Source of the DNA: a virus
Length of the DNA stretch: 61,030 nucleotides
IMG/VR virus record: IMGVR_UViG_3300030099_002804
Location: 1 to 61,030 of that record
Direction: 5' to 3' (one strand)
Part shown: positions 1 to 61,030 of the stretch, in pieces
Layout: every line of letters starts with the position of its first letter
Numbering within the stretch: the first letter of the stretch is position 1
Made by a program: the position numbers and the translations under genes
Notes under the pieces: model-generated
The model's database searches: none
The model's input: the letters and a program-made list of their open reading frames with translations, nothing else
What the model was told of the DNA's origin: nothing

Positions 1-58
1 TGTTAGCAGTTAGCGCAGTACCGCTTGTTTGATTACCAACCCAATATTTGTTTGCCAT
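1..58 (-). CDS. N-terminus of tail fibre-like protein, cut by window edge
   Basis: Starts at ATG (position 58) and reads MANKYWVGNQTSGTALTAN before leaving the left edge. MANxYWVG starts are typical of large marine-phage fibre or appendage proteins. The gene cut at the right edge lacks its start and begins with ANWNTVADGSGTAG, which would follow naturally. Joining the two ends directly leaves the frame one base out, so a base missing at the junction must be assumed if this is one gene. It follows the connector gene at 65 on the same strand. Confidence 0.6.
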   Translation of the reverse strand, partial: MANKYWVGNQTSGTALTAN

Positions 59-64
59 TTAGCA

Positions 65-457
65 TCAACTCGAAGTTAGACGAGTTGTTGTTTTACCACT
101 TGCGAATGCTGAACCTTCACCTTCTGAGATTAATTTCAGTGCTTGGTCTGCCCTTGTTTGAAAGGTCTTAATCTGTTCAGCAAACCGGCGGTCATATACA
201 CTACGCTCATCTTCGCTATAATATGTTGCCACCGTATTGATTAGGATATTTAGACAGTCAAGAGCAACCAGCATTTTGATTGCCCCTTCTTTGAGGTCAG
301 TAGTAACTTCGTTATCAGCCGTAACACCGTAACGGGAGCCTCGGGCAACCTTGTTGACTTCATTAGTGCGAATGGTAATCATTTCACTAATGGTTCCTTC
401 GTTTAGACCCTTTGGCCTGTTGAGAAGGTCACGAATGTTATCAGTCGTTACTGCCAT
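65..457 (-). CDS. putative head-tail connector or head completion protein
   Basis: Mostly helical 130-residue protein (MAVTTDNIRDLLNR...). The ATG at 457 is preferred over an upstream in-frame GTG (466) because an AGGTGGG Shine-Dalgarno sequence lies just before it. The first 17 bases overlap the preceding gene. It is third after the major capsid gene, where gp6-like adaptors and other connectors usually sit. Its length and helical N-terminus fit, but I see no diagnostic motif, so the role rests on position. Confidence 0.6.
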   Translation of the reverse strand: MAVTTDNIRDLLNRPKGLNEGTISEMITIRTNEVNKVARGSRYGVTADNEVTTDLKEGAIKMLVALDCLNILINTVATYYSEDERSVYDRRFAEQIKTFQTRADQALKLISEGEGSAFASGKTTTRLTSS

Positions 458-797
458 CAGTCCCACCTACACCCCATCTGTCGTTAAAGTCTTTTGGAAC
501 ATCAAGGACTACGCAATCTTGGGGTATGAGGGTTGAGCGACCTATGATATACACCAACTGTGACTCAGCAATCATCTCAGCAAACCTACTGTTTGGCACC
601 CAGTATAGGGTTTCAAACTCCAATAGATTTGCTGGATTACCGGGCTTGCGGGATGGCGGGATGGCTAATCTAAATAGAAAGCCATTCCCGTCAATCCAGT
701 GTTCCGCCATATGGCGTAAATCGGCAACCTTGGTATTCAAGGTTGGCGTAATCCCCTTAGCCTTTAGTGCTTTGAGTAGTTTAGTCTTATCAGACAA
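441..797 (-). CDS. small virion-module protein, unknown function
   Basis: 118 residues. The N-terminus (MSDKTKLLKALKAKGITPTL) resembles a short SAP/HeH-like helix-extended-helix motif (LLKALKAKGI ... KVADLRHMAEHW), seen at the start of some phage connector or capsid-accessory proteins. The rest is a beta-rich segment without recognisable motifs. It lies 13 bases after the major capsid protein gene and overlaps the next connector gene, so a head-completion role is likely but unproven. Confidence 0.6.
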   Translation of the reverse strand: MSDKTKLLKALKAKGITPTLNTKVADLRHMAEHWIDGNGFLFRLAIPPSRKPGNPANLLEFETLYWVPNSRFAEMIAESQLVYIIGRSTLIPQDCVVLDVPKDFNDRWGVGGTDGSND

Positions 798-810
798 GTA
801 AAACCCTCAA

Positions 811-1737
811 TCACAGGCAACCGGTGATGGTACAGATTCTCATGTTTTTGCCAGCCGCCGCACCGTCTTGGTGTTCGTGGATGACGCTACCCATGTAAGA
901 AGTTAGAAGCCATGAGAAACCGACACCCTCGATACGAGTCAATTCGGTCTCTTGGAATCCAGCACCGTTGTATTGGAAAAACTCAGCAGTTTCAGCACCC
1001 GGTACCATTAGGATAGCACCGACTGTACCTGCTCCACCAGCAGGGATAGCGTTGCCTGTTCCGTAGTCACGGGTGTAGTAAATGTCAAGTCCGATTTGGG
1101 AGTTTAGTCTCTCCTGTAGGGACATCAATACATTTGTGTAAAGGCGAGTGTTTAGCATGTCACCACGCAATTCAGCAGGTAGTACAAGTGCAAGTCTCTC
1201 GTTACCGGAAACTCTTGCGTTCTTGAAAATCAAGTCCATAGCGTTTAGGACATCTGCCTCCGGGTCTGCTCCACCAGCACTCCATAGTGCAGTAGCCGCT
1301 TGAGCCTGTCCAGCACCAGCAACCAACTTTGTTAGAATGTGGTTGTCGATTAGGTCTGCTCTTGCTTGGATGATAGCCATTTGTTGACGGTTCATGTTTT
1401 CCCATGTTTCGCCACGAAGTAGTGTGGAGTCAAGGAAAACACATCGGCCCTGTCCCTTCTCAAGTTTGACTGAGTAGTTTTCGGTTCCAATCTTGGTTGG
1501 GTCAACAACTGCGTTGTCATCAAGTGGGTATGTGAAGGTTCCGCTTGCACCAGTGTACCATGTGAAGGATAACCAGTTAACATTACGGGTTCCAACCAAC
1601 TTTGTTCCAATAGCGATTGTAGTGGACTGAAGTTGGATAAAGTCCCTAAGTGTTTGCTCTAATACTGCGTCACCCTTGCCGAATGGGCCAGTTGCCGCAG
1701 ATACATTCAAGATATTTTCTAAAGATTCGTTTGCCAT
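811..1737 (-). CDS. major capsid protein, HK97-fold (predicted)
   Basis: 308 residues, in the canonical place for the major capsid protein: protease/scaffold, decoration protein, capsid, connectors. The composition suits a virion shell protein (few Cys or Lys, many Ala, Gly and Thr). A middle helical part (ETWENMNRQQMAIIQARADLI) and a later segment (NERLALVLPAELRGDMLNTRLYTNVL) resemble the spine helix and A-domain of HK97-type proteins. A Shine-Dalgarno sequence GGAGATGATG precedes the ATG. The fold is inferred from length, composition and context; no active-site residues exist to check. Confidence 0.8.
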   Translation of the reverse strand: MANESLENILNVSAATGPFGKGDAVLEQTLRDFIQLQSTTIAIGTKLVGTRNVNWLSFTWYTGASGTFTYPLDDNAVVDPTKIGTENYSVKLEKGQGRCVFLDSTLLRGETWENMNRQQMAIIQARADLIDNHILTKLVAGAGQAQAATALWSAGGADPEADVLNAMDLIFKNARVSGNERLALVLPAELRGDMLNTRLYTNVLMSLQERLNSQIGLDIYYTRDYGTGNAIPAGGAGTVGAILMVPGAETAEFFQYNGAGFQETELTRIEGVGFSWLLTSYMGSVIHEHQDGAAAGKNMRICTITGCL

Positions 1738-1766
1738 TTTTCATCATCTCCTATTTTTTATTGTCA

Positions 1767-2231
1767 TCAAGCAATTGCCGCCCCGTGAGTAGCAACTCGA
1801 ATTAATGCTCCTTCAGTAGCACCGGTTGAATCAGTGTTACCACCAAGAGGAGCCGAAAGTGCGGTTGCGGTGTGTGCGCCATCACCGACATATATTCCTA
1901 GTTTTTTGTTTGAACCGACAGTGGAGGTAGCAAGTCCGTTTGCACCGACATATACTGTTGCTCCAATGTTGAAGGTTGATGCCGCATCAACTTGTACAAG
2001 TAGTACGCCACCAAGAGGGTAATATGATACTGTAGCATTAGCCGCTTCAAGAGCCCCTGCTGCATCACGGCTGCTTTCACCAGCAGTTACGCCAATGCAA
2101 ATACCTGCCGCAGCAGTTTCTTGTACTTTGTTTGTGCCGGAGCCGCCGGACCCGTTGATTATTAGTCTGCCACTGCCTCTAAAGTATGTGCCATCGACTA
2201 CATCTGCGTTAATTGGTTGTGTTCTGTCCAT
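1767..2231 (-). CDS. capsid decoration / head-fibre-like protein
   Basis: 154 residues rich in Gly, Ala, Thr and Val with regular beta-strand spacing (GVLLVQVDAASTFNIGATVYVGANGLATS). This matches the DUF2190-like and head-decoration families that are usually encoded next to the major capsid protein. No signal or membrane segment is visible. It lies between the protease-scaffold and capsid genes and would decorate the outer capsid surface. The family call rests on the pattern, not on a search. Confidence 0.7.
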   Translation of the reverse strand: MDRTQPINADVVDGTYFRGSGRLIINGSGGSGTNKVQETAAAGICIGVTAGESSRDAAGALEAANATVSYYPLGGVLLVQVDAASTFNIGATVYVGANGLATSTVGSNKKLGIYVGDGAHTATALSAPLGGNTDSTGATEGALIRVATHGAAIA

Positions 2232-2247
2232 CTTTAATCATCTCCAT

Positions 2248-4512
2248 TTAGTTGGTTAACTCCTCATACTTTAGTGCAGGTGTTTCATCAGATGCGATAA
2301 AGCCGTTGTAGGCATTTACCCAACTGTTGTAGCATCTTGCGTATAGGGACTGTGGGGACTCAACGAGTTGACCGTTGAGGTAGTTTGCGACTACCGGTTC
2401 TTCTGATACTTCTTCAGAAGCCTCGACAGGCTGAGAGGAAACGGACTCGACAGGTGCCATATCAATTACTGGCTCGCTGACTGGTTCCGGGCGGGAAGCC
2501 TCCCAAGAAGCAATCATGCTTTCAAGGGTTTCCTTTGTAAAGTCATCGTGGCCGCTTAGTCCCAAATCTGAGGCTTTGCGTACCAATTCCATTCTATCTT
2601 CTTCTGCTCTTGCAGTTTCAGCCGCCTCGAACTCAGCGATTCGAGCCTTTTCCAAAACCAAAGAAGCCTTTAGTGCTTCAATTTCAGAAGCCATGTTTTC
2701 AATTTCGTTAACATCATCGGTCATTATCTTCACCTTCGACTGAACAGGGCTACTATCGGTTTGATACTTAATAGTTTCATTCGCTTCAACCCTTTCGACT
2801 TTTTCTATGTTAGCCTCGGGGTACGCCGGTCTGTGTACAATTGCTAAGTGGTCAAACTTGAAATCGTCTGCGAACCACATAGTAGGCCGACCGCCCTCAA
2901 CTTCAGCCTCAATAACTTCAGACGGGACACCTGTGCCGCCGATAGATACTCCGTAATCGGTCTTCATCCATAGGCCGGACTCAAGAGCCTCAAATAATTC
3001 CGGTCTGCGTACTTCTGCTACATACTTTACTATGTAGCCGCCATTCCTTGCGTGATAGGAACCCTTTGTAACGGTTCCTACAATAGCCTCATCAACTCCA
3101 CCATTCATGTTACGGGTGAATCTGCCGTTTTGTGCTTTAGGATGATTTAGTGTTACATCTGCGCCAACCATATCATCTGCCAGCCTTTTAGCCAACTGTG
3201 GCCTAATACCCCATGAGTTTTTGTTGATTCCTTCGTGGAATGCGGTTCCGCTAATTCTAATAATTGTTTCACCAGTAGTGGCTACAATAGAAGTTTCGAC
3301 TTCAAGAATGTCAATGTCCAAAGTAACTGCAACTCTAACACATTTACCATCACGCATTTCCTTGCCGGGTGGACAGGTGTCACCATAGTCGCTCATGTAT
3401 TCATCCTTCTTTTTGTAACCTTCGACTTCTTCACGCTTCGGTGGAATGTCCTTGCCTTGGTTCTTTTCCATGTATTCTTCATGAGTTTTTCCGGGCATAT
3501 AGACCTTCATTCCATCTTCTTCATGTGTGTGTATGCCATCAAGCCCCATTTCCTTTGCTCTATCCATAGCCTCTCCCGGATTGTCGAATACATCTTTGCG
3601 AATCATCTTGGATATAAACTCCTCAAACATCTGCTCCTCAGAAGCCTTTCGTGGGTGTCCCTTTGGCAATAGGTCATTGTCTTGTGTGTATTTAGGATTA
3701 GATGGCTTGCCGCTTCTAACTAACTTTAGGAATGCGTTGACTCTTGCCATAGACCAAGCCGCCCTTGAAACTCCGGGCCTGTGAGAAGTGGAGTATGCGC
3801 CTGCACCCCTACGATAAACCGACTTGAGCATACCAAGTGTTACTTTGCGGTCAGATTTTTCGTTATGTTCGGCTACCTTCTTTTTTAGTGAGTTAGTAAC
3901 TGCTTCTGAAAAAGTAATCTTGCCGCTTGAATCTTTAGCAGAATCCTTTTTGTTTTTTGGAGAGCCTTTGATTCTATCTTTTTTAGGGGCTGGTGTGTCC
4001 GGGTCACTTGCGCTAAGTGGTTCGTCATCACAACAGTCGCTACCGCAACCACAATCTTCGTCAGCCTTTACCTTAGCACCACTGCGCCATTGATAGCAAG
4101 ACCAGTATCGGGCTTTCCACTTTGGGCCGGGACTTGCACAATTATGTCTGTCACGGAATGCTTTGCGTCGAGCAGGGTCATCACGCTTGATTTCCATGTT
4201 AGGGTCGCCAAAACGGACTATGACTACTTTGCCGGATTCATTCTTTGTATATACTGCAAACTTTTTGCTTTCGCCCGGTGTGCGGAATGGTTTGTTTAGT
4301 GTGACTTTGCGACCTTGATATTCAGCCGCCGTTACATCTTCTGCGCCCCAATCTTCGTATTCTTCTGAGGCGGTTTTATCTTTGTCATCATAATAAGAAC
4401 TGCATACTGCGGCTCTTTGTTGAGGATTACCAAACTCGTCATTCATTTTATCATCGGCCATACAACGGCTCATAAAATCATCACGGCTTTCGCTCGGATT
4501 AGGGGTTGGCAT
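2248..4512 (-). CDS. prohead maturation protease with N-terminal accessory domains and C-terminal scaffold
   Basis: 754 residues in several parts. Residues about 1-300 hold two small accessory modules: a basic/Cys module ending ARYWSCYQW and a module with VYRRGAGAYSTSHRPG plus SRAAWSMARVNAFL; both types occur in marine tailed viruses. Residues about 395-575 form the U9/S78-like protease: His in LNHP (about 456), Ser in YGVSIGG (about 521) and the terminal HLAIVHRPAYPEANI strand. Residues about 600-690 are coiled coil (EIENMASEIEALKASLVLEKARIAEFEAAETARAEED split over two heptad runs), as in scaffolds, followed by an acidic tail. It would assemble the procapsid and then cleave the scaffold. The length is large for the family because of the N-terminal modules. 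Confidence 0.85.
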   Translation of the reverse strand: MPTPNPSESRDDFMSRCMADDKMNDEFGNPQQRAAVCSSYYDDKDKTASEEYEDWGAEDVTAAEYQGRKVTLNKPFRTPGESKKFAVYTKNESGKVVIVRFGDPNMEIKRDDPARRKAFRDRHNCASPGPKWKARYWSCYQWRSGAKVKADEDCGCGSDCCDDEPLSASDPDTPAPKKDRIKGSPKNKKDSAKDSSGKITFSEAVTNSLKKKVAEHNEKSDRKVTLGMLKSVYRRGAGAYSTSHRPGVSRAAWSMARVNAFLKLVRSGKPSNPKYTQDNDLLPKGHPRKASEEQMFEEFISKMIRKDVFDNPGEAMDRAKEMGLDGIHTHEEDGMKVYMPGKTHEEYMEKNQGKDIPPKREEVEGYKKKDEYMSDYGDTCPPGKEMRDGKCVRVAVTLDIDILEVETSIVATTGETIIRISGTAFHEGINKNSWGIRPQLAKRLADDMVGADVTLNHPKAQNGRFTRNMNGGVDEAIVGTVTKGSYHARNGGYIVKYVAEVRRPELFEALESGLWMKTDYGVSIGGTGVPSEVIEAEVEGGRPTMWFADDFKFDHLAIVHRPAYPEANIEKVERVEANETIKYQTDSSPVQSKVKIMTDDVNEIENMASEIEALKASLVLEKARIAEFEAAETARAEEDRMELVRKASDLGLSGHDDFTKETLESMIASWEASRPEPVSEPVIDMAPVESVSSQPVEASEEVSEEPVVANYLNGQLVESPQSLYARCYNSWVNAYNGFIASDETPALKYEELTN

Positions 4513-4523
4513 AACTACCTGTG

Positions 4524-5000
4524 TTAGCGGTCTGACTTAATATCATTTCTCCATATTTGCTGGCCTTCTAAAACTATACTTTCATATAACCAGTCGGGCA
4601 TCAAATCTTGAATATCTTCTGCGGTGTTGACTTTAGTGTAGCCTAATTTTGTTACAACCTTGACTAAGTTTTGCATTTGTGTATCTTCAATTGGATTGAT
4701 GACTGTTACCTTGCTTATGTTCTGCATATGTGGTGCATTGTTTCTATACTCTAATAGTAAAGTATGTAGTCCTTTGCCTCTCCAACCCCTACGAACATAA
4801 GTGTTGCCAACAAACGCATAATCACTACTCATTCGTAGGGATGATGTATATGCTATTGGTAGGTTATCTTCATACAAAACCCAGTAACAGGCTTTGTCAT
4901 AAATACCGGGATAGCCTTTATCGCTGGCTCTTGGTAACTTAGAGCCCCAAGCATTCTCTAAACCTTCGTGCGTTAAGATATAATCAAAGTGCAGATTCAC
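4524..5000 (-). CDS. GNAT-family N-acetyltransferase-like protein
   Basis: 158 residues. The acetyl-CoA binding motif A is clear: VRRGWRGKGLHTLLLEYR, with the R/Q-x-x-G-x-G/A signature read as RGWRGKG. It is preceded by a beta strand (FVGNTYV) and followed by a strand with N (ITVINPI-like VTVINPIEDTQ) and the usual LGYTKV ending. GNAT enzymes transfer acyl groups to amines of proteins or small molecules. It sits inside the head gene cluster between the protease and the portal-adjacent membrane protein, so it could modify a virion or host protein; the substrate is unknown. Confidence 0.8.
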   Translation of the reverse strand: MNLHFDYILTHEGLENAWGSKLPRASDKGYPGIYDKACYWVLYEDNLPIAYTSSLRMSSDYAFVGNTYVRRGWRGKGLHTLLLEYRNNAPHMQNISKVTVINPIEDTQMQNLVKVVTKLGYTKVNTAEDIQDLMPDWLYESIVLEGQQIWRNDIKSDR

Positions 5001-5004
5001 TTTA

Positions 5005-5442
5005 TCACTTCTTTTTCTGAACAGGCTTTAGAGTAGCGACATTCAAATCGCCTCTTAGTTTATCCATTTCCTGTGAATGCTCTTGAGCCATTTGTGCAAG
5101 AAGGTGCTTGTGCTTTTGCTCTAACTTCTCTAATTCAATTACATGCTCTTTGTGCGCTCCGTCACGCTCTCGCTCATGCTTTAATTCAATAGGGATATTG
5201 TCAACTTCTTGAGTCTGCTCAGACTCCCACATACGCAACACAGTTTGTAATGCAGGTGCCGCAGTTCCGCCAATAATAGCGATAAGTGCAATAAATCCAT
5301 CAAGATTCATCAACACAACATCGGGTTTCCATATACCCATAGCAACCACTGAACCACAGGCCATAAGCCATAGATAGATTGCTGGTATAACTGTGCGCTT
5401 TACCATACGGTCGTTAAACGACTGATTCTTTTTATTCTTCAT
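5005..5442 (-). CDS. membrane protein with two TM segments and coiled coil
   Basis: About 145 residues. Two hydrophobic segments (AIYLWLMACGSVVAMGIW, and FIALIAIIGGTAAPALQTVL) are followed by a long charged coiled coil (IELKHERERDGAHKEHVIEL and EKLEQKHKHLLAQMAQEHSQ). The layout resembles holin-like or phage-encoded membrane proteins, but holin function is only a guess. The start overlaps the end of the portal gene, which indicates translational coupling. Confidence 0.7.
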   Translation of the reverse strand: MKNKKNQSFNDRMVKRTVIPAIYLWLMACGSVVAMGIWKPDVVLMNLDGFIALIAIIGGTAAPALQTVLRMWESEQTQEVDNIPIELKHERERDGAHKEHVIELEKLEQKHKHLLAQMAQEHSQEMDKLRGDLNVATLKPVQKKK

Positions 5443-6832
5443 TTGTTTCACCATCCAAGTTTTCGGGCTTATTCTCGTTTTGCCGAGGCATCTCTCCCAT
5501 ACCGGTCTTAGTCGGAGCCTTGTATCTTTGTTTGCCTAACTCGGGCGACTCTCTCGGTAGGTCTAATTGCATACGGGCTTCGTTTAGGGTAGTAATACCT
5601 GCTTCATAAGCCAACACGGTTCTTCGAGTTGTTTCAAACGGCGATTCTTCATCCATAGGGTCAAACTCCAATTTTGGTATATCTCCTTTTCGATGAGGGA
5701 TGCCTAGCAATTCTAAGTGCTTAGAGAATAAGCGTTGAATAGACTGTCCTAAAATTGTTTGTAATCTGCGGATAGATTGCACCGACCACTGAGAAGCGTT
5801 AAATGTTGCGGCAAAGGTTGAACCACGCTCTTGACCCATAGAAACTCTAGGGACATGAAGCACTGCTGAAATGTCTGCGTTAACATTGTCTAGGAATGTT
5901 GAATTATCCGGCACTGTATTTTTCAAATCCACGAACTCCATATTAACATAATGCGGTAGGATAGGCACTTGGTCTGAGCGTAGTCCATCAAGAAGGGAAC
6001 CAACACTATCCATGATATGCTCAAGGCGTTCTGCGGCTTCATCGGGGTCTTGGATATTCTCAATAGCCTCGGGGCCAATAGTAATGTATTGTTTTGTCAG
6101 ACTATCTTCAAGTGCGATACGGTTATTCATACTGTTATACTTAGCACGAATCGCTTGTTTTAATGCGGAGAAGCGGGATGCTCCCCACACACCGTATGTC
6201 CAGCGACCCATTCTATCCATATACCAGTGAGAACGATAGTCAATCTTAATGTGCATGATTTCTTTTACAGAATACTTTGCTTTGTTTGGTGCGTTTTCCT
6301 TGTACAAGTAAAACTTAGGTTCATAGATAGCGTATTCTTTTGTAGCCGAGAATGGTATCTTTCTATCATCAACAATAGTAACTTGGCTAACAGGTAGTGA
6401 TTGAATAGCGGTTATACCAATCCCCGATTTACCTACCAATTTGTTAATATCATTTCCATAAACCATCAAATTACGCATGGCATTTATCAGGAAATCGTCG
6501 AAATCAAGAACATCTTCTGTCAAATCTTTGATTGCGCTTCTAATCTGAGCGTTGCGCCCACCAATTAATCGGTATTTGTTAGCGGTTAGTGCTATAGTCC
6601 TAACTGCTCCGTTCAACTCGGGGTCAAAGTTTAGCATGTCATCGTATAAATCAAACTCATTTGTATTGTTAAATGTAGTTTGGGTCATATCCTCAGTATC
6701 TTTTACGATATTACTAATACTAGCCGACATAATTTCAAATGGACTTTTCATTCCTTTACCAGTAGTAATCTTAACCGGTACTGGTTCTGCCGCCACGACA
6801 GAAGTTTTTTTGAAAGGGTTCCACCATGCCAT
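5432..6832 (-). CDS. portal protein
   Basis: 466 residues, in portal position between terminase and protease. Recognisable portal features: an N-terminal arm, a wing/stem region with the typical sequence DRMGRWTYGVWGASRFSALKQAI, repeated QSLPVSQVTIVDDRKI strands, then a long C-terminal helical region (FNASQWSVQSIRRLQTILGQ) and a proline-rich, acidic tail. It forms the dodecameric DNA gate at the capsid vertex and the terminase docking site. The length is typical for the family (about 400-550). Confidence 0.85.
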   Translation of the reverse strand: MAWWNPFKKTSVVAAEPVPVKITTGKGMKSPFEIMSASISNIVKDTEDMTQTTFNNTNEFDLYDDMLNFDPELNGAVRTIALTANKYRLIGGRNAQIRSAIKDLTEDVLDFDDFLINAMRNLMVYGNDINKLVGKSGIGITAIQSLPVSQVTIVDDRKIPFSATKEYAIYEPKFYLYKENAPNKAKYSVKEIMHIKIDYRSHWYMDRMGRWTYGVWGASRFSALKQAIRAKYNSMNNRIALEDSLTKQYITIGPEAIENIQDPDEAAERLEHIMDSVGSLLDGLRSDQVPILPHYVNMEFVDLKNTVPDNSTFLDNVNADISAVLHVPRVSMGQERGSTFAATFNASQWSVQSIRRLQTILGQSIQRLFSKHLELLGIPHRKGDIPKLEFDPMDEESPFETTRRTVLAYEAGITTLNEARMQLDLPRESPELGKQRYKAPTKTGMGEMPRQNENKPENLDGETNEE

Positions 6833-6859
6833 GCAATTACCTACTTATCGTGCGTTATT

Positions 6860-6994
6860 TCAAGGTTCAGTGTCCCAAATAGAGTTTTTTTGCTTTTTGC
6901 GTTTATACACCCACACCGCAACCCCAATCCAAAACAGGACTTCTAAAATTATGAGGCCGATAACACCAATGCCTATGCCATATATCTCATCCAT
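6860..6994 (-). CDS. 44-residue single-pass membrane protein
   Basis: Reads MDEIYGIGIGVIGLIILEVL, then FWIGVAVWVYKRKKQKNSIW and DTEP. One strong transmembrane helix is followed by a basic stop-transfer segment (YKRKKQK), so the topology is N-out/C-in. It lies between terminase and portal, with the terminase stop four bases before its ATG. It could be a lysis or membrane-remodelling peptide; nothing in the sequence decides. Confidence 0.7.
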   Translation of the reverse strand: MDEIYGIGIGVIGLIILEVLFWIGVAVWVYKRKKQKNSIWDTEP

Positions 6995-6998
6995 TTAA

Positions 6999-8516
6999 TC
7001 ACAACCTAACATATTTACTCGATGATGGTCTGCGTTTATTAGTTTTTGGGTTCTTTTTATTCTTAGACCAGCCACCCATGCTGGTTGTTTTAGAAATCAT
7101 AGGCATTTGGTCGTTTTGCTTTGGTTTGAATTGGTCTATGGCATGTGCTAATGCCATAACTGTATCGTTATGTTTTCCAACATCAACAATCTCGCCGTTT
7201 TTCCAAACATGAGCCTCTAACTCATCGAGAATAATGTTGACCTTTTTCCTAGTAGCGTCATCTCCATAGGGGAATACTACTAACTTGCGCTCAAACCAAA
7301 CACGCAAGCGGTTCATTAGCCCTTGTTTGAGTCCTTTGTTGGATGCTTTGGATGGGCGATAGTCTAAGTGTCCCCCTTTTTGCTCTATGACTGTTTGGTA
7401 TAGTCGCTGAAAACCTACATCTTCAGCCGCAACTGGGGCACCGTAGTGTTTTGCCCACTCGATAATTGTGTCTGCTTGCCTATCCGGCGGGAAATCATTT
7501 TTGCGCCACATATCAACAAAATGAATATACCCCTGTTCATCTTGACGCAAACATATTAAGACGGAGTAATCTTTGCCTATACCATGAGCAGGGTCGAAAC
7601 CGAGGATGAAACGGGAACCATCGTGGAGTTGACCGTCGAAACCACTAATGGCTCCTATGTCTATGTGTTCTCGGATGAGGTGCCTGTTGAAAACTTGGGA
7701 GTCATCATCCACGACCTTGCACAAATACTCCTGTGCGAAAGCGAGGTCATCGTCTATGCTGATTTTTTGTTCCAACAAAAACTCGGTGGGTCTAAACTCG
7801 GGCCACAGTGGCAGTAGTGGGATATTATCGGGGTCGGCTCTATGCTCATCCCAATTGGGAAACGCAGACCACACGCCGGATTTCCAAACCTGCTTTGCTT
7901 TTTCGGATAGCATTTCAGTATGGTACAGGTCGGTATGAGACATTGGTGTGCCTACACAAAATAGTGATGTACCGGGGTCAAGCATAGGGGTTACTACCTT
8001 CTTAAACCATTCAGCAACGGTGTCCATAGTCATGTCACCCATTTCAGCGAGGACATCATCAAGTGCTACTACGGCTGGGTGTTCTCCACGAATAGCAGAA
8101 CCTACACCGGTCGCTTGAATCCAAGCCCCGTTAGTAAATTGAATCCTTTGTTTGTTAGAACGCTTATCATCAAGATACTTTCGTAATTCGGGATGGCGGC
8201 GCATATCCGTTTTAATTTCCTCAAGACGGTTTGTAGCCTGTCGTATGCTGGCCGAAAATAACCATATTTCCATAGGTTGCCCGTGTCTTTGCTCGAATAG
8301 ACACATATGTAGCAGTTTTACTCGGAGAGTAGCCGATTTACTGTGGGAGCGAGGAGCGATAATGCAGACACGGTGGACTTGGGCACCTTTACGATTGCCG
8401 TATAATTCCATCCACTCATCTATGTGGTCTGCCCACTTGTATTCGGGCGAGAGCCACTCATAGAAATGTTTAATGTCATGGCGTGAACGCTCGAAGTTAA
8501 AGTTGGGCATTACCAT
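6999..8516 (-). CDS. terL: terminase large subunit (packaging ATPase-nuclease)
   Basis: 505 residues from the ATG at 8516, whose first base overlaps the preceding stop codon (TAATG arrangement); a longer in-frame start at 8582 would run across the zinc-protein gene. ATPase domain: Walker A variant APRSHSKS (about residue 54), Walker B VVALDD followed by a catalytic-acid region (about 150), and motif III VGTPMS. Nuclease domain: GFDPAHG (first acidic residue), AAEDVG (second) and a final KHNDTVMALAHA aspartate. It cuts concatemeric DNA and pumps it through the portal. The gene is complete and all key residues are present. Confidence 0.93.
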   Translation of the reverse strand: MVMPNFNFERSRHDIKHFYEWLSPEYKWADHIDEWMELYGNRKGAQVHRVCIIAPRSHSKSATLRVKLLHMCLFEQRHGQPMEIWLFSASIRQATNRLEEIKTDMRRHPELRKYLDDKRSNKQRIQFTNGAWIQATGVGSAIRGEHPAVVALDDVLAEMGDMTMDTVAEWFKKVVTPMLDPGTSLFCVGTPMSHTDLYHTEMLSEKAKQVWKSGVWSAFPNWDEHRADPDNIPLLPLWPEFRPTEFLLEQKISIDDDLAFAQEYLCKVVDDDSQVFNRHLIREHIDIGAISGFDGQLHDGSRFILGFDPAHGIGKDYSVLICLRQDEQGYIHFVDMWRKNDFPPDRQADTIIEWAKHYGAPVAAEDVGFQRLYQTVIEQKGGHLDYRPSKASNKGLKQGLMNRLRVWFERKLVVFPYGDDATRKKVNIILDELEAHVWKNGEIVDVGKHNDTVMALAHAIDQFKPKQNDQMPMISKTTSMGGWSKNKKNPKTNKRRPSSSKYVRL

Positions 8517-8662
8517 TATCGCACCACCCTCATGTTGCCGCAATAAACTGTGCGCTTTTGTTTTGGACACCATTTGGTGCATGAAGTGTAACAGGCGTTT
8601 GCTTCACGACCACAGTTGTTACATTTGCGTAACTTTCTATGGAATCTGTGTCCTCCAGCCAT
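8516..8662 (-). CDS. 48-residue zinc-finger-like protein
   Basis: Reads MAGGHRFHRKLRKCNNCGRE and continues with ANACYTSCTKWCPKQKRTVY, CGNMRVVR. Six cysteines in CxxC and CxxxC spacing plus basic residues suggest a small zinc ribbon that binds nucleic acid. The start follows the phosphoesterase stop by two bases, and the stop overlaps the terminase start (TAATG), so the three genes are translationally coupled. It could help DNA recognition for packaging, but no known small-terminase motif is seen. Confidence 0.75.
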   Translation of the reverse strand: MAGGHRFHRKLRKCNNCGREANACYTSCTKWCPKQKRTVYCGNMRVVR

Positions 8663-8664
8663 AC

Positions 8665-10032
8665 TTACTCCTCATGGACTACTGGTGCGAATAGAGAACC
8701 GATGTAGCCCTCCTTTTCGTCAATTAGATATGCGGCCAAACCTGCGGTGCTGGTAGTGTAACCTGCTCTTGCGTGGTATCTGTCGTGACCTGCAAGGGAT
8801 GGCATCTGTACAATTAGGCATCCGTCTTTTTCAGTTAGGCGTTGGTGGTGAAGGTGTCCGTGGAACCATACTCTATGGTCTGTCTGTCCCCACTGCTTCT
8901 TTGCTTCGTTAGCCATTAGCCCAGCAAGGCTATTGGTCTTTTTGAGTCCGTCACCGTGGGTGAATCCAAGCAGTGTTGAACCGTACACTAGGTAACGGCG
9001 GTTAAAGGAGGATATGGTAATTGTGACATCATCACAACCTTCGTATGCCGCAGATAGGTACATCATTAGTGCGATAGTGGAATGACGGTCGTGATTACCA
9101 GCCATCATTACTACTTCGACAGGTGCGATTTGTCGCATCAAGTCAATGTGTTCTCGGGCTAACTTGCATCCGGTAATAAGGATTTCAGCAGGGGAACCAC
9201 ACATATCTTGCAGTGTGCCTTTTGTGGTGGTGCCTTGGTCGTTATCAACATGGAACCAATCGGAACCAGCACCGACATAGATTTTTTCGGGAGCAGATGG
9301 GATTCTGCTAACGAGGCTTTCGGTCTTTTCCATTAGACGCTTTCGTGCCTCCTCGAAGTTGTATGTCTCGCCTACTTCATCCTCCCAGCCGTGTTTTCCC
9401 CAATGGAAATCGGTAGGGCATACTACTAGAGCGTATGGTGACGGGGCCACAGGTAATTTTAGTTTCGGCACTTTAAATGCGGCTTTTGGTAGGTCTTTGA
9501 GATAGTTTAGTTTCCACTCAAGGTCACGCCACTTAACCGCATCTTCTTCGAGTGCCTTGCGTTCACGCTTGTATATTTCCTGTGCGGCATTGTGTTTGCG
9601 CTGGGATAGCAAGTCCTCAATGTGTTGCTCGGGTTCATCGAGCAGTTGCTCGTTAGATAGCGGGACTGTGGAGTGTGTTACTTTGTGCGCTCTTTTCCAA
9701 GCCAAGAAGTGTTCAACGGGCATATCGTATTTGATTGCCATTTCGGAGGCGGTCAACGGGGTGCCGTCAAAACCGGAGTAGTCACGGAGCATGGCTCGGT
9801 GCTTTTCACCGGACATGCTGATGTCCCCAAAGGTAAGGGCCGTAATGTATGTGTCGGAGGACTCGTCGTAGGAGTATGAATCGTCTTTGACTTCGCTCTC
9901 GTAATTGATTAGGCGCATCTCCCACGCCTTCACTGTTGAGTCGGGGTAGTATTGGTTTAGTAGTCGTGCGTAGCCGATTCTGCTACCGGGGTGTTCATCC
10001 ATGTGCTTTAGTATCGTGTCTTGATGGGACAT
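8665..10032 (-). CDS. calcineurin-like metallophosphoesterase, N-terminal helical/HTH domain
   Basis: 455 residues. The C-terminal half has the full metallophosphoesterase set: PTDFHWGKH, GSDWFHVDND, AGNHDRH, FTHGDG and WFHGHLHH. The N-terminal about 190 residues are helical; the segment LTASEMAIKYDMPVEHFLAWKRA looks like a helix-turn-helix and is followed by a charged coiled region. Phosphoesterases of this type are common beside terminases in marine phages and may act on DNA ends. This is the first gene of the late operon, with a TATA box about 25 bases before its ATG. Confidence 0.88.
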   Translation of the reverse strand: MSHQDTILKHMDEHPGSRIGYARLLNQYYPDSTVKAWEMRLINYESEVKDDSYSYDESSDTYITALTFGDISMSGEKHRAMLRDYSGFDGTPLTASEMAIKYDMPVEHFLAWKRAHKVTHSTVPLSNEQLLDEPEQHIEDLLSQRKHNAAQEIYKRERKALEEDAVKWRDLEWKLNYLKDLPKAAFKVPKLKLPVAPSPYALVVCPTDFHWGKHGWEDEVGETYNFEEARKRLMEKTESLVSRIPSAPEKIYVGAGSDWFHVDNDQGTTTKGTLQDMCGSPAEILITGCKLAREHIDLMRQIAPVEVVMMAGNHDRHSTIALMMYLSAAYEGCDDVTITISSFNRRYLVYGSTLLGFTHGDGLKKTNSLAGLMANEAKKQWGQTDHRVWFHGHLHHQRLTEKDGCLIVQMPSLAGHDRYHARAGYTTSTAGLAAYLIDEKEGYIGSLFAPVVHEE

Positions 10033-10046
10033 TAGTTGTTGGGTGT

Positions 10047-10065
10047 ACCCGCCACTTTATCAATG
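10047..10065 (-). promoter_or_regulatory. late-operon promoter, TATA-GTGGCGGG type
   Basis: On the minus strand reads TTGATAAAGTGGCGGGTAC, with a TATA-like GATAAA about 26 bases before the ATG at 10032. This implies a nearly leaderless late mRNA. The same TATA plus GTGGCGGG signature occurs at 24790 and 33375 on the plus strand. A T-rich stretch just upstream would also help end transcription from 10196. Confidence 0.6.
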
Positions 10066-10123
10066 TTTTCCAAAAAAAATTATCAAAAAAACGCATGGTG
10101 CTTGGCTGTCCCTATATACACAG

Positions 10124-10147
10124 GAGAGCCGATTTTTGGCGGCTCTC
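10124..10147 (-). terminator. hairpin terminator after the 10196 gene
   Basis: An 8-bp perfect stem (GAGAGCCG/CGGCTCTC) around an A/T-rich loop, about 50 bases downstream of the minus-strand gene ending at 10196 and followed by T runs around 10063-10090 on that strand. It separates the small zinc genes from the late operon. Confidence 0.5.
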
Positions 10148-10195
10148 GCATTAGTAAAAACAGGGCAGTTTTTCGTGATGCCCAGCACTAGAGAT

Positions 10196-10396
10196 TCAAT
10201 TCCTCAAGTCAAGAATCCACTTTGCAGCGTCTGAAGTGCCCCAGTTATCCGGTAGCATCTCAAACGGTACACAGCACCCAAATCCAAGGTTGGCCTTGGT
10301 TGCTAGTTTCTCTCCTACAATCTTCAGTGTACCACATCTGATACACCTAATCATGTTCGTCTTGTACATCTCTCTCAATTCTTTGTTACTTATCAT
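10196..10396 (-). CDS. small Cys-containing protein, unknown function
   Basis: 66 residues (MISNKELREMYKTNMIRCIR...). CIRC followed by GFGCC gives four cysteines, consistent with a zinc ribbon. The C-terminus ends in an amphipathic helix. The gene abuts the 10397 gene (adjacent stop and start), so the two form a bicistronic unit. No family recognised. Confidence 0.65.
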   Translation of the reverse strand: MISNKELREMYKTNMIRCIRCGTLKIVGEKLATKANLGFGCCVPFEMLPDNWGTSDAAKWILDLRN

Positions 10397-10594
10397 TCAA
10401 TTCTCCTCCATCTGAATGAACACATTGTCATCATCACTGATGACGAATAATACGCCACCGTGACAACGGCATCGTGCCCCGTCTTTGTTCTTCTTTACAT
10501 AATTCAGTCCACACATTGAGCAGACTTCGCTTAGTTGCTTGGTTCCTCGCACCATGCTACCCCGTATGCACCTACCCTTATCAATACTGCCCAT
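10397..10594 (-). CDS. small zinc-ribbon protein
   Basis: 65 residues. CSMC and CRCHG give a two-knuckle zinc ribbon, with an acidic C-terminus (SDDDNVFIQMEEN). Its likely promoter is the minus-strand TATA (TGATATATG) at about 10661-10668, giving a leader of around 45 bases. Function unknown; its neighbours are other zinc-ribbon genes. Confidence 0.65.
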   Translation of the reverse strand: MGSIDKGRCIRGSMVRGTKQLSEVCSMCGLNYVKKNKDGARCRCHGGVLFVISDDDNVFIQMEEN

Positions 10595-10660
10595 GTTTGC
10601 ACCACATAGACCACGATTTCAAGACCTAATCCAAATCACCACGAAATCAGACAATCAACA

Positions 10661-10765
10661 TATATCAGTAAGGTACTGCCCGCAAACTCAATAATAGAGA
10701 GAGAAAAAGAAAAGGAGAGAGAGGGGGGAGCCCCCGCCACCGGCGAACCGGTGACGAGGGCAAAT
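10661..10765. repeat. intergenic cassette 1: TATA-CAGTAAG, GA tract, GC hairpins
   Basis: Contains TATATCAGTAAGGTACTGCC (10661-10680), CTCAATAA, a GA-rich tract (10694-10727), then a GGGGGAGCCCCC-type stem and a perfect CACCGG-cgaa-CCGGTG hairpin. Read on the minus strand it is hairpin, pyrimidine tract, TTACTGATATAT, which could both terminate the 10776 gene and start the 10397 gene. Six cassettes of this plan lie between 10.6 and 17.4 kb. Confidence 0.7.
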
Positions 10766-10766
10766 C

Positions 10767-10780
10767 ACTGATTGCTCAGT
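10767..10780 (-). promoter_or_regulatory. 3'-end palindrome ACTGA-N4-TCAGT
   Basis: Minus strand ACTGAGCAATCAGT overlaps the stop codon of the 10776 gene and is followed by TTTGCCC and the hairpin of cassette 1. The same palindrome sits at 11155 and 12606, each just after a gene, and its half-site TCAGT(AA) also recurs inside the cassettes. Confidence 0.5.
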
Positions 10781-10958
10781 TACCTAGGATTTCAACCCAT
10801 AGGTTGTTTTTTTGCCAGCAATAGGCACAATAGAACGCCTGTCTAGGTTTTGCGTTCTGTGTGTGTGCTTCTTGGATAGTGGCTAGGTGCTTGTTCTCAT
10901 CACCTACCATTCTCCAATTACATGTCCCACAGTATTCGCAGGTTGTTATTTCAGCCAT
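10776..10958 (-). CDS. small zinc-ribbon protein
   Basis: 60 residues: MAEITTCEYCGTCNWRMVGD at the start and FYCAYCW later, so two CxxC knuckles. A strong Shine-Dalgarno (GGAGGTGAG) lies 8 bases before the ATG. The promoter is probably the TGATATATC at 11055 on the minus strand, giving a long leader of about 75 bases. A DNA- or RNA-binding role is likely from the fold only. Confidence 0.7.
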   Translation of the reverse strand: MAEITTCEYCGTCNWRMVGDENKHLATIQEAHTQNAKPRQAFYCAYCWQKNNLWVEILGN

Positions 10959-11054
10959 TTATTTCTCACCTCCTGTTGTTCCTCAACAATCTATCCGAGG
11001 AGTAGTCCCCTATTAAACCCAGCGATTGAGCAAATCAGACATGCGGTAGTTATG

Positions 11055-11154
11055 ATATATCAGTAAGGTACTGCCCCCGGCTCAGTAATAGAGAGAAAAA
11101 AAGAAAGAAAAGAGAGAGCCCCCCAGTGGAGCGAACTCCACTGAAGGGCGGCTT
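11055..11154. repeat. intergenic cassette 2: TATA-CAGTAAG, GA tract, hairpin
   Basis: ATATATCAGTAAGGTACTGC begins at 11055, nearly identical to cassette 1, followed by CTCAGTAATA, a GA/A-rich tract (11090-11118) and a hairpin AGTGGAGcgaaCTCCACT. The hairpin plus pyrimidine run on the minus strand suits a terminator for the 11196 gene. The TATA suits a promoter for 10776. Confidence 0.7.
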
Positions 11155-11168
11155 ACTGATTATTCAGT
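11155..11168 (-). promoter_or_regulatory. 3'-end palindrome ACTGA-N4-TCAGT
   Basis: Minus strand ACTGAATAATCAGT, about 28 bases after the stop of the 11196 gene and directly before the cassette 2 hairpin. Second of three copies (also 10767 and 12606). Confidence 0.5.
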
Positions 11169-11195
11169 TATACAATACTGCAACAATTGATTGAA

Positions 11196-11438
11196 TCAAT
11201 TGTAACTCTTCACTAGATGATGAGCGAACTTAGGCCACTTGTACACAAACTCAAATGGGTTTGTGTTCCAAATGTACAATTGCTCCTTCTGATAACCGCC
11301 GTAGCAGTGCTGAGGGTACATTGAAGCCCACTCAGCCAAAAATTGTTCATCTGTCATGTTACTCCTAACAACCGCCAACGCCTTGAACGCTGATTGGCTG
11401 ATATTGTAATCGCCGTTGGTCCATATCCTGTATGTCAT
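11196..11438 (-). CDS. small protein, unknown function
   Basis: 80 residues from the ATG at 11438 (MTYRIWTNGDYNISQSAFKA...), chosen because AGGAGGTGA precedes it; a longer start at 11486 has no such site. Rich in aromatic residues (YRIW, WASMYPQHCYGGY, YIWNTNPFEFVYKWP). No family recognised. Two TATA-like elements lie upstream (about 11545 and 11607 on the minus strand). Confidence 0.65.
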   Translation of the reverse strand: MTYRIWTNGDYNISQSAFKALAVVRSNMTDEQFLAEWASMYPQHCYGGYQKEQLYIWNTNPFEFVYKWPKFAHHLVKSYN

Positions 11439-11606
11439 ATTTTTCACCTCCTTGTTTGACGCTTCGTTCATTCTATTATCCACCATACGCTTCGCCTCTT
11501 TGACTCACTTCATCCTCTATCTGATTTCCGTATTGGTCATACTAACAGGTATGTTGTATATATACCCTTCTCGAAATCATCACCAAAATGCTCATTCAAT
11601 CAATAC

Positions 11607-11667
11607 AATATATGTTAGTAATACTTCCCTCTCGTCTTAGTAAGAAAAAAAAAGAGAGAGAGAGAGT
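11607..11667. repeat. intergenic cassette 3: TATA-TTAGTAA, GA tract
   Basis: AATATATGTTAGTAATAC, then TCTTAGTAAG, then an A9(GA)n tract (11643-11667). Shorter than the other cassettes and without a hairpin. On the minus strand it provides TTACTAACATATATTG upstream of the 11196 gene. Confidence 0.65.
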
Positions 11668-11914
11668 TAATCGTGGTACTGCGTGGCATTTTTCATTTTC
11701 CACGGTTGGCCGTGAAATCCAGCCGTGGGTTTATGTACTACCACCTGCTCGTCGGTGTATATCCGAGCAACGATAACCGGTAATCAGCAATCACACGAAA
11801 GTTGGTTTGACAGGTTGTTTGGAACGAAACTGGTAACAGAACGGGGAGCAACCCCGATGTCAAAAGCAGGATGTTTCTCCCATGAGTCCAGCGAGACAAT
11901 TCATGGAGACGAAC
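11668..11914 (+). other. gene-free leader with several hairpins
   Basis: No convincing gene lies between the GA tract and the plus-strand gene at 11915. I see nested complementary pieces: GTGGTAC (near 11675) with GTACTACCAC (near 11735), CCACGG with CCGTGG around 11700-11725, GCTCG...CGAGC (about 11747-11768), and GGGG-agcaa-CCCC (about 11841-11853). A TATA-like GTGTATAT lies at 11754. This could be a structured 5' leader or a separate RNA. Confidence 0.4.
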
Positions 11915-12604
11915 ATGATACACGAAAAGGAGGAAACAGTTGGAGTGATTCGACGCACCATCAACGCATTGTTGTTGGCCGTCATTCACATGTTGGGCTA
12001 CCAACAACCAACTGCGACCTTAGCAAGCAAGATGAAACAACTGGACCACCTATACACTGAGTATTTGGACCACTGTGCAACCGACTGGGTTGGATTCAAT
12101 CCACCCAGCAAGCGAACACAGACCATCCTCAGAAACAAGTGGATTAAAGTGATGAACCAACTTGCCAAGCAAATACTGAAGGAACTGGTCAAAATTGACT
12201 GTTCCTACTGTGGACTTGGTAATGTGTCTGAAAGTGACAAATGCGCCGGTCGAAAGGTCGGCAGTGGATTTGAAATCCAAGCATGGCAGAAGTCACCAAA
12301 GGCACCTAGAGTTTGGGTACTTGACACCGAAGAACACTGGATTAGACCTTGGGAGTCAGAATCCGGCGACTGGGAGTTTGTCGAGGAATCCGGGCACTGG
12401 GAATGGGGTAAATTGTACCTACCAGCACAGGGCAACTGTGCAGTAGGTCACGGACCCTACGAAGGTTCAGATAGACCAATGCACAACGCATTGGCTCATC
12501 TTGACAGTGAATCAGCACAACTGGTGCTGAATCACTTGGAATACGGCGACATTCCTAGCCGAATCCGAGTGGCACTAAACGAACTGGTTTCAGACCGAGT
12601 TTGA
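11915..12604 (+). CDS. unknown protein with Cys and Trp-rich middle
   Basis: About 229 residues from the ATG at 11915, preceded by GGAGA; a GTG at 11945 with GGAGG upstream is an alternative start. The N-terminal third is helical with a hydrophobic stretch (INALLLAVIHMLGY). CSYCG is followed by a conserved-looking CAG, then a Trp/Glu-rich stretch (EEHWIRPWESESGDWEFVEE, SGHWEWG) and GHGPYEGSDRPMHNALAHL. No family recognised. It ends in a strong terminator and may be an accessory factor. Confidence 0.65.
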   Translation: MIHEKEETVGVIRRTINALLLAVIHMLGYQQPTATLASKMKQLDHLYTEYLDHCATDWVGFNPPSKRTQTILRNKWIKVMNQLAKQILKELVKIDCSYCGLGNVSESDKCAGRKVGSGFEIQAWQKSPKAPRVWVLDTEEHWIRPWESESGDWEFVEESGHWEWGKLYLPAQGNCAVGHGPYEGSDRPMHNALAHLDSESAQLVLNHLEYGDIPSRIRVALNELVSDRV

Positions 12605-12605
12605 T

Positions 12606-12619
12606 ACTGAGTAATCAGT
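12606..12619 (+). promoter_or_regulatory. 3'-end palindrome ACTGA-N4-TCAGT
   Basis: ACTGAGTAATCAGT lies one base after the stop codon of the 11915 gene and is followed by TATTTGCCC and a strong hairpin. It is the plus-strand counterpart of the elements at 10767 and 11155. Confidence 0.5.
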
Positions 12620-12627
12620 TATTTGCC

Positions 12628-12725
12628 CTCCCCAGCACTTCGGTGCTGGGGAGTGGCTCCCTTTCGGGGGTGTCCTAGGCGAAGAAGCCGGGGCACCCCC
12701 ACCCCTTTTTATTATTTTTTTTATT
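12628..12725 (+). terminator. strong hairpin plus T-tract terminator
   Basis: An 11-bp stem CTCCCCAGCAC/GTGCTGGGGAG with a TTCG tetraloop (12628-12653), then a second GGGGTGTCC/GGGCACCCC-type stem (about 12667-12702), then a T-rich run (12704-12725). It ends transcription of the 11915 gene before cassette 4. Confidence 0.8.
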
Positions 12726-12729
12726 TGAA

Positions 12730-12800
12730 CATATATTAGTAAGGGTACTGCCCGCACTCAGTAAAAAAAAGAGAGAGAGAGAGAGAAGAGAGAGAGGCGG
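12730..12800. repeat. intergenic cassette 4: TATA-TTAGTAAG, GA tract
   Basis: CATATATTAGTAAGGGTACT begins at 12730, followed by GCCCGCACTCAGTAA and an A8(GA)n tract (12763-12797). It lies directly behind a plus-strand terminator. Read on the minus strand it would fire towards that terminator with no gene to express, so it does not behave as a simple minus-strand promoter. Confidence 0.7.
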
Positions 12801-12811
12801 CTTTCATTCTC

Positions 12812-13252
12812 TCAATTTACTCCCTCCAAATACATATCATAGGTGAAAGTCTGAGGGGGAAACACTCCATGCTTATCTAAGTATAGAGCCTGTTCTGCCG
12901 TTTCAATGTGCATGATACGCTTCAAGGTGTTAAGTCCTAGAATATCACAAATCTCGCCTTGAATCCTTGATGCTTTCAATTCACCCTCTAAAGTGAACGG
13001 GCAGTCATATTTTAGGTGTATAGTGTCATGTAATGCCCTAAATAGGATATTGAAGGGCGCACTGCCCCATATAGTTGAATGACTCTCTCCGCCCCATATC
13101 GGCATGGGTAACATTTTGTTATATGCCTCAATGACGGGCTCAAATCCCCTATCCTCAATTGTGACATAGAAGGGGTACACCCCGACATAATCACAGACCT
13201 TGAGAAGTCCGTTTTGTACTGCTTGCGTTAGTTCGGTAGGTATTGCGACCAT
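12812..13252 (-). CDS. unknown protein with HDxxH motif
   Basis: 146 residues from the ATG at 13252, which has a G-rich site (TAGGGGG) before it; a TTG at 13297 is possible but weaker. Carries RALHDTIHLKYDCPFTLEGE and later HIETAEQALYLDKHGVFPP. The HDTIH pattern could bind a metal. I do not recognise the family; similar small proteins occur in tailed phages. The promoter is probably the minus-strand TGATATATAC at about 13315. Confidence 0.65.
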   Translation of the reverse strand: MVAIPTELTQAVQNGLLKVCDYVGVYPFYVTIEDRGFEPVIEAYNKMLPMPIWGGESHSTIWGSAPFNILFRALHDTIHLKYDCPFTLEGELKASRIQGEICDILGLNTLKRIMHIETAEQALYLDKHGVFPPQTFTYDMYLEGVN

Positions 13253-13314
13253 GTACCCCCTACGATACCCCACTATATGAACCCAGCGTTTCAGCAAATA
13301 GTCAATGAATCAAG

Positions 13315-13384
13315 TATATATCAGTAAGACTTCACTTATCACGGCTCAGTAAGAGAGAGAGAGAAAAGAGAGAGAGAGAGAACC
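13315..13384. repeat. intergenic cassette 5: TATA-CAGTAAG, GA tract
   Basis: TATATATCAGTAAGAC (13315-13330), CGGCTCAGTAAG, then a GA tract (13352-13382). On the plus strand it is followed by direct repeats and a terminator hairpin at 13417, so it could give an RNA of about 110 bases with no gene in it. On the minus strand it provides the promoter for 12812. Confidence 0.7.
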
Positions 13385-13416
13385 CTATCATGAACGGCTT
13401 TACCTATCATGAACGG
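13384..13416. repeat. 14-base direct repeat, two copies
   Basis: CCTATCATGAACGG occurs at 13384-13397 and again at 13403-13416. The start-to-start spacing of 19 bases is about two helical turns. Such spacing suits a protein binding both copies on one DNA face. It lies between the GA tract and a terminator-like hairpin. Confidence 0.6.
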
Positions 13417-13417
13417 G

Positions 13418-13447
13418 CCGCCGACCCCCTCTCGGCGGGTGTTTTTT
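13418..13447 (+). terminator. hairpin plus T6 terminator with no gene upstream
   Basis: CCGCCGA/TCGGCGG stem around CCCCCTC, followed by GTTTTTT. It is oriented for plus-strand transcription, yet no plus-strand gene lies between 12604 and here. This suggests that the cassette 5 region is itself transcribed as a non-coding RNA. Confidence 0.6.
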
Positions 13448-13459
13448 GACCCCCTTGAG

Positions 13460-13498
13460 TATTTAAAGAACCGAACATGTTCGTTAATTCTTTATACC
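13460..13498 (+). promoter_or_regulatory. double TATA with 12-base palindrome (operator candidate)
   Basis: Two TATA-like boxes, TATTTAAAG (13460-13468) and TTTATACC (13491-13498), flank the perfect palindrome CGAACATGTTCG (13472-13483). A protein bound at the palindrome would sit where polymerase assembles from the first box. This is the only clear promoter before the amidoligase fusion gene, some 430 bases downstream. Confidence 0.6.
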
Positions 13499-13499
13499 A

Positions 13500-13682
13500 A
13501 CAGGGGGTATTCCGAGATTGCCCGCAAGGGCCGAAGCAATCGGACGCACATCCGAATTGAGGGAACCCCACTCAACCAAGCGCAAGTGCGGGGGGTTGTC
13601 GCTCTCAACACAAGTCCTACGGTGAAAATCCGTAGGCACCCTAGGTATCGCCACAGGCCTCAGTCGCTAGGGATAGGAGGAC
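13500..13682 (+). ncRNA. putative structured RNA or long structured leader
   Basis: Gene-free but rich in complementary segments: TCCGAgaTTGC (about 13511) with GCAATCGGA (about 13534), GGGCC-type inner pairs around a GCAA loop, AACCCC with GGGGTT (about 13563 and 13596), GCGCaagTGCG (about 13580), and a perfect 7-bp hairpin CCTACGG-tgaaaat-CCGTAGG (about 13617-13637). It ends in AGGAGG. It could be a riboswitch-like leader for the downstream ligase gene or an independent RNA. No known RNA family was recognised with confidence. Confidence 0.5.
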
Positions 13683-13817
13683 ATGATTACTCACCATGTC
13701 ACCATGTCAATTCGAGCGTTTAGCCTTGGCATGATACGGTCTGAAGGACCACGCTATGTTCCAACATGGGACCTCATGAATCCTCCTTCGTTCTTTTTTC
13801 AAATCCTATTCACCTAG
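13683..13817 (+). CDS. possible 44-residue leader peptide
   Basis: ATG directly after AGGAGG (spacing only two bases, shorter than usual) begins MITHHVTMSIRAFSLGMIRS and continues EGPRYVPTWDLMNPPSFFFQ. It is a plausible short gene or leader peptide between the structured region and the large ligase gene. No homologue known to me and no motif beyond an aromatic C-terminus, so it may be spurious. Confidence 0.3.
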   Translation: MITHHVTMSIRAFSLGMIRSEGPRYVPTWDLMNPPSFFFQILFT

Positions 13818-13909
13818 ATTGAGGAGATGCAATTCAATGATTCAATCAATCCAACTCCCTGTCCGACGATATACAAAGTCGGGTCACAGGCGAGGAGCGT
13901 GAAATGTAA

Positions 13910-16432
13910 ATGCAAACAACAACAACAACAGGAAATATACTGTTGGACCTAGTTGTGGTATTGTTGGCACTATTGCCAATTATGATGCCACTTCTTGCTG
14001 TCCTAACAGTACTGAGAAATGAACGAATGAACATGCGAATAGGTCTTGAGATTGAAGCAATCAAGAAGGCCCACATTCGTGAGTCACCACATGAGAAGAT
14101 GGCACACTGGATAATGAAGTGTGATGAGAAGATGTTGAAACTAATGTCCTCTCGAACACGGAAAACCATTCGTGCCCTCAAAGTCTCATTCCGTGGCTAC
14201 ACTCACGAAGTCATGAGCGAAACGAAGATTGTCACAGACTCATCATTGAGTCGTGGCGGCTTTGAGATTGTGTCACCCCCACTAATCGGGCGTGGCGTGG
14301 TTATGTCGTGGATTAGTCGGATGATGTCACACCTTCGAGGCGTGGCTGAAGTCGATAGGTCATGCGGCCTTCATGTCCATGTGGGTCTGAAGGACTACGG
14401 CGCAAGGGCAAACCCCGTCGAGTTAGGCTTTACCGAGCCTTCAGACAACCTTAGTCCCGAGGACTACGCCAAGGCCGTTACAGGCCGTGTGGCGTGGGCT
14501 TACGGGTACTTTCAACATGCAATCAATCTGATTGTTAGCCCAAGCCGCCGTGACGGTGAATGGAGCCGTAATGTCTCCTACATCAGCCAACAATATCGCA
14601 ACCCAAGCGAAGTACGCTTCGCCCAGCGAAAGTGGAATGATGAACATGGAATGTATGTCCGAGAATGGCATACCGAAACCGACCCCGCAAAGGTTGGCAT
14701 GGTATTCTATGACCGACTGTACGAAGGTAATCCCGACTACGGTGACTCTCGCTATCAGTGCGTAAATCCTCAATCACTACCGAAATACGGTACGATTGAG
14801 TTTAGAGCGCACCAAGGCACCACAAACGCAACCAAGATTCAGAATTGGGTGCAATTTTTGCACCTACTGGTCAGCCGTTGTGCGAGTAACTATTGGACCG
14901 ACATCACCAATTTCCGTGGTGACTCAATCCATGACCTATTCACTTGGCTTGGTTTGGCAGACGATGACCCACTCTATGTGGCTATGGTTCGCCGTATCAA
15001 GGCACTGAATGGAAACAACCCTAGTGTATTCCGTAATGACCCAATCTTGGCACACAACGCACTTTTCAAGGAGAGCGTAGTTTGCTCCCGATGTGGTTCG
15101 GCTTCTTGTGACTCAGATGAAGTGTGTGGCACCAACTACACACAAGATTTGATGGAGGAAACCGAGGCTCACTTTTTGGACTTGGATAGGGCATGCGATA
15201 CATGTGGCACATTACTTCGGGAAACCGAAGCACACATGCGCTATGACTACGGCGACCATCATGAAGCACACTGCCCTAACTGCGGCGATATGAGAGTGTT
15301 CAACGCTATGGGAGGAGTTATCCTCTCAGTCATGCTTGGCACCCTACCACTCGCACTGGTTATTGTAGGATGTGGCATTGGTGCCATACATGCGGCGGCT
15401 AAGACCTTCAAGGCCAAGCGATTGTCAACTAGACTCTTCAAGGCATTATCAGCCCGAGGCAAACAAGCCTCGGGCTTTGCCTTTGAGAATGGAAAGGGAG
15501 TGTACTATGTGAAAGCACCACACTCCTCAATCGCTATGGCTCACCATGTCCCGAAGCAACTACGCAAGCAAACTCAGTGGAGTATGTTTCACACCCGCTT
15601 CGCAACTCATGGTGCCAACAACAAGGCAAACGCTCACCCTCACTTTGGTCGCAAGGCTAAGGTAACGCTAGTACACAACGGCGTCGTACACAACCACGAC
15701 GATGTATGGATGGCATTGGGCGAGAAGCCTACTGGCCCTGTGGACTCACAGGCCGTAGCACAGTGCCTAGAAGTTGGTGGTATCGAGAAGGTAGTCGAGT
15801 TATGCAAGGGCTCAATGTCCTTGATTTGGTCTGATAATCGTGACCCACAAGGTACCCTCAAGTGCTGGACTAATGGAGGCAATCCATTGGTTATGGGTCG
15901 CATAGACGACGCAAGCAACGGCCCCGTAGTAATTGCCTCAACTGAGGCACTACTCAAGGAGGGATGTGGCAAGCGACTCAAGACACATTGGGATGCAACC
16001 ATAGGGCGTGAATACACAATCTCGCCTACCGGTAGCATCAGCAAGCGTGACATCGAGGGCAGTGAAGCAACCGCCGGGGTCGTCTATGATTGGCGCACCT
16101 ACAAGGTCGATGACTACTACTACACCTACGGCGCAAACTACTCGACTACCAAGACCAAGAAGCGACACCTACCTTATCGCATCAAGCAAATTGCGAAGAA
16201 GGAGTTAGAGCGCCTTGGTAGTTGGGAGCCAATCGAAGGCAAATGGGATGGCTTCGACCTTCATACCTTCAGTGGCATCCACGCCGCTAAATGGGATAAG
16301 GATGGCAAGCCCTTGACCTACGCACTACCGCAGTACATCAACCCGATGCACTATGATAGTGACCTTGAGGAGATACTCATGGGGTCGCACAGACCCGATG
16401 AGTTGGACTCATGCACATATGAGGCCCCTTGA
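13910..16432 (+). CDS. membrane-anchored amidoligase-like / class II glutamine amidotransferase fusion
   Basis: 840 residues. Residues 9-35 form a membrane helix. Residues about 43-350 match the amidoligase (Amidoligase_2, glutamine-synthetase-like COOH-NH2 ligase) pattern: GLEIEA (45-50), FEIVSPPLI (118-126), CGLHVHVGL (152-160) and TIEFRAHQGT (295-304). Eight cysteines in CxxC pairs (392-458) make zinc knuckles. Residues 465-487 are strongly hydrophobic and run straight into CGIGAI, where C488 aligns with the N-terminal nucleophile of class II glutamine amidotransferases. The rest of that domain is intact: HTRFATHG (561-568), NAHPH (574-578), HNG (589-591) and D612, with spacings close to GlmS. 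Predicted role: release ammonia from glutamine and form an amide or peptide bond using ATP. C488 is internal, so proteolytic release or an internal start would be needed for canonical chemistry. Function is inferred; the target is unknown. Confidence 0.85.
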   Translation: MQTTTTTGNILLDLVVVLLALLPIMMPLLAVLTVLRNERMNMRIGLEIEAIKKAHIRESPHEKMAHWIMKCDEKMLKLMSSRTRKTIRALKVSFRGYTHEVMSETKIVTDSSLSRGGFEIVSPPLIGRGVVMSWISRMMSHLRGVAEVDRSCGLHVHVGLKDYGARANPVELGFTEPSDNLSPEDYAKAVTGRVAWAYGYFQHAINLIVSPSRRDGEWSRNVSYISQQYRNPSEVRFAQRKWNDEHGMYVREWHTETDPAKVGMVFYDRLYEGNPDYGDSRYQCVNPQSLPKYGTIEFRAHQGTTNATKIQNWVQFLHLLVSRCASNYWTDITNFRGDSIHDLFTWLGLADDDPLYVAMVRRIKALNGNNPSVFRNDPILAHNALFKESVVCSRCGSASCDSDEVCGTNYTQDLMEETEAHFLDLDRACDTCGTLLRETEAHMRYDYGDHHEAHCPNCGDMRVFNAMGGVILSVMLGTLPLALVIVGCGIGAIHAAAKTFKAKRLSTRLFKALSARGKQASGFAFENGKGVYYVKAPHSSIAMAHHVPKQLRKQTQWSMFHTRFATHGANNKANAHPHFGRKAKVTLVHNGVVHNHDDVWMALGEKPTGPVDSQAVAQCLEVGGIEKVVELCKGSMSLIWSDNRDPQGTLKCWTNGGNPLVMGRIDDASNGPVVIASTEALLKEGCGKRLKTHWDATIGREYTISPTGSISKRDIEGSEATAGVVYDWRTYKVDDYYYTYGANYSTTKTKKRHLPYRIKQIAKKELERLGSWEPIEGKWDGFDLHTFSGIHAAKWDKDGKPLTYALPQYINPMHYDSDLEEILMGSHRPDELDSCTYEAP

Positions 16433-16485
16433 GCCAAGTGTTCATTCGTGACAACACAAGATACGACACACAGATGTCGAAGCCG

Positions 16486-16515
16486 GATTGTGGGGGGCCT
16501 CGGCCCCCCGCAATC
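16486..16515. terminator. GC-rich hairpin after ligase gene
   Basis: GATTG-t-GGGGGGCC-tcg-GGCCCCCC-g-CAATC, a long GC stem 54 bases after the stop codon of the ligase fusion. It lacks a T run, so termination or 3' end protection are both possible. Confidence 0.6.
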
Positions 16516-16620
16516 CTCCCCCCTAGCATTACAACACTCCTCACCTATCACAATCACACTTACCACGCTTCTCTTAGAGGCGAGCCGCCTAGACAAGTGC
16601 GGGGTATCAAATCGGTCTAG

Positions 16621-16655
16621 CCACTGGAGTTTTCATCTCCTTTTCCAGTGGTTTT
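16621..16655 (+). terminator. hairpin with T4
   Basis: CCACTGGA / TCCAGTGG perfect 8-bp stem with a T/C-rich loop, followed by TTTT. It is the second hairpin in the 282-base gap between the ligase fusion and the 16715 gene. Confidence 0.5.
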
Positions 16656-16690
16656 GGGATGTCGAGGCCCGTTCATAGCCTCGGCATCCC
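16656..16690 (+). promoter_or_regulatory. 13-bp leader hairpin before small zinc gene
   Basis: GGGATGTCGAGGC pairs with GCCTCGGCATCCC (one G-T wobble) around a 9-base loop. It stands about 25 bases before the ATG at 16715 and just before the GGAGG ribosome site, so it could modulate translation or protect the transcript's 5' end. Confidence 0.5.
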
Positions 16691-16714
16691 TCCTACTCCC
16701 TTGGAGGCATTACC

Positions 16715-16954
16715 ATGAGCGATAAACCGACCATGAAGTATTGTCCCCACATCGAATGTGGTGGTAAATTACAACCGCATTCATTTGACTCGGCAACGGG
16801 TTGCTTGGACTGTGATGGCCCATGCTCCCCCCGCCGTGTTCAGATGTGGCGAGACAATTTGAAGCAACCAACCGAGGAACCCGAACCTAGACTGGTCTAT
16901 CAAGGACCAGTTACCAAGGAGGTTTGGGAGGGCTTGTGCTACTGGAAACAGTGA
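16715..16954 (+). CDS. small zinc-ribbon protein
   Basis: 79 residues. CPHIECGGKLQ and CLDCDGPCSPRR give a two-knuckle ribbon resembling phage/archaeal topoisomerase-type or Com-like fingers, followed by a Pro/Glu-rich linker and a Trp-containing tail. GGAGG sits 8 bases before the ATG. It is the last gene before the terminator at 17050 and may be cotranscribed with the ligase fusion if the hairpins between them are leaky. Function unknown. Confidence 0.7.
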   Translation: MSDKPTMKYCPHIECGGKLQPHSFDSATGCLDCDGPCSPRRVQMWRDNLKQPTEEPEPRLVYQGPVTKEVWEGLCYWKQ

Positions 16955-17049
16955 ATGCACAGTCCACTCGAATAGAGGATGGCGGTGGCCTACAACCCAC
17001 CCCTTCAGATGGCATGAGGTAGCCAACCCGGACTGAGTGACAAACCGGC

Positions 17050-17130
17050 AAACACACAAATGGGGTCGCCCTTCGGGGCGGCTCCAAATATGTGTGTTTT
17101 TTTTATTTTTTTTATTTTTTTTTATTTTTA
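17050..17130 (+). terminator. long stem plus extended T-tract terminator
   Basis: AAACACACA (from 17050) pairs perfectly with TGTGTGTTT (17091-17099), and within it GTCGCCC-ttcg-GGGCGGC makes an inner stem. A run of T with few A follows to 17130. It ends the small zinc gene transcript before cassette 6. Confidence 0.8.
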
Positions 17131-17396
17131 ATGTACATTAGTAAGACTATAGTCTTACTGCATAAAAGAGAGAGAGAGAAAGTTGAGAGAGAAAGAGAGA
17201 GAAGTAAAGAGAGAAAGGGGGAGAGAGAGCATTAGTAAGACGAGAGAGAGAGGCGCATGTGAAAGAGAGAAGAGTTAAATAGTGGAGAGAGAAGTCTTAC
17301 TTAGTAAGACGAATGAATTGGCGAGAGAGTCGCTATGAAAAAGCCTTAGTAAGACGAAAAGAAGGAAAAGTATATAGCGAGAGAGAGAGGCTAAAC
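17131..17396. repeat. intergenic cassette 6: AGTAAGAC sites in a 230-base GA-rich array
   Basis: Starts with a perfect 20-base palindrome AGTAAGACTATAGTCTTACT (17140-17159), then GA-rich DNA with few pyrimidines to about 17396. Further sites: TTAGTAAGACGA near 17233 and 17343, and the palindrome GTCTTACTTAGTAAGAC (17294-17310). It is the largest of the six cassettes. Repeated, bidirectional sites point to binding of a multimeric protein, such as a replication initiator or a regulator. Confidence 0.7.
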
Positions 17397-17668
17397 GGTG
17401 TACTGCGAGCCTGTCGAGAGAATAGAGAGCCAAAAAAACTGTCAATGCGTATGGAATGGAGTAGGTAAATCAGGTGTTTCCAGCAACACCTACTGTTATC
17501 TGCTACCACCTACATTCAAGTAACAACTCCGGCAAAAATCACAATATCCGGCAGTGCCAGCCGACACGCCCACAACGCCAGCCGAAACACGCACCGCTAA
17601 ACGCACCCCTGCTCGGCCATTCACCTATCAACATTCATATACTCACCCCCGATTCTTGCCACCACCAA
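17397..17668 (+). other. gene-free stretch before the small-gene operon
   Basis: I see no supported gene. One hairpin stands out, AGGTGTT-tccagc-AACACCT (17472-17491). The rest is C/A-rich and continues to the promoter at 17669. An open frame from a GTG at 17474 runs across that promoter and has no ribosome site. Confidence 0.5.
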
Positions 17669-17694
17669 CTTGATATACCGGCGGCCCCATATTA
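17669..17694 (+). promoter_or_regulatory. promoter of small-gene operon, TATA plus GGCGGCCCC
   Basis: TTGATATACC followed by GGCGGCCCCATATT. A TATA-like box is followed by a partial GGGGC/GCCCC element and an AT box, the plan repeated at 18331, 18551, 19213, 21263, 22642 and 23699. Expected start of transcription is near 17696-17700, 16-20 bases before the first ATG. Confidence 0.55.
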
Positions 17695-17715
17695 GAACCA
17701 ACGGAGGCAACCAAC

Positions 17716-17871
17716 ATGGTAACGAAACAACAACTACAAAACATGCTTGACGAAACGATTGAAGAATTACAGAAGCCGAATGCGGCTATGCAGTTTCAGC
17801 GATATAGGCAACTGATATTCCACAGGGCCAACTTGGAAATGAAACTGAGGGACATGGGGGAATCACAATGA
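17716..17871 (+). CDS. 51-residue helical protein, paralogue of 18068 gene
   Basis: Reads MVTKQQLQNMLDETIEELQK, then PNAAMQFQRYRQLIFHRANL and EMKLRDMGESQ. A helical hairpin; LQNMLDETIEELQK matches LQLLLDETNERLQN of the gene at 18068, and both have Q/L-rich second helices. GGAGG precedes the ATG and the stop overlaps the next start (ATGA). First gene of the operon. Function unknown. Confidence 0.7.
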   Translation: MVTKQQLQNMLDETIEELQKPNAAMQFQRYRQLIFHRANLEMKLRDMGESQ

Positions 17872-18071
17872 ACCAAGAAGCAGATATGAAACGAAGCACA
17901 CAAAGGATGCTGGAAATTATACGAACCTCGGGGCGCAAGAAGTTTAGTTACACTGATGTTGATTGCGTGGGATGCGGTGAAAAAATCAGCATTTACAACT
18001 ACCACCTTTGGAGGCAGACACCTTGCTCATGCGAGGACAAGAAGGCACTTTTCGTGGAGGAATCACAATGA
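17868..18071 (+). CDS. small zinc-ribbon protein
   Basis: 67 residues with CVGCGEKI and TPCSCED, a four-cysteine ribbon after a basic helix (MKRSTQRMLEIIRTSGRKKF). ATGA overlaps join it to genes on both sides. The preceding bases GGGGGAATCACA are almost repeated before the next gene, consistent with local duplication. Function unknown; probably nucleic-acid binding. Confidence 0.7.
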   Translation: MNQEADMKRSTQRMLEIIRTSGRKKFSYTDVDCVGCGEKISIYNYHLWRQTPCSCEDKKALFVEESQ

Positions 18072-18226
18072 GCCAACTAAAGCAACTACAACTACTGCTT
18101 GACGAAACGAATGAGCGATTGCAGAACACAAGTGCGCCATACCAAAGCCACGAATACCTGCAACTATTAGCATACAGGTGTGAATTGTGGCGCAAAATAG
18201 ATGACCTAACGGAGGGATTGGCATGA
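18068..18226 (+). CDS. 52-residue helical protein, paralogue of 17716 gene
   Basis: MSQLKQLQLLLDETNERLQN, then TSAPYQSHEYLQLLAYRCEL and WRKIDDLTEGLA. The ATG at 18068 follows GGAGGAATCACA and overlaps the upstream stop, so it is preferred over the in-frame start at 18008. Clear similarity to the 17716 product indicates a tandem duplication around the zinc-ribbon gene. Helical-hairpin fold likely; function unknown. Confidence 0.7.
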   Translation: MSQLKQLQLLLDETNERLQNTSAPYQSHEYLQLLAYRCELWRKIDDLTEGLA

Positions 18227-18342
18227 AAATTAGAGTGCCTACAAAGATTTGGTGCGCTTGGCTGGTCTTGACCCTGCCAATCGCCGTAATCAACCTACTG
18301 CTCTATATCACAGGTGTCGTGGAGGTCGGCAACTATAAATAG
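18223..18342 (+). CDS. 39-residue membrane peptide
   Basis: MKIRVPTKIWCAWLVLTLPI, then AVINLLLYITGVVEVGNYK: a positively charged N-terminus and one transmembrane helix. The last codons (NYK stop) are part of the next promoter's TATA box (ACTATAAATAG). ATGA overlap with the preceding gene. Possibly a small membrane-active protein. Confidence 0.65.
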   Translation: MKIRVPTKIWCAWLVLTLPIAVINLLLYITGVVEVGNYK

Positions 18343-18358
18343 GGGCGGCCCCATATAC
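18331..18358 (+). promoter_or_regulatory. internal promoter: TATAAATA with GGGGC-GGCCCC repeat
   Basis: CTATAAATAGGGGC then GGCCCCATATACAG: a near-consensus TATA box followed at once by an inverted GGGGC/GCCCC element, then ATATA. It overlaps the stop codon of the previous gene. Expected transcription start is about 18360, shortly before the ATG at 18386. Confidence 0.7.
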
Positions 18359-18385
18359 AGACTGAAGCAACCGGAGAGGAGCAAC

Positions 18386-18550
18386 ATGGAATACAACAGA
18401 AAAAACAACGGACAATTCGACACCCCACAAAAGGTGTCATACCAATGCGAAGAATGCAATCACCAGCATATCGGATTTGAAATACATGGAATGAGAATTA
18501 CATGCCCCGAGTGTGGGTTCTCATTTGTCGTGGGGGTTGACGACCAATAA
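18386..18550 (+). CDS. 54-residue zinc-ribbon protein
   Basis: MEYNRKNNGQFDTPQKVSYQ, then CEECNHQHIGFEI and ITCPECGFSFVVGVDDQ: two CxxC knuckles of a rubredoxin/zinc-ribbon type. GGAGAGGAGC precedes the ATG. First gene after its own promoter. Function unknown. Confidence 0.75.
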   Translation: MEYNRKNNGQFDTPQKVSYQCEECNHQHIGFEIHGMRITCPECGFSFVVGVDDQ

Positions 18551-18578
18551 GTATTAATAGGGGCAGCCCCATTATACA
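18551..18578 (+). promoter_or_regulatory. internal promoter: TATTAATA with GGGGC-GCCCC repeat
   Basis: GTATTAATAGGGGC followed by AGCCCCATTATACA, the same design as at 18331, directly after the stop codon of the zinc-ribbon gene. It would serve the gene at 18613. Confidence 0.7.
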
Positions 18579-18612
18579 AATGAAACAACCCACCAAAACA
18601 GGAGGAATAAAA

Positions 18613-18789
18613 ATGGAAAAAACATATACAATAAGCGTAACATACGAAGCACAAATAACAACAACCGCAACACCTACTGAAATCGAAGAAGGGATTTGGG
18701 TAGGCGACATAGAGATAGCAAGACTGGGACACGGAGGCGGGATTATCGTTCTCGCTAATGCGACAGACATAGACATACAGGAGGAATGA
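18613..18789 (+). CDS. 58-residue small protein, beta-rich
   Basis: MEKTYTISVTYEAQITTTAT starts a mostly beta-strand protein that ends GIIVLANATDIDIQEE. Start chosen at the ATG after AGGAGGAATAAAA; the earlier ATG at 18580 lies in the promoter leader. The same ribosome site and MEKxxTI start recur at 19287, a local sequence reuse. Function unknown. Confidence 0.7.
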   Translation: MEKTYTISVTYEAQITTTATPTEIEEGIWVGDIEIARLGHGGGIIVLANATDIDIQEE

Positions 18790-18792
18790 AGA

Positions 18793-19284
18793 ATGAGAAC
18801 ACAACGAGAATACGGAATTGAAGCAAGAATACTACTGAAAAAACTACAAGAGGCAGGTTGCCAATTTATCAAGACCAGCGACTCGTATGGCGATAGTTAC
18901 TACGACATACCATGCGAGGGACTGAGCATTGGTAAAATCGCATACAACCTATGGAATCTTGAGGACTCAATGCTGATTATCAGAAACCCCGATGGTAAAA
19001 AAGCATGGGCACGATTCGTTTTCGGCAACGGCTGGGGCGAATTGATGGCTGATTACTCAGTGAACCTGCTCGGCAAATCTTTGCCATACGAAGAGGCCCG
19101 CCAGCGTGAGCGAGATGTAGGACTATTCGACTACTACGATTGGAGAATCAACGATGTTCTCAACTTCTTTGGAGTCACAAAAAAACTGACAGACATCATT
19201 GATGAAGCGGTGAATATAAATAGGGGGAGCCCCCATATAGAAAATGAGGCCGACTCAGAAACCGGACACACACAGGAGGAATAA
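18793..19284 (+). CDS. 163-residue unknown protein
   Basis: MRTQREYGIEARILLKKLQE at the start; middle has GLSIGKIAYNLWNLEDSMLI and ARFVFGNGWGELMADYSVNL; the C-terminal part is helical (RINDVLNFFGVTKKLTDIID) and hydrophilic at the end. GGAGG precedes the ATG. The last 25 codons overlap the next promoter at 19213. No family recognised. Confidence 0.7.
   Translation: MRTQREYGIEARILLKKLQEAGCQFIKTSDSYGDSYYDIPCEGLSIGKIAYNLWNLEDSMLIIRNPDGKKAWARFVFGNGWGELMADYSVNLLGKSLPYEEARQRERDVGLFDYYDWRINDVLNFFGVTKKLTDIIDEAVNINRGSPHIENEADSETGHTQEE
19213..19240 (+). promoter_or_regulatory. internal promoter inside coding sequence: TATAAATA with GGGGG-CCCCC repeat
   Basis: AATATAAATAGGGGGAGC then CCCCCATATAG: TATA followed by a GGGGG-AG-CCCCC inverted repeat. 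It lies in the end of the 18793 gene, so the protein residues NINRGSPHI are dictated by the promoter. It serves the 19287 gene. Confidence 0.7.
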
Positions 19285-19286
19285 AA

Positions 19287-20549
19287 ATGGAAAAAGCAAC
19301 AACAATAAGAATGACGAAGGACGAAAAGGACATTATGCAACTGCACACGGCGGCCCGAGGGCTACAAGAAGTGCAGCAGGCAATCGTCGCCGAGTTTAAC
19401 AGACAACATGCCGACTTCGATGGCAACGCTGAGTTTGATGGCAATTGGCCTAACAAGACGCTGAAAAAGGGTCTGACGATGCAAAGATTTAGCATCAGAA
19501 GAGGCACCTTGCCACAGGTCGAAGCCAAGTTTGACTGGACACCGGAGTATGTCAAGAAGCAAACTGAGATTGCTGAGGAGCAAAATCGCAGACCGTATCT
19601 GTATAGCGCAGGTCAATACCGACCAATCAATCCACAGATTACTGACGAAGATGGCAAGCCAGTCAAGCATGATGACGGCACAGACAAGTATCGCTGGGAG
19701 TGGACACCGCACATCGTAGCAGGTATCGAAACCTACATGGAAAACTGCATGAAGGCGGCGTTAGCAGCCACAAAGCGTGACTTGACCGAGCAAGAAGTAA
19801 AATACAGTCGTGACGGGAGAGTGCAAGAAGTATGGAATGTCGTGCAAAGACTACAACAATTCCAAGCATACATCACATTGGATAAGACCTACTACGAGAA
19901 CGGCGGCAGAAGCCTTGTATCGAAGCGAGCAAGCCCATACGAGCATCAACACTATGTCTTGCGTGGTGACGGCTCCAACCCAAGCGATAGTGACTACTAC
20001 ATACACCCGCTACTCGGGCTTGGTCTGAAGTGGTCGCTCATCAGCAAGGGCAAAAAGATTCTGCAAGCATTACAGAATATGCACACTGCCTACAACACAT
20101 ACAACAACAAGCAAAGGAACCGCAAATACACGCAAACCAATGTTGAAGCCTATGTGAAGAATGTGGAAATGAACGAGCAAGCCTACGAGGCCTTAATCAA
20201 GAGGCACACTAATTGGGGAACCGAAGATGAAATCACAATTGAGGATGCAATCAAGGCAGACAACGCTAAGAGGGCTGAAGTTGAAGAATACTTCAAGAAC
20301 ATGCCACACGCTGACATGCTTTCGACAGGAACACGAACACCTGCATTCTGCCGCCTATCAATTAGCGAGCAAGTTAAGCAAGCCGAGAATCGCATCGTGC
20401 AAAGCAAGGCTACGCTTGCCCGTGAGCAAACCCGTCTGACTGAGGAGACATCTGACCTACCTAAGTTGGAGTGGCAAATCACAATGATGGAGGCCGAAAA
20501 AGTAGCCGCACAATACGGACTACTCAATGACGGGGGTGAAGAGGAATGA
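19287..20549 (+). CDS. 420-residue unknown protein, largest of the small-gene operon
   Basis: Helix-rich protein: RQHADFDGNAEFDGNWPNKT with an internal NAEFDGN-like repetition, KFDWTPEYVKKQTEIAEEQN, WTPHIVAGIETYMENCMKAA, HPLLGLGLKWSLISKGKKIL and a C-terminal coiled coil (ENRIVQSKATLAREQTRLTE). No catalytic motif or known domain is seen. AGGAGGAATAAAA precedes the ATG and ATGA links it to the next gene. It could be a structural or scaffold-like factor; I do not recognise it. Confidence 0.75.
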   Translation: MEKATTIRMTKDEKDIMQLHTAARGLQEVQQAIVAEFNRQHADFDGNAEFDGNWPNKTLKKGLTMQRFSIRRGTLPQVEAKFDWTPEYVKKQTEIAEEQNRRPYLYSAGQYRPINPQITDEDGKPVKHDDGTDKYRWEWTPHIVAGIETYMENCMKAALAATKRDLTEQEVKYSRDGRVQEVWNVVQRLQQFQAYITLDKTYYENGGRSLVSKRASPYEHQHYVLRGDGSNPSDSDYYIHPLLGLGLKWSLISKGKKILQALQNMHTAYNTYNNKQRNRKYTQTNVEAYVKNVEMNEQAYEALIKRHTNWGTEDEITIEDAIKADNAKRAEVEEYFKNMPHADMLSTGTRTPAFCRLSISEQVKQAENRIVQSKATLAREQTRLTEETSDLPKLEWQITMMEAEKVAAQYGLLNDGGEEE

Positions 20550-20827
20550 GTCTAAACACTAACCCCTCAGACACAACACTAAGCGAGCATAGTCGTGCGG
20601 CTTGGGTTCTCAAGGAATGGGCAGAAGATTTGAAGTGCCTCGATGGGATGGAGAAGAGTGATTTTAGGTCACTGTTTTTCCGTGATGCGACAAAGGACTA
20701 CTTTGAAACAAAATGGGATTTGTTTTGCAGTGACAAGTTAAGATTCATTTGGGGAGTCATTCATAATATCGACCTGTTGGAACGGATTATGTATTACATC
20801 AGTTGGAGTAAGGGGATGGTTGAATGA
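20546..20827 (+). CDS. 93-residue unknown protein
   Basis: MSLNTNPSDTTLSEHSRAAW then helical, aromatic-rich (LRFIWGVIHNIDLLERIMYY). Joined to both neighbours by 4-base ATGA overlaps. No motif recognised. Confidence 0.65.
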   Translation: MSLNTNPSDTTLSEHSRAAWVLKEWAEDLKCLDGMEKSDFRSLFFRDATKDYFETKWDLFCSDKLRFIWGVIHNIDLLERIMYYISWSKGMVE

Positions 20828-21039
20828 TTGACCTACTACCGATTATCGCTGGCATAGAGGGGGAATGGATTGACCTATGCGGTCGAAAAGTTTTCCAGCA
20901 CAGGATTCACAACACCCAGTATATGCCCGGTTCGCACCCAGCCGTTGAGGCTGGTGTGACCGAGGAATCTGAATGGTATCTGATGATTGAAACTGATGGC
21001 CGGACTTGGATTTGGGATGGCTGGATTATGGAGGGATGA
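20824..21039 (+). CDS. 71-residue unknown protein
   Basis: MIDLLPIIAGIEGEWIDLCG then strand-rich with RTWIWDGWIMEG at the end. Overlaps both neighbours by ATGA. No family recognised; composition (Trp, Ile, Glu) suggests a small beta domain. Confidence 0.65.
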   Translation: MIDLLPIIAGIEGEWIDLCGRKVFQHRIHNTQYMPGSHPAVEAGVTEESEWYLMIETDGRTWIWDGWIMEG

Positions 21040-21161
21040 GCATGGGCTGGATGAATAATAAGAGCGAGCAAGAGCATGAGTACTACGAGTCTGAGCCTGT
21101 GTATAATTCCGCAGGGATTAAAGTAGGCGCAATCATAGTCCGAAAGGAGGATTCAGAATGA
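21036..21161 (+). CDS. 41-residue unknown protein
   Basis: MSMGWMNNKSEQEHEYYESE, then PVYNSAGIKVGAIIVRKEDS E. Starts in an ATGA overlap and ends in another one preceded by AAAGGAGG, so it is well placed in the operon although too short to classify. Confidence 0.55.
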   Translation: MSMGWMNNKSEQEHEYYESEPVYNSAGIKVGAIIVRKEDSE

Positions 21162-21304
21162 GTTACTGGGGAACCGCATACTCGCAGGTCAAGCAAGCAT
21201 TCAAGTGCCGCAGGTGCGGCGAGATTGGATTGCGATACGCACATGAAAAATGCGAATGCCAAAGTATAAGTAGGGGCAACCCCTATATCAAATCGGAGCA
21301 GTGA
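21158..21304 (+). CDS. 48-residue zinc-finger-like protein
   Basis: MSYWGTAYSQVKQAFKCRRC, then GEIGLRYAHEKCECQSISRG, NPYIKSEQ. CRRC plus CEC make a possible zinc site. Strong GGAGG before the ATG. The last 13 codons contain the internal promoter at 21263, which serves the next gene. Confidence 0.6.
   Translation: MSYWGTAYSQVKQAFKCRRCGEIGLRYAHEKCECQSISRGNPYIKSEQ
21263..21290 (+). promoter_or_regulatory. internal promoter in coding sequence: TATAAGTA with GGGGC-CCCC repeat
   Basis: AGTATAAGTAGGGGCAACCC then CTATATCA; same plan as 18331 with GGGG-CAA-CCCC. It lies in the end of the 21158 gene and would start transcripts just before the ATG at 21309. Confidence 0.7.
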
Positions 21305-21308
21305 TACA

Positions 21309-21557
21309 ATGGATAAACTGAAGAATGCAAAACTAATACTAGAAGAATACAAGCGAGCGATTAACCCGATACTCGACCACTTTGAAAGTGCGAGTATCAA
21401 GTCGCTACGCTTGAAGCAAGGCAACATGCTGACATCTGAAGAGTATCATTACTTAGACCAACGCATAGCGGAGGCTGAGTCAATACTTAGAGGCGTGTTG
21501 AATGACTACGAAGAATTGATGTACGAAGCATTAGATGAGAAGGAGGACTTGGAATGA
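21309..21557 (+). CDS. 82-residue helical/coiled-coil protein
   Basis: MDKLKNAKLILEEYKRAINP, then LRLKQGNMLTSEEYHYLDQR and a long acidic helix to the end. Predicted all-helical; may oligomerise. ATGA overlap with the next gene. No family recognised. Confidence 0.7.
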   Translation: MDKLKNAKLILEEYKRAINPILDHFESASIKSLRLKQGNMLTSEEYHYLDQRIAEAESILRGVLNDYEELMYEALDEKEDLE

Positions 21558-21778
21558 ATGACGAAATAAAAAATAAAATTATGGAAACACTGAACGCAAG
21601 GGACAAGACAGTGGGATTGGGTAGCGGAGGCGAAGTACATTACTTGTGCGGTGCTATGGAAATGTATCTGCTACTGAACCCCGAATCAGAAAAGGATGGG
21701 TCTTGGTGCCCGCCATCATGGGTGATACCCATTCTGAGTGGAGATAGCCCTTTACAGGCATGGAGGAATAAACAATGA
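21554..21778 (+). CDS. 74-residue unknown protein
   Basis: MNDEIKNKIMETLNARDKTV then GSGGEVHYLCGAMEMYLLLN and PPSWVIPILSGDSPLQAWRN. Start follows GGAGG and overlaps the upstream stop. No motif recognised. Confidence 0.65.
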   Translation: MNDEIKNKIMETLNARDKTVGLGSGGEVHYLCGAMEMYLLLNPESEKDGSWCPPSWVIPILSGDSPLQAWRNKQ

Positions 21779-22110
21779 GAACATTATACGGAACCGATAG
21801 CAAGCACAGACTGTGGACTAAAACTGAATATGCCGATGGCAGAATCGAGATTCAGATGCAGAAAAGGTTTGGTGGCAAGCCAGTGAAAGTTACACCCTCA
21901 CACAAAAAGGGTTTCGTGTGCTTTGAATCGGGCAACAGTTGTTATCACAGACCAATAGAGTACATCAACTGGACTACGGAAAAACACACCGAGCCGATTT
22001 CGACAGGCTACCAAAGACAACCACCGAGGCCACCGATGTCGGCTCCGGCGTTAGAGTGGCTCATCCGTGAAATAGAAACTTGGAGGGAGGACAGTGGTTC
22101 AACTGAGTAG
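21775..22110 (+). CDS. 111-residue unknown protein
   Basis: MRTLYGTDSKHRLWTKTEYA and a basic beta-rich middle (RIEIQMQKRFGGKPVKVTPS), then a proline-rich linker (YQRQPPRPPMSAP) and an amphipathic C-terminal helix (LEWLIREIETWRED). Possible small DNA/RNA-binding domain with a protein-interaction tail; not recognised. Confidence 0.65.
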   Translation: MRTLYGTDSKHRLWTKTEYADGRIEIQMQKRFGGKPVKVTPSHKKGFVCFESGNSCYHRPIEYINWTTEKHTEPISTGYQRQPPRPPMSAPALEWLIREIETWREDSGSTE

Positions 22111-22381
22111 GTCTAAGATGTGGTGGAGCAAGGAGGACAAGGAATGGTATGTGCAGGTTGCATCAGACCATGAGCGAGCCATGTTCCGCCCCGATTGGTG
22201 GGAGGGAACGGAAAAGGTTCTGAGCAAAGGCTATGATTACAGTAACAAGTACGGCTGGTTCATCATCGTGGGTGTACCAGTCAAGCAGTACTTGAAGCAC
22301 CATCCCGAAGATGTGTACTTGGTACAGGCCGTGTTAGATGAAATCAAAAAGCGTGACGATAGGAGGCGTAAAGAATGTTGA
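22094..22381 (+). CDS. 95-residue unknown protein, probable GTG start
   Basis: GTG at 22094 directly follows GGAGGGAGGACA and overlaps the preceding gene by 17 bases; an ATG at 22118 is the alternative. Reads MVQLSRSKMWWSKEDKEWYV, with GWFIIVGVPVKQYLKHHPED and a basic tail (DEIKKRDDRRRKEC). No family recognised. Confidence 0.6.
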   Translation: MVQLSRSKMWWSKEDKEWYVQVASDHERAMFRPDWWEGTEKVLSKGYDYSNKYGWFIIVGVPVKQYLKHHPEDVYLVQAVLDEIKKRDDRRRKEC

Positions 22382-22632
22382 GTGACCACCAAGATTCAGA
22401 ACACTTCATGGGAGTGCGTAGCGAGGATGAGTTACTAGACATGCTCGACCGAGCCGAGCGCAGGCAGAACAATATGCTGGCCCACCTAAGTATGATTGGC
22501 AATCGCAAAGCAACACCGGCTATACGCAAAAAAAGAATATACTACATGAGGAATTACAAAGCACTTGAGGGCGTAGTAAAGACCCTCCGATGGGCACTTG
22601 GGGACATGAATGTGGAACACCCACTGGAGTGA
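22375..22632 (+). CDS. 85-residue helical protein
   Basis: MLSDHQDSEHFMGVRSEDEL, then LDRAERRQNNMLAHLSMIGN and a basic helix (AIRKKRIYYMRNYKALEGVV). All-helical, likely coiled coil. AGGAGGCG precedes the ATG. Function unknown. Confidence 0.65.
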   Translation: MLSDHQDSEHFMGVRSEDELLDMLDRAERRQNNMLAHLSMIGNRKATPAIRKKRIYYMRNYKALEGVVKTLRWALGDMNVEHPLE

Positions 22633-22641
22633 GCCGGCATC

Positions 22642-22668
22642 GTTAAATACCGGCAACCCCTATAACAA
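22642..22668 (+). promoter_or_regulatory. internal promoter: TTAAATAC plus CGGCAACCCC
   Basis: GTTAAATACCGGCAACCCC then TATAAC: TATA, a weaker CGG/CCCC element and an AT box. It occupies a true intergenic gap of 50 bases before the ATG at 22683. Intermediate between the GGGGC-repeat class and the TATA-GGCG class of the replication genes. Confidence 0.6.
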
Positions 22669-22682
22669 AATGAGGATTTGAT

Positions 22683-22916
22683 ATGAGTAATACATACGAA
22701 ACAGAATATGGAGAAGCGAAGGCCGAATGGCTGGATGAACCGCAGAAATGGCAAATCAATCTATACCCTAACAGTATAGCAGATAGACGACCACTTTACA
22801 AAGCGGTAACAAAAAGACTACACGAAGATGGATTTACTACATCTATTCTTCAGCAACGCAACAACAAGTTGCGATTCACATGCTGGAAATCAGAAGCAGT
22901 GGAGGCGGGCGAGTGA
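22683..22916 (+). CDS. 77-residue unknown protein
   Basis: MSNTYETEYGEAKAEWLDEP, then WQINLYPNSIADRRPLYKAV, ending LRFTCWKSEAVEAGE. Alternating strands and helices; no motif. Follows its own promoter; its stop overlaps a GTG start of the next gene. Confidence 0.65.
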   Translation: MSNTYETEYGEAKAEWLDEPQKWQINLYPNSIADRRPLYKAVTKRLHEDGFTTSILQQRNNKLRFTCWKSEAVEAGE

Positions 22917-23044
22917 CTAAGCGTATAGTCACCTGCTCATACTGTTGTGAACCAATCACCTTAGAGGAGATTGGTGAAGGCATGTTGAGAGTTTTCAAGA
23001 CCTGCGGTTGTGACCGTGGGCCAATGACACAGGAGATGATGTAA
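22913..23044 (+). CDS. 43-residue zinc-ribbon protein, GTG start
   Basis: GTG within a GTGA overlap, preceded by GGAGGCGGG. Reads MTKRIVTCSYCCEPITLEEI then GEGMLRVFKTCGCDRGPMTQ EMM. CSYC and CGC make the zinc site. Its stop overlaps the next ATG. Function unknown. Confidence 0.6.
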   Translation: MTKRIVTCSYCCEPITLEEIGEGMLRVFKTCGCDRGPMTQEMM

Positions 23045-23310
23045 TGAAAAAGTATAGTGAATATTTAGCAGAAAAATACGAGCCGATGACGGCTGAAGAT
23101 TGGAAAGTTTGGTCTGAGGCCAATGGGACAGGTATGGGAACAGACCACATAGGTCTTGACCAACTTGTTGATGAGATTGCATACCTACGAAGCGTGTTGG
23201 CCGAGTGCTATATGTGGATGGGGCGCAAGGTTCACAGTGGTTCGATTACCAAGAAGTATCAGTGGGCTATGGCCGAGTGCTACCGCATCAGACAGGAGGA
23301 TAAAGAATGA
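23044..23310 (+). CDS. 88-residue unknown protein
   Basis: MKKYSEYLAEKYEPMTAEDW then VWSEANGTGMGTDHIGLDQL and LAECYMWMGRKVHSGSITKK. Helical with many Met, Tyr and Trp. Start overlaps the TAA of the preceding gene (TAATG). No motif. Confidence 0.65.
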   Translation: MKKYSEYLAEKYEPMTAEDWKVWSEANGTGMGTDHIGLDQLVDEIAYLRSVLAECYMWMGRKVHSGSITKKYQWAMAECYRIRQEDKE

Positions 23311-23411
23311 GCGAGATTGTTAGACAGACTATCGTGTTCGCTGACGGGAGCATGGTGATTATGGTTCGCCAACCCGACGGCACATTTAGTTACGAAAGGA
23401 GGCAACGCTGA
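23307..23411 (+). CDS. 34-residue micro-protein
   Basis: MSEIVRQTIVFADGSMVIMV, then RQPDGTFSYERRQR: two beta hairpins by pattern. Preceded by AGGAGG; ATGA overlap at the start and TGATG overlap at the end support it as a real gene despite its size. Confidence 0.5.
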   Translation: MSEIVRQTIVFADGSMVIMVRQPDGTFSYERRQR

Positions 23412-23710
23412 TGGTAGGGACATTGTTACACATACCAGTGGATGCACCAGCAAAGACCATAGTCACTATGCCTATGGGCGCAACACTAGATGATGCGAAT
23501 TACTTTGCGGCAGACCTGTTGGATGCTGAGTACCCACTAGAGATGCACAAGATTGATTCGGAAATCAAGGTGTTCACGCTGGTTCAAGACGGAACATACG
23601 ACTACAATCGAGGACTGACTATTGCATTGGATGAGTTACTGGGAATCAAGGTAGCACTTGAGGGGCCAGTAGTTATCTGCATGATGCCGCCGGAGATGTT
23701 AAGTAGGTGA
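23411..23710 (+). CDS. 99-residue unknown protein
   Basis: MVGTLLHIPVDAPAKTIVTM then NYFAADLLDAEYPLEMHKID and LTIALDELLGIKVALEGPVV. Alpha/beta pattern, no catalytic motif. Preceded by GGAGG; the last codons overlap the promoter element at 23699. Confidence 0.65.
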   Translation: MVGTLLHIPVDAPAKTIVTMPMGATLDDANYFAADLLDAEYPLEMHKIDSEIKVFTLVQDGTYDYNRGLTIALDELLGIKVALEGPVVICMMPPEMLSR

Positions 23711-23723
23711 AACCCCTATATCA
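23699..23723 (+). promoter_or_regulatory. internal promoter: TTAAGTAGG plus ACCCCTATAT
   Basis: TTAAGTAGGTGAAACCCC then TATATCAG, a degenerate member of the TATA-GGGG/CCCC-ATATA series, straddling the stop codon of the 23411 gene and serving 23741. Confidence 0.55.
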
Positions 23724-23740
23724 GTTTGGAGAGGAACGAC

Positions 23741-24298
23741 ATGAACATATTTGTTTTAGATAAGAACCCAATACGAGCCGCACATTACTTAGACGATGTT
23801 AGAGTGCCTAAGATGTGCGTGGAAACCGCACAAATGATGGCATCAAGTCTGCGCCGACACGGTGCTACTGATGAGCAGATGCCACTAACACAGAAAGGCA
23901 CACCATACAAAGGCGGTTATCACAACCACCCTTGCACAGTATGGGCTGGCGAATCGCTGGATAACTTTGCTTGGCTGGCTACCCACGGTGCCGCCTTGTG
24001 TGCAGAATACAAAGTGCGCTTCGGTAAAGAACATGCGTGTGAAGGACCGATATGGCAAATGATTGAGTTGGCAGACCAGCATGTATTCTTGCCCGACATC
24101 GGCCTAACGCCATTCGCACAGGCTATGCCGGATGAGTACAAAGACGATGACGAGGTTGTAGCATACCGAAGATATTATCAATCTAAAGCCCATAGCAAGG
24201 GCGGAGTCCGGTACGACAAGAGTACCCACGGCTGGCCCGATTGGTGGGTCGTGGACACGGACTTTCTATACGGAGTAAAATACGAGGTGACAGAATGA
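23741..24298 (+). CDS. conserved phage protein, MNIFVLDKNP family
   Basis: 185 residues from the ATG after GGAGAGG. Begins MNIFVLDKNPIRAAHYLDDV, with KMCVETAQMMASSLR, YHNHPCTVWAGESLDNFAWL and GAALCAEYKVRFGKEHACEG. This is a widespread phage/virus protein whose usual form has a CDKHVVKM segment (here DDVRVPKM). I know of no established function; some annotations suggest DNA-repair links, which I cannot support. It is the only gene in this operon with clear relatives across tailed viruses. Confidence 0.75.
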   Translation: MNIFVLDKNPIRAAHYLDDVRVPKMCVETAQMMASSLRRHGATDEQMPLTQKGTPYKGGYHNHPCTVWAGESLDNFAWLATHGAALCAEYKVRFGKEHACEGPIWQMIELADQHVFLPDIGLTPFAQAMPDEYKDDDEVVAYRRYYQSKAHSKGGVRYDKSTHGWPDWWVVDTDFLYGVKYEVTE

Positions 24299-24516
24299 GT
24301 GACAGAAAATTAGTTGAGGCGGCGAAGCACATACTGAGATATGTGGTGATTAGGAATAATAGCACAATACCATTGACGCTGATGGATGCGGCAAAGGTTA
24401 TCTATTTGGCGGTTGACGAGCATGCGTTAGAGGATGCTTACAATACCTTGCAGATGGAGGAGGCACAACGCTACGATACCGAGCGAATGCGTATCGAGAT
24501 GGGTGATGTACTATGA
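24295..24516 (+). CDS. 73-residue helical protein
   Basis: MSDRKLVEAAKHILRYVVIR then TLMDAAKVIYLAVDEHALED; mostly helical. The ATG at 24295 overlaps the preceding stop (ATGA), so it is preferred over the start at 24241. Function unknown. Confidence 0.65.
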   Translation: MSDRKLVEAAKHILRYVVIRNNSTIPLTLMDAAKVIYLAVDEHALEDAYNTLQMEEAQRYDTERMRIEMGDVL

Positions 24517-24791
24517 TGTCTAACAGGTTACATCGTGGTGGCTACATAAACAAGAAGGATAAACTGATTGAGTTTATCTGTCTTGAGTGCGAGACCTGTC
24601 ACAAGGTTGGTGCTATGGAGGGCTCTCTCAAGGAGATACCTAAAGACAAAGGCGTTCATTTGATGTTCGACCACAAACCAACCGTGATTTACTTCAAGGA
24701 AACTGAGGATGGGAAAAAGTATGAACCGTTGTGCAGACAATGTTCAGACAGGATTTCATTAGTCGTGGTGGAGAAGGCTCAGAAATGTTGA
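24513..24791 (+). CDS. 92-residue zinc-binding protein
   Basis: CLECETCHK at about residues 26-34 and CRQCSDR at about 78-84 make a treble-clef or zinc-ribbon layout with a 45-residue insert; this resembles HNH-like or LIM-like folds but lacks the catalytic His-Asn-His. ATGA overlap at the start. Its TGA is part of the next promoter's TATA region (TTGATATAG). Function unknown. Confidence 0.7.
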   Translation: MMSNRLHRGGYINKKDKLIEFICLECETCHKVGAMEGSLKEIPKDKGVHLMFDHKPTVIYFKETEDGKKYEPLCRQCSDRISLVVVEKAQKC

Positions 24792-24812
24792 TATAGTGGC
24801 GGGCATAAAGAA
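24790..24812 (+). promoter_or_regulatory. promoter, TATA-GTGGCGGG type
   Basis: GATATAGTGGCGGGCATAAA is nearly the same as the element at 33375 and as the late promoter at 10047 (minus). Expected transcription start is about 24819, exactly the first base of the RNA stem described next. Confidence 0.65.
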
Positions 24813-24818
24813 TAGAAT

Positions 24819-24914
24819 GGAGCAGGGTCGAGATTTTGTGTGTTTCTCCCATCTAATTTAGATGGTTCCTCAAGGTTGCTTGCTTCGTTCCTTTCCCTCG
24901 GCCCTGCCCCACTA
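24819..24914 (+). ncRNA. putative structured RNA with long closing stem
   Basis: The 5' end GGAGCAGGGTCGAG (24819-24832) pairs with CTCGGCCCTGCCCC (24897-24910): 13 of 14 positions, including one wobble. Inside lie GAGA...TCTC (24829-24848), a perfect CCATC-taattta-GATGG hairpin with a 7-base loop (about 24849-24865) and AAGG...CCTT (24873-24894). The layout is a multi-branched RNA of about 95 bases, cloverleaf-like. It lacks the tRNA T-loop GTTCRA sequence and a U before the anticodon position. No gene fits in the 158-base gap. An outer pairing TTGATATAGTGG / CCACTATTCAA also exists. Confidence 0.6.
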
Positions 24915-24949
24915 TTCAACAAGCAACCAATTACCGTAGGTGATATACT

Positions 24950-25255
24950 ATGAGAAGAAAACAATTACATATTTTTGCAGACAAGGTGGCGGCTATGCTT
25001 TTGGAGAACCCAAAGGGATTGTCGTCATACGAGATATACAATAGACTTGCTGACGATAGAAGCAACATGAGATGGCTACCAGCACGAAACACCATAGGCT
25101 CACGCCTGTCAAACATTATTGGTGTGGAACAGGTAGGCCAATCATTCGAGGCATTCCGGGCACACGACTTGGCTCCCGGCAGACAGGTTGTGTTATGGAG
25201 ATTAGACATAGAGCGATTCAATGAGTGGAGGTTTGGTAATGAGCCAACTCGGTGA
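24950..25255 (+). CDS. winged-helix-like DNA-binding protein
   Basis: 101 residues. MRRKQLHIFADKVAAMLLEN, then PKGLSSYEIYNRLADDRSNM with the helix-turn-helix core and a wing of the type SRLSNIIGVEQVG. Pattern shared with the small proteins at 28444, 30165 and 32002 (helix, xLSxxxIxxxL, then a short strand pair). Probably regulates virus genes or assists replication. AGGTGATA precedes the ATG. Confidence 0.65.
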   Translation: MRRKQLHIFADKVAAMLLENPKGLSSYEIYNRLADDRSNMRWLPARNTIGSRLSNIIGVEQVGQSFEAFRAHDLAPGRQVVLWRLDIERFNEWRFGNEPTR

Positions 25256-26021
25256 ACCATTAGTGGTGAATCTATCCGACATTGACTTTGTGACTACTAA
25301 GCCATACACTCGCAACGCTAGAGGCGAGTTAGTACAGATACCGTACATAGAGATTAAGGTCAACAAAAAGTTACCTAAGTTTATGATGATAGGCAAAGGT
25401 CTGATGTGGTCGTACTTAGATGCACTGTTTGAAGATGACCCGCTACCTAGAGGCCCGGTCAACGAGGACATATTCGCACCGAAGGTGGATGGTCCGTCAC
25501 TGTATTCGCTACTCAACTCATTTACCCAAGAGGTAAAGGATGAGGGAACAGACTACATTGTGATGTATCATAACGATTTTGTAGTCACATACTTTGAGTC
25601 ATTCAATGCCTCGGTGTTGTCGGACATCAATGTTTTGGCTGAGGGGCTGGCGCAACTGTGCCCAAAGCCTGTCGAAAAAAGACCATTCGTGTATAAGTCT
25701 AGTAAAGTTACCATTAGACCATCACTTATGATGCCTATTAACGGGTGCTTGCTCGAAGTAATTGACATCGGGCAACGCTGGTATTACCGACTGACCGCAC
25801 AGGCTGGCAATAATGTGCTTATATCGCTGATACAACCTACTACCACCAAGAAGAATGACAAGGGTGAAACATTTGCTAAACTACAATCGCTGATTGGTAT
25901 AGCATCAAGAGTGAATGTGTTGCATATTGACGGCCACCACTTAGGAACACCTATGACTAACAAGGGTATGAGGACTAATGAGATTGATGCGATTCTATAC
26001 AGAAGGGGGTTGACTATTTAA
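25239..26021 (+). CDS. 260-residue unknown protein
   Basis: Start at the ATG after GGAGGTTTGGTA, inside the end of the preceding gene. Mixed alpha/beta: LGEPLVVNLSDIDFVTTKPY, TDYIVMYHNDFVVTYFESFN, INGCLLEVIDIGQRWYYRLT. No catalytic or binding motif recognised. Located before the AT-rich candidate origin. Confidence 0.7.
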   Translation: MSQLGEPLVVNLSDIDFVTTKPYTRNARGELVQIPYIEIKVNKKLPKFMMIGKGLMWSYLDALFEDDPLPRGPVNEDIFAPKVDGPSLYSLLNSFTQEVKDEGTDYIVMYHNDFVVTYFESFNASVLSDINVLAEGLAQLCPKPVEKRPFVYKSSKVTIRPSLMMPINGCLLEVIDIGQRWYYRLTAQAGNNVLISLIQPTTTKKNDKGETFAKLQSLIGIASRVNVLHIDGHHLGTPMTNKGMRTNEIDAILYRRGLTI

Positions 26022-26280
26022 CTTTGACTGAATTAATTTTATTATTTCAGTAACTACAAAATTAATTAAATGGGGCACTGCTCGCATGTTGGCCGAATTA
26101 ATTTATTTCTTCAAAGGCATTTATACAAAGGGGCGTAATACTATACTACTAACCTATGATATATACTTAATATAATGTTAAATGTTCTAAGGGAAATAAA
26201 TTAATTAGCGCAATATCCACGCAGTAATTCGTTTATTTAATTTTACGATTACAAAATTAATAGAATTAATTCAACAACAG
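26022..26280. other. AT-rich intergenic region, candidate replication origin
   Basis: Gene-free and very AT-rich. It contains repeats: ACAAAATTAATTAA (about 26056) and ACAAAATTAATAGAATTAAT (about 26250), GAATTAATTT at 26031 and 26095, AAATTAATTAG at about 26205, and two similar arms (TTTTATTATTTCAGTAACTA and TTTAATTTTACGATTACAAA). It stands immediately before the AAA+ helicase-like and replisome genes. An easily melted region with repeats is what an origin needs, but no known initiator site is seen. Confidence 0.5.
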
Positions 26281-26306
26281 TTAAATACTGACGACGGATT
26301 AGTGAT
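26281..26306 (+). promoter_or_regulatory. promoter of replication operon
   Basis: GTTAAATACTGACGACGG: TATA-like TTAAATA about 26 bases before the ATG at 26311, predicting a leaderless mRNA. Similar to 39402 (ATATATACTGACGAAC). Confidence 0.6.
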
Positions 26307-26310
26307 TATT

Positions 26311-27126
26311 ATGAGAACGAAGTACGATACAATAGACATATACCACGACGAACCGCTACCAAAACTAGGCGGTGTAGTGGTATTTACTGAGAATGAATAC
26401 GGAATGGCATCACTGTTGGCAGGGACAACTATCATTGGTGATAGGGAACCCGATGCAATAGTGATGAGTCATCTTCTGAGCGAGTTGGCTTTCAACGCCG
26501 CACCGAAGATGGCTAGAGTAGGTTGGGAAATCTATTTTGAAAAGAACCATGCTGGTGATACCATAGCATTTGTTATGCTCACCAACTGGCCTAATGTTCA
26601 ACTGTTCCCGCCGGAATCAAGCAAGGCTACATGGATTTACACATACCCTACTGTTAGGGATTTGGTGATTAGCCTACAGGAATTAGGCGCAGAAGAGTTG
26701 CGCTTTTTGTCAAGCACCACTATACATGAGGCTCTTGACAATGATACCTACGCCCTGCTCTCTCCAAAGACCATAAAGAATTATGTGTATGGTAGTGACA
26801 GTAACGAGGATGATAACCTATTCTTCTCTCCGCCAACATGGTTATTCCCATACTTGGCGCACAAGATAGGTTACGATAGAGCCGAGATTATCATGTCCGG
26901 TTGTGATGATGATAAGAAGGTTGATGATGTGGCGGGCTGGACTTTGGCTGGCTACTTATCTGACTACATGGGCAACAAGTTACTCAAGCGTGACTACAAC
27001 AAGATAGTCAAAGACTTCAACAAACTCATGCAAAAGCATGAGAAGATGCACGATGACATGGTTGAGAACATGAAGGCAGTTAGTGAGGCACAGACTATGG
27101 CACCAAGCGAACATATGTGGGGTTGA
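26311..27126 (+). CDS. 271-residue unknown protein of replication module
   Basis: MRTKYDTIDIYHDEPLPKLG; a GTG at 26302 is an alternative start. Alpha/beta N-terminal two-thirds with MARVGWEIYFEKNHAGDTIA and FPPESSKATWIYTYPTVRDL, then a helical C-terminus with a coiled coil (FNKLMQKHEKMHDDMVENMK). Five bases before the helicase-like gene, so probably cotranscribed and functionally linked, perhaps as an initiation or loading factor (inference). It shares an overall look with the 25239 and 30811 products but no clear motif. Confidence 0.75.
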   Translation: MRTKYDTIDIYHDEPLPKLGGVVVFTENEYGMASLLAGTTIIGDREPDAIVMSHLLSELAFNAAPKMARVGWEIYFEKNHAGDTIAFVMLTNWPNVQLFPPESSKATWIYTYPTVRDLVISLQELGAEELRFLSSTTIHEALDNDTYALLSPKTIKNYVYGSDSNEDDNLFFSPPTWLFPYLAHKIGYDRAEIIMSGCDDDKKVDDVAGWTLAGYLSDYMGNKLLKRDYNKIVKDFNKLMQKHEKMHDDMVENMKAVSEAQTMAPSEHMWG

Positions 27127-27130
27127 TACA

Positions 27131-28447
27131 ATGAACATTTTTGAAACAATGCAAGATTATGTGGACAGGAACCACTACATTGATGTGGCAGATAAGATAC
27201 CAGTGTTTCTATGTTCGATAGGCACACACATATTCAACGGACTAAACAAGTGTGGAACCTGTCCTTTCATACCTGTTGGTGATGATGAAGAAGGATTTGC
27301 CATAGACTCCTGTATTCTAAGGCACGATAAAGCCCCGTTATACACCCCTATGAGCCATGTAGCAGACACTAGGCTACATATCCTCATGCGGGGTATGAAA
27401 GGCTCGGGAAAGTCCGTTCTAATCAATTTATTTTTGGCACCGGGAACAGGGTTGCTTAACAACCCTCTCAATGCCGCAATAGGTATGGCTTTCAGAACGG
27501 ACATCGGCCCTAACTCTATTACCGAAGCAGGTATGTTTGGGTCTGTCAATGAAGAAGGTGAAATCATGGGCCGACCATTGGCCCGTGAAATGTGCGGTGG
27601 GTTCCTCGGGTTCGAGGAGTTTTCCTCACTGGTTGATGCCGCCAAGAAAGACCATAGCACAGACATGACTAACCAAATGCTAACAAGCGTTGACAATGGT
27701 CGTGTCAAGAAGGCTATGCGAGCAGGGTGGGTTGAATATACTACTCGCTATACTCTATGGGCTGGAACCCAGCCGGGCCGATTCGAGATGGAGTCCGGTA
27801 TGGATAGGAGATTCTTCATCATTGACATTGACATGAATCCCGAGAAGGAGATACTATTCAAAAAGGCACAGGCTAAACAGGCTAGTATGTCCAACATGGA
27901 GCGACTAGAGTTAGCCGATATTGCTATCAAGATTAAGGACTTCTTTACCGAGAGGGCTATGGAGGTTATCATGAACCCACCTACCGGACTATGGTTCGAT
28001 GATGAGTTTAACGAGTGGCTTTTCAAGCCCGAAGTCCGTAGCCATGAGGCGGATTTATTCCGCAGATTGGCTATCGGCTATGCCATCATGTCACCCGACT
28101 ATGTAGGCGGTGACAAGTTGGCAATAAAAATGACTCCACAACTAAGGCAAATATTAGACGACTGTTTGAAGATGCGCCGTAATGTTATGGATGGCGACTT
28201 GCTTCTCATCAAGACGGCGTTTTGGAATACCCAAATGTCAAGAAGCAACCTGTTGAAAGAAGTATCACGCATGATTACTAATGGTGACTACCAAGCGGCG
28301 AAGCGTTGGGTGGAGGATAACCTTATCATTCAGCCGTGGTATAGCGAAGAACGGAGTGCCTCAAGTGGTCGAGGCCGAAAGGGTGTGTCCGTGTTTATCG
28401 GATATGAACCCAAGACCATAGACGCAAAGGCGGTGAAACTAGAATGA
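27131..28447 (+). CDS. MCM-like AAA+ ATPase, probable replicative helicase
   Basis: 438 residues. N-terminal Cys cluster (CSIGTHIFNGLNKCGTC plus a later C) may bind zinc. AAA+ core: Walker A GMKGSGKS (about residues 95-102), Walker B GFLGFEEF (about 157-164) and a sensor/arginine region AGTQPGRFEMESGMDRRF, which resembles the MCM pattern ANPxxGR...LSRFD. A C-terminal winged-helix-like part follows (SRSNLLKEVSRMITNGDYQA). It would unwind DNA at the fork. The Lys and Glu catalytic residues are present. The assignment to MCM rather than another helicase clade is an inference. Confidence 0.75.
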   Translation: MNIFETMQDYVDRNHYIDVADKIPVFLCSIGTHIFNGLNKCGTCPFIPVGDDEEGFAIDSCILRHDKAPLYTPMSHVADTRLHILMRGMKGSGKSVLINLFLAPGTGLLNNPLNAAIGMAFRTDIGPNSITEAGMFGSVNEEGEIMGRPLAREMCGGFLGFEEFSSLVDAAKKDHSTDMTNQMLTSVDNGRVKKAMRAGWVEYTTRYTLWAGTQPGRFEMESGMDRRFFIIDIDMNPEKEILFKKAQAKQASMSNMERLELADIAIKIKDFFTERAMEVIMNPPTGLWFDDEFNEWLFKPEVRSHEADLFRRLAIGYAIMSPDYVGGDKLAIKMTPQLRQILDDCLKMRRNVMDGDLLLIKTAFWNTQMSRSNLLKEVSRMITNGDYQAAKRWVEDNLIIQPWYSEERSASSGRGRKGVSVFIGYEPKTIDAKAVKLE

Positions 28448-28788
28448 AACGAAGAAAACCAGCGTGGCGTAATGCCGCATACGAATACATAAAGACTAAT
28501 GGCCCATCAACTTCTGAGAGGTTGATTTCGGATATGAGAACCAAAAGAGGCAAGTTATGGTCTGAGAGTAACAAGGGACCAGCACACCCTAATGGTGCAT
28601 CTCAGTTGTTGAAATCAGACCCACGATTTACATGCGGCTGGGTTAATAGAACAATGGAAACGGGTATAAGCACCAGTAACCGTGGTAAGCACATGGGCGG
28701 TCGTGGGAGTGCGAGCAGACAGTATTCCAATTACAAGGTTAGGGAATGGAGGATTATAGATGAAGAGTCGCAGACAGATACAGAATAG
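28444..28788 (+). CDS. winged-helix-like DNA-binding protein
   Basis: 114 residues. MKRRKPAWRNAAYEYIKTNG, then PSTSERLISDMRT (recognition-helix region) and PNGASQLLKSDPRFTCGWVN. The PNxASxLLxxDPRx segment matches the 30165 product (LNAASNLLHADPRIS), showing a paralogous family. Overlaps the helicase-like gene by ATGA and the next gene by 29 bases. Possible regulator or replication accessory protein. Confidence 0.7.
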   Translation: MKRRKPAWRNAAYEYIKTNGPSTSERLISDMRTKRGKLWSESNKGPAHPNGASQLLKSDPRFTCGWVNRTMETGISTSNRGKHMGGRGSASRQYSNYKVREWRIIDEESQTDTE

Positions 28789-29392
28789 ATTGAATGATGA
28801 AGCGGATAACACTGACTTCTTGGCCGCCCTTGAGTGGGTGTTAACTCCCGATGGTTGCCCCATGTGTGCGGTTGCTAATAGGCGAGAGTTAGAAGTCAAG
28901 GTTCATCGTGGAGAAGTAACCCCTACATTCTTAGAAACTAAGAATGGTTGGCCTACCGGCACCGTTATGTCCCACATGGATGAACACCTTGAGTATGACC
29001 CTGCCGAAGCGGCATACATGGAGAAGATGCGTGGTGAATCCATATCCACTCTCAATGTAGCCGAGGACTTAGCCCAGCGACTTGTGTCTTGGGTTGGTGA
29101 ATTGGAAACACGCAAGGAAACTGAAGGTCTGACATCTGAGTGGATTGGTGATGCAACCAAACTACTCGGGCAGGGACAAGGGTTCCTCAAGTTGATAGGT
29201 CAACTCAAGAAGGAGATTGGTGTTGATTCACAACTCCTACTGGCTGACCGTAAAGTTGAGCAGATGATGGGCATACTTGTTGATGTTCTCAAGAGCGAGC
29301 CTGTGTATTTAGACCAAATACAACTGCGTCTTGCTACACTAACTGCTCCGACTCAGCATATACAAGAGGCTGACTTCGAGGTGATTGAATGA
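28760..29392 (+). CDS. 210-residue helical protein, possible small terminase-like
   Basis: MKSRRQIQNRLNDEADNTDF; the middle has HRGEVTPTFLETKNGWPTGT followed by VMSHMDEH, reminiscent of the helix-turn-helix plus central helices of terminase small subunits, and a C-terminal oligomerising helical region (LGQGQGFLKLIGQLKKEIGV). A CPMC pair near the start may bind zinc. It is far from the large terminase, so the role is uncertain; an unrelated regulator is equally possible. Confidence 0.5.
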   Translation: MKSRRQIQNRLNDEADNTDFLAALEWVLTPDGCPMCAVANRRELEVKVHRGEVTPTFLETKNGWPTGTVMSHMDEHLEYDPAEAAYMEKMRGESISTLNVAEDLAQRLVSWVGELETRKETEGLTSEWIGDATKLLGQGQGFLKLIGQLKKEIGVDSQLLLADRKVEQMMGILVDVLKSEPVYLDQIQLRLATLTAPTQHIQEADFEVIE

Positions 29393-30168
29393 GTGACGAA
29401 TTAGTATGTATGATTTGCGGCTTTGCTTGTGATGCGGACGACCCCGAAAGGATGGATATACACATGGATGCCTACCATATGGACACCGAGTTGCTTGAGC
29501 AAGTTGACGAGGGTTATGAATACCCCGACAAGCAATTGAATACAGTTTATTCAAGTAACCAAGAGGCTATGGATAGCATTATGAAAGTTTATGGGCGTGA
29601 AGGTATGATTGTAGCCGATGTTACATATGGTTCCGGTGTATTTTGGAAAAACATAGACACCAGTAAGTATGCCTTTTTCCCTTCGGACTTGAAAACCAAC
29701 GGGGTTGATTTTACAGACCTGCCTTATGAGGATAACTCGATGGATATTGTAGTGTTTGACCCACCATATAGATACACTCCATCTAATAATAAACAAACAC
29801 ATCATGCCGAGCGTTACGAATTGAAGCCGCACATGAATATACGAACCACTAAAGATGTGATAAACTTGTATCGCTTAGGTATAGCCGAGTGTGAGCGTGT
29901 TCTCAAGAAGGGGGGATTCTTAATCATAAAGTGTATGGATAACATAGAGGCGGCGAAGCAGTATTGGGTTCACATTGATGTGATGGGCATGGGTGACGAC
30001 TTAACCTGTCGAGATTTGGTAGTAGTTACTCCACCTTCGACCGTTGCTTCAAGATGGAAAAGGCAGAAGCATTTGAAGAAGTCGCACTCTTATTTCATAG
30101 TAATGCGTAAGGGCGGTGCTTGGCCCTTCGGCCAAAAGGCTACTTCTCGTAGGCAGGTGGTTGAATGA
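29389..30168 (+). CDS. DNA methyltransferase with N-terminal C2H2 zinc finger
   Basis: 259 residues. Residues about 6-28 form a C2H2-like finger: CMICGFACDADDPERMDIHM ending in AYH. Then a class I methyltransferase: motif I region IVADVTYGSGVFW (SAM-binding), motif IV DPPYRYTP, preceded by SMDIVVF, and later FLIIKCMDN. DPPY is typical of N6-adenine or N4-cytosine methylases. No target-recognition domain is obvious; the finger could supply DNA contact. ATGA overlaps join it to both neighbours. It probably protects virus DNA from host restriction. Confidence 0.85.
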   Translation: MSDELVCMICGFACDADDPERMDIHMDAYHMDTELLEQVDEGYEYPDKQLNTVYSSNQEAMDSIMKVYGREGMIVADVTYGSGVFWKNIDTSKYAFFPSDLKTNGVDFTDLPYEDNSMDIVVFDPPYRYTPSNNKQTHHAERYELKPHMNIRTTKDVINLYRLGIAECERVLKKGGFLIIKCMDNIEAAKQYWVHIDVMGMGDDLTCRDLVVVTPPSTVASRWKRQKHLKKSHSYFIVMRKGGAWPFGQKATSRRQVVE

Positions 30169-30422
30169 AGTTTAAGCATAAGCGTTGGCGTGATGCAGTG
30201 GTGCGACACTTGAAGGAGAAGGGGCCGCAACTCCTATCTCAGATAATGGATGAGTTGAGGAACACGGATGGGCGACCTTATGTTTCGGCACCGAGGCTGA
30301 ATGCCGCCTCTAATTTATTACACGCTGACCCACGCATTAGTGTGCGTGAAGTCAAGAAGGTTGGTAGTGGTATTAGTGGGCCATACAAGGCGTATGAATA
30401 TGCGGTGTTTGACGATGACTAA
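30165..30422 (+). CDS. winged-helix-like protein, paralogue of 28444 gene
   Basis: 85 residues. MKFKHKRWRDAVVRHLKEKG, PQLLSQIMDELRN, then LNAASNLLHADPRISVREVK. Matches the 28444 product helix by helix. It lies on the other side of the methyltransferase, suggesting duplication around it. ATGA overlap with the methyltransferase stop. Confidence 0.7.
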   Translation: MKFKHKRWRDAVVRHLKEKGPQLLSQIMDELRNTDGRPYVSAPRLNAASNLLHADPRISVREVKKVGSGISGPYKAYEYAVFDDD

Positions 30423-30609
30423 GCGCAGGTGTAAATCACCCGGATGCAGGGCGGAATTGACCGACCGCAGCAAGGGTTATTGTAGCCGACACATTTATCA
30501 TGTGGAGAGGCTAAAGGACACTGTGGAATGGTTGACATGGAGGAGATGGTTTGAAGCGGAATTGGCGAAACAAGACGAAGAACATGCTGAATACGAGGCC
30601 GATTTATGA
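30415..30609 (+). CDS. 64-residue zinc-binding protein
   Basis: MTKRRCKSPGCRAELTDRSK, then GYCSRHIYHVERLKDTVEWL. Cys-Cys-Cys-His spacing (CKSPGC and CSRH) fits a small zinc finger of the type seen in phage HNH-associated or AN1-like peptides. Overlaps the end of the previous gene. Function unknown. Confidence 0.65.
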   Translation: MTKRRCKSPGCRAELTDRSKGYCSRHIYHVERLKDTVEWLTWRRWFEAELAKQDEEHAEYEADL

Positions 30610-30820
30610 GGCTGAGTTTCCGGCACTTGCGAAGGCTATGGCTGAGGATGGATTGACCCTTAGAGTAGTTTCAAAAGGTAATGGTTATGAGTGGCTTGTT
30701 GCTGATTACATACTCCCGGCGAAGAGTGTCCGTGAAGTATGGGGTTTAACCCCACATCAGATGCGAAGATTCACCGCTTGGTTGCTGGCTTTTAACACGG
30801 AGTTGATACAATGGGAGTAG
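30584..30820 (+). CDS. 78-residue unknown protein
   Basis: MLNTRPIYEAEFPALAKAMA, then EDGLTLRVVSKGNGYEWLVA and VWGLTPHQMRRFTAWLLAFN. The ATG at 30584 lies in the end of the previous gene; ribosome site weak, and a TTG at 30551 is possible. Alpha-beta-alpha pattern; not recognised. Confidence 0.5.
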   Translation: MLNTRPIYEAEFPALAKAMAEDGLTLRVVSKGNGYEWLVADYILPAKSVREVWGLTPHQMRRFTAWLLAFNTELIQWE

Positions 30821-31479
30821 TTATTTTTACAAACGATGACGCAAGATACCGCAAGGGTGATTTCATATGTATGTATGGCGAGATTACAGTGCCTCCTACT
30901 ACACCCGATACCACATTTATCCTTCATAACAAGTCATTCAGCGAGGCTGATGTCCTATACTGGGCACCAATCATACGACACCGCTTGGTAGTAGTGGTTG
31001 ACAAGTTGCCTAAGTTGAGTGAAGCAAGCGAGGACTATGTTATCATAGACCAAGCACTGAAGGTTAAGGATAAGGACTTCACTCGTTCTATTCGTGCGGC
31101 TCTATGTTGGGTTGACCGTGACCGAGCGTTGACCGCACTTAGACCTGTCCCTCTTGCTTTGATGAACGCTTTCATCAAGGCTAATGTGGATAACATGCAG
31201 GTCGGCAGGTTGCTTGCTCGATGCCGATTTACTTTGCATGATGACTATACCCGAGCAGTTATGGCATACGGTATTTATCCTGTATCTAATTTCAAGTGGC
31301 CTAAGAAGTCACATAACAATACTAATATACTGCCGAGCGAGATGAGAAGAACAGACAAGCACTTGGGTGTCATACTGAATAATGACATCGTAGTATCTAA
31401 TGCAATCCGTAGGGATGCACCGGACACTTTGCCCAAAGGCTTGCCTAAACGAAAACAGAAGGCGATAGAATGGCTATGA
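30811..31479 (+). CDS. 222-residue unknown protein of replication module
   Basis: MGVVIFTNDDARYRKGDFIC, LYWAPIIRHRLVVVVDKLPK, then a helical region (FTRSIRAALCWVDRDRALTA and LMNAFIKANVDNMQVGRLLA) that resembles the lid and collar helices of clamp-loader-like proteins, without a P-loop. It might replace the missing large clamp-loader subunit, but this is speculation. Overlaps neighbours at both ends. Confidence 0.65.
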   Translation: MGVVIFTNDDARYRKGDFICMYGEITVPPTTPDTTFILHNKSFSEADVLYWAPIIRHRLVVVVDKLPKLSEASEDYVIIDQALKVKDKDFTRSIRAALCWVDRDRALTALRPVPLALMNAFIKANVDNMQVGRLLARCRFTLHDDYTRAVMAYGIYPVSNFKWPKKSHNNTNILPSEMRRTDKHLGVILNNDIVVSNAIRRDAPDTLPKGLPKRKQKAIEWL

Positions 31480-31826
31480 ATGAAGTATTTGTGTATGGAA
31501 CACTGAAGCGAAACCAACATAACAATGACCTACTTCGTGATTCACAATTCTTAGGTGAATACGAAACCGACCCACGCTGGGGCTTAGTAACACTGGGGTC
31601 TTTCCCCGGCATGGTTCCCGGCAACTTGGCGGTAAAGGGTGAAGTATTTTTGGTGGATGATGATGTATTGGAGGCTCTCGATTTATTAGAGGGTGTGGAG
31701 CATGGCCTGTATAACAGGCACCGCATCCCTATTAACTGTCCTGTGACGGGCGAGAAGCGTAATGTGTGGGCTTATCTATACGGTGGTATAGTGTATATGC
31801 CCGACATCTTCGAGGAGTGGTCTTGA
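31470..31826 (+). CDS. gamma-glutamylcyclotransferase-like (GGCT/AIG2) protein
   Basis: 118 residues. VYGTLKRNQ at 7-15 is the substrate-loop signature of the GGCT/AIG2 family, followed by GSFPGMVPG, KGEVFLVDDD and LDLLEGVEHGLYNR, whose Glu is the likely catalytic acid. These enzymes convert gamma-glutamyl-amine compounds to 5-oxoproline plus free amine. In genome surveys, GGCT-like proteins accompany amidoligases and class II glutamine amidotransferases; this genome carries such a fusion at 13910. Overlaps both neighbours. Confidence 0.85.
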   Translation: MAMNEVFVYGTLKRNQHNNDLLRDSQFLGEYETDPRWGLVTLGSFPGMVPGNLAVKGEVFLVDDDVLEALDLLEGVEHGLYNRHRIPINCPVTGEKRNVWAYLYGGIVYMPDIFEEWS

Positions 31827-32005
31827 TGTTAGGTGTTATAATTGCATGGTTAATCTATGTCACACTTAGTATAATTGCTAACTGGGATGATACACCGTGG
31901 ACTATGGGTACGCAAAGGGAAACTACTTATCGACCTAAAGGGTCTGCGGTTAACGGCGAACACAACCTAAGCCATGCGGCTATGTTCATGAACATAGATG
32001 AATGA
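31826..32005 (+). CDS. 59-residue membrane protein
   Basis: MLGVIIAWLIYVTLSIIANW (transmembrane) then a hydrophilic tail DDTPWTMGTQRETTYRPKGS. The start is in a TGATG overlap with the cyclotransferase-like gene, so the two are coupled. A short membrane tether near the amide pathway; function unknown. Confidence 0.65.
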   Translation: MLGVIIAWLIYVTLSIIANWDDTPWTMGTQRETTYRPKGSAVNGEHNLSHAAMFMNIDE

Positions 32006-32442
32006 GGGTGAAATACCAAACACTCATAAGACGGTCTGTGTCAGCCAACAATAACAACAAGCGGGTTCGTCGAGCGATAGTCGAAATACTCTTGAAACAC
32101 GGGGCGTGTACTCGGGAGCAGGTAGCGGAGCATCTGCAAACCTACAAGGGGGTCAAGAATGTTCCATCTCCTAATTCTCTATCGGCTCTTATGTCGAAGA
32201 ATCCGCAAGTTGTCATTGTCGGGCGTGAAAAGGTCGAAATGACAAGTGGTATCAATACACACCACATGCTCTTTGATATTGACCGAACCGTAATCAAGAC
32301 TAAGGATGATTTAATCCTAACAAGACCTATTTCTGTTATGACTCCTAGTGAACGCAAGAAGGCTAGGCAGTGTGGCAAGTGTGGTAGGACAAGGATTATG
32401 CCCGAAGGCAGTGATACTTGTTTAACCTGTCTGCGACAGTAG
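32002..32442 (+). CDS. winged-helix plus zinc-ribbon protein
   Basis: 146 residues. HTH part: RRAIVEILLKHGACTREQVA followed by EHLQTYKGVKNVPSPNSLSA, LMSKNPQ as in the paralogues at 28444/30165; C-terminal zinc ribbon CGKCGRTRIMPEGSDTCLTC. Typical transcription-regulator architecture. Last gene before the clamp-loader promoter. Confidence 0.7.
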   Translation: MRVKYQTLIRRSVSANNNNKRVRRAIVEILLKHGACTREQVAEHLQTYKGVKNVPSPNSLSALMSKNPQVVIVGREKVEMTSGINTHHMLFDIDRTVIKTKDDLILTRPISVMTPSERKKARQCGKCGRTRIMPEGSDTCLTCLRQ

Positions 32443-32470
32443 TTTTATAATGTGCCGACACTAATGGTTA
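32443..32470 (+). promoter_or_regulatory. promoter of clamp-loader gene
   Basis: TTTTATAATGTGCCGACACT: TATA box about 26 bases before the ATG at 32474, predicting a leaderless transcript. It starts right after the stop codon of the previous gene. Confidence 0.6.
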
Positions 32471-32473
32471 ACC

Positions 32474-33373
32474 ATGCGAGAAGTATGGGCAACGAAACAC
32501 AGGCCTAATAATCTTGATGATTTCGAGGGACAGGGGCATATTGTATCTGAAATGGCATCCATTATTGATGGTAATAGTCAGATGCAACACTACATATTCT
32601 ATTCTCCCGAACCCGGAACAGGCAAGACTACATTGGCTCACATATTATCTGAGCAATTAGGCTATCAGATTCACAAGTATAATGCTTCATCCAAGCGTCA
32701 GCGTGGTATTGAGTTTATTGAGGAGGAGTTGGCACCTATGACCCGGCTCGGTCAATACGAAAGCATATACTTCTTAGACGAAGCAGACCAACTAACACCT
32801 GCCGCACAGTCAGCACTCAAGGGAGTGATTGAGGATTCACAGGGATTCTTCATCCTCACTTGTAATGACCTAAGCAAGATTAGTCCGTGGCTTCAATCCC
32901 GTTGCCAAGTGCGAGTATTCCAACCCCTTAACGATACTGATATGTTTTACAGGCTAAATAAAGTTGATGCCGCAGAAGGATTTCAAACCGCAACCGAACA
33001 CTTGGATGCGATAGTCAGTGCTAACAAGGGCGACCTGCGTAACGCAATCAACGCACTGCAAGCCTATCATTCTATTCCCGAAGCAGACCGTGAATCATTC
33101 CTGCTAGGGTTGGGTCAACCAGCCGTCGATGCACAGAAGATACTCACGCTTTGTATGAAGGAGCAACAGGTTGAAGAGGCCGTCAATTTGATGGGTTCTT
33201 CTAATCTTAGACAAGTTATAGATGCCGTGTTTAGATACGGCGTTGATTCTCCCGCCAAACCTACTAGCAAACTAAAGTTGGTTGAGGCCGCAACCCAAGC
33301 GCACCGTGATTTACTCATGGGCGTGGAGGCCCATTATGTTGTATGGGACTTCTGTCGGAGGCTGGCATCATAA
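32474..33373 (+). CDS. clamp loader small subunit (RFC-S-like)
   Basis: 299 residues. MREVWATKHRPNNLDDFEGQ is the usual RFC start (WxxKxRPxxLxD). Walker A PGTGKTTLAH (about 48-57), Walker B YFLDEADQLTP, sensor 1 LTCND and SRCQVRVFQPL (the SRC arginine finger), then a helical collar. Loads the PCNA-like clamp encoded at 35751. No large RFC subunit is visible; archaeal RFC needs one, so either the small subunit works alone, a host subunit is used, or an unrecognised partner exists. Confidence 0.92.
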   Translation: MREVWATKHRPNNLDDFEGQGHIVSEMASIIDGNSQMQHYIFYSPEPGTGKTTLAHILSEQLGYQIHKYNASSKRQRGIEFIEEELAPMTRLGQYESIYFLDEADQLTPAAQSALKGVIEDSQGFFILTCNDLSKISPWLQSRCQVRVFQPLNDTDMFYRLNKVDAAEGFQTATEHLDAIVSANKGDLRNAINALQAYHSIPEADRESFLLGLGQPAVDAQKILTLCMKEQQVEEAVNLMGSSNLRQVIDAVFRYGVDSPAKPTSKLKLVEAATQAHRDLLMGVEAHYVVWDFCRRLAS

Positions 33374-33374
33374 C

Positions 33375-33400
33375 GGTTAAATAGTGGCGGGACTAAAGGA
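33375..33400 (+). promoter_or_regulatory. promoter of ssDNA-binding gene, TATA-GTGGCGGG type
   Basis: GTTAAATAGTGGCGGGACTA then AAGGATAT ATGG: TATA about 26 bases before the ATG at 33404. Shares the GTGGCGGG core with 24790 and with the late promoter at 10047. Confidence 0.65.
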
Positions 33401-33403
33401 TAT

Positions 33404-34627
33404 ATGGAGGCAAAAATTATGGCAGATATAGACCAAATGATTGACAGAATAAGCAAGAACATAGGCGCAAGCGAAGAAACAGTACGCTCTCGAATGGACA
33501 TCGTTCTATCCGAGAACAAGAACACTTGGCTTGATGCTGGAAAGACCGAAGATGAGTGTTCACTCAACGCACTTAGAATTGCTGGTAGGCAGATTAAGAG
33601 CGAGAGTGAAAGACTAAAGCGCAGTGGAGCAACACTATACGAAGGAATGTTTGTTAGCGTTCCACGCTACAAGGACTGGGCAGACTTGGCATACAAGAAG
33701 GCCGCAGGGACTATCTCACAAGGTATTGATACAGTGATTGATTCACTTATCGAAGATGGTAACACTATTCTCTATGAGGATAACAATGACGGTACCTTTA
33801 CCAAGAGATACAACCCATCCTTGGCTCAGAAAGCGGATTTCGAGTCCGGTAGCGCAAGCACCGACATTGACGCACTACCCAAAGGCACATATGATGCAGG
33901 TAACGGAATACATTTCCACCTAATTTGGGACAAGGCGAACCCAACATTCCCAAGCGGGGATGCTAATTGGAAATACGGTAAGCCAAGGCCGCTAACCGAA
34001 AAGGACAGGACTTGTTTATTCTTAGGCCGCCCACAGGGCAGTAAAGACGACATGCGAATCTATTCTATGAGATTCAACGGACAGTTAGCCGAGGAGCAAC
34101 ACCCAACATTTGTTGCTGGTACTATCGCTATGCGACCTGCTCGCAACGGTGATGTAGCATACGGCAAGGCTGGTGTTTCAGTATTCAACCGTGACGATGC
34201 AGTACAGGCATCCTTCAGTGGTAGCCCGGATGCACTAATCGCTGGACTAGACCAAATCAAGACTCTTGAGAACGGTCTGCAAGACATCGAGGCGTATGTC
34301 GGTACACTATCTGACAAGGAACGCTGGGATGCTTTAGCGGCGGCTATTGTCGAAGTGATTCACATTGACCCAAGGGATAACGGTGGTTACATTATCACAG
34401 TAGGTGACTTGGATATTATGTCCACTGCTGGCACCGTTGACATCTATGTTACTACAAAGCATGAGTCACTTGTTGACTTCGCAGTTGGTAGTACCCTAAT
34501 GGTTGTTGGTTCACCATACATGAGCCGTGATGATGAGGCTAAGTTGGCCGTCACCGGTTGGTGGTGCCACGAATCTATGGCGGCATCAGCACCCGAGCAA
34601 CTACCGGATGAAGGAGGCTGGGACTGA
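33404..34627 (+). CDS. RPA-like single-stranded DNA-binding protein
   Basis: 407 residues. N-terminal helical part (MDIVLSENKNTWLDAGKTED) typical of archaeal RPA/viral relatives, then beta-rich OB-fold segments (LCFLGRPQG-type and YIITVGDLDIMSTAGTVDIY), ending in an acidic tail. It would coat unwound DNA. No zinc finger is seen. It overlaps by one base with the RecA-like gene, with which it probably cooperates. OB-folds are judged from strand pattern, so confidence is moderate. Confidence 0.7.
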   Translation: MEAKIMADIDQMIDRISKNIGASEETVRSRMDIVLSENKNTWLDAGKTEDECSLNALRIAGRQIKSESERLKRSGATLYEGMFVSVPRYKDWADLAYKKAAGTISQGIDTVIDSLIEDGNTILYEDNNDGTFTKRYNPSLAQKADFESGSASTDIDALPKGTYDAGNGIHFHLIWDKANPTFPSGDANWKYGKPRPLTEKDRTCLFLGRPQGSKDDMRIYSMRFNGQLAEEQHPTFVAGTIAMRPARNGDVAYGKAGVSVFNRDDAVQASFSGSPDALIAGLDQIKTLENGLQDIEAYVGTLSDKERWDALAAAIVEVIHIDPRDNGGYIITVGDLDIMSTAGTVDIYVTTKHESLVDFAVGSTLMVVGSPYMSRDDEAKLAVTGWWCHESMAASAPEQLPDEGGWD

Positions 34628-35556
34628 TGACTTGGGCAACAACCAGTGCTAAGACGGAAACTGCTCCCCGCAAAACATTTGGGGTGGAGCATTACCGTCA
34701 ACTCTTCGACCGCAAGCGAGAGGCTATGGCCCCAATTCGCATGGCGTTGGTAGGCAAGGAGAACACGGCTAAGACAGGGCTTGCCCTTGACTTAGCCCTC
34801 TCCCACACCGATAAAGAAGTAGTTATCATTGACTGTGACAACTCAGCACAGAACACAGTGGACTACCTTATCTCGACAGGTGCCGCAGATGCAGACCGCA
34901 TCCGTGTAATCCCTATCATTGATGAGTTAGATGACGCTATGTGGAATGATGACAACACTACTAACTGGATGGCAGTAGTTGACAAGATTGAGTGGTTCGC
35001 ATCCTTCTTGGGCGAATCCTCCGATAATGTTGGCGCAGTTATCTTTGATGGTGGCTCGACATTCCTAAAGTGGTGCGAGTTTGTGATGACAGACCGACTA
35101 ATCCGCCGTGGTGTTATCAACGACAGTGGTGACGGTTTCAATCAGAAGGAATGGCGAGAGCGTAACAGTGTGTTCAAGGGTGTCCTTGACCGCCTAACTG
35201 CGCTACCAATCCCATACATCTTCTATACTTTCCACTTGAAAGACCAAAAGCAATACATGGACATCGGTGACGGTACAAAGGCACTGATGAAAGTTGGCGA
35301 GAAGGTTGATTGGGTGGATGGAACCCAGCGATTCGTGTCCCAACAGGTATGGCTAAGGCGTTATACCAAGAAGGGTGACAAGGCGGCTGGTGTTGAGGCT
35401 GACAAGGCTCTCGCTGATGATGAGTTTGCCATTCGTGCAAAAATCGAGGAGATGAAGGGTCGTAACATGGAACACTTGGGTACTACCCATGAGGTTCTAA
35501 ATGTTAAGGATAGCAAAGTCACTTGGAACGGATTACCTTTGAGGTGGAGTGATTGA
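34627..35556 (+). CDS. RecA/Sak4-like ATPase
   Basis: 309 residues. Walker A variant ALVGKENTAKTGLALDLA, then VVIIDCDNSAQ (Walker B-like first strand) and VGAVIFDGGSTFLKW, as in phage Sak4/RadB-type recombination ATPases. It probably promotes strand annealing or exchange with the ssDNA-binding protein encoded just upstream (TGATG overlap). The Lys-Thr of the P-loop is present. Confidence 0.85.
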   Translation: MTWATTSAKTETAPRKTFGVEHYRQLFDRKREAMAPIRMALVGKENTAKTGLALDLALSHTDKEVVIIDCDNSAQNTVDYLISTGAADADRIRVIPIIDELDDAMWNDDNTTNWMAVVDKIEWFASFLGESSDNVGAVIFDGGSTFLKWCEFVMTDRLIRRGVINDSGDGFNQKEWRERNSVFKGVLDRLTALPIPYIFYTFHLKDQKQYMDIGDGTKALMKVGEKVDWVDGTQRFVSQQVWLRRYTKKGDKAAGVEADKALADDEFAIRAKIEEMKGRNMEHLGTTHEVLNVKDSKVTWNGLPLRWSD

Positions 35557-35750
35557 CTGACGAGGCCACCACAAGGGAGTTGATTAGATTAGCCAAGAGG
35601 GTTAAGTCTCTTGAGCGTGACATTGACGATATGATGGGTAGGTTCTCTATGGTCGGCAAACTATGGGATGCCGTCAAGGAATTACAAGACCACGCCAATA
35701 GAAACGGTGACTTCTTAGTACATACCCTACTATATCGTGAGGTGAAGTGA
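35553..35750 (+). CDS. 65-residue coiled-coil protein, probable TTG start
   Basis: TTG at 35553 overlaps the preceding stop (TTGA) and follows GGTGGAG. MTDEATTRELIRLAKRVKSL then ERDIDDMMGRFSMVGKLWDA: heptad-like helix. Could be a small adaptor of the recombination or clamp genes. Function unknown. Confidence 0.55.
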   Translation: MTDEATTRELIRLAKRVKSLERDIDDMMGRFSMVGKLWDAVKELQDHANRNGDFLVHTLLYREVK

Positions 35751-36557
35751 ATGAAGATACCTAGGGATTTATTGTTACAGTTGCTTGGAGTTACCAAGCG
35801 TGAGCAGACCATTAACGGCAAAGCACAGGCTCAAGTAACAGGTTGCGTCTTGACTCTTGGTGACAAGAGGCTATCCACCACAAGTATAGTGAAGGATGGT
35901 AAAACCAGCCTATCGAGATTCTCATTCACTTGTGATGACGACAGTGAAAGCACTATCCCTGTCCCCGATATTGATAGACTCATGGGAGTCTTGAAGTATC
36001 ACGGCGAAGTAGTTAAGTTATCATATGATAATGAAACTTCTAAGGTGTTAATCAAATCTAAGTCCAAGCAGACTACGCTTGTTGGTGGACTATCCGCCAA
36101 AGCGTTCCCTAACAGTCAGCAGAACCTTTTGGAGTGGCATAAGGCCAGTATTGAAAGGGCCGCACAGATTAAGGGCAGTAGTTATGTGATGGCTAACGGA
36201 GAATCCCGTTCACCATTTACTACTATCACTGTCGGCAGTGAAGTTTTGCATGATGCGCTAAGGTGTGATGGGATGAATGGGCAGAAGTTGAATAGATACA
36301 CATTCACTTTGAAGGATGGTGATGTTGTAGTCACAGTGGGCGACCACTTCAAGGGGCTAACTGAAACAACTATCGCTACCGACTACTCGGATGATAACTT
36401 CGAGGCCGTCTTTGAGGGTGGTCTTGAGAATATACTCAAGTATTACAAGGGTAATGTCAGCCTATCATTCTTGGATTTCAAGAATGAAGGCCAAGGCACT
36501 CGCTTGATTATGTCTTTTGACAACGGTGACTGGGTATTCCAAGCGGGGGTCTTGTGA
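35751..36557 (+). CDS. PCNA-like sliding clamp
   Basis: 268 residues. The end of the protein carries IDRLMGVLKYHGEVVKLSYD and YYKGNVSLSFLDFKNEGQGT, RLIMSFDNGDWVFQAGVL: the two-domain beta-alpha-beta clamp pattern with interdomain connector. Length is near archaeal PCNA (about 245-250). It tethers the polymerase; the loader is encoded at 32474. Divergent, so the family call rests on the repeated domain pattern and context. Confidence 0.8.
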   Translation: MKIPRDLLLQLLGVTKREQTINGKAQAQVTGCVLTLGDKRLSTTSIVKDGKTSLSRFSFTCDDDSESTIPVPDIDRLMGVLKYHGEVVKLSYDNETSKVLIKSKSKQTTLVGGLSAKAFPNSQQNLLEWHKASIERAAQIKGSSYVMANGESRSPFTTITVGSEVLHDALRCDGMNGQKLNRYTFTLKDGDVVVTVGDHFKGLTETTIATDYSDDNFEAVFEGGLENILKYYKGNVSLSFLDFKNEGQGTRLIMSFDNGDWVFQAGVL

Positions 36558-36886
36558 TGAAACATAGCACACCTAGGGGAGTGTCATTCCGTGAATACGA
36601 GGAGATGCTGGCAACTGGTCGCTACGCTGAGTTTATCACACGCAAGAAGCGTAACAAACGCATTAGGCAGTTGGTGTCAGCAGTTATCTTTTTTGATATG
36701 GATATAGGCGAGGAATGCACCATAGAGCATATGATAAATCACGCATGGAAATACAATCCCATAGGCCCGAGTGCTATGGCACTATCTCCTCAACAGTTTG
36801 GTTCATTATTGGGCACTATGATTAGATATGATATTGTTAGCAAGCGTGTTGAGAACAACAAAAGTTACTACAAGAGGTTGGTATAA
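36554..36886 (+). CDS. 110-residue basic winged-helix-like protein
   Basis: SFREYEEMLATGRYAEFITR then IGPSAMALSPQQFGSLLGTM, IRYDIVSKRVENNKSYYKRL. Ends in a basic wing typical of small HTH proteins, similar in plan to the 28444 family. Overlaps the clamp gene by ATGA and the next gene by one base. Confidence 0.65.
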   Translation: MMKHSTPRGVSFREYEEMLATGRYAEFITRKKRNKRIRQLVSAVIFFDMDIGEECTIEHMINHAWKYNPIGPSAMALSPQQFGSLLGTMIRYDIVSKRVENNKSYYKRLV

Positions 36887-37104
36887 TGAAATGCAGTAAA
36901 TGTGGACATGAAGAAGTTGTTGAAGTGAAGGAGGACTACCGTTTCGCTACTTGGTTACATCAAGAGTATGTAGTCAAGCGTAGGTCTATGGAGAGCATAG
37001 CCAAGGAACAGGGTGTCACTCCCACTACGATTAACAACTGGCTCAAGCGATTTGGCTTGCCAACAAGAGGTCGTGGTGTCCGTTCCGGCTTGTTTGACAT
37101 TTGA
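36886..37104 (+). CDS. zinc plus helix-turn-helix protein
   Basis: 72 residues. MKCSKCGHEEVVEVKED (zinc knuckle) then YVVKRRSMESIAKEQGVTPT, TINNWLKRFGLPTRGRGV, a resolvase-type HTH (SIAKExGVTPTTINNWLKRFGL). Likely DNA-binding regulator. Not an integrase: no catalytic domain. Confidence 0.7.
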   Translation: MKCSKCGHEEVVEVKEDYRFATWLHQEYVVKRRSMESIAKEQGVTPTTINNWLKRFGLPTRGRGVRSGLFDI

Positions 37105-37120
37105 ATAATAGTGCTAACTA

Positions 37121-37145
37121 CTATATACTGGCGAGTCATATTTTA
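37121..37145 (+). promoter_or_regulatory. promoter of DNA polymerase gene
   Basis: CTATATACTGGCGAGTC: TATA about 26 bases before the ATG at 37151, so the polymerase mRNA is predicted to be leaderless. CTGGCG matches the core seen in the related promoters. Confidence 0.6.
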
Positions 37146-37150
37146 GTATT

Positions 37151-39397
37151 ATGCAAGTAACACATACAAGTGGTCGCAAGATTACTATACGAAGGCGTGA
37201 CCCCGAGACTTTAGAACGAATACAGGAGACTATTGAAACCTACCCATACTGCTTTGTACCAACGGCTAAACTAACAGACACTTATGGTTTAGTTAGGACT
37301 GAGCCGGGTTATGAGGGAGTGTACGGGACTGAATTGACTAAGGTTTATTTTAGGAATGAGTTTGACCGTAGGGACTGGGTTCGAGCAAACCACACTTGGG
37401 AGGGCAACATATCGTTTGCTAATCAAGTGCTGAATGATAGGATAAAGGACAAGGAACCTTATCCTAACTATGAACACAGGGTATGGTATATTGATGGCGA
37501 ATGGAAAAAGGACTCTGAGGAAATTACAGTCCTTAGTGCATACGATTCCTATACCGGCAAAATGTTCACATGGGTTCAGCACCCCGACATTACGCCGGGC
37601 TACCATAGTAGTCTGCCCTGCAAGAATCACCCCGATGGTTTGACAGAAGTGCATTTTGAAACACAAGTCAAAGCATTCGTCAATGAGCGTCAACTGCTCG
37701 CTGATTTTGCGGCACACATGAAGAAGAATGACCCCGATATTCTAACTGGTTGGTATTTCGTGGATGCTGATGTATCAACTATCAGCACCCGCATGAGGAA
37801 ACTAGGGCTTGACCCACGCAAAATGTCACCGCACAATCAACACAATTACAAGTATGGTGTAACCGAAAAGCGTTGGACTCAGCCTATCCCCGGTCGCACC
37901 TGTATTGACTTGATGATTGCTTTCAAGAAGTTATGGACTATCAAGAATGGGCAACTAGCAAGTCAAAAGTTGGATGATGTTGCAGAGTTTGTGCTGGGTG
38001 AGCGCAAGGTTGAGTTGCCCGATGGGCACGACACCTACTACACTGATATAGGCACATATGTTGATTACAATAGGCAAGATGTCAGACTGTTACCAAGATT
38101 AGATGAAGAGTTGAATGTAATAAACTACTACACATCACTACAACACTTAGTCCAGTGTGACATAGAGACTGTCCCTATGACTACTGCGCCTGCTACCAGC
38201 CTGTTCATACAGGATGAGGAGTTTGAAGGGCGCATCCCCGATGACCCACGCTTTGCTATGGTCGAGTATCAAGGTGCTGATATACAAGAGCCGGAGCCGG
38301 GTCGCTATGAAAACATGGCGATTATGGACATCAAGGCCATGTATCACTCTAATGTCAAGTTGCATAACATTTCATGGGACACGCTGAGTGACGGTGGTAA
38401 AGACTGTGGTAACGGTAGCAAGTTTTTACAGGATAAACCCGGTCTGCTTGGTAGGGTCATGGATAAATTGACGGTTAAGCGTAATGAATACAAGGCTTTG
38501 ATGAAAGCGGCTACCACTGATGCTGAGAAGCGCAAGTGGGATGCTATGCAGTTTGCTACAAAGTCAATGGTTGCATCCCTATACGGTGTGTCCGGCGATT
38601 CAAAGTATGGTATGTATCACCCCGAGATTGCGGCGGCTATCACATACACAAGCAGACAAACACTATTCCGTCTGCGTGATGAGTGTAATGACCGTGGCTA
38701 TCCTGTGCGATACGGCCACACAGACTCTATCTTTTGTGAAGTCCCTACACCCGAGGAGGGTATGAAGTTGGTTGAGCAAATCAACGAGTCTATGGCACCT
38801 ATCGAAACCGAGTTTGAGAAGTGGTGCGAGTCTATGATACTCAAGGCTAAGAATCGCTACGCTGGCAAGGTGACATGGACTGACGGCACCCACCATGAAC
38901 CACAGTATTATTACAAGGGGCTTGAGTTAAAACAGGCTCGTATGCCAAAGGCCATGAAGGAGGCTATGGATGGTACACTAAGGGGTATTCTTGACGGTAA
39001 AGACCGTGAGGATATTGACGATTACTTGGCTGGACTAATCAAGGCTGGTAACGATGGCGAGTTGGGCGAATCCCTTTTAATGAAAGGAAAATTACGCAGA
39101 CCTATTCATAAGTACAAGAGCATTAGTGGTGCTATTGCTGGCGTAGTATGGGCTAAGGATAATCTCAACAGGATTTATGAAGTGGATGAGTCGTTCTTGA
39201 CGGCTATCGGTGCCGGTGGGCAATACTATGCCTTTGATAAGGTGGAGGACTTGGATGGTATCGCTAAGATTGATTGGTCGGAGATGACTGAGCGATTTAT
39301 AGTCAACAAGGCTTGTGACATCTATGACCTAGTTAACTGGGACACTCAGCCCCTATGGAACGCTCATCGTGGTATTGGTAATGTTAAGTGGTTATGA
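37151..39397 (+). CDS. polB: family B DNA polymerase
   Basis: 748 residues, within the usual range. Exonuclease motifs: Exo I YIDGEW (Asp and Glu, about 112), Exo II GWYFVDAD (about 195) and Exo III YNRQD (about 305). Polymerase motifs: A IMDIKAMYHSN (catalytic Asp, about 392), B QFATKSMVASLYGVSG (about 465-480), C RYGHTDSIF (about 521-529) and KNRYAGKVTW (KxRY, about 566). Notable changes: motif C reads YGHTDS rather than YGDTDS, keeping the key second Asp, and motif B has Ala where Asn is usual (VASLYG for xNSxYG). The enzyme is expected to be active with proofreading. Own promoter; leaderless start. Confidence 0.93.
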   Translation: MQVTHTSGRKITIRRRDPETLERIQETIETYPYCFVPTAKLTDTYGLVRTEPGYEGVYGTELTKVYFRNEFDRRDWVRANHTWEGNISFANQVLNDRIKDKEPYPNYEHRVWYIDGEWKKDSEEITVLSAYDSYTGKMFTWVQHPDITPGYHSSLPCKNHPDGLTEVHFETQVKAFVNERQLLADFAAHMKKNDPDILTGWYFVDADVSTISTRMRKLGLDPRKMSPHNQHNYKYGVTEKRWTQPIPGRTCIDLMIAFKKLWTIKNGQLASQKLDDVAEFVLGERKVELPDGHDTYYTDIGTYVDYNRQDVRLLPRLDEELNVINYYTSLQHLVQCDIETVPMTTAPATSLFIQDEEFEGRIPDDPRFAMVEYQGADIQEPEPGRYENMAIMDIKAMYHSNVKLHNISWDTLSDGGKDCGNGSKFLQDKPGLLGRVMDKLTVKRNEYKALMKAATTDAEKRKWDAMQFATKSMVASLYGVSGDSKYGMYHPEIAAAITYTSRQTLFRLRDECNDRGYPVRYGHTDSIFCEVPTPEEGMKLVEQINESMAPIETEFEKWCESMILKAKNRYAGKVTWTDGTHHEPQYYYKGLELKQARMPKAMKEAMDGTLRGILDGKDREDIDDYLAGLIKAGNDGELGESLLMKGKLRRPIHKYKSISGAIAGVVWAKDNLNRIYEVDESFLTAIGAGGQYYAFDKVEDLDGIAKIDWSEMTERFIVNKACDIYDLVNWDTQPLWNAHRGIGNVKWL

Positions 39398-39401
39398 TAA
39401 C

Positions 39402-39425
39402 ACATATATACTGACGAACACAAAG
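39402..39425 (+). promoter_or_regulatory. promoter before small zinc gene
   Basis: ACATATATACTGACGAAC with TATA near 39404-39410; the ATG at 39434 follows AAGGTGATAAT. CTGACGA core as in the promoter at 26281. Confidence 0.6.
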
Positions 39426-39433
39426 GTGATAAT

Positions 39434-39718
39434 ATGGCAGAAGAACCTAGAAAGCCCAAGAAGATGACAACACAACAACTGACCTACGCCGTTCATTCAC
39501 TTGAACAGGCATTCAACAATATAGCCGCCGCTATCGGTAACGATATGGCACAGGTTATGAATGTCCTCGGCGGAATGCTAAGGCATTTGGATTTACTAGT
39601 GGACATCAAATGTCCCGATTGTGGTACTGAGTTGAGTCACCCTAAGATGGATGGCGTACCTATGCCTACAGAATGTCCGGCGTGTGGCGGCAAGTTGAAC
39701 CTAGACGAAGAAGAATGA
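39434..39718 (+). CDS. 94-residue zinc-ribbon protein
   Basis: Helical N-terminus (QLTYAVHSLEQAFNNIAAAI) then CPDCGTELSHPKMDG and CPACGGKLNLDEEE: a classical zinc ribbon with an acidic end. May bind DNA near the fork. Function unknown. Confidence 0.7.
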   Translation: MAEEPRKPKKMTTQQLTYAVHSLEQAFNNIAAAIGNDMAQVMNVLGGMLRHLDLLVDIKCPDCGTELSHPKMDGVPMPTECPACGGKLNLDEEE

Positions 39719-39747
39719 TTATTAAACAAACTGAGGGTGGAGTAAAT

Positions 39748-40050
39748 ATGGCACGAATACTTGTTGTGACAGATGATGCGGAGATTATCTCCGAAGCACT
39801 TGATACCTATGGTCGAAGAGATGTGTATATAGCACTAGATAACACAGTTGCTAACAGGCACAAAGCGGAGGCACTTGGGATTGATAGCAGATTAAATCTT
39901 GTTGGCTCCGATGCAGACCATGACCTATTCGACACCGTTCTTGGTGGCTCAAAGAAGCCCACTAAGAAATCCGCCCCAAAGAGCAAGAAGGAATCACTTG
40001 CTAAAGAAGTTGAGGCGGTAGTAAATGAAGAGTCCAAAAAAGTACTCTAA
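39748..40050 (+). CDS. 100-residue protein with Rossmann-like start and basic tail
   Basis: MARILVVTDDAEIISEALDT, then YIALDNTVANRHKAEALGID, then SKKPTKKSAPKSKKES (Lys-rich). ATG at 39748 follows GGGTGGAGTAA; an in-frame ATG at 39715 is the alternative. Response-regulator-like strand/helix start but no phospho-acceptor pair. Overlaps the nuclease gene. Function unknown. Confidence 0.6.
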   Translation: MARILVVTDDAEIISEALDTYGRRDVYIALDNTVANRHKAEALGIDSRLNLVGSDADHDLFDTVLGGSKKPTKKSAPKSKKESLAKEVEAVVNEESKKVL

Positions 40051-40987
40051 GGAATGGTATGCGCAAGAGGGGGCTAATCACGGCCACTCTAACCCAATCA
40101 AAGCGTCTGCTAACGGATGGCCCGTTAGGTTATCTAAGTCGGCATTTATGACCTATCTTGGTTGCCCCCGTAAATACTGGTGGAGTAATGTAGCCGAGAT
40201 TCGCACACCGCAGAATCATTACATGGCTCATGGTACAGGAGTCCATAGAGCATTAGAAAATCTATACGGCAATTGGAAAAATGAAGATGGTGAAGCCTTT
40301 CAAGACTTGGCTCTCATTGATTGGGAGGATGGGTCGACCCATCAGCCTTTTTTGGAATGGAATAAAGACCAACAACAGGTCTATTCTGACTCCATAATTT
40401 CACTTTTCCAATTGGAAAATGAGAGATTAGAGCGTTGGGGCGAGGAACATTTCGCTCCTGTTGAGTTTGAAATTAAGCATGTTGTTAATCATCCCAATTC
40501 TAATTTCCTATTGGTGGGCAAGATTGATGGTGTACATAGGCATCCCGACGGCGGCCTTGTAATTACTGAATTGAAAACAGGAAAAGCAACTAAGGGTAAA
40601 TTGACTAAGACTCGCAAGGAGTTATGTTTCTATCGCCACATGCTATCCCTACTAGGATTCGATGAGGCAGTGTATTTCTATTACCTGTTCCCCGAGGCTA
40701 CTAACACCGACTTGTATCTCGAATTAGAGGGCAAGAAGGACACTGAGGTTTGGCTTGGTGAGAAGCAGGGCATGGCGGTGCTTGAGAAGGTCTCTAAGCG
40801 TTCAGTCAATGCCATGTACAAGTCCTTAGACAAGGCTATCGAGGGCATTAATGGCGACATATGGGGTATGAAGTGGAATGACTACTTCTGCACTGAATGG
40901 TGTGAGTTTTCAATGTCATGTGAAAGTCAAATGGTTGGGTTAGATGATGACCCAACACTTTCATATAGTGGAGAAGAGGAGTGGTAG
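40025..40987 (+). CDS. PD-(D/E)XK nuclease, Cas4/RecB-like with Fe-S cysteines
   Basis: 320 residues. N-terminal LGCPRKYWW holds the first cysteine; nuclease core: GTGVHRALENL, LVGKIDGVHR (Asp), VITELKTGKAT (Glu-x-Lys), ELCFYRHML (QxxxY-type helix); C-terminal FCTEWCEFSMSC provides three more cysteines, matching a 4Fe-4S cluster arrangement of Cas4/AddB-like nucleases. Acts in recombination or DNA-end processing with the RecA-like protein. Confidence 0.88.
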   Translation: MKSPKKYSKEWYAQEGANHGHSNPIKASANGWPVRLSKSAFMTYLGCPRKYWWSNVAEIRTPQNHYMAHGTGVHRALENLYGNWKNEDGEAFQDLALIDWEDGSTHQPFLEWNKDQQQVYSDSIISLFQLENERLERWGEEHFAPVEFEIKHVVNHPNSNFLLVGKIDGVHRHPDGGLVITELKTGKATKGKLTKTRKELCFYRHMLSLLGFDEAVYFYYLFPEATNTDLYLELEGKKDTEVWLGEKQGMAVLEKVSKRSVNAMYKSLDKAIEGINGDIWGMKWNDYFCTEWCEFSMSCESQMVGLDDDPTLSYSGEEEW

Positions 40988-40988
40988 T

Positions 40989-41180
40989 ATGATGAGCGAT
41001 AATGAGTGTCCGAAATGCGATAGCATGATGTCCGAAGAAGTAGCCTTTTTGGTGACAGGTCAAGTAAATGGCCCAAGAGCAACAATTAAGTTACTGGTCT
41101 GTGACGATTGCGGCCATACTATGAAAGGTGAAGATGATGACGAAGCAACTACTGACATACCCGAGGGAGATAGGTCTTAA
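40989..41180 (+). CDS. 63-residue zinc-ribbon protein
   Basis: MMSDNECPKCDSMMSEEVAF with CPKC and VCDDCGHTM, an acidic tail (KGEDDDEATTDIPEGDRS). Two bases after the nuclease stop; overlaps the primase gene start. Possibly a primase or nuclease accessory factor. Confidence 0.65.
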   Translation: MMSDNECPKCDSMMSEEVAFLVTGQVNGPRATIKLLVCDDCGHTMKGEDDDEATTDIPEGDRS

Positions 41181-42171
41181 ACGGGCTATTGCTAAGAATG
41201 GTAGGGTGTATTCTGACTACCTTAGCAAAATGAGAAGCAAAACTTCTTGTTACACCAGCCTATATTCCTTCGCTAAGATGGATAATGATAATAAACCGGA
41301 CTACAGATATGCAGTGATAGACCGAGCGTGGTGGGATTTTGATGCGGGAGAACGAGGAGGAATTGAACAGGTCAAGCAAGATGTCGCCCAACTCATCTCT
41401 CGCTTGGAGGGTGATGTACGGGTCGTGGCGACTGGCCGTGGATTCCATGTCCACCAACTATTCAACAAGAGCGTGGTCGGACAGGAGTACAGACTACCCC
41501 TTGAACACTACCAAAGACGAAAAGCAAGAGGATTAGTTACGCTTGATGGCGTAGGGTTTCCCGAGAAGATGACTCGTATTCCTAACACATACAATCCTAA
41601 GCGTGGTCGCTGGTGCGTAGTCATACCTACTGAGGAGTTTGTTAACAACCCTATGGGTTACGATATACCTACTATGCCTATGCGCTTAGATAGAAAACAT
41701 CACCCCTTTGGTGAAGCAAATACAGGCGTGGAGGCGTTTGATTTCCTTGCTTGGTGCGCTAATTACCAACCTATACAGGATGATTATACCTTCGCAGATA
41801 GTGTGACTCTTGACAGTGACACCTTGACGGCAGGCTCAGTCCCGCTAATGCCATGCTTGGCAAGAGCGATACACCAAGACAAGCCTAATCACCATGTTAG
41901 AGTAGCGTTGGTTCAGCATATGGCAGATACTCTTAGGGACTTTGCCGACCCCGAGGCGATAAGCACCGAACAAAAGCGTGAGATTGAGGATGAGATATTC
42001 AACTTCGTCAAAGGTCTTGGTTGGTCTAACTGGAATGCTACTGCATCCCGCAAGGGGATTAGAAGTACGATGAAGTATAGGCGTGTCCCGTCATGCTCAT
42101 GGTTCGTAGCCCGTGGTATGTGCGCTAAAAAATGCTGGAGATACGATGGTTCGGCAGACATTCCCGAATGA
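41134..42171 (+). CDS. archaeo-eukaryotic primase (AEP)
   Basis: 345 residues from ATG 41134 (GTG 41128 and ATG 41137 are alternatives). AWWDFDAGERG supplies the DxD metal motif (about 70), VVATGRGFHVHQLF the sxH-type motif (about 105), and FPEKMTRIPNTYNPKRGRWC the basic motif III region. The C-terminus PSCSWFVARGMCAKKCWRYD has three cysteines, similar to Fe-S/zinc ends of primases. It would make primers for the B-family polymerase. PriL is absent. Confidence 0.87.
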   Translation: MMTKQLLTYPREIGLKRAIAKNGRVYSDYLSKMRSKTSCYTSLYSFAKMDNDNKPDYRYAVIDRAWWDFDAGERGGIEQVKQDVAQLISRLEGDVRVVATGRGFHVHQLFNKSVVGQEYRLPLEHYQRRKARGLVTLDGVGFPEKMTRIPNTYNPKRGRWCVVIPTEEFVNNPMGYDIPTMPMRLDRKHHPFGEANTGVEAFDFLAWCANYQPIQDDYTFADSVTLDSDTLTAGSVPLMPCLARAIHQDKPNHHVRVALVQHMADTLRDFADPEAISTEQKREIEDEIFNFVKGLGWSNWNATASRKGIRSTMKYRRVPSCSWFVARGMCAKKCWRYDGSADIPE

Positions 42172-42173
42172 GG

Positions 42174-42198
42174 TTAAATAACCAAAAGCACCCAGCGT
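42174..42198 (+). promoter_or_regulatory. promoter of XPF-like nuclease gene
   Basis: TTAAATAACCAAAAGCACCC, TATA about 27 bases before the ATG at 42205. It starts right after the primase stop codon; predicted leaderless. Confidence 0.55.
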
Positions 42199-42204
42199 AT
42201 AGTA

Positions 42205-42933
42205 ATGCTAGTGGTGGATGACCGAGAGAATGACCTTTTGATTCACAAACTATATGCGTCTATGGGCCGCCATGATGAAGGCGGTCATGTTAAAGTCAAG
42301 CGGCTACCTTCTGCCGATTATGTTATCGGGGAGATAGGGATAGAGGCTAAGGAGATAAATGACTTGTATCATTCTATCATGGGTCACGGTCGCTCTCGCA
42401 CAATCATTGGGCAGTTGGTGGATTTACAGGAGTCATTTGAGCGACCTATGTTAGTAGTCTATGGCACCAAGTTGAAGCCGTATCTGCCGGGCAGAAGGCC
42501 CAATCGTGCTGAGATTGCTAAAGAGATGAAAAAGATGCAAGCAGTAATCAAGAAGTTTAAGCAAAACTTCGTGATTCAATTCCCAAACATTCAATTCATG
42601 GAGTTATCAAGTATGGATGATATGGTGGATTGGTTATCATCTGTGCATCACAATCTGCGTATTAGACAGAAGCCTATATCTGAACCTGCCGAAAGAACCC
42701 GCCGAAGCAATCGCAAGGTGGACTTGCGTGTTAGAGTCCTTGCCGCAATTGACGGCATCTCGGAGAGAGCAGCCCATGATTTGTTAACCGAGTTTGGCTC
42801 TATTCCACGCCTGTTGCGCTCTCGCACAAGCCAGCGAAAACTCATGGAGATAGAGGGTATAGGTCGTAAAAGAGCCAAGGCTATTTTATCCCTGCGTGAA
42901 CGCTACCCCGACCAGCCCGACCGTCACTCGTAA
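42205..42933 (+). CDS. XPF/ERCC4-type nuclease with HhH domain
   Basis: 242 residues. Nuclease: VVDDREND, SADYVIGEIGIEAKEINDLY (GDY..ExKxxxDL form of the ERKxxxD motif, with EAKEIND). Then two helix-hairpin-helix units: IDGISERAAHDLLTEFGSIP and IEGIGRKRAKAILSLR. Acts on branched DNA or flaps. Its last 10 bases overlap the tail of the convergent tail-tip gene. No helicase domain (short, MUS81/XPF-like archaeal form). Confidence 0.9.
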   Translation: MLVVDDRENDLLIHKLYASMGRHDEGGHVKVKRLPSADYVIGEIGIEAKEINDLYHSIMGHGRSRTIIGQLVDLQESFERPMLVVYGTKLKPYLPGRRPNRAEIAKEMKKMQAVIKKFKQNFVIQFPNIQFMELSSMDDMVDWLSSVHHNLRIRQKPISEPAERTRRSNRKVDLRVRVLAAIDGISERAAHDLLTEFGSIPRLLRSRTSQRKLMEIEGIGRKRAKAILSLRERYPDQPDRHS

Positions 42934-45900
42934 CTCATTTGGTTGGACTGACTATCGCCGGACACAGAACGGCTATCAAACCCTACCTGTATGTTGTGTA
43001 GTGTTACGCTACTGTATTGTGCAGTATCGGGAGATACACCTGCGGCACGACTAATTTTAATCTCGATAGTGTTATTCGGTATATCTAAGCCGTCTAATCC
43101 ACCATTAAATAATGTCACAGAAGAATTGGTACCCACTGCTAAAGTAACAGTTCTATTAGCAGTAGCGCCGGTTTCGACACACTTTACTTCTATATCCAAA
43201 GAAGCAACACCGCTTGCGGCACCTAATGTGTACCTACCCATTATGTTTGCTTGCCTACTGTTGCTATTTTGAGGGACTCTAACCACTGTTGTGAACTCGT
43301 TATACGCTTGGGCCGCATCAGTAGCACCAGCAAAAGACATTCCGTTGCTAGTCATAACTGCGTCACCCGAGGATGGGGTGATGAATGAATCCACACCCTC
43401 AACTCCCGATGTCTTTTTTGGTGCAATCGCTGGCTTCTTTTGACCCAAAACTGCGAAGTTACCACCCAAAACGCTGTCATTGTTGAACTCCATACTACCC
43501 TTAATTTTGTTACTAAGCCCACTACTCAATATGTTACTACTAATAGTCTTGGGTGAGTTACTAGATAAGTTAGTACCATCCACATTAGGCCCGGTACCTA
43601 CCTGTGTTAGTGGATTAAAGTCCACGCCAGTAGTAGTCCCAAACCCAACTCCGCTAGTACCGCTACTATTCCAAGCACCACTAACAGGAGTACCGCCAAA
43701 TCCACCCCAATCAAATGTACCGGAGCCTTGGGGTTTAGATGTATCACCACTGGGCCCGCCCCTACCACTTGTGCCACTACCGGGGGTCTGTGTTCCCCCC
43801 TTGTTAGTTGCTGGCAAAAGCAAAGAAGCGAAGTTCTGAATGCTTCTGCTAACATCTCTCTCTAGTGTTAATTGTACTTGTTGCCTATCGGCACCCCTAG
43901 CAGACCACTGTACCTGCTTGATACCCATAACTTCATTACTTAATTCTAATACCGAGTCCGTGTATGAAACTTGAGTTCCCGGTACAAAGTTTATATCGTC
44001 ACAGATGTGCAAGCGAGGAGCGTACCACTCAGACCTGCGCCCCATATAATTTACTTCAGTCTCATTCCACTTTCTCATCCCAAGAGGGAATAGACTATCT
44101 CCATTTATAGTTGAGTGAGTCGAGCCACCATAAACACTACCATTTGCTAATGTTCCTGTACCACACCTATTCTTTGCTACCGCTAAAAGATAGTCATAAT
44201 TAACTGATAGTACAATTCTTTCAGTGCCATCTCGACCTGTCCAATATGTGCTAGGAATATCTATTTCATAATAACCGTTTGAATCAACCGAAACGCTGGT
44301 GCTACTTCTTGCGCTTGCTACGAAATCTCTATCTGTCCAATCGTAGTCTATTAGTCGCACCCTAAAGACTGGATTTATTGCAGTAGCGGCGTATGAATCA
44401 ATTGTACCGTCACCTACTTCAACAACAAATCTCAGTTTGCCGTCTGCATTTATGTTTGAACCAGCAGGTGTTTTCATTGTTGTTTTTGGCATGTCCCTTG
44501 GTATGTGTACTACCTGCAAAGCATAACTCAAAGATGCCGCACCATACCAATAATACATTATATCATATGTTTTTTGTGTCATAGGGATTATGTAATTAGA
44601 GTTACCATCCCTACCGTTAAGAGCAGACACCATACCGGGGAATAGATTGCCTCCCCATATGCTAGTCCATGCCCACGCTTTATCCTCCACATAAGAACCA
44701 CCTGTGCCATATGTTCTCGGGATGGTTCTTGATTGGTCGGCAATATAACCGTATCTTGCTCCATTAACCATCATGTCATCAAGACCGGACATTCTGTAAC
44801 TATTGTCGAAGTTCAGTATTTGAGCGTCTATTGTCAACGGTGCCCCCTTATTCTTCTCATATTCTGCCTTTGCTACTGCCAGTGCTTCTGCATTCGTAGT
44901 TACAGAAGGCATATTGAGTATCTCCCAGCGTGGAGTTTCGCCCAAAGTGGGGGTAGGGTAGTCAACAAATGACCCACCAGCACCATAAAACACCCTAACA
45001 TTGGTGATTTGTTTGTTGGACTGAGTGTTGAGGGTGGAAACCCTAACATTATCTCTATTAAGAGCCAAGTTCATATCATAGTTTGGTCTGTATGAGGGCT
45101 TAGAGTCACGCCCCATCAACCATGAGAATACCTGTCTAACTCCATTAGTTCCTCCTAAACCAGCAAGTGATTGTGAACTTGAGTATATTGTAGTTATTGT
45201 AGTGTTTCTGCAATCATTTACGCCGCCGAAATCATCAACCGAATTAGTCAATCTCCACCTACCAAAAGAACCCGACCCTGCTACTGATGTAGTGTTGGGT
45301 ATGGTAAAAGTATCATTAGCAGGTACCGCAGTGATTACTTCAGTCTTAGTTTTTCCTAATAGGCTGATTCTTTCACTATCTATTACTGTAACACTGTCGC
45401 CTACGGACAAGCCGTGTGGTACTCCTGTGGTAAAGGTGGATGAACCACTACTAGGGGCGGTTATCGCCGTGATTATCCCTCCCCTACCAGTGGTGTTACA
45501 GTCAGTAAATACTGTTGCCATATCCCTTGTGATTGGTACTGTGCTAATATCGTGCATACCGTATAGTCTTGATTGGCTTATCCAATTCTTAGTTAGACAA
45601 TCTAAGTACGACATTCGCAACTTTTCACTATCCCACCAAGTACCACTTGCTTTGTTTTCAATAAACCCGTTAAGTGCCATAATAAGGCGCATAGGAAACA
45701 CATTACCTAACCCACCATAAACAAGAGCGTCTGTGTATGAGTTTTGGTTGTCGGGGTTTAGTGAAATACCTATCTCCGCTTCGTTATTAGGTATTGTTAT
45801 ACTACCAGTAGCACCGGTGTATGTTAAATAAAATGCAGCGTTAACGCTACCGTAACCCTCCCCATTCCATTCGCCAGCAGTAGTGGTGTTTTTTACAGGC

Positions 45901-48900
45901 ATACCTAACGATAATAATGTTCTCAATGGTCGTGTGTTTAAGGCATCTAATTTACCTGTGCCCGCACTAATAGTAACACCCGCATCAATAGCAATTGTCA
46001 GCGTGGTTGTTGCCGCATAGGGTGTTGCTGGGTTAACTGCATTTATACGAGATATTGTGTAGTCCCCATCTATACTCGGAGTAGTTGTGCTATCTCTAAT
46101 CGTAATTTTATGACCGGTCCTGTACATATGGCCTATTCTATTAACTGCACCCGAAGTATCTGTGATTGTGACAAACCCTGCGCCGTCTGCCGCAAATGAA
46201 ACTGCTCTATCCTTAAACGGATAAGCCGAACCATCCCATGTTCCGGTTGCACTATAGGTTGCGAAGTGGAAAATTGTATTTTTTTCCTCGGAACGGATTT
46301 GACCTACTTGTGTGTCAATTGGAGGCAACACGCTTGCGTTAGTCAATTGTATAATCTTATCACCAATCTCTATTTCAGTTTCTAATGTAGTAGGGTCATT
46401 TACTAGGTAAATGTAATTACTATTCCACGAACTACTGTTAACTATGTTTTCGTATGTGGTTGGGGCTTTAGTCCAATAGTTGTCAATTAAAACAGGGAAC
46501 CCTTCAGTTTCCACTAGGTAATCACCAATCTCCTTTCGCCCTCCCGAAGCCTGTCCGGTTTTACCACCGTTGCTAACAGTGTTTAGGTTGAAAAACTTTG
46601 AGGAATCTATGATAACAAAGGAACCACCTTTTTCCTCCCAGTTATGGTACTTAGTGTTAGATTCGTCATTAGAGGCACCGGTGGCACTGCTCCACGGATT
46701 ACCTGTTATGGGGTCAGTAGTAGCATCAATCTCCCAAATATCAACATCTTCGCCTATTTTCAAATCAACAAATCTTTCCCTATCCTGTACTGCTGATATG
46801 TTTGTGTCAGCGATACCCAAAGACAATTCGTAGTTGCCCGAATAAGGTGTCATCAAACCAAACTGCTTTTTCCTACGAGAGTTGTCTGCATCAGCACTGC
46901 CATCATTACGCATGTCGGCCCAAAGAACCCAAATGTGTTTATAATCATTTTTATCGAGCCTTCTTATTGCATAATTAGAACCCGAAGGGTGGCTACGCTG
47001 GAAAAAGTTGGTTTCGGGCAAAGTCAAAACAGTTTGCCCGTATTTGATTGTAACTCCAGTGTATTCATCATTTACTCGATAGTCATTAGGTATGGTATTA
47101 TTTCCAGCAATCACTTGAGCATTAGTTTGAGTAGGTAATCCGGTATCTTGATATGCGGTATTTGGACTAACTGCTCCAGTAGGGCTATTCGTTTGCCCTA
47201 TCCATCTAAATTGACCGTTAAGTACACCACCCGAACCGGATGAATCATTAGGCCCAAATCTTCTCATACGATAAGCCCAATAATCCACGCCATCAATTGT
47301 TAATTCCCTAGGGTGATTACCGAGAGGAGTTCCGGGTATATATGATGTCTCATTCATGGCTAATGTGTATGACTCAAGCATTACCGATGGCAACCCACCA
47401 CCCTCGATAGTCATAGTATCTGTGTTTAGTCCTATGTCGCCGTGATTTGCATATGCTGTTTTTGGTACAAATAACATTATTTCGTAAATATAACCGGTGT
47501 AGTCGGGGGCTGTTGCGCCATACTTATTGATTAACTTGTAATAGTGTCTGCTGTTGGCTTGTGTGGCAGATGCGTTAGGGTCGGACAAAATCCTTCCTTC
47601 ATACACCCTAACTATACAATTTGTTACCGTATTGGTAGTGCTTATGCCTGTATAAACTCCCGAATCAACAAATAAGTCATCGTCAATAAACTCAATACTA
47701 CCAGTGGAACTAAGATTGGTCGCTACTCCGTTTATTGTTATTGTTGTGTCGCCGGGAGTGAAGTCTGAAGAAGTGGTGCTTATGCTCCTCCAACCGTTAT
47801 TACCGTTACGAGCAGTTCCGTAGTATGTTGTATCTCGCCCTAATACATTCATAGGAGTTTTTTCGATTTTGGAAAATAAGTGTGTGAACCACGGAGATAG
47901 TCTTAGGTCTTTTATCCATCTTGAGTGAATGCTGCGATATGCTGTGTCTGCGGTAGCATGGCCGCCTGTGATAGCCGAATCCCAATCATCATAAGCGTCA
48001 TTTGGCCCTTTTGTATCTTCACCGGAATACATCTGAATAGGGTGGGCAGACCTGTTCCTCATCCTACTATCCAAATGCCATTTCCATGTACCCGTTCCGT
48101 CTTGTACTTCATTGAAACCTAAGTCTTGGTTTGCTGATTCTAGTAGGGATGCACCGAAGTAATAAGCGTTAAGTTGATTTTGTGCCTCGCTTCTATCATA
48201 AGCCACTTGTGCGGTAGTGTCACCTTCTGCTCCTTGACCCATTTCCCATGTAGGTAATTGAGTATCAAGATTAGCGAAATAATCAACTGCATTAATCTTC
48301 ACCGTTGGGGTTCTCCCATTACCATCTTGCGAGTATGACATTCCCGTTATGCCGCCTCTCCATAGGGGGCGGTCAATACGATTATGGAACATTAACAAAG
48401 ACCATTCGGAGTAGGATGATTGATTAAAGAATGAAATTAACTTTAGTTGAGCATCGTCATCCACTACACTAACCGATAAACTAGAGGATGCGTTAGTTGT
48501 TGCGGTACAGTCGAAGTCAACTGCGGGTGGCATTTCGGTAGTGCTTAGTGGGTAGTCGTTTAGTGGTCTAATCAACCCTACTCTATCAATCAACACGCTA
48601 ACTTTTTTTGCCGCCTTCTTAACATCTAACTCCCAACCGTACATATCAGCCGCAGTGAATTGAGAACCGTCGGCCTTCGTTCCTATTGAGTTACCTGTCG
48701 ATACAGATGCGCCATTTTTAACGATGTCATATGTCCCTGCGGTGTAGTTCATAATGAAGTCGTAATCATCCCATAGAGTGTCCATACTGGTTCCGGCATA
48801 TGTAGTCATCTCTTGGAACCCTATGGGTGTTATTTCGTAATCAATAGCGGCTCTTGTGTAACCAGTATCTCCACTAACAGTTGATGTAAAAGCAGTGCCT

Positions 48901-49850
48901 TCACAACCAATACGAAGTCTAACTCTTGCTAAAGTAGTATCTATTGCCATAGGACAGATACGAATAGTGAATATATCTCCATCACCCTTGCTATTTAATG
49001 TACCATCGTATGAAATAATTGGGTCGTATGAAGTAGTTGAGTTTTGATAGACTTCGGTAACTAAGAATGGTTTGCCGCTTGGGGACTCGATAGGCATTAG
49101 TGCCGCTTTAGGCATTCCGTTATTCAAAGCGTCGTTAAAGGGTACTTCGCCGGAATAAACACCGACTAAGTTGGTTCTAACTATTTTGGCTGGTGCCGCT
49201 AAAACTGCTGATGGAGAACTCATAGGCATACCGGACTCCGGTTCTAAGGCCGGTGAAATCCCACCCGAGTTATACATTGGGTCGTGCATAGATGCCCTAC
49301 CAAATGTGGAGTCGTTGCTACCAGTTGCTACATAGTATCTTTTAGATGTGTCATATCCGTTACACATTATCAAATACCCCTCCACTGCCGCATAGTTAGA
49401 TTTACTAGTGTCAGTTTCGTATGCTTTGGTAGCACCGCCAATAACCCCAGTACCGCCGTCAAACTTTTGGCGATTGGCGTTTGTTAGGGAATCCGGGTAT
49501 TCTAGTTGTGCAAGCCCATCCCATTTGCCGGGGTTGTTTCGGTTAATATCCAGTGTAGCCCACTCGCTAACACCTTTGTTGAATGTGTATTGTATAGAAG
49601 AGGCCACGCTACTATTGTTAAATCTTGCAGAATCTCCGTCACCACGCTCGACCCAAGCGTAGGTATATCTTGGGTTCAAAGTAGCCCAGCCGTTAATAGG
49701 GTTGCCGTGATGTGTTTTAGAAGAATACCATGTTAAAGCAGGTCTATTTTCGTCATCGGGGACTGTTCGTGCCGCCATAAAATCGTCATAGTAACCAGCC
49801 AACCAAAATGTGTATTTGCCTTCATCTATACTTCTAACCATTCTTTTCAC
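42924..49850 (-). CDS. giant tail tip / baseplate hub protein
   Basis: 2308 residues, directly downstream of the tape measure gene, where the host-contacting tail tip is found. The middle part has RPLWRGGITGMSYSQDGNGR, a form seen in siphovirus tail hub (gp37/ReqiPepy6-like) proteins, and a later part VPGTQVSYTDSVLELSNEVM is hub-like. The whole is Gly/Ser/Thr/Asn-rich with repeated beta domains; the C-terminal region is low-complexity (GTSGRGGPSGDTSKPQGSGT) then a beta-sandwich. It probably binds the host surface. Single open frame, no frameshift. Confidence 0.75.
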   Translation of the reverse strand: MKRMVRSIDEGKYTFWLAGYYDDFMAARTVPDDENRPALTWYSSKTHHGNPINGWATLNPRYTYAWVERGDGDSARFNNSSVASSIQYTFNKGVSEWATLDINRNNPGKWDGLAQLEYPDSLTNANRQKFDGGTGVIGGATKAYETDTSKSNYAAVEGYLIMCNGYDTSKRYYVATGSNDSTFGRASMHDPMYNSGGISPALEPESGMPMSSPSAVLAAPAKIVRTNLVGVYSGEVPFNDALNNGMPKAALMPIESPSGKPFLVTEVYQNSTTSYDPIISYDGTLNSKGDGDIFTIRICPMAIDTTLARVRLRIGCEGTAFTSTVSGDTGYTRAAIDYEITPIGFQEMTTYAGTSMDTLWDDYDFIMNYTAGTYDIVKNGASVSTGNSIGTKADGSQFTAADMYGWELDVKKAAKKVSVLIDRVGLIRPLNDYPLSTTEMPPAVDFDCTATTNASSSLSVSVVDDDAQLKLISFFNQSSYSEWSLLMFHNRIDRPLWRGGITGMSYSQDGNGRTPTVKINAVDYFANLDTQLPTWEMGQGAEGDTTAQVAYDRSEAQNQLNAYYFGASLLESANQDLGFNEVQDGTGTWKWHLDSRMRNRSAHPIQMYSGEDTKGPNDAYDDWDSAITGGHATADTAYRSIHSRWIKDLRLSPWFTHLFSKIEKTPMNVLGRDTTYYGTARNGNNGWRSISTTSSDFTPGDTTITINGVATNLSSTGSIEFIDDDLFVDSGVYTGISTTNTVTNCIVRVYEGRILSDPNASATQANSRHYYKLINKYGATAPDYTGYIYEIMLFVPKTAYANHGDIGLNTDTMTIEGGGLPSVMLESYTLAMNETSYIPGTPLGNHPRELTIDGVDYWAYRMRRFGPNDSSGSGGVLNGQFRWIGQTNSPTGAVSPNTAYQDTGLPTQTNAQVIAGNNTIPNDYRVNDEYTGVTIKYGQTVLTLPETNFFQRSHPSGSNYAIRRLDKNDYKHIWVLWADMRNDGSADADNSRRKKQFGLMTPYSGNYELSLGIADTNISAVQDRERFVDLKIGEDVDIWEIDATTDPITGNPWSSATGASNDESNTKYHNWEEKGGSFVIIDSSKFFNLNTVSNGGKTGQASGGRKEIGDYLVETEGFPVLIDNYWTKAPTTYENIVNSSSWNSNYIYLVNDPTTLETEIEIGDKIIQLTNASVLPPIDTQVGQIRSEEKNTIFHFATYSATGTWDGSAYPFKDRAVSFAADGAGFVTITDTSGAVNRIGHMYRTGHKITIRDSTTTPSIDGDYTISRINAVNPATPYAATTTLTIAIDAGVTISAGTGKLDALNTRPLRTLLSLGMPVKNTTTAGEWNGEGYGSVNAAFYLTYTGATGSITIPNNEAEIGISLNPDNQNSYTDALVYGGLGNVFPMRLIMALNGFIENKASGTWWDSEKLRMSYLDCLTKNWISQSRLYGMHDISTVPITRDMATVFTDCNTTGRGGIITAITAPSSGSSTFTTGVPHGLSVGDSVTVIDSERISLLGKTKTEVITAVPANDTFTIPNTTSVAGSGSFGRWRLTNSVDDFGGVNDCRNTTITTIYSSSQSLAGLGGTNGVRQVFSWLMGRDSKPSYRPNYDMNLALNRDNVRVSTLNTQSNKQITNVRVFYGAGGSFVDYPTPTLGETPRWEILNMPSVTTNAEALAVAKAEYEKNKGAPLTIDAQILNFDNSYRMSGLDDMMVNGARYGYIADQSRTIPRTYGTGGSYVEDKAWAWTSIWGGNLFPGMVSALNGRDGNSNYIIPMTQKTYDIMYYWYGAASLSYALQVVHIPRDMPKTTMKTPAGSNINADGKLRFVVEVGDGTIDSYAATAINPVFRVRLIDYDWTDRDFVASARSSTSVSVDSNGYYEIDIPSTYWTGRDGTERIVLSVNYDYLLAVAKNRCGTGTLANGSVYGGSTHSTINGDSLFPLGMRKWNETEVNYMGRRSEWYAPRLHICDDINFVPGTQVSYTDSVLELSNEVMGIKQVQWSARGADRQQVQLTLERDVSRSIQNFASLLLPATNKGGTQTPGSGTSGRGGPSGDTSKPQGSGTFDWGGFGGTPVSGAWNSSGTSGVGFGTTTGVDFNPLTQVGTGPNVDGTNLSSNSPKTISSNILSSGLSNKIKGSMEFNNDSVLGGNFAVLGQKKPAIAPKKTSGVEGVDSFITPSSGDAVMTSNGMSFAGATDAAQAYNEFTTVVRVPQNSNSRQANIMGRYTLGAASGVASLDIEVKCVETGATANRTVTLAVGTNSSVTLFNGGLDGLDIPNNTIEIKISRAAGVSPDTAQYSSVTLHNIQVGFDSRSVSGDSQSNQMSYE

Positions 49851-49866
49851 CTATTCTATTCTAATA

Positions 49867-52800
49867 CTATGCGTTTGACAATGAAGGTGCTATTTCATTC
49901 AATGCCTTTCTAATGCGTTCTGCCGCCTCTCTCTCATTAAAGAATCCGTGGAAATTGTTAGACATAACAATATCCATCTTATTGTATAGCACACCTACAC
50001 CTTGCTTTACTACTTGCTTGTACAAGGAACCTGTTACATTACCATACTTGCCACCAAAGAATAACTCTTCTCTAGCATTACCAAAGTCGTACACATCTTC
50101 GGTCAAATTAGCCAGTGCCGTAGCAACATTACCGATATTTTCCGTTGCATCATCGGCAGTATCTTTGTTAAATAGACCTGCTTCAGAAGACTCAGTTAAG
50201 ATTGAATTATTGATAGCGACTATTGCGCCATATATTTCTGCGTCATCTATTAATGTACCTAAAGCCTTTATTTCATCTTTGCTTAATCTCTCTCCTCTTT
50301 CGTGCATATCCTGTAACTCGGCAAATAATTGCTCGAAATCGACATCAACACCCAGTTGATACTTTACTCCAAATGCTCTTGAGTAATGCTTTTCTATCGC
50401 ATCATCACTAAATAATCCCGATTCGACTAATTTATCACCGGCCCGTATTCTATCTCCGCCATAATCTAGTCCCAGTCTTAGTGCCGTTTCGTCAAGTGTG
50501 TTAGAGATTTCAGATAACCCTTCATATGCTTCGTCTATTGTTGCATATGAAACATCAATCATTTCATCATTTAGTGTAGCGGCACCAGTGCTGATGGCAT
50601 ATAAGGCATCAGCCAAACGAAGTGCGGAATCAATAGCCGCTTCTTGCGACCCATCTAACCCATCCATACCCTCTTCTAATTTACCGATAGTGTCCTCAAG
50701 CAAGTCGCTATCATCCCTTAGTTCTTTTAGGGAATGATTAGTTATGCCTAATTTTTCGGCTAAGTATTCGGTTTCGTCTGAAAATAAATGAGTATTGTTT
50801 TGTAGGTCTAATAATGTAGCATCATGTTCCATAGCAAAGTTTTCAGCAACTTCTAATGCTTTAGCACTTTTCGCCTGCTTATCATTGAATACTGCTAAAG
50901 CACCTGTTATCAAAACAAGTGGCCCCATAGCCCTTGTTACTTTACCTGCATAACTTAGGAACGAATTGCCTGCGGTGGCGTTTGCCAGTATTAGTGCTTT
51001 TTGTGTAGTAATAAAATCTTTAGTGGTTTTTGCTAATGAGCCTAGTGCGGGAATTAGGGTGGTTGACATCATTACTGTGGATGCGGTTGCGGCATTCACT
51101 CCGGGTATCATGCCTATTGCGATAGAAGATACTGAGGACAAAGCAAAACCAAACTTTCGTGCTGAGTCGGCGGCGGCTACTTGGGCTTTTTCTAGCCCTT
51201 CATCACCGAGAATATTTGCGTAATGCTTTGTTTCTTCGGCGGTATCAGCCAAACCATCTTTAATTATATTCTCTAAATTAGTCCTCTCCTTTGTTGACAG
51301 GTTCAAGTCCCTTTGGGCTTCTGCTAATTCTCTAATAGCCTGTTCTATTTCCTCGGTTACTGGCCCTAACTCCAGTAATATATCGTGCATTTGACCCTTA
51401 GTAAGCACCGATTCATTCTCAAGGGTGTTAAGTGCAGATTGTAATTCGGTCTGCCTTTGTATCATCATGCCGTGAAGGTCAACGGTTTTGAGTAGGCTAT
51501 CGGTCTGCATTTGATGACCCAGTGTAGTTTCACCAAGCCTACGCAAAGCCGCATCTGATTGTCTATCTATGTTCAACCTTCTCTCATTTACAGTGCCGTA
51601 GTTTTCAATGTACTCATTTAATTCAGTTTCTAAATGGTTATACATTCTCGCTTCGTGTTCTAAATCTTTAACATATTGGTCTTGAGCGTCACTTAAATCC
51701 TTGCCTCGGGACTTTGCTACTGCCGCCGCATTTGCCATGTTGAGTTGCTCGCTTGCATTTTTCGCCATAGCATCGTTTAGTTGGACAATAACTCTTCGTG
51801 AAGCGTGGTACTGGTCTATGTTACTACCAGTATCACGGCGACCACCGCCAGTGAAAGTCTTTTCTCTAAGAGTGTCTGCGGTTTGCTCCGCTATCAACAG
51901 CGTGTTGATTGCGTCAGTTTGTTGTTTGAGCATTCTATTTTTACGCTCAACAAATATAACATCTTCTTTGCTAAGTCTTTTTACTTGGTCGTGTGCAAGG
52001 ACTACTCTTCTCATGTGTGCTTCATGTGCGGCACTCTTTTCATTAAATATCTTATTGTATTGTTTTTGTAGTGTTAATTCACTACCTTGGGCGATTAACT
52101 GCTGGTTGAAGTAAAGAATCCTATCCATCCTATTACCTGCACCACTCTCATTAATGATATTGTACATGCTGGCTAAACTGTTCAACTCCCTTTGTGCTTT
52201 CAAAGATTGCTCATCAAGGTTAAGGCCGTACTCTTCTAGTCTATTCTTCTCATCAAATAGATGCAGATTTTCACGCTCGGCAGTTTTTATTTGTAGGGTT
52301 AAAGCATTCGCCCTCTCCCTGTGCCTGTTGATTAACTGATGGTGATACTGAATGGCCTGTAATAGTACCTTTTCCTCCTCGGTGGCTTGTACATTGAAGT
52401 CAAAGTATGTTGCTTGTTTGCTATGTAATGTTTCATTAGCAATTAGAATACCATGCAGGTCACGCTGGACAGACTCAAACATACCCATACCAATTGCCAA
52501 AGACTGTATTCCCAACCCAAACTTAACAAACCCACCAAACAACTGTCCGAATGCGGTCATCCTACCTAGTATTCTTAACAAGTCCTCGCCAAATGTATCA
52601 GCAATAGCGACTTGCATTTCAAGTATGTCATTCTTGGCTTCTTTTTGTGCTATCAAAAACGGCGACAGGGACTCTCCCATCGACGCTTTCATATTTTCAG
52701 CCGCCGCATCTGCTCTTTCCATTTGGTAGGCAAACGACTCCATAGCCTTCTCGGCCTGTCCTGATGCCGAATCAACATCTTTAACAGCCTGTTCCGCTAA

Positions 52801-53793
52801 CTCAACTGCTCTCGCTTGGTTTTCCATCAACTTGATGAAACGGACATAGTGCCTGTTACCAGCGATAGTCTGTGCAATATTCTGCTTTTGGGCTGAAGTC
52901 ATTCTGTCCCAACCCATATCAACAAGTTGTTGTGTGATATTGCGCATAGTGTTCATATCGCCGCTAGTATTGATTACTTCGACACCCAAAGCCTCTAATT
53001 CACTTCTTGCACCACCGATGTCACCACCCATGCGAGCATAAATCATACGCAAGGCACGACCAGCCGCACCTGCTTCTTCACCTGCTTCGAGTAGCACCGC
53101 AGACATAGCCGCCATGTCCTCGAAACTCTCTTTTACTAACGCTCCCTGTGCGGCGAAGTTTGTCATAGTTTCCACTAATTCACCCTCAACCGCTACCGAC
53201 CGGTTAGCAATTGTGTTAAGTGCGTCAAGAGCAAACGCCGATTGGTCGGTTAGTATTTTTTCCTGTTGTAGTTGAGTAAGTCTTTGAAATTGAGCCGCAT
53301 TCAAATCCCCATATAATATGCCTGTTTGCTGTTGTAGTTTGATAATACCCTTCATAGCCTCTTCGGAGTTTAGGTCAGATATGTTAGATAGGATTTCAGC
53401 CTGTTCAACCAACAGTGGGATATTCTCCTCGCCAACAATGGCCGCTACCTGTGCCGCCCTTGAACCTGCGGATAACGCCTCAGTACCTACCTTAGCATAG
53501 GCCAAACCAACTTCTTTTAGTTCTTCTGCTAATATATCAGCGTCTTGGCCTCCGTAAAACTTCTCGAACTCAACTTGGGCTTTACCCATCTCAATTGTTA
53601 CCTGCTTTAGTTCACCAATGTACACGCCTATGGCTCTCGATACATCTTCGATAGGCTTTAACATAGCCTCGAAAGAGTCGAGGCTAACCGCCCTCATAAC
53701 ATTCATAGCGGTTCTATGGTCTTGAATTAATTTACGAGCGTTAAAGCCCGCAACTACATTGAAGAATACTTGGGATGCGCCAACTCTTGTCAT
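49867..53793 (-). CDS. tail tape measure protein
   Basis: 1308 residues. N-terminal TP901-type core (SGQAEKAMESFAYQMERADA and the ILSNISDLNSEEAMKGIIKL helices), long coiled coils in the middle, several hydrophobic segments near 935-1000 (SSIAIGMIPGVNAATASTVM, SYAGKVTRAMGPLVLITGAL) typical of membrane-inserting tape measures. Sets tail length and follows the assembly chaperones in the usual order. ATG four bases after the chaperone stop. Confidence 0.9.
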   Translation of the reverse strand: MTRVGASQVFFNVVAGFNARKLIQDHRTAMNVMRAVSLDSFEAMLKPIEDVSRAIGVYIGELKQVTIEMGKAQVEFEKFYGGQDADILAEELKEVGLAYAKVGTEALSAGSRAAQVAAIVGEENIPLLVEQAEILSNISDLNSEEAMKGIIKLQQQTGILYGDLNAAQFQRLTQLQQEKILTDQSAFALDALNTIANRSVAVEGELVETMTNFAAQGALVKESFEDMAAMSAVLLEAGEEAGAAGRALRMIYARMGGDIGGARSELEALGVEVINTSGDMNTMRNITQQLVDMGWDRMTSAQKQNIAQTIAGNRHYVRFIKLMENQARAVELAEQAVKDVDSASGQAEKAMESFAYQMERADAAAENMKASMGESLSPFLIAQKEAKNDILEMQVAIADTFGEDLLRILGRMTAFGQLFGGFVKFGLGIQSLAIGMGMFESVQRDLHGILIANETLHSKQATYFDFNVQATEEEKVLLQAIQYHHQLINRHRERANALTLQIKTAERENLHLFDEKNRLEEYGLNLDEQSLKAQRELNSLASMYNIINESGAGNRMDRILYFNQQLIAQGSELTLQKQYNKIFNEKSAAHEAHMRRVVLAHDQVKRLSKEDVIFVERKNRMLKQQTDAINTLLIAEQTADTLREKTFTGGGRRDTGSNIDQYHASRRVIVQLNDAMAKNASEQLNMANAAAVAKSRGKDLSDAQDQYVKDLEHEARMYNHLETELNEYIENYGTVNERRLNIDRQSDAALRRLGETTLGHQMQTDSLLKTVDLHGMMIQRQTELQSALNTLENESVLTKGQMHDILLELGPVTEEIEQAIRELAEAQRDLNLSTKERTNLENIIKDGLADTAEETKHYANILGDEGLEKAQVAAADSARKFGFALSSVSSIAIGMIPGVNAATASTVMMSTTLIPALGSLAKTTKDFITTQKALILANATAGNSFLSYAGKVTRAMGPLVLITGALAVFNDKQAKSAKALEVAENFAMEHDATLLDLQNNTHLFSDETEYLAEKLGITNHSLKELRDDSDLLEDTIGKLEEGMDGLDGSQEAAIDSALRLADALYAISTGAATLNDEMIDVSYATIDEAYEGLSEISNTLDETALRLGLDYGGDRIRAGDKLVESGLFSDDAIEKHYSRAFGVKYQLGVDVDFEQLFAELQDMHERGERLSKDEIKALGTLIDDAEIYGAIVAINNSILTESSEAGLFNKDTADDATENIGNVATALANLTEDVYDFGNAREELFFGGKYGNVTGSLYKQVVKQGVGVLYNKMDIVMSNNFHGFFNEREAAERIRKALNEIAPSLSNA

Positions 53794-53797
53794 GTTA

Positions 53798-54034
53798 TCA
53801 CTCTCCCTGCTTTACAACAGGTATGCCCCGTTGCTTTAATAATTCGACTACTTCGTTGCCGCTTAACTCTTGACCCGCCTTGTGTCGGCGTTGTTTAACT
53901 CGCTCCATCATGGCTTTGCCGTCGTTCTTGGCTTTGCCAGTGGCTTTGCTAACTTGGTCGTGCATGTCGTTTAATACGGCAAGGTCATACTCGAATAGAT
54001 ACATTCCCCCTTCAGCAGTATATTTCATCAACAA
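53798..54034 (-). CDS. tail assembly chaperone, frameshift-expressed C-terminal part (GT-like)
   Basis: Reads LLMKYTAEGGMYLFEYDLAV and is open upstream through 54097 without a stop. No good ATG/ribosome site precedes it, and it is in the -1 frame relative to the gene at 54088. With the shift at 54097-54103 it would give a 215-residue fusion: 116 residues of the upstream protein plus 99. In tailed phages this pair (G and G-T) chaperones the tape measure. Confidence 0.75.
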   Translation of the reverse strand: MLMKYTAEGGMYLFEYDLAVLNDMHDQVSKATGKAKNDGKAMMERVKQRRHKAGQELSGNEVVELLKQRGIPVVKQGE

Positions 54035-54087
54035 GTCACTTGGTACGGCTCCTTTGTACGATGAACATAATGCGGGGGCTACCTTGC

Positions 54088-54444
54088 CTAAGAGTCCAAA
54101 GGGATTGCACCCTCCGGCTCTCCAATCCCTCTAACAAAATTAAACACCTGCATCAATTCATCCTTGTCAAGCATGTTGACATCGAAATCATCGGGCAGGC
54201 ATGGGGGAATCATCTCCCTCATTTGTGAATTAACATCTCCACCGACATCTTCAAGAGCCGTCATAAACTCTTCTTGTTGCTCGTCAGTCCACTCATCTTG
54301 GTCTAAACCGAAGTGCTTAAACCTACGGAATGTTTTGGCTAGTAAGGTTTCAAACTTGAGTCGCTCCATACCGGAGGCTTGGCGTACCCAAATCTTCTTT
54401 GTTCCAATTTCAAACTCTTTCTTTAGTATCGGCATCTTTTTCAC
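54088..54444 (-). CDS. tail assembly chaperone (G-like)
   Basis: 118 residues, helical, acidic C-terminal part (DDFDVNMLDKDELMQVFNFV). Upstream of the tape measure, with a frameshift signal in the final codons. Its start overlaps the preceding Lys-rich gene. The role follows from position and the frameshift arrangement. Confidence 0.8.
   Translation of the reverse strand: MKKMPILKKEFEIGTKKIWVRQASGMERLKFETLLAKTFRRFKHFGLDQDEWTDEQQEEFMTALEDVGGDVNSQMREMIPPCLPDDFDVNMLDKDELMQVFNFVRGIGEPEGAIPLDS
54097..54103 (-). promoter_or_regulatory. programmed -1 ribosomal frameshift site CCCTTTG
   Basis: Minus strand reads ATC CCT TTG GAC TCT TAG. The heptamer C-CCT-TTG fits X-XXY-YYZ in the correct frame (XXX = CCC, YYY = TTT), three codons before the stop. 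After slipping by -1 the frame is open to 53798 with no stop codon. Downstream base pairing is not obvious by eye. Location matches the well-known frameshift of tail chaperone genes. Confidence 0.7.
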
Positions 54445-54628
54445 TCTTCTTTGCTTTACTTTTCTTTGCTGGCTTTTTTGCCTTAGTTGTCTTTTTCTTT
54501 ACTTCGACAACTGGTTCTTCGACGACTACCGGTTCTTCAACTACCGGCTCATCGTCTTGAATAGAGAGCCCTTTTGTTAGGACTACGGACTTTACTTTTC
54601 CGATTATTTTTCCTACGGATTTTCGCAT
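54410..54628 (-). CDS. 72-residue Val/Glu/Lys-repeat protein
   Basis: Acidic repeats (DDEPVVEEPVVVEEPVVEVK) then a Lys/Ala-rich tail (KKTTKAKKPAKKSKAKKSEK), like a histone-tail or DNA-binding tail. AAGGTGAT precedes the ATG. Overlaps the chaperone gene by 35 bases. Between tail tube and chaperones: tail-module accessory protein of unknown role. Confidence 0.65.
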   Translation of the reverse strand: MRKSVGKIIGKVKSVVLTKGLSIQDDEPVVEEPVVVEEPVVEVKKKTTKAKKPAKKSKAKKSEKDADTKERV

Positions 54629-54638
54629 CTAAATCACC

Positions 54639-55724
54639 TTATGCGATAGAGTATGTAATTCCTGATGCCAATCCTGTTGAAGCCGCAGTGTGGGTTATTA
54701 TTGCTTCGGACATAACATTGTCTGTGTCAACAAGAGCGACGAAGTTTAGGCTTAGGCTTTGTGTGTCACGACCACTAATGTTTGCGGTTGGTGCCTCCCA
54801 GCGTACTTTACGAATAGCCAGTACAAGGGATTGTGTACCATTGGTTAGTGTTAGTTTAATCGCTGGGTCGCCACTCACACCATCGTATAACTTGCCGCCG
54901 CTTGTTAGAAGCATATCGTAACCCGGAACGCTTGTACTGCTTGTTGTCGAAGCGTCTGAGAACTCAATTGTTCCTGTGATTTCACGCATTTGCGGCTCCG
55001 GCTGGCGAATGTATGTTCTGTCACCAATCGAGCAAGCCGCATCGGTGTCAAGGTTCATGTTATACTCAAGGTTGATTGACTTAATCTTAGTTGACTCAAC
55101 TCCTGTTGCACCTGCTTCTGAGAACTTAACTTCACCGTCTGCGAAGTGGTACCCATCAAGTGCGGCACCACCGAAAGACGGTGTAGTGGCTAGTAGGCTA
55201 CTTGTTCCCGATTCAGATTTGCCTGTGAAATCAACGGACATAGTAACATATTCACCGTGGGTGCAGTTAAGGCTAAGTCTGTTAATACACATACCTTTGT
55301 ACATATGCTCCTTTTCCTCACGACCTATTTCAAGGGTGAAAGAAGGTAAAACATTGTCCCTATCCTCTTTCATTGTGTGAGTGAAACCCGAAATTGTGTA
55401 ACCTGCCGCCCCGCCGCCCGGTGATGCGGTTCCGTCACCGTAAATACCATAGAAGCATAGGCCTAGTAGGTCATCCGGTTGTGCGACGAAGTTTATTCCA
55501 CCTTCTGAGTATTCCTTTCCATTTACGGACTTTGCCGCACCGTATCGGCTAACATCTGCTCTTGTCATCAAATCAAATCTGTATTGTATGCTTTCGTCGT
55601 CTATTTCGCCTATCATTTTTCCCGATGCCGTCATAGCCGACGGGACACCGTAAGAACGGGCACCATTTGCAGTCAGATGCTCGGGTGTCATGGCGAAATA
55701 TCTGTATTCAAAATTAGAGGTCAT
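54639..55724 (-). CDS. major tail tube protein
   Basis: 361 residues of beta-rich sequence: MTSNFEYRYFAMTPEHLTAN at the start, GEIDDESIQYRFDLMTRADV, then SINLEYNMNLDTDAACSIGD and MREITGTIEFSDASTTSSTS, the paired tube-protein sheets seen in phage tail tube families. An extra terminal domain makes it longer than most. Fixed position between tail terminator and chaperones supports the call. Confidence 0.8.
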   Translation of the reverse strand: MTSNFEYRYFAMTPEHLTANGARSYGVPSAMTASGKMIGEIDDESIQYRFDLMTRADVSRYGAAKSVNGKEYSEGGINFVAQPDDLLGLCFYGIYGDGTASPGGGAAGYTISGFTHTMKEDRDNVLPSFTLEIGREEKEHMYKGMCINRLSLNCTHGEYVTMSVDFTGKSESGTSSLLATTPSFGGAALDGYHFADGEVKFSEAGATGVESTKIKSINLEYNMNLDTDAACSIGDRTYIRQPEPQMREITGTIEFSDASTTSSTSVPGYDMLLTSGGKLYDGVSGDPAIKLTLTNGTQSLVLAIRKVRWEAPTANISGRDTQSLSLNFVALVDTDNVMSEAIITHTAASTGLASGITYSIA

Positions 55725-55772
55725 TTACCTTCACCTGTATGTCGCTACTAATGGTTTGTTATTTGAAGGTTA

Positions 55773-56864
55773 TTACCGATGTAGCATGTTTAATTGACGC
55801 ATGTATGTCAATTCCATACGGTGAACGCAGATAACTTCGTCATTATCCATTTTAGTATCGAAGGTAATAGAGTAATCGGTTAGGCTATCAGTCGTGCCTT
55901 TAAGCCCGGTGTTAGTATAGATTTCATCGAAAGCATCACCAGCAATTTCCATACCTTGACGGTATGCGTTTTTGTAATCTGTGCCTCGGGTAGTTATAAA
56001 CAGGACTAAGGTGAAAAATTGCTTGATTCTTGTACCACCTATTGTGTCAAAGTTTGGTGAATCCATCTTCTGTAAAATTACATGAATGCTGGGGGGAGCG
56101 ATTCTTGAAATCTGCTGGCTAGATATATCGTAGCCGTATAGGATGGATGAATCATCAACAAGGTTTTTGATAAAGAATCGCTTGCTATTCTGCAATAGAT
56201 TTACCACTGAAAGACCCATACGAATAAGACTGTCAGATACAAAGGCACTTGTGGATAATTCATCAGGACTGAACGCACCCATGTTGGTAGTATAGACATT
56301 ATTCCATAGAATCGTTCCATCGTCATTCCCCCACTGTATCTTCTTGGATGAACCTGCACTGCCTGTCACTTCAAGATAGTTGGTAGCCGCTAAATCATCT
56401 TCAACTATCTCTCTCATATACAAACGGGCTTTACCGGTCGCACTATCTAGTGTTAGGCGAAGCATGATAGGCACTGCCTCGAAACCATCTGCTTGTGCTA
56501 AATCTAACTCTCTCGATGTAACAGTAGTAGTGCCTACTAATTTTAGAGTCTGTGAATTGCCGGTAGCATGGACTTCAACCTTGTGTGTTCCGTTATCTAA
56601 TTTCATAAGAACGGTGCCGTCAGATGGTGCCACCGAGTATTTGAAACAAACAACAAGAGTATAGTCATCAGTTGTTGGGGTTACATGCCAAAGTTGACCG
56701 CTACCTGCACTAGCAATCTGCCAAGCCTCGCCAACGGCCGAGCCATCACCGCCTGTTCCTGTTAAGGTAAAGGACTCGTTATCTTGCCCATAGTCGGTTA
56801 GGTTTGATGGGTCGCCACCATTCATACGAGAAGTCCAGTATTGATTAGTAGTTGATATTGCCAC
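55773..56864 (-). CDS. lectin-like (LamG/ConA-like) domain fused to tail terminator-like domain
   Basis: About 363 residues from the GTG at 56864, the only start near the previous gene with a purine-rich site; upstream codons also open. N-terminal 150 residues: YTLVVCFKYSVAPSDGTVLM, VEVHATGNSQTLKLVGTTTV, LRLTLDSATGKARLYMREIV, a jelly-roll pattern. C-terminal half: PSIHVILQKMDSPNFDTIGG, TRIKQFFTLVLFITTRGTDY, like tail completion proteins. The combination suggests a terminator that also contacts the capsid or host surface. Confidence 0.65.
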   Translation of the reverse strand: MAISTTNQYWTSRMNGGDPSNLTDYGQDNESFTLTGTGGDGSAVGEAWQIASAGSGQLWHVTPTTDDYTLVVCFKYSVAPSDGTVLMKLDNGTHKVEVHATGNSQTLKLVGTTTVTSRELDLAQADGFEAVPIMLRLTLDSATGKARLYMREIVEDDLAATNYLEVTGSAGSSKKIQWGNDDGTILWNNVYTTNMGAFSPDELSTSAFVSDSLIRMGLSVVNLLQNSKRFFIKNLVDDSSILYGYDISSQQISRIAPPSIHVILQKMDSPNFDTIGGTRIKQFFTLVLFITTRGTDYKNAYRQGMEIAGDAFDEIYTNTGLKGTTDSLTDYSITFDTKMDNDEVICVHRMELTYMRQLNMLHR

Positions 56865-57414
56865 GGCCACCACCCCACGCCTCGTTAAAAGCATCTATTA
56901 TTGCCGCCTCAATCTGCGGGCTAACTGCATCTCTCGCTTTGCTCAACCAATCAATTGATTTGAAACCGGGATGCACCATGTTATTACCAGTTTTAGCGTT
57001 GATAAATCCATCACCAGCACCAAAAGTTAGACTATTGTCTATTGTTTTGAATGTGAACGGGTAGTCAAACTTAGGGGAGCCGTACTCAAGATACTGTGCT
57101 AATTTACCACCACGGGAACCTGTAACACCGCCTTCATCAATAGGGTCGGAACCAAAACGCACTTCTGCTTTTTGATTGTGATTTTCACCTATTTCCACTA
57201 TTAGGGAATCTGCTACCTTTTGTGCCATAGCCTGTTGCCTAACTGGTGCGTCACGCTTTATCTGTGACTGTGATGTAGGAATCTGTGCCTTTAGTACATC
57301 GTAAATGGCATCAGCCATAATTTCGGCAGATGTCCTTTCCATCTCCTTGATAGCCGCATCAGTTTGACGGGTATCAATTTCGAGGGAAAATCCCATACCA
57401 AATCTATTTGCCAT
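56845..57414 (-). CDS. HK97 gp10-like head-tail connector
   Basis: 189 residues. MANRFGMGFSLEIDTRQTDA, IYDVLKAQIPTSQSQIKRDA, PVRQQAMAQKVADSLIVEIG then GGKLAQYLEYGSP and PHPFTF-like KFDYPFTFK; the ...LAxYLEYGS... segment is characteristic of gp10-like proteins. Joins the tail to the head. Starts nine bases after the gp6-like gene. Confidence 0.8.
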   Translation of the reverse strand: MANRFGMGFSLEIDTRQTDAAIKEMERTSAEIMADAIYDVLKAQIPTSQSQIKRDAPVRQQAMAQKVADSLIVEIGENHNQKAEVRFGSDPIDEGGVTGSRGGKLAQYLEYGSPKFDYPFTFKTIDNSLTFGAGDGFINAKTGNNMVHPGFKSIDWLSKARDAVSPQIEAAIIDAFNEAWGGGRGNINY

Positions 57415-57423
57415 CTAATCCCC

Positions 57424-57954
57424 TCAGTCAACAGTCCCCAAATGAGCCAATCTAGTTAGGCTTGCGGTTCCTCTTGCTCGAAGGACATTAGAGCGCACCG
57501 GGTCGGAACCTGCGGTGTGGAATGCGGCTTCATCTTCAAGGTATATTGCCGCCGCTAAATCAGCACAAATCTCTCGGGCTATCTCCGCAAACTCTCCTTC
57601 TTGTACAGGGGATGCGGTATCATGTGCAAAGTCTATACCTGTGCAACCTGTTAGTGTGGCACCGCCTTTACCAGTCCACTTGAATGTGTCGCCATCTATG
57701 TTACCTGTGCCGGCAGTTGAAAAATCAGCGTTACTAACAAGTGTGATTGTAGTAGCACCTGCGCTAACTGCACCGTTTAGTGTGTTTGACGCTATGTAAG
57801 AGGACGGGGCATCACGACCATAATCACGGAATGATTGGTCTATCTCCACTCCCGCCCTACGGATAGCACTTGCTATACGAGTAGCGGCTCTATCACGCTG
57901 GCCGGAATCAAGACCCAACCTAACTGAAACATCTGCCGCCGTACAATACCCCAT
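57424..57954 (-). CDS. head-tail adaptor (gp6-like) with inserted beta domain
   Basis: 176 residues. Helical start YCTAADVSVRLGLDSGQRDR, then a beta segment SAGATTITLVSNADFSTAGT and a helical end (EIAREICADLAAAIYLEDEA). The (YCTxxDVxxRLG) opening is typical of gp6/DUF-type adaptors. The inserted beta domain is shared with many marine phages. Confidence 0.75.
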   Translation of the reverse strand: MGYCTAADVSVRLGLDSGQRDRAATRIASAIRRAGVEIDQSFRDYGRDAPSSYIASNTLNGAVSAGATTITLVSNADFSTAGTGNIDGDTFKWTGKGGATLTGCTGIDFAHDTASPVQEGEFAEIAREICADLAAAIYLEDEAAFHTAGSDPVRSNVLRARGTASLTRLAHLGTVD

Positions 57955-57962
57955 ATTATCAC

Positions 57963-58160
57963 CTACAAAATCAAACTACCCACATCAACGCCGAAGGATG
58001 CCGCAATAAAGATAATTAGTATTCGCACACTGCCGTGTAGTTTGGCAAGTGATACCATCATCTCCGTCTGAGCCTCCCCCATCTTTTCCAATAATTCCTC
58101 ATGCTTGTCTATGCGCTTTTCAATATTATCGAGGCGCACACCATGAGTGGTTCTTGACAT
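57963..58160 (-). CDS. 65-residue coiled-coil membrane protein
   Basis: MSRTTHGVRLDNIEKRIDKH heptad helix then RILIIFIAASFGVDVGSLIL transmembrane. ATG at 58160 follows GGAGTGATT. N-terminal coil and C-terminal anchor resemble holin-partner or phage membrane proteins. Function unknown. Confidence 0.7.
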   Translation of the reverse strand: MSRTTHGVRLDNIEKRIDKHEELLEKMGEAQTEMMVSLAKLHGSVRILIIFIAASFGVDVGSLIL

Positions 58161-58165
58161 GGAAA

Positions 58166-58345
58166 TCACTCCTTCTTTTCATCCATGACATCATCCACGA
58201 CTTCTTTAATGTCGTCAACTATGTCACCTAATTCGTCAATGGTGATTTTACCATCATCAAGGTAATATCGCTTGTATATCTGATATGCGCCAGTAACGAT
58301 TATTCCCGCTATTCCCACATATAGTGCTATTGTTGTTATATCCAT
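58166..58345 (-). CDS. 59-residue membrane protein with acidic tail
   Basis: MDITTIALYVGIAGIIVTGA (transmembrane) then YQIYKRYYLDDGKITIDELG and an acidic helix (DIVDDIKEVVDDVMDEKKE). Resembles small phage lysis/holin-like proteins. Start at 58345, two bases after the previous stop. Confidence 0.7.
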   Translation of the reverse strand: MDITTIALYVGIAGIIVTGAYQIYKRYYLDDGKITIDELGDIVDDIKEVVDDVMDEKKE

Positions 58346-58346
58346 C

Positions 58347-58511
58347 TTAATCATCTCTATATTCTATTTGTTTTACTGCCGAGGTCGGTATAAAAGTAAA
58401 AGGCTTGCTTTCGCCGGGCCTATACACTGCGTAGCCGTGGTCTGTCTTTTCAATGTTCACATTGGTATAACATCTCTCGGGAGGTTGATAGACTATCTTG
58501 CCTTTACGCAT
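58347..58511 (-). CDS. 54-residue unknown protein
   Basis: MRKGKIVYQPPERCYTNVNI then EKTDHGYAVYRPGESKPFTF and IPTSAVKQIEYRDD. Small beta-rich protein. Start overlaps the end of the preceding gene by 8 bases; GGTGG precedes the ATG. Function unknown. Confidence 0.6.
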   Translation of the reverse strand: MRKGKIVYQPPERCYTNVNIEKTDHGYAVYRPGESKPFTFIPTSAVKQIEYRDD

Positions 58512-58614
58512 TTTTTCCACCTGTAATTAAGTCCTTTTTTTGTTCTTTTTCGGCCTTATCTAATTCTTTCGACTTAGCATCAAACCATGTATCTAACATT
58601 TTACATCTTGTCAT
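58504..58614 (-). CDS. 36-residue basic/acidic helical protein
   Basis: MTRCKMLDTWFDAKSKELDK then AEKEQKKDLITGGKNA. Helical and highly charged, preceded by GTGATAAA without a strong site. Overlaps the next gene. It may be translated by coupling to the fibre gene stop nine bases away. Confidence 0.5.
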   Translation of the reverse strand: MTRCKMLDTWFDAKSKELDKAEKEQKKDLITGGKNA

Positions 58615-58623
58615 TTTATCACA

Positions 58624-61030
58624 TCACGGAATTGGCCCCGGAATCGCAGTTTGCGCCCACGAAGCCAATCTATTAATTGCTTCTTCTATGGTATTAGGAG
58701 GCGCACCCACCCAATCAGTAGGCGCACCCGGCGGGACTATGTTGAAAGGTTCTGCACCGGCTGAACCGGATTGAACATATACTGCGTCTTGGAGATTAGA
58801 TGCGGCACTTATATCTCCGTTACCGTCAGCAACAAGAACGGCTGATGTAGCGTTAGATTGACGAATTGTGCCATTAACATCAAGTGTTGAAGCAGGGCTA
58901 CTTTTTTTAATACCTACTCTGTCGTTTGCGGCATCCGTAAATAGTAGGAATTGTTGAGTATCTCCTTCGACTCTAAAGTTAATATCGTTCCTCCCTCCGT
59001 CATTTACACATACTTCCCCATCTGCGGCTGAACTACCTGTTACAGCAAGGGCTTGATATTGCGCCCCTTTATGACCCGCAAAGAATAAGATTTCTCCTGC
59101 TTCTGCCCCATCAGAAACATTGAGCATTTGAGCCATGATGTAAGAATAGAGATGATTTGCCCCTGCATCATTTTCTCCTTCAAATCTAATTATACCTAAA
59201 TCATCAGATGCGACGGGAGAAGCAGTGTTCTTCATAAATCTAATAGTTGCCTCTTGATTATCGGCATTAGTATTTTCTAATCTTAATTCGGGCTGTTGAG
59301 TTAAAGCGGAGCGTATATGTAATTGTGCGCTTGGTGAGGTGATACCACCTATTCCAATTCGACCATCATCTCCACTAATTCTTAAAACTTCAGTTGAAGC
59401 ACCACCATCATTTACTTTGAAGATAATATCTTTATCTTGGGTAGTATTTTCAATAATTGCGTGATTAGACGAAGTTGAGAAGTCTAACCCTGCTTCGCCT
59501 TCGATTGCGGCAATAGCATCTGCGTCAGTGTAGGTACTACCACCACCACCACCGGAACCAAGTGTAGTGTCTGTGCCGTTTTCGTCTGTAAATATAAGAG
59601 TATTTGGTGTAGTTGTTTTAACCCATAGGACACCGTAACCACTACCGGGGGCGGTTCCGTGGTCTGAGGCTTCTGTAATTTTTATGCCTCTATCAACATG
59701 CAAGGTATCGTCACCAAATGATAAATCATTGTCACTGATAAACTTGCCAGCGTGGTCTGATAATTGGACATTACCGCCTGTACCATGAGAAGGAGTTACT
59801 AAGTAGGTATCGCTTAGGACTGAAGAATATACTCCGTCTGCAACTTGCGAAAAGTTCCAAGCCCCCTCGATAATAGGTCGTTTGACCGAAATTATGACTG
59901 AGGATGCGCTTTGACCGGTTGTTTGGTACCCCTCTAATACTGCACCACTTTCTATTTTTAATGAATTAAGTGATAAACTTCTGCCTTGCGGTATAGTAGT
60001 CTTGAAGCCAGCAGTATCAACCTGCAAAACTACATCATACCATAACCCTACAAATGTTCCGTCGTTAGCACCGTATGAGGTGGAGCCACTAACAGGAAAC
60101 GGCCAATTAGTAGCGTTTAAGTTAAAAATCCATTTACAAAACCCAGCGTCAAATATGTTACCATTGTAGTCAAAGGTTGAAGTATTTAGGACTCTAAACA
60201 CCTTTGTAACATCATCTCTAACTGTATTTCTTGCTGATGTCATTTCCACTGATGAATTAGTCAACGCTAAAGAATACATTGTGACTTCTCCGTGGGCATT
60301 TGAAGTAGGTGCCCTATGATATTCGCTTCTAAAACTAAGTTGTTGAGCCGATGTCACTTTTGGGTATGGTCCGTCATCAAAATATACTGAGGAACCACTT
60401 GCGATACCGGAACCAAAGTCGTATGTAAGGTCGCTTTGGTTGTATATCGCCGCATAGTCACCGTTGGTTATGTATCTTGTGTCCGAATTGGCTATGCCTG
60501 TAAATGTGATAGTTGAGTTTGCTCCCCTTGTATTTTTTAATGCACCATTTAGTGCAAGCGCAGTTTGCCCGGATGAAGTATTACCAAGTGCAACATCAGT
60601 GTACACATCAATAGAGGACTCAGAAGATACTGTTACACTAGGCCCAGCCGCTTCATCATGAGTTACGGAGTTGATGGTTATTTCACCGCCACCTGCGGCC
60701 ATAGCAGTAATGTAAAATGAACCACTGTTATTAGCAGAACCGGATATGGTGATGTACATTCCTACTCTAAATCCTAATCTATCCCACCTGCGCCCTGCCA
60801 TTGTTAATGTATTTGTGCCTTTAGCAAAAACTATGTCCGTAGCAGTTACGGTAGTGCTATAACGATAACCTTCTTCGACTGTGATACTTTGGACTTGGCC
60901 CAAGTCCCACCGACACACCGCATTACCTTTGTTGGCGGCTAATGTGTCTGCGTGTCCGAATATACAATCATCTGTTGTGCCGGGAACGCCTGCCGTACCA
61001 CTACCGTCTGCGACAGTATTCCAGTTAGCG
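58624..61030 (-). CDS. large tail fibre / appendage protein, N-terminus off the right edge
   Basis: Open from the right edge (first readable residues ANWNTVADGSGTAGVPGTTD) for at least 802 residues to the stop at 58624. Beta-rich body (SVYFDDGPYPKVTSAQQLSF), then repeats typical of marine-phage fibres: GEILFFAGHKGAQYQALAVT and DRVGIKKSSPASTLDVNGTI (the DRVGIxxxSPxxxLDVNG motif). First gene of the right-hand block; the start is probably the MANKYWVG segment at the left edge. Confidence 0.8.
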   Translation of the reverse strand, partial: ANWNTVADGSGTAGVPGTTDDCIFGHADTLAANKGNAVCRWDLGQVQSITVEEGYRYSTTVTATDIVFAKGTNTLTMAGRRWDRLGFRVGMYITISGSANNSGSFYITAMAAGGGEITINSVTHDEAAGPSVTVSSESSIDVYTDVALGNTSSGQTALALNGALKNTRGANSTITFTGIANSDTRYITNGDYAAIYNQSDLTYDFGSGIASGSSVYFDDGPYPKVTSAQQLSFRSEYHRAPTSNAHGEVTMYSLALTNSSVEMTSARNTVRDDVTKVFRVLNTSTFDYNGNIFDAGFCKWIFNLNATNWPFPVSGSTSYGANDGTFVGLWYDVVLQVDTAGFKTTIPQGRSLSLNSLKIESGAVLEGYQTTGQSASSVIISVKRPIIEGAWNFSQVADGVYSSVLSDTYLVTPSHGTGGNVQLSDHAGKFISDNDLSFGDDTLHVDRGIKITEASDHGTAPGSGYGVLWVKTTTPNTLIFTDENGTDTTLGSGGGGGSTYTDADAIAAIEGEAGLDFSTSSNHAIIENTTQDKDIIFKVNDGGASTEVLRISGDDGRIGIGGITSPSAQLHIRSALTQQPELRLENTNADNQEATIRFMKNTASPVASDDLGIIRFEGENDAGANHLYSYIMAQMLNVSDGAEAGEILFFAGHKGAQYQALAVTGSSAADGEVCVNDGGRNDINFRVEGDTQQFLLFTDAANDRVGIKKSSPASTLDVNGTIRQSNATSAVLVADGNGDISAASNLQDAVYVQSGSAGAEPFNIVPPGAPTDWVGAPPNTIEEAINRLASWAQTAIPGPIP

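Follow-up and report, generated by a model that had tools for sequence, protein, structure and literature searches.

The 61,030-nucleotide stretch of viral DNA analysed here (IMG/VR record IMGVR_UViG_3300030099_002804, positions 1 to 61,030; hereafter the window) encodes, in one open reading frame, an 840-residue protein in which a predicted membrane helix (TM1), an amidoligase, a Cys-rich linker, a second hydrophobic segment, a class II glutamine amidotransferase (GATase) and a C-terminal extension follow one another in that order (Table 1). The protein is a conserved new architecture assembled from known parts, and its function is a prediction. We estimate a probability of about 50% that it is a membrane-anchored, glutamine-dependent amidoligase, which is processed at G487-C488 and acts on an envelope substrate together with a gamma-glutamyl cyclotransferase (GGCT). 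The domains and their predicted folds, the intact active sites, the fusion, its grouping in one clade and the co-distribution with GGCT are directly supported by the data. What is new is a fused, reduced version of known components, predicted to be anchored twice in the membrane, in viruses with archaeal-type replication genes.

Table 1. Positions in the window of the fusion gene, its parts and the GGCT gene
Feature	Position	Strand	Basis
Shine-Dalgarno GAGGAG of the fusion gene	13892..13897	+	Sequence; a comparable GGAG-type site precedes the TM1 start in most homologues
Fusion gene, 840 aa	13910..16432	+	ORF, motifs, Pfam, 20 further fused homologues
TM1, aa 10-40	13937..14029	+	Hydropathy, flank charge in 17 aligned; AF2 helix 10-40, low confidence
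Amidoligase_2 domain, aa 43-350, glutamine-synthetase-like carboxylate-amine ligase	14036..14959	+	Pfam, invariant residues, model
Cys-rich linker, aa 392-458, 8 Cys, probably zinc-binding	15083..15283	+	Sequence; low pLDDT
Hydrophobic segment 2, aa 466-487, predicted membrane-embedded propeptide	15305..15370	+	17/17 aligned; 16-aa leader in L013
Predicted cleavage site G487-C488	15368..15373	+	Inference; residue -1 is Gly in 20/21 fusions
Class II GATase, aa 488-735; C488, HTRFATHG (R563), HNG (N590 G591), D612	15371..16114	+	Pfam/NCBIfam/PDB, Ntn fold
C-terminal extension	16115..16429	+	Weakly conserved, 18-40% except in closest relative
GGCT (GGCT/AIG2-like)	31470..31826	+	PF06094 78.8 bits, E 6.4e-22; co-distribution

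The open reading frame described in the first-pass annotation is present as reported, with an ATG start codon, and all the motifs quoted there occur in the protein sequence. Comparison with a 95% identical relative gave 151 synonymous versus 44 non-synonymous codon changes, indicating purifying selection on the fusion gene. PHROGs and NCBIfam concur with Pfam in the domain assignments, and PADLOC returned no defence-system match. In the full-length AlphaFold model (mean pLDDT 74.6), the amidoligase and GATase regions mostly reach pLDDT values of 75-94, and the linker and membrane parts are of low confidence. The eight cysteines that had been called zinc-knuckle residues all lie in the linker, which probably binds zinc; four of them are kept in at least 90% of the members, 4-5 are left in distant members, and the linker is shorter in the homologues L101 and L102. 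Upstream of the gene, positions 13350-13700 form a non-coding region that is conserved in the closest viruses and contains two hairpins (folding z -2.7). The first of these keeps its pairing in four viruses via compensatory changes (CCTACGG/CCGTAGG, CCATGAG/CTCATGG and CCTTGGG/CCCAAGG); Rfam gave no match for the region, which could be a regulatory RNA. A GA-rich tract is also repeated in the intergenic regions near 11055, 11596, 12772, 13352 and 17166, and in relatives.

IMG/VR was scanned, within its records and as far as short peptide patterns reach, using both the full-length protein and alignments of the individual domains. The amidoligase-GATase fusion in one protein turned up in 20 additional contigs, at 30-95% identity. 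In all fusions the amidoligase, hydrophobic segment 2 and the GATase follow in that order in one frame, and TM1 is present as well in the 17 that were aligned in full. In a maximum-likelihood tree of the GATase domain, all 22 rows (the fusions plus L013) fall on one side of a branch with a support of 95/96. L013 is a re-split relative (positions 9689-12069 of L013), in which the amidoligase and GATase frames overlap by TGATG, and it nests inside the fusions. Since other phages generally carry the two genes as a split pair, one may ask whether assembly or gene prediction has joined two genes artificially; however, with 21 contigs that each have one open frame and form one tree group, this explanation was ruled out, and the chance left to it is negligible.

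The viruses of the fusion clade are tailed and have a common gene order around the terminase, portal and nuclease genes. Among the contigs retrieved with a terminase query, 15 combine at least 68% terminase identity with sufficient sequence upstream, and every one of them carries the fusion. Four sister genomes of 60-72 kb, in which terminase identity is 57-60%, have most of the core genes in common with the clade but lack the fusion. Consistently, PF12224 scored over its cut-off in eight fusion-clade records and in none of the four sister genomes. A genome-contig scan for a host homologue or provirus, carried out with two short peptide patterns, gave only two distant relatives. Several other genes also differ among these viruses. 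A 101-residue protein (24950-25255) occurs in 7/7 genomes of the fusion clade but in 0/4 of the sisters, and the gene at 56845-57414 looks clade-specific, although divergence rather than absence is likely there, because the slot in the sister genome G002 is still approximately 0.7 kb long. A DNA methyltransferase (N6_N4_Mtase, 29389-30168) has no match in any of 11 related genomes used for comparison, among them the near twin G001. Between the window and G001, the proteins of the regions 42924-49850, 58624-60918 and 1767-2231 are 44-64% identical, versus 95-100% for most of their neighbours, which suggests exchange of host-recognition or tail parts.

For the amidoligase domain, the Amidoligase_2-like assignment proposed in the first-pass annotation is supported by the PF12224 (Amidoligase_2) score of 56.9 bits against a cut-off of 22, by the conserved residues and by the predicted fold. 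Ten residues (E47, E49, D110, E119, H155, H157, R213, R281, E297 and R299) look catalytic and are invariant in 17/17 aligned sequences; the predicted activity is ATP-dependent amide ligation. By sequence, no significant match was found in the PDB. Structure prediction, which had been put forward as a check for both enzyme regions, was performed on a separate amidoligase-only model built from 40 sequences (pLDDT 92.2, pTM 0.90), and it showed a glutamine-synthetase-like fold: the ten best Foldseek matches in the PDB, without exception ligases of this fold or Dop, comprise GshF, a glutamine synthetase homologue, YbdK, Dop, glutamine synthetase and gamma-GCS. The matches are weak but consistent (best E 1.2e-4), and with TM-scores of 0.26-0.39 they hold at the superfamily level only. 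The ligase diverges faster than the GATase (31-52% versus 48-78% identity among aligned homologues), as expected if the amidoligase recognises a host-variable substrate.

The class II GATase assignment is likewise well founded. GATase_6 scored 52.9 bits against a cut-off of 27, a phmmer search of the PDB retrieved the GlmS glutaminase 1xff (E 1e-8), and Foldseek placed the region with the glutaminase domains of GFAT, GlmS and PurF (1xff, TMt 0.73), giving the anticipated Ntn-hydrolase fold; the score against the GlmS equivalog TIGR01135 (60 bits) is below its cut-off of 418. The catalytic residues (C, R, N-G and D), whose loss in all homologues had been named in the first-pass annotation as a refutation, are invariant in 17/17 aligned homologues, and the GATase is the slowest-evolving part of the fusion protein in this alignment. 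Both enzyme activities thus look retained, since the catalytic positions are invariant in 17 homologues at 30-95% identity.

Translation places the nucleophile Cys488 inside the protein, straight after hydrophobic segment 2; both the segment and this point had been missed earlier. In class II GATases, the N-terminal Cys is exposed by autocatalytic loss of the preceding residues (PMC9140057). Because these enzymes need an N-terminal Cys and Cys488 is internal, cleavage at G487-C488 is predicted, and by analogy with other Ntn hydrolases the natural reading would be autoproteolysis. The sequence of segment 2 drifts (24-64% to the window protein outside the near twin), while its hydrophobicity, Pro480 (16/17 aligned) and the terminal V486-G487 stay. 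The V and G codons before the Cys vary among the fusions, being synonymous, so selection acts on the protein level at V-G. An internal translation start for the GATase was also considered and rejected, as none of the 17 sequences has an ATG, GTG or TTG directly before the Cys, and the Val and Gly codons there vary. Separate GATase genes next to a ligase have the Cys directly after the start Met in 66 of the 71 readable cases. The re-split L013 has retained the segment as a leader: its GATase frame opens with a hydrophobic stretch of 16 residues, MLMLLSLLLPLAILVN, ahead of CGIG, and V-N precedes the Cys; Asn is also found at this position in one fusion, L179.

Two other explanations of the internal Cys have to be weighed at this point. 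The Cys may never be freed, leaving the GATase inactive as a regulatory or structural module. The internal position of Cys488 would fit such a role, but the invariant catalytic residues and the slow evolution of this domain make it quite improbable. Alternatively, segment 2 and V-G-C might be a lipobox, with Cys488 lipidated and the GATase exported as a lipoprotein. The pattern [LIVT]-V-G-C does resemble a lipobox; however, Cys488 is the catalytic nucleophile of the GATase family, the G/A/S of a lipobox at -1 gives way to Asn in L179 and L013, the strongly positive charge after the Cys argues against one, and a glutaminase outside the cell would be uncoupled from the ATP-using ligase. We regard lipidation as highly improbable.

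Concerning the membrane topology, the N-terminal membrane helix already recognised in the first-pass annotation was corroborated by hydropathy and by its flanks, which are negative on the N side and neutral or positive on the C side in the 17 aligned sequences; the ligase is therefore predicted to be inside (N-out/C-in). Segment 2 likewise has a positive C flank, and since TM1 and segment 2 share this feature, simple membrane spanning by segment 2 conflicts with the positive-inside rule. Our guess is that a re-entrant segment 2, kinked at Pro480, would reconcile the flank charges; the AF2 confidence is low there. The split relatives are mostly without hydrophobic segments at the same cut-off (GATase 1/147, this one being L013; amidoligase 6/173).

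The GGCT gene, located approximately 15 kb from the fusion gene, had been overlooked in the first-pass annotation, and with it amidoligase, GATase and GGCT are all present in this virus. It occurs in 9/13 fusion-clade records (the four without it are 23-47 kb fragments) versus 0/13 sister records. GGCT is a clean one-gene insertion: in four large sister genomes it is cleanly absent, because the flanking genes are only approximately 170-290 bp apart. Mere divergence as the explanation for the absence of both the fusion and GGCT from the sisters was rejected, since whole records were profile-searched and the GGCT slot leaves only this space. Among the large genomes, eight have both genes and four have neither (Fisher p 0.002), a pattern that amounts to one gain or loss event, because the genomes are related. 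Judged by this co-distribution, GGCT may be the third component of the system.

The presence of GGCT together with the fusion would also fit a different chemistry, in which the amidoligase would attach an amino acid such as glutamate to an amine carried by a protein or a lipid head group, the GATase would act on the gamma-glutamyl bond as a hydrolase or transferase, and GGCT would remove the tag. The nearest folds of the ligase, namely the gamma-glutamyl ligases (GshF, YbdK and gamma-GCS) and Dop/PafA, point the same way. On the other hand, the GATase keeps the GlmS glutamine-binding residues R563, N590, G591 and D612, so that the most straightforward reading is that ammonia is released from free glutamine, and we consider gamma-glutamyl or peptide tagging unlikely.

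The replication genes make an archaeal host probable. The best matches of PolB and of the RFC-like clamp loader are haloarchaeal tailed viruses, and the ERCC4 nuclease family matches only archaeal control genomes; the terminase has weak matches to several phages, including phiCh1 and phiH. The designation as an archaeal virus in the first-pass annotation is thus probable from PolB, RFC and ERCC4, as an indirect assignment. Such a host may lack peptidoglycan, in contrast to the peptidoglycan-bearing hosts of the known cassette.

This known system is the phage 'peptidoglycan modification' cassette of phiEco32, RIO-1 and LUZ24-like phages, which is predicted to alter the peptidoglycan of the host envelope to block superinfection (PMC5498523, PMC11945000, PMC10580990); Iyer 2009 and Hardies 2013 are cited here as these papers describe them. 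We found no experimental test of the cassette as a peptidoglycan modifier in the literature. Adjacent amidoligase and GATase genes with GGCT are known from many bacteriophages (PMC5498523, PMC11945000, PMC10580990), and the earlier description of an undescribed system is in this respect not supported in its strong sense. Split pairs account for 89 among 140 distinct GATases, a count biased upward because the loci were partly fetched with an amidoligase query. The statement that no such fusion is known in an archaeal virus fares better: the fused architecture was not found in the annotated phages searched, and among the 50 best BFVD matches listed no virus protein convincingly spans both domains. 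The cassette and our virus share Amidoligase_2, a class II GATase and GGCT in one virus as well as the proposed envelope modification, but here the amidoligase and GATase are fused and membrane-anchored, and GGCT is unclustered, 15 kb off. The phiEco32-type cassette is also larger, with two enzymes besides amidoligase, GATase and GGCT: a COOH-NH2 ligase and one of the ATP-grasp type. Neither PF14395 (COOH-NH2 ligase) nor phrog_2599 (ATP-grasp) was found in eight fusion-clade records within the reach of these profiles, which match in a phiEco32-like control, and so the fusion would work like the core of the cassette without being a full member. The same three components are adjacent in the Arthrobacter phages Salgado (97/98/99) and Kovu (96/97/98) in the order GGCT-amidoligase-GATase, yet as three separate genes, with a GATase that starts Met-Cys and without membrane segments in the relatives scanned.

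Among characterised enzymes, the GlmS/GFAT glutaminase domain is the closest solved structure to the GATase and has the same catalytic residues, but the isomerase domain is absent from the fusion protein. Enzymes of the asparagine synthetase B type couple a class II GATase to an ATP-dependent, amide-making ligase (PMC9140057), whereas the ligase here is glutamine-synthetase-like and placed before the GATase. It resembles glutamine synthetase, YbdK and GshF in its predicted fold, and differs from them in having only about 10% identity, in its membrane anchoring and in its fusion to a GATase.

Class II GATases pass ammonia to a fused or partner synthase or ligase (PMC9140057). In the preferred reading, TM1 would hold the glutamine-synthetase-like ligase at the membrane, and the hydrophobic propeptide 466-487 would be cut off at G487-C488 by autoproteolysis or a protease, freeing the N-terminal Cys. 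The GATase would then split glutamine and supply the ammonia with which the ligase, using ATP, would amidate a carboxylate on a substrate located in the membrane or envelope, and the co-inherited GGCT would act on gamma-glutamyl-amide products or intermediates. The outcome would probably be a changed host envelope, for example for superinfection exclusion, by analogy with bacteriophages, where this is itself a prediction. Here we infer the cleavage, the topology, the ammonia transfer, the substrate and the outcome; the first-pass suggestion of an amide bond formed on a protein or a molecule of the cell surface is a plausible prediction.

The products might instead be small molecules or modified nucleotides or DNA bases. 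Phage amidoligases and GATases have also been suggested to make secondary metabolites (PMC10580990), and the GATase part of the model is matched by a 7-deazaguanine synthase protein from Pantoea phage Vid5. However, no base-hypermodification genes were recognised among the window proteins scanned, bar a single DNA methylase that is specific to this virus, and double membrane anchoring is ill-suited to DNA as a substrate. We therefore hold this alternative to be improbable.

A further, tentative possibility carries envelope modification one step beyond the preferred reading. The protein could be a self-processing membrane zymogen, in which the propeptide keeps the GATase off until G-C cleavage, the ligase and the N-Cys GATase stay together, and an envelope component without peptidoglycan is amidated, with GGCT as the eraser. 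If true, archaea would be subject to envelope modification by an enzyme that a virus encodes, and the enzyme would include a class II GATase equipped with a membrane propeptide.

The fusion fixes the reaction partners, the ligase and its ammonia source, and places the chemistry at the membrane. Only one protein has to be purified, and the prediction to be examined is precise, namely cleavage at G487-C488, so that a long-standing question is opened to direct testing. A reduced, membrane-tied version in viruses with archaeal-type replication genes raises the question whether peptidoglycan is the real substrate of the cassette.

Follow-up and report, generated by a model that had tools for sequence, protein, structure and literature searches.

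The open reading frame at positions 13910–16432 (+ strand) of the IMG/VR virus record IMGVR_UViG_3300030099_002804, whose 61,030 bases make up the window analyzed here, encodes an 840-aa fusion of an amidoligase and a class II glutamine amidotransferase (GATase), which is read through in 20 other virus records. This protein is probably a two-enzyme precursor with a cleavage point between Gly487 and Cys488; the Ntn fold of the GATase itself is the most likely agent, and the ligase and GATase halves would cooperate. The nucleophile, C488, is preceded by 487 residues in the encoded chain and is internal in all 21 members of the family. Class II GATases require that the amino group of their Cys be free and, as judged from the alignments and the modeled fold, the domain very probably becomes functional only after cleavage at Val-Gly/Cys.

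The same window encodes a terminase (Terminase_6C), a replication-factor-C-like AAA ATPase, a family B DNA polymerase, and an ERCC4-type nuclease. The best matches of the polymerase by coverage were haloarchaeal tailed viruses, which points to an archaeon as the probable host. A search of the window for tRNA found none.

Architecture of the fused gene

The encoded chain begins with a hydrophobic helix (TM1, residues 9–36, 13934–14017), followed by the amidoligase domain (residues about 43–375, 14036–15034), which carries the conserved motifs GLEIE, H155xH157, and GT[IV]E[FY]R and was recognized as Amidoligase_2 (PF12224) with a Pfam E-value of 3.7e-15 and 56.9 bits at a gathering cut-off of 22. 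Solved structures searched with the amidoligase profile gave no sequence match, and the Foldseek rows that related this half to YbdK were weak and were not relied on. Three zinc-ribbon-like CxxC pairs (C392, C429/C432, and C455/C458; 15083–15286), the number of which differs across the family, precede the second hydrophobic helix (TM2, residues 468–487, 15311–15370). The predicted cleavage site, Val486-Gly487/Cys488, is located at 15365–15373. The GATase domain (residues 488–750, 15371–16159) was identified by Pfam, PHROG, profile, AlphaFold, and structure superposition; GATase_6 (PF13522) matched with a Pfam E-value of 4.9e-14, and the matches to PHROG GATase families begin at residue 488. 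A C-terminal extension (residues 751–840, 16160–16429) completes the protein.

Both the fold and the catalytic residues of the C-terminal half, as modeled and aligned, are those of a class II glutamine amidotransferase (Ntn, MEROPS C44). The residues of the glutamine site, i.e., the Cys, the glutamine-binding Arg of the HTR motif (H561–R563, 15590–15598), the HNG motif (H589–G591, 15674–15682) with the Asn/Gly of the oxyanion hole, and Asp612 (15743–15745), which binds the alpha-amino group of glutamine, were invariant in 77 fused and separate sequences. An AlphaFold2 model of residues 455–757, built on the alignment of these 77 sequences from the fetched loci, reached a pLDDT of 90–98 over most of the GATase and a pTM of 0.81. 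Its first strand begins right after C488, the preceding hydrophobic residues were mostly below 50 pLDDT, and the helix before C488 lies outside the confidently predicted GATase fold. The ammonia route that the initial annotation had offered as one role of this helix is neither favored nor contradicted by the model. The full-length AlphaFold prediction from 9 sequences (mean pLDDT 59.7, with a low-confidence helix running through C488) was too shallow and was not used for the junction.

In VIA-align superpositions, model residue 34 (C488) coincided with the first residue of PurF (E. coli and B. subtilis), GlmS, and glutamate synthase, with Z of 17.7–26.7 across these rows and the highest value for PurF. 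Among them are glutamate synthase (1ea0, 1ofe) and the processed form of PurF (1gph, 1ao0); in the cleaved Arabidopsis GPRAT2 (6lbp), C488 superposed on Cys87. GlmS was the best profile match among solved structures (E 1.7e-30), and here, too, C488 fell on residue 1. The coincidence of C488 with the first residue of processed enzymes, together with the first strand that starts immediately after it, indicates that the modeled GATase domain is complete from C488 onward.

Several features of the surrounding DNA can also be mentioned. A GC-rich hairpin, GGGGGGCCTCGGCCCCCC, is located directly 3′ of the fused gene at 16490–16515; the relative L001 has a different sequence at this site, GGGGGTGTTCGCACCCCC, which is also able to form a hairpin, so the stem seems to be kept via paired changes. 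Further downstream, a small Cys-rich ORF of 79 aa (16715–16954) gave no Pfam match and was detected near the fused gene in seven of 20 related loci. The region 17100–17450 is gene-poor and contains long purine-rich (GA)n tracts, T-rich runs, and repeated AGTAAGAC words. On the minus strand, an antisense ORF crosses the GATase at 15640–16053; it had tblastn matches in all 20 related loci and is probably a shadow of the conserved GATase.

The fused family and its separate counterparts

Members of the family were found by three viral-contig scans and six-frame profile searches, with both domains required in one open frame. In this way, 20 further distinct virus records with the fused layout were obtained (21 with the window), and each of these homologues keeps the Cys directly behind the helix, the layout that the initial annotation had proposed to look for. 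Every member had exactly two hydrophobic segments above the usual membrane cut-off, at matching positions: the first precedes the amidoligase, and the second stands immediately in front of the GATase Cys. All fused GATases were located on one branch (SH-aLRT 100) in the tree of 77 fused and separate GATases, and therefore one fusion event suffices. Identity to the window protein drops as low as about 30%, and the fused proteins of these viruses are about 30–56% identical, whereas the terminases of these viruses (7002–8582 in the window), which lie on the same side of the gene, were 82–89% identical where compared. This difference indicates one virus lineage in which the fused gene is changing very fast for an enzyme. 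A single scan of 84,980 genomes revealed no cellular or proviral fused homologues and gave three distant GATase relatives.

The separate viral genes provide a view of the presumable state before the fusion. In all 127 distinct separate viral GATases, a start codon stands directly before the Cys (ATG in 118, ATT in six, and GTG in three), so a free N-terminal Cys is a need of this enzyme class. An amidoligase gene was located directly upstream, on the same strand and within 300 bp, for 76 of these 127. Among 172 separate amidoligases, a hydrophobic helix was found at the start of four and at the end of none. These comparisons indicate that the fusion joined two neighboring genes and that the hydrophobic helix arrived with the fusion. 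The ancestral separate GATase would have begun with Met-Cys, the removal of Met leaving the N-terminal Cys, and this Met would have been lost in the fused gene. The ATT codons were found in six distinct phage genes (L007:3947–3955, L035, L037, L039, L042, and L047), several of which have a GGTGGA or GGAGGA-like site upstream, and ATT is apparently a conserved non-ATG start at this position.

The same two domains in the same order occur in Arthrobacter phages Ottawa and Kovu, in E. coli phage Bas93, and in IMG/VR pairs. In these pairs, however, the genes are separate, usually less than 130 bp apart, and the GATase begins with Met-Cys, whereas the window GATase is fused and its Cys is internal.

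Release of the internal cysteine

Residues 465–487 are NAMGGVILSVMLGTLPLALVIVG (15302–15370), the sequence leading into C488 ends with MGGVILSVMLGTLPLALVIVG, and C488 itself is encoded by TGT at 15371–15373; translation of the ORF thus reproduced the positions and residues given in the initial annotation. An internal Cys with a hydrophobic helix directly before it was confirmed for the window as well as for the 20 further fused records. The hydrophobic stretch, which had been drawn over the whole of 465–487, should be narrowed to a core of about 468–487, residues 465–469 (NAMGG) being weakly hydrophobic. Mean Kyte-Doolittle hydropathy of the core was 2.48 in the 19-residue window from residue 470, and only this segment and the N-terminal helix exceeded 1.6 in the 840-aa protein.

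Between the window and a 95%-identical relative, codons 464–487 contain five synonymous and no non-synonymous changes, which indicates that the junction is translated as protein and is under purifying selection at the protein level; for the whole gene, pS was 0.30 and pN 0.03. The joining of two genes by a sequencing or frameshift artefact was rejected owing to the occurrence of the fusion in 20 other records and to purifying selection across the junction.

Conservation is concentrated at the site itself. Position −2 is Val in 21 of 21 members, position −1 is Gly in 20 and Asn in one, and the Cys is present in all; among the 30 residues that precede the Cys, −2 and −1 vary least, and the remainder of the helix is variable. 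From the Cys onward, CGIG and the His at +7 (His494, 15389–15391) are invariant in fused members; His is absent from the six commonest +7 residues of separate GATases, which are headed by Ser, Ala, and Ile.

With no codon able to start translation at the Cys and with an active site under selection, we infer cleavage of the Gly487–Cys488 bond, a 487-residue enzyme serving as the “propeptide”. As in glutamate synthase and in PurF with a propeptide, the cutting agent would most likely be the Ntn fold, the Cys thiol attacking the Gly carbonyl, followed by hydrolysis. Gly at −1 is common at Ntn cuts, as in proteasome beta subunits. Self-cleavage is the simplest explanation because the fold cuts itself in other members, Gly occupies −1, and conservation within the helix peaks at the two residues preceding the bond, although packing, a lipobox, or some other constraint might also account for the retention of Val and Gly. 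Cleavage would yield a ligase half whose C-terminus is the hydrophobic helix, together with a soluble GATase that starts with the freed Cys. These halves probably stay together and would convert a carboxylate substrate to the amide with ammonia from glutamine, as proposed by analogy with the phage amidoligase and GATase gene pairs. Release by proteolysis or self-cleavage, one of the routes listed in the initial annotation, is thus the best reading, given the layout kept in the 20 further homologues.

Because the cut would directly follow a hydrophobic helix that looks like a signal or anchor segment, and the residue at −1 is small, another protease acting at or near Gly487/Cys488 (signal-peptidase-like from the host, intramembrane, or viral) deserves consideration. 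This seems unlikely: the Ntn fold is normally self-cutting, TM2 is not preceded by a positively charged n-region (0–2 Lys/Arg and 0–7 Asp/Glu in the preceding 15 residues of the 21 members), and a secretory peptidase would put the GATase outside the cell, away from the glutamine supply and the ATP-dependent ligase. Export is also implied when the helix and [LVI]VGC are read as a lipobox, with the Cys lipidated and the C-terminal domain anchored outside. The pattern [LVI][ASTVI][GAS]C indeed matches 18 of 21 junctions; however, the remaining three fail it (TVGC twice and IVNC once), −2 is strictly Val, which is not so in typical lipoboxes, every member has 3–6 Lys/Arg opposing export in the 20 residues from Cys488 on, and the probable hosts are archaea. 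A lipidated Cys cannot be the GATase nucleophile, yet all catalytic residues are kept, and we regard lipoprotein processing as very improbable.

The same retention of catalytic residues bears on the suggestion that the chain is never cut, so that the GATase either serves as an inactive scaffold or acts with its Cys still inside the chain, the ligase drawing on free ammonia. Beta-lactam and carbapenam synthetases demonstrate that GATase-like domains can lose function while keeping the fold, but every GATase catalytic residue is invariant in the fused members, and the values for this domain against the 95%-identical relative (pN 0.027, pS 0.306) are unlike those of a vestigial domain, which makes this explanation improbable, though slightly less so than lipidation. 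Finally, translation of a separate GATase might begin at an internal start codon located within or ahead of the helix; Met467 had been put forward for this role. In the window, in-frame ATGs are indeed present 21 and 13 codons before the Cys. Nevertheless, no start position is conserved across the family, L014 has neither an in-frame ATG nor an SD-preceded GTG or TTG over the last 70 codons ahead of the Cys, and initiation would still not free the Cys; a start at Met467 would leave 20 residues before it. The −1 and −2 codons are those for Gly/Asn and Val. An overlapping out-of-frame ATG at 15370 (GGATGTGG) was rejected as well, since the nearest relative has GGG for GGA and the ATG is lost. 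Internal initiation can hardly be maintained and was judged the least probable of these explanations. Cleavage by the Ntn fold is thus the reading retained below.

Membrane topology and relation to known systems

A membrane-spanning helix between ligase and GATase had been noted as hard to reconcile with channeled ammonia, and this concern proved to be real. In the 15 residues after the N-terminal helix, 3–6 Lys/Arg stand against 0–3 Asp/Glu, Lys/Arg being at least as numerous as Asp/Glu in 21 of 21 members; the 20 residues from the Cys on contain, besides their Lys/Arg, 0–1 Asp/Glu, and the stretch before TM2 is neutral or acidic in the family. By the positive-inside rule, positive charge after both helices would place amidoligase and GATase in the cytoplasm, with which one uncut two-span chain cannot comply. 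These flanking charges thus speak against ligase and GATase being separated by a simple membrane span. Either TM2 does not span the membrane, or the chain is cut first and the helix then serves the ligase half as a tail anchor. The order “cut, then insert” is favored tentatively: a single cut at Val-Gly/Cys might both free the nucleophile and make the helix a C-terminal tail anchor, with ligase and ammonia source on the cytoplasmic side, a possible arrangement to which we attach rather low confidence.

To our knowledge, the GATase domain leads the mature chain in every characterized class II GATase, since its Cys has to be N-terminal. Propeptides of GATases, self-cleavage by Ntn folds, and amidoligase–GATase pairs are already known. 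Self-cleaved GATase propeptides are established (PMC7056826, PMC9140057); in Arabidopsis GPRAT2 and B. subtilis PurF, removal of the propeptide exposes the Cys (PMC7056826; for the class, PMC9140057). These enzymes share with the window protein the class II GATase fold and an internal Cys in the precursor. However, their propeptide is a short or transit region and their GATase is N-terminal in the mature enzyme, whereas in the window protein a 487-residue ligase with a hydrophobic helix precedes the Cys and the GATase is C-terminal. The large subunit of glutamate synthase (GltB) likewise loses a propeptide to expose Cys1, the residue that coincides with C488, but its GATase is N-terminal to the synthase domains, without amidoligase or hydrophobic helix. 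In GlmS, Cys1 follows the initiator Met, and the sugar isomerase domain of that enzyme is lacking in the window protein. The Cys Ntn-hydrolases acid ceramidase and NAAA expose an N-terminal Cys by self-cleavage of a longer precursor (PMC9140057), but they are not amidotransferases and their alpha fragment is not a second enzyme. The hydrophobic helix of the window protein is without parallel in known GATase propeptides.

Literature searches found no published description of an amidoligase–GATase fusion, although an earlier mention is possible in Iyer et al. 2009, reportedly the main survey of amidoligases. To the best of our knowledge, a class II GATase that follows a complete ligase and a hydrophobic helix, and that is maintained in this order across a virus lineage, is a new arrangement.

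A survey of magroviruses lists “GlmS” among auxiliary genes (PMC10160649), which may be a GATase of the kind found in the window and not glucosamine-6-phosphate synthase. Viral genes annotated as GlmS via their GATase domain may be amidoligase partners, and a gene of the window type would be so named. The near-invariant Val-Gly/Cys site would offer a test case for GATase self-cleavage with an unusually large, functional “propeptide”, and the fused protein is a case of domain order, membrane topology, and activation constraining each other. If the order “cut, then insert” is true, this virus lineage would have a polyprotein that achieves enzyme activation and membrane targeting through a single self-cleavage event.

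Follow-up and report, generated by a model that had tools for sequence, protein, structure and literature searches.

In phage T4, the gene 32 protein binds a pseudoknot in the leader of its own mRNA. This pseudoknot, 67 nt upstream, does not cover the Shine–Dalgarno sequence (SD) but serves to nucleate protein binding, and a 2010 review regarded the pseudoknot of T4-type gene 32 as possibly the sole viral example in translational autoregulation (PMC3014915). In the pseudoknot translational riboswitches for SAM/SAH and preQ1, a helix can mask the SD of the downstream gene (PMC7367207). The E. coli tisB mRNA, a bacterial toxin message, needs a pseudoknot together with 5'-end structure for standby translation, the activating standby site being about 100 nt upstream (PMC7708055). 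No structured regulatory leader was found for an archaeal virus in the literature searched, the coverage of which was incomplete and does not amount to proof of absence.

The element described here lies in a viral record analysed as one stretch of 61,030 nt (the window), which encodes a terminase, a family-B polymerase, a clamp loader, a portal and an ERCC4-type nuclease. These genes and a TATA-like promoter suggest an archaeal host, and the virus is probably an uncultured, marine, tailed virus of archaea. The element is predicted to be a 131-nt structured 5' leader of the p101–p266 mRNA (Table 1), built from a closing stem (P1), an inner hairpin (P2) and a pyrimidine-rich unpaired strand (J3).

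Table 1. Features of the p101–p266 leader and its genes, with coordinates on the window.
Feature	Sequence	Coordinates	Strand	Remark
Promoter motif, TATA-like plus TGGCG	TGATATAGTGGCG	24789..24801	+	17 nt before the stem; aligned in relatives
Predicted transcription start	first G of P1	24819	+	predicted from promoter-motif phasing
P1 closing stem, 5' strand	GGAGCAGGGTCGAG	24819..24832	+	covariation, 18 leaders
P2 inner hairpin	CCATCTA-ATT-TAGATGG	24849..24865 (24849-24855/24859-24865)	+	sequence free to vary, pairing kept
J3, pyrimidine-rich unpaired segment	TTCCTCAAGGTTGCTTGCTTCGTTCCTTTCC	24866..24896	+	nearly invariant in close relatives; CCTC anti-SD-like core
Loop side of proposed pseudoknot helix	GGTTGCTTG	24874..24882	+	complementary to 24920-24928
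P1 closing stem, 3' strand	CTCGGCCCTGCCCC	24897..24910	+	covariation, 18 leaders
Tail side of proposed pseudoknot helix	CAAGCAACC	24920..24928	+	changes in relatives C to T opposite G, pair kept
SD of p101, at -11	GGTGAT	24939..24944	+	SD present in all 18 leaders
p101, 101-aa winged-helix protein (predicted fold)		24950..25255	+	immediately follows the leader in all relatives
p266		25221..26021	+	overlaps p101; N-terminal half weakly OB-fold/RPA-like, Z about 5

Relatives were drawn from tblastn-confirmed IMG/VR contigs carrying either the neighbouring 454-aa protein or the 101-aa protein behind the element, which gave 17 syntenic leaders and, with the window, a sample of 18 in eight sequence groups, the grouping being drawn by eye: A (L001, which is the window, L036, L003 and L004), B (L020, L005 and L007), C (L014), D (L011, L009 and L032), E (L018, L052, L016 and L021), F (L010), G (L019) and H (L012). 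The element occurs as one copy per genome, and no further convincing copy was found, either in the window or in related loci where none was known, by a search model that itself missed L012; a weak match on the minus strand of the window (18342-18426, E 1.2) is at chance level. Scanning viral contigs for three core sequences as DNA patterns returned only relatives already in the set, a scan of genome contigs yielded no relative of p101, and phage records held no match to the locus, p101 or the 454-aa protein. Ahead of the most distant p101 homologue stands a shorter possible version of the element (L022:3049-3124), with a GGGCAC/GTGCCC stem and an inner hairpin TGCCAC/GTGGCA followed by GCCA and GGAGG.

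P1 is a real conserved RNA stem. The 14-position stem that a first-pass annotation of this DNA had drawn around 24819-24910 stands, with 13 pairs and one A.C, and the 92-nt RNA that it closes folds with -33.2 kcal/mol against -21.4 for shuffled sequences (z -3.95; 0 of 200 shuffles as good). A stem of 10-15 bp, very GC-rich, occupies the same place in every relative, flanked upstream by the promoter motif and downstream by the start codon of the p101 homologue, and its sequence diverges widely, as in GGGGAGGGGG/CCCCCTCCCC, GGGAGCAGGTG/CACCTGCTCCC and GGGGTTGTCTCGGGC/GCCCGAGGCGGCCCC. The covariation check in relatives that the annotation had proposed found compensatory changes across the 18 leaders: RNAalifold recovered the stem unprompted, with compensatory change in 5 of 8 tested pairs; 95.6% of P1 cells are paired, compared with 79.4% after shuffling; double-change cells number 24 as against 6.7; and the covariation score of 0.485 (shuffled 0.165) was reached by none of 500 shuffles, slid controls giving far lower values. 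Since G-U pairs, which outnumber A-C by 18 to 2 across the leaders, would become mismatches on the minus strand, the conserved molecule is the plus-strand RNA. The same ratio, together with start-site phasing and a spacer that varies from 41 to 77 nt, speaks against a DNA element, either a replication origin or an operator inverted repeat, which is highly improbable even though the repeat is intergenic and near replication genes and the modelled winged helix of p101 could bind DNA.

The position of P1 is tied to the promoter. The TATA element that had been reported as shared with genes 33404 and 10032(-) is indeed common to them and also precedes genes 26311, 37151 and 39434. Defined by the pattern [AT][AT][AG][AT]A[CG]TG[GCA]CG, it stops precisely 17 nt short of the ATG in genes 26311, 37151, 39434 and 10032(-) and 14 nt short of the start of gene 33404, which suggests that the other motif-bearing genes of the virus yield leaderless transcripts. 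The virus-wide form, a TATA-like stretch followed by STGNCG, stands at 26283, 33379, 37123, 39406 and 10060(-). Across all loci, 149 distinct motif matches are followed by long, GC-rich anchored stems at offsets 15-20 and 23-27, with peaks at 17 and 24(-25) and almost none elsewhere within 0-60 nt after the motif; the spread to adjoining offsets reflects the same stems counted from neighbouring start bases. The motif-to-stem distance is 24 nt in groups D and E and 17 nt otherwise, and the promoter is clearly phased in 17 of the 18 leaders, being weak in L012. The extra 7 nt, which begin at the predicted +1, read ACAACA(A/T/C) in L011, L009, L032, L018, L052, L016 and L021, a conserved stretch absent in most other groups. 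A transcription start at the first base of P1, as anticipated at about 24819, or 7 nt earlier in two groups, is thus a well-supported prediction from motif phasing and covariation.

Inside P1, the earlier picture changes. Of the three smaller stems proposed, one, P2, is real and conserved in kind, and the other inner arms are not conserved; the hairpin described as having a perfect 5-bp stem and a loop of 7 bases does exist, seen there in truncated form, P2 having 7 bp and a 3-nt loop. Pairing in P2 is kept through CCATCTA/TAGATGG, CTCGTC/GACGGG and CCTGTCTAA/TTAGACAGG within the window's group, and through GTTGC/GCAAT and GTTAC/GTAAC in another. The only other perfect inner stem, the 4-bp CAAG/CTTG, is not kept outside the window's own group. 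The fold is therefore a clamp with one hairpin and not a cloverleaf, and the tRNA-like outline falls away: ARAGORN returned 0 tRNAs in the window, P1 measures 10-15 bp as against the 7-bp acceptor arm, and there is no set of D, anticodon and T arms by which a tRNA or tmRNA could be read. The suggested comparison with known RNA families gave no match in the window above threshold and nothing above chance at two thresholds, the best weak match being carA (13.4 bits, with 100 required), and the P1–P2–J3 leader family is absent from Rfam. Inspection by eye recognised no k-turn in P1, P2 or the junctions, and lent no support to an H/ACA or C/D guide reading; a major-groove triplex formed by J3 on the G-rich strand of P1, likewise considered by eye, is a hypothetical arrangement. 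Straight after P1, 14 of the 18 leaders, excluding the window's group (24911-24914), carry RCC, the sole tRNA-like trait that persists, which resembles a tRNA discriminator base followed by CC(A); alternatively, this trinucleotide may pair with GG in the loop.

What follows the stem bears on whether the RNA is independent. In 18 of 18 leaders the start codon of the same gene lies 17-42 nt behind the stem and an SD stands at -9 to -13; no conserved terminator was found among them, the tail T-run being short and not conserved. With the SD and the p101 start always behind the stem and no conserved U-run, the element is read as a 5' mRNA leader, so that the dedicated RNA of about 95 nt proposed in the first-pass annotation is not sustained. 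Features expected of a cis-regulatory leader are present, namely a conserved structure whose compensatory changes fall on the coding strand, placed close to the promoter and directly before the SD and start of one gene family. It is quite unlikely that a trans-acting RNA of about 95 nt is processed off the transcript at the base of P1, for example at RCC(A/T): its own promoter, the compact fold and the purine-C-C in 14 of 18 leaders would fit, but the invariable position before one gene's SD, the missing conserved terminator, the lack of a tRNA or Rfam match, the single copy per genome and a loop complementary to its own tail all run counter to it. The element had also been placed at the junction between a small-gene operon and the replication operon, which is roughly right as to position, but the leader belongs to the gene pair p101–p266, the next gene having its own promoter motif at 26283. 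The upstream small-gene operon includes a protein (23726-24298) that has a pyrimidine-dimer DNA glycosylase domain (Pfam PF03013, E 1e-8).

The tail between P1 and the start codon holds a feature that had been missed: in the window, CAAGCAACC is the perfect complement of GGTTGCTTG in J3. Comparable loop/tail pairs occur elsewhere, namely CCTCAAACTTGG/CCAACTTTGAGG in L020, CTCCTTTTGTGTTTGGG/CCTAAACACAGGAGG in L011, CTCCGTTTAGTTGCTTGG/CCATTGAGCAACAACGGAG in L018, TCCTCCT/AGGAGGA in L014 and ACCTCCT/AGGAGGT in L019, and J3 is complementary to the SD-carrying tail in six of the eight groups, L010 and L012 having no significant loop-tail pairing with J3. The limits of P2, and with them those of J3, were fixed by hand ahead of the complementarity test; shuffle p values per leader range from 0.0003 to 0.18 apart from these two, the pairing in L019, L004 and L021 not being significant taken singly. 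Fisher combination over eight group representatives gave 7e-6 with the tail shuffled and 1e-6 with J3 shuffled, and a second, weaker representative set gave 2e-4 and 3e-5, respectively. Tails swapped between groups produced a worse total in 94-99% of permutations (p 0.026, 0.009 and 0.059 in three sets), a harder test with an only moderate result, because CCTCC pairs with any SD. Changes within groups mostly keep pairs, as in CAAGCAACC to CAAGCAATC/ATT opposite GGTTGCTTG, GTTGCTT to GTTGCTC opposite GAGCAAC, and G.U to G-C in L052; group B trades one pair for another, and two pairs are lost in L021.

The tail helix covers the SD in most groups and, in the window's group, lies beside it, 10 nt upstream. 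As P1 stands between both strands of the helix, the pairing makes a pseudoknot if P1 stays and a switch if P1 opens; nested folding of groups D and most of E (not L021) prefers an SD-sequestering tail hairpin over P1, and these leaders may have two competing states. The loop-tail complementarity thus points to a pseudoknot, or a switch, that would hinder the entry of ribosomes. The competing folds, lying straight after the start site, would also suit a transcription-level leader in which P1 and the tail hairpin would alternate, working by attenuation or by antitermination of the put kind; neither fold is followed by a conserved U-run, however, and the conserved downstream feature is the SD, which leaves this explanation very unlikely. 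A 5'-terminal stem could instead protect the mRNA or form a ribosome standby site that promotes p101, with the loop-tail pairing as part of the scaffold. P1 begins no more than 7 nt from the predicted 5' end and is GC-rich, and the tisB requirements cited above also fit this view, which is nevertheless unlikely; simple protection leaves the conserved J3 sequence and its complement over the SD unexplained.

The reading that we favour, with reasonable but limited confidence, is a structured p101–p266 leader in which the loop-tail helix would bar ribosomes from p101 as long as it stays closed. Transcription would start at the first base of P1, or 7 nt earlier in two groups; P1 would clamp a domain holding P2 and J3; and part of J3 would pair with the tail that leads from P1 to the start codon, the resulting helix masking or crowding the SD either together with P1, as a pseudoknot, or in competition with it, as a switch. 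A factor would open or stabilise the helix, p101 being released by a protein, by ribosome binding or by another signal. The conserved stem and its strand, the phased start, the leader position and the complementarity of loop and tail are observed; helix formation in the cell, repression of translation and its release are what we infer, and translational control of p101 is the most likely function. A metabolite riboswitch finds no invariant ligand-binding core, only 3-5 columns being invariant among the 18 leaders in an alignment that is imperfect in its inner part, and for this reason a protein or the ribosome is the likelier partner than a metabolite.

The predicted structure of p101 is a winged helix (pLDDT 78), whose best structural matches, at Z about 8, are PadR, forkhead, LOTUS and a marine putative nucleic-acid-binding protein, and BFVD contains a viral protein identical to it. 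The N-terminal half of p266 aligns, weakly, with OB folds of the RPA/Teb1/Pot1 type, and p266 is possibly a viral single-stranded-DNA-binding protein; neither protein has relatives in the PDB by sequence. An autogenous operator, in which the RPA-like OB fold of p266 or the winged helix of p101 would bind the pyrimidine-rich loop in the leader of its own mRNA, thereby locking or opening the pseudoknot, is unlikely, and would, if true, be the first known member of a family of viral leader RNAs.

Like the archaeal L7Ae/k-turn leaders (PMC5539422), the leader would put archaeal translation under the control of a structured part of the mRNA, although by eye it has no k-turn. With the standby pseudoknot of tisB it would share 5'-end structure, a pseudoknot and a sequestered ribosome site (PMC7708055). 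The masking helix recalls the SAM/SAH and preQ1 switches, whereas the leaders described here lack an invariant ligand-pocket core across groups and match no Rfam family, the SAM-SAH model scoring 11 bits where 40 are required, and that mostly over promoter sequence. The family itself combines strong covariation with a tie to the predicted start, in marine viruses whose motif-bearing genes otherwise look leaderless, and the RNA is short (131 nt) and carries a paired-mutant prediction that can be examined in a reporter without cultured virus or host. As in T4 gene 32 (PMC3014915), a pseudoknot, here proposed, stands close to the 5' end in a viral mRNA leader, ahead of replication-related genes, and the arrangement recalls that system because p266, if a single-strand-binding protein, would match the gene 32 product. 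The likeness is at most an analogy, the gene pair here being a winged helix with a weakly RPA/OB-like protein: sequence and architecture differ, with a long clamp, an inner hairpin and a loop-tail helix that reaches the SD, the virus probably infects archaea, and autogenous control is a candidate reading. If that reading is true, this virus, probably one of archaea, would have evolved independently a counterpart to the control of gene 32 in T4.
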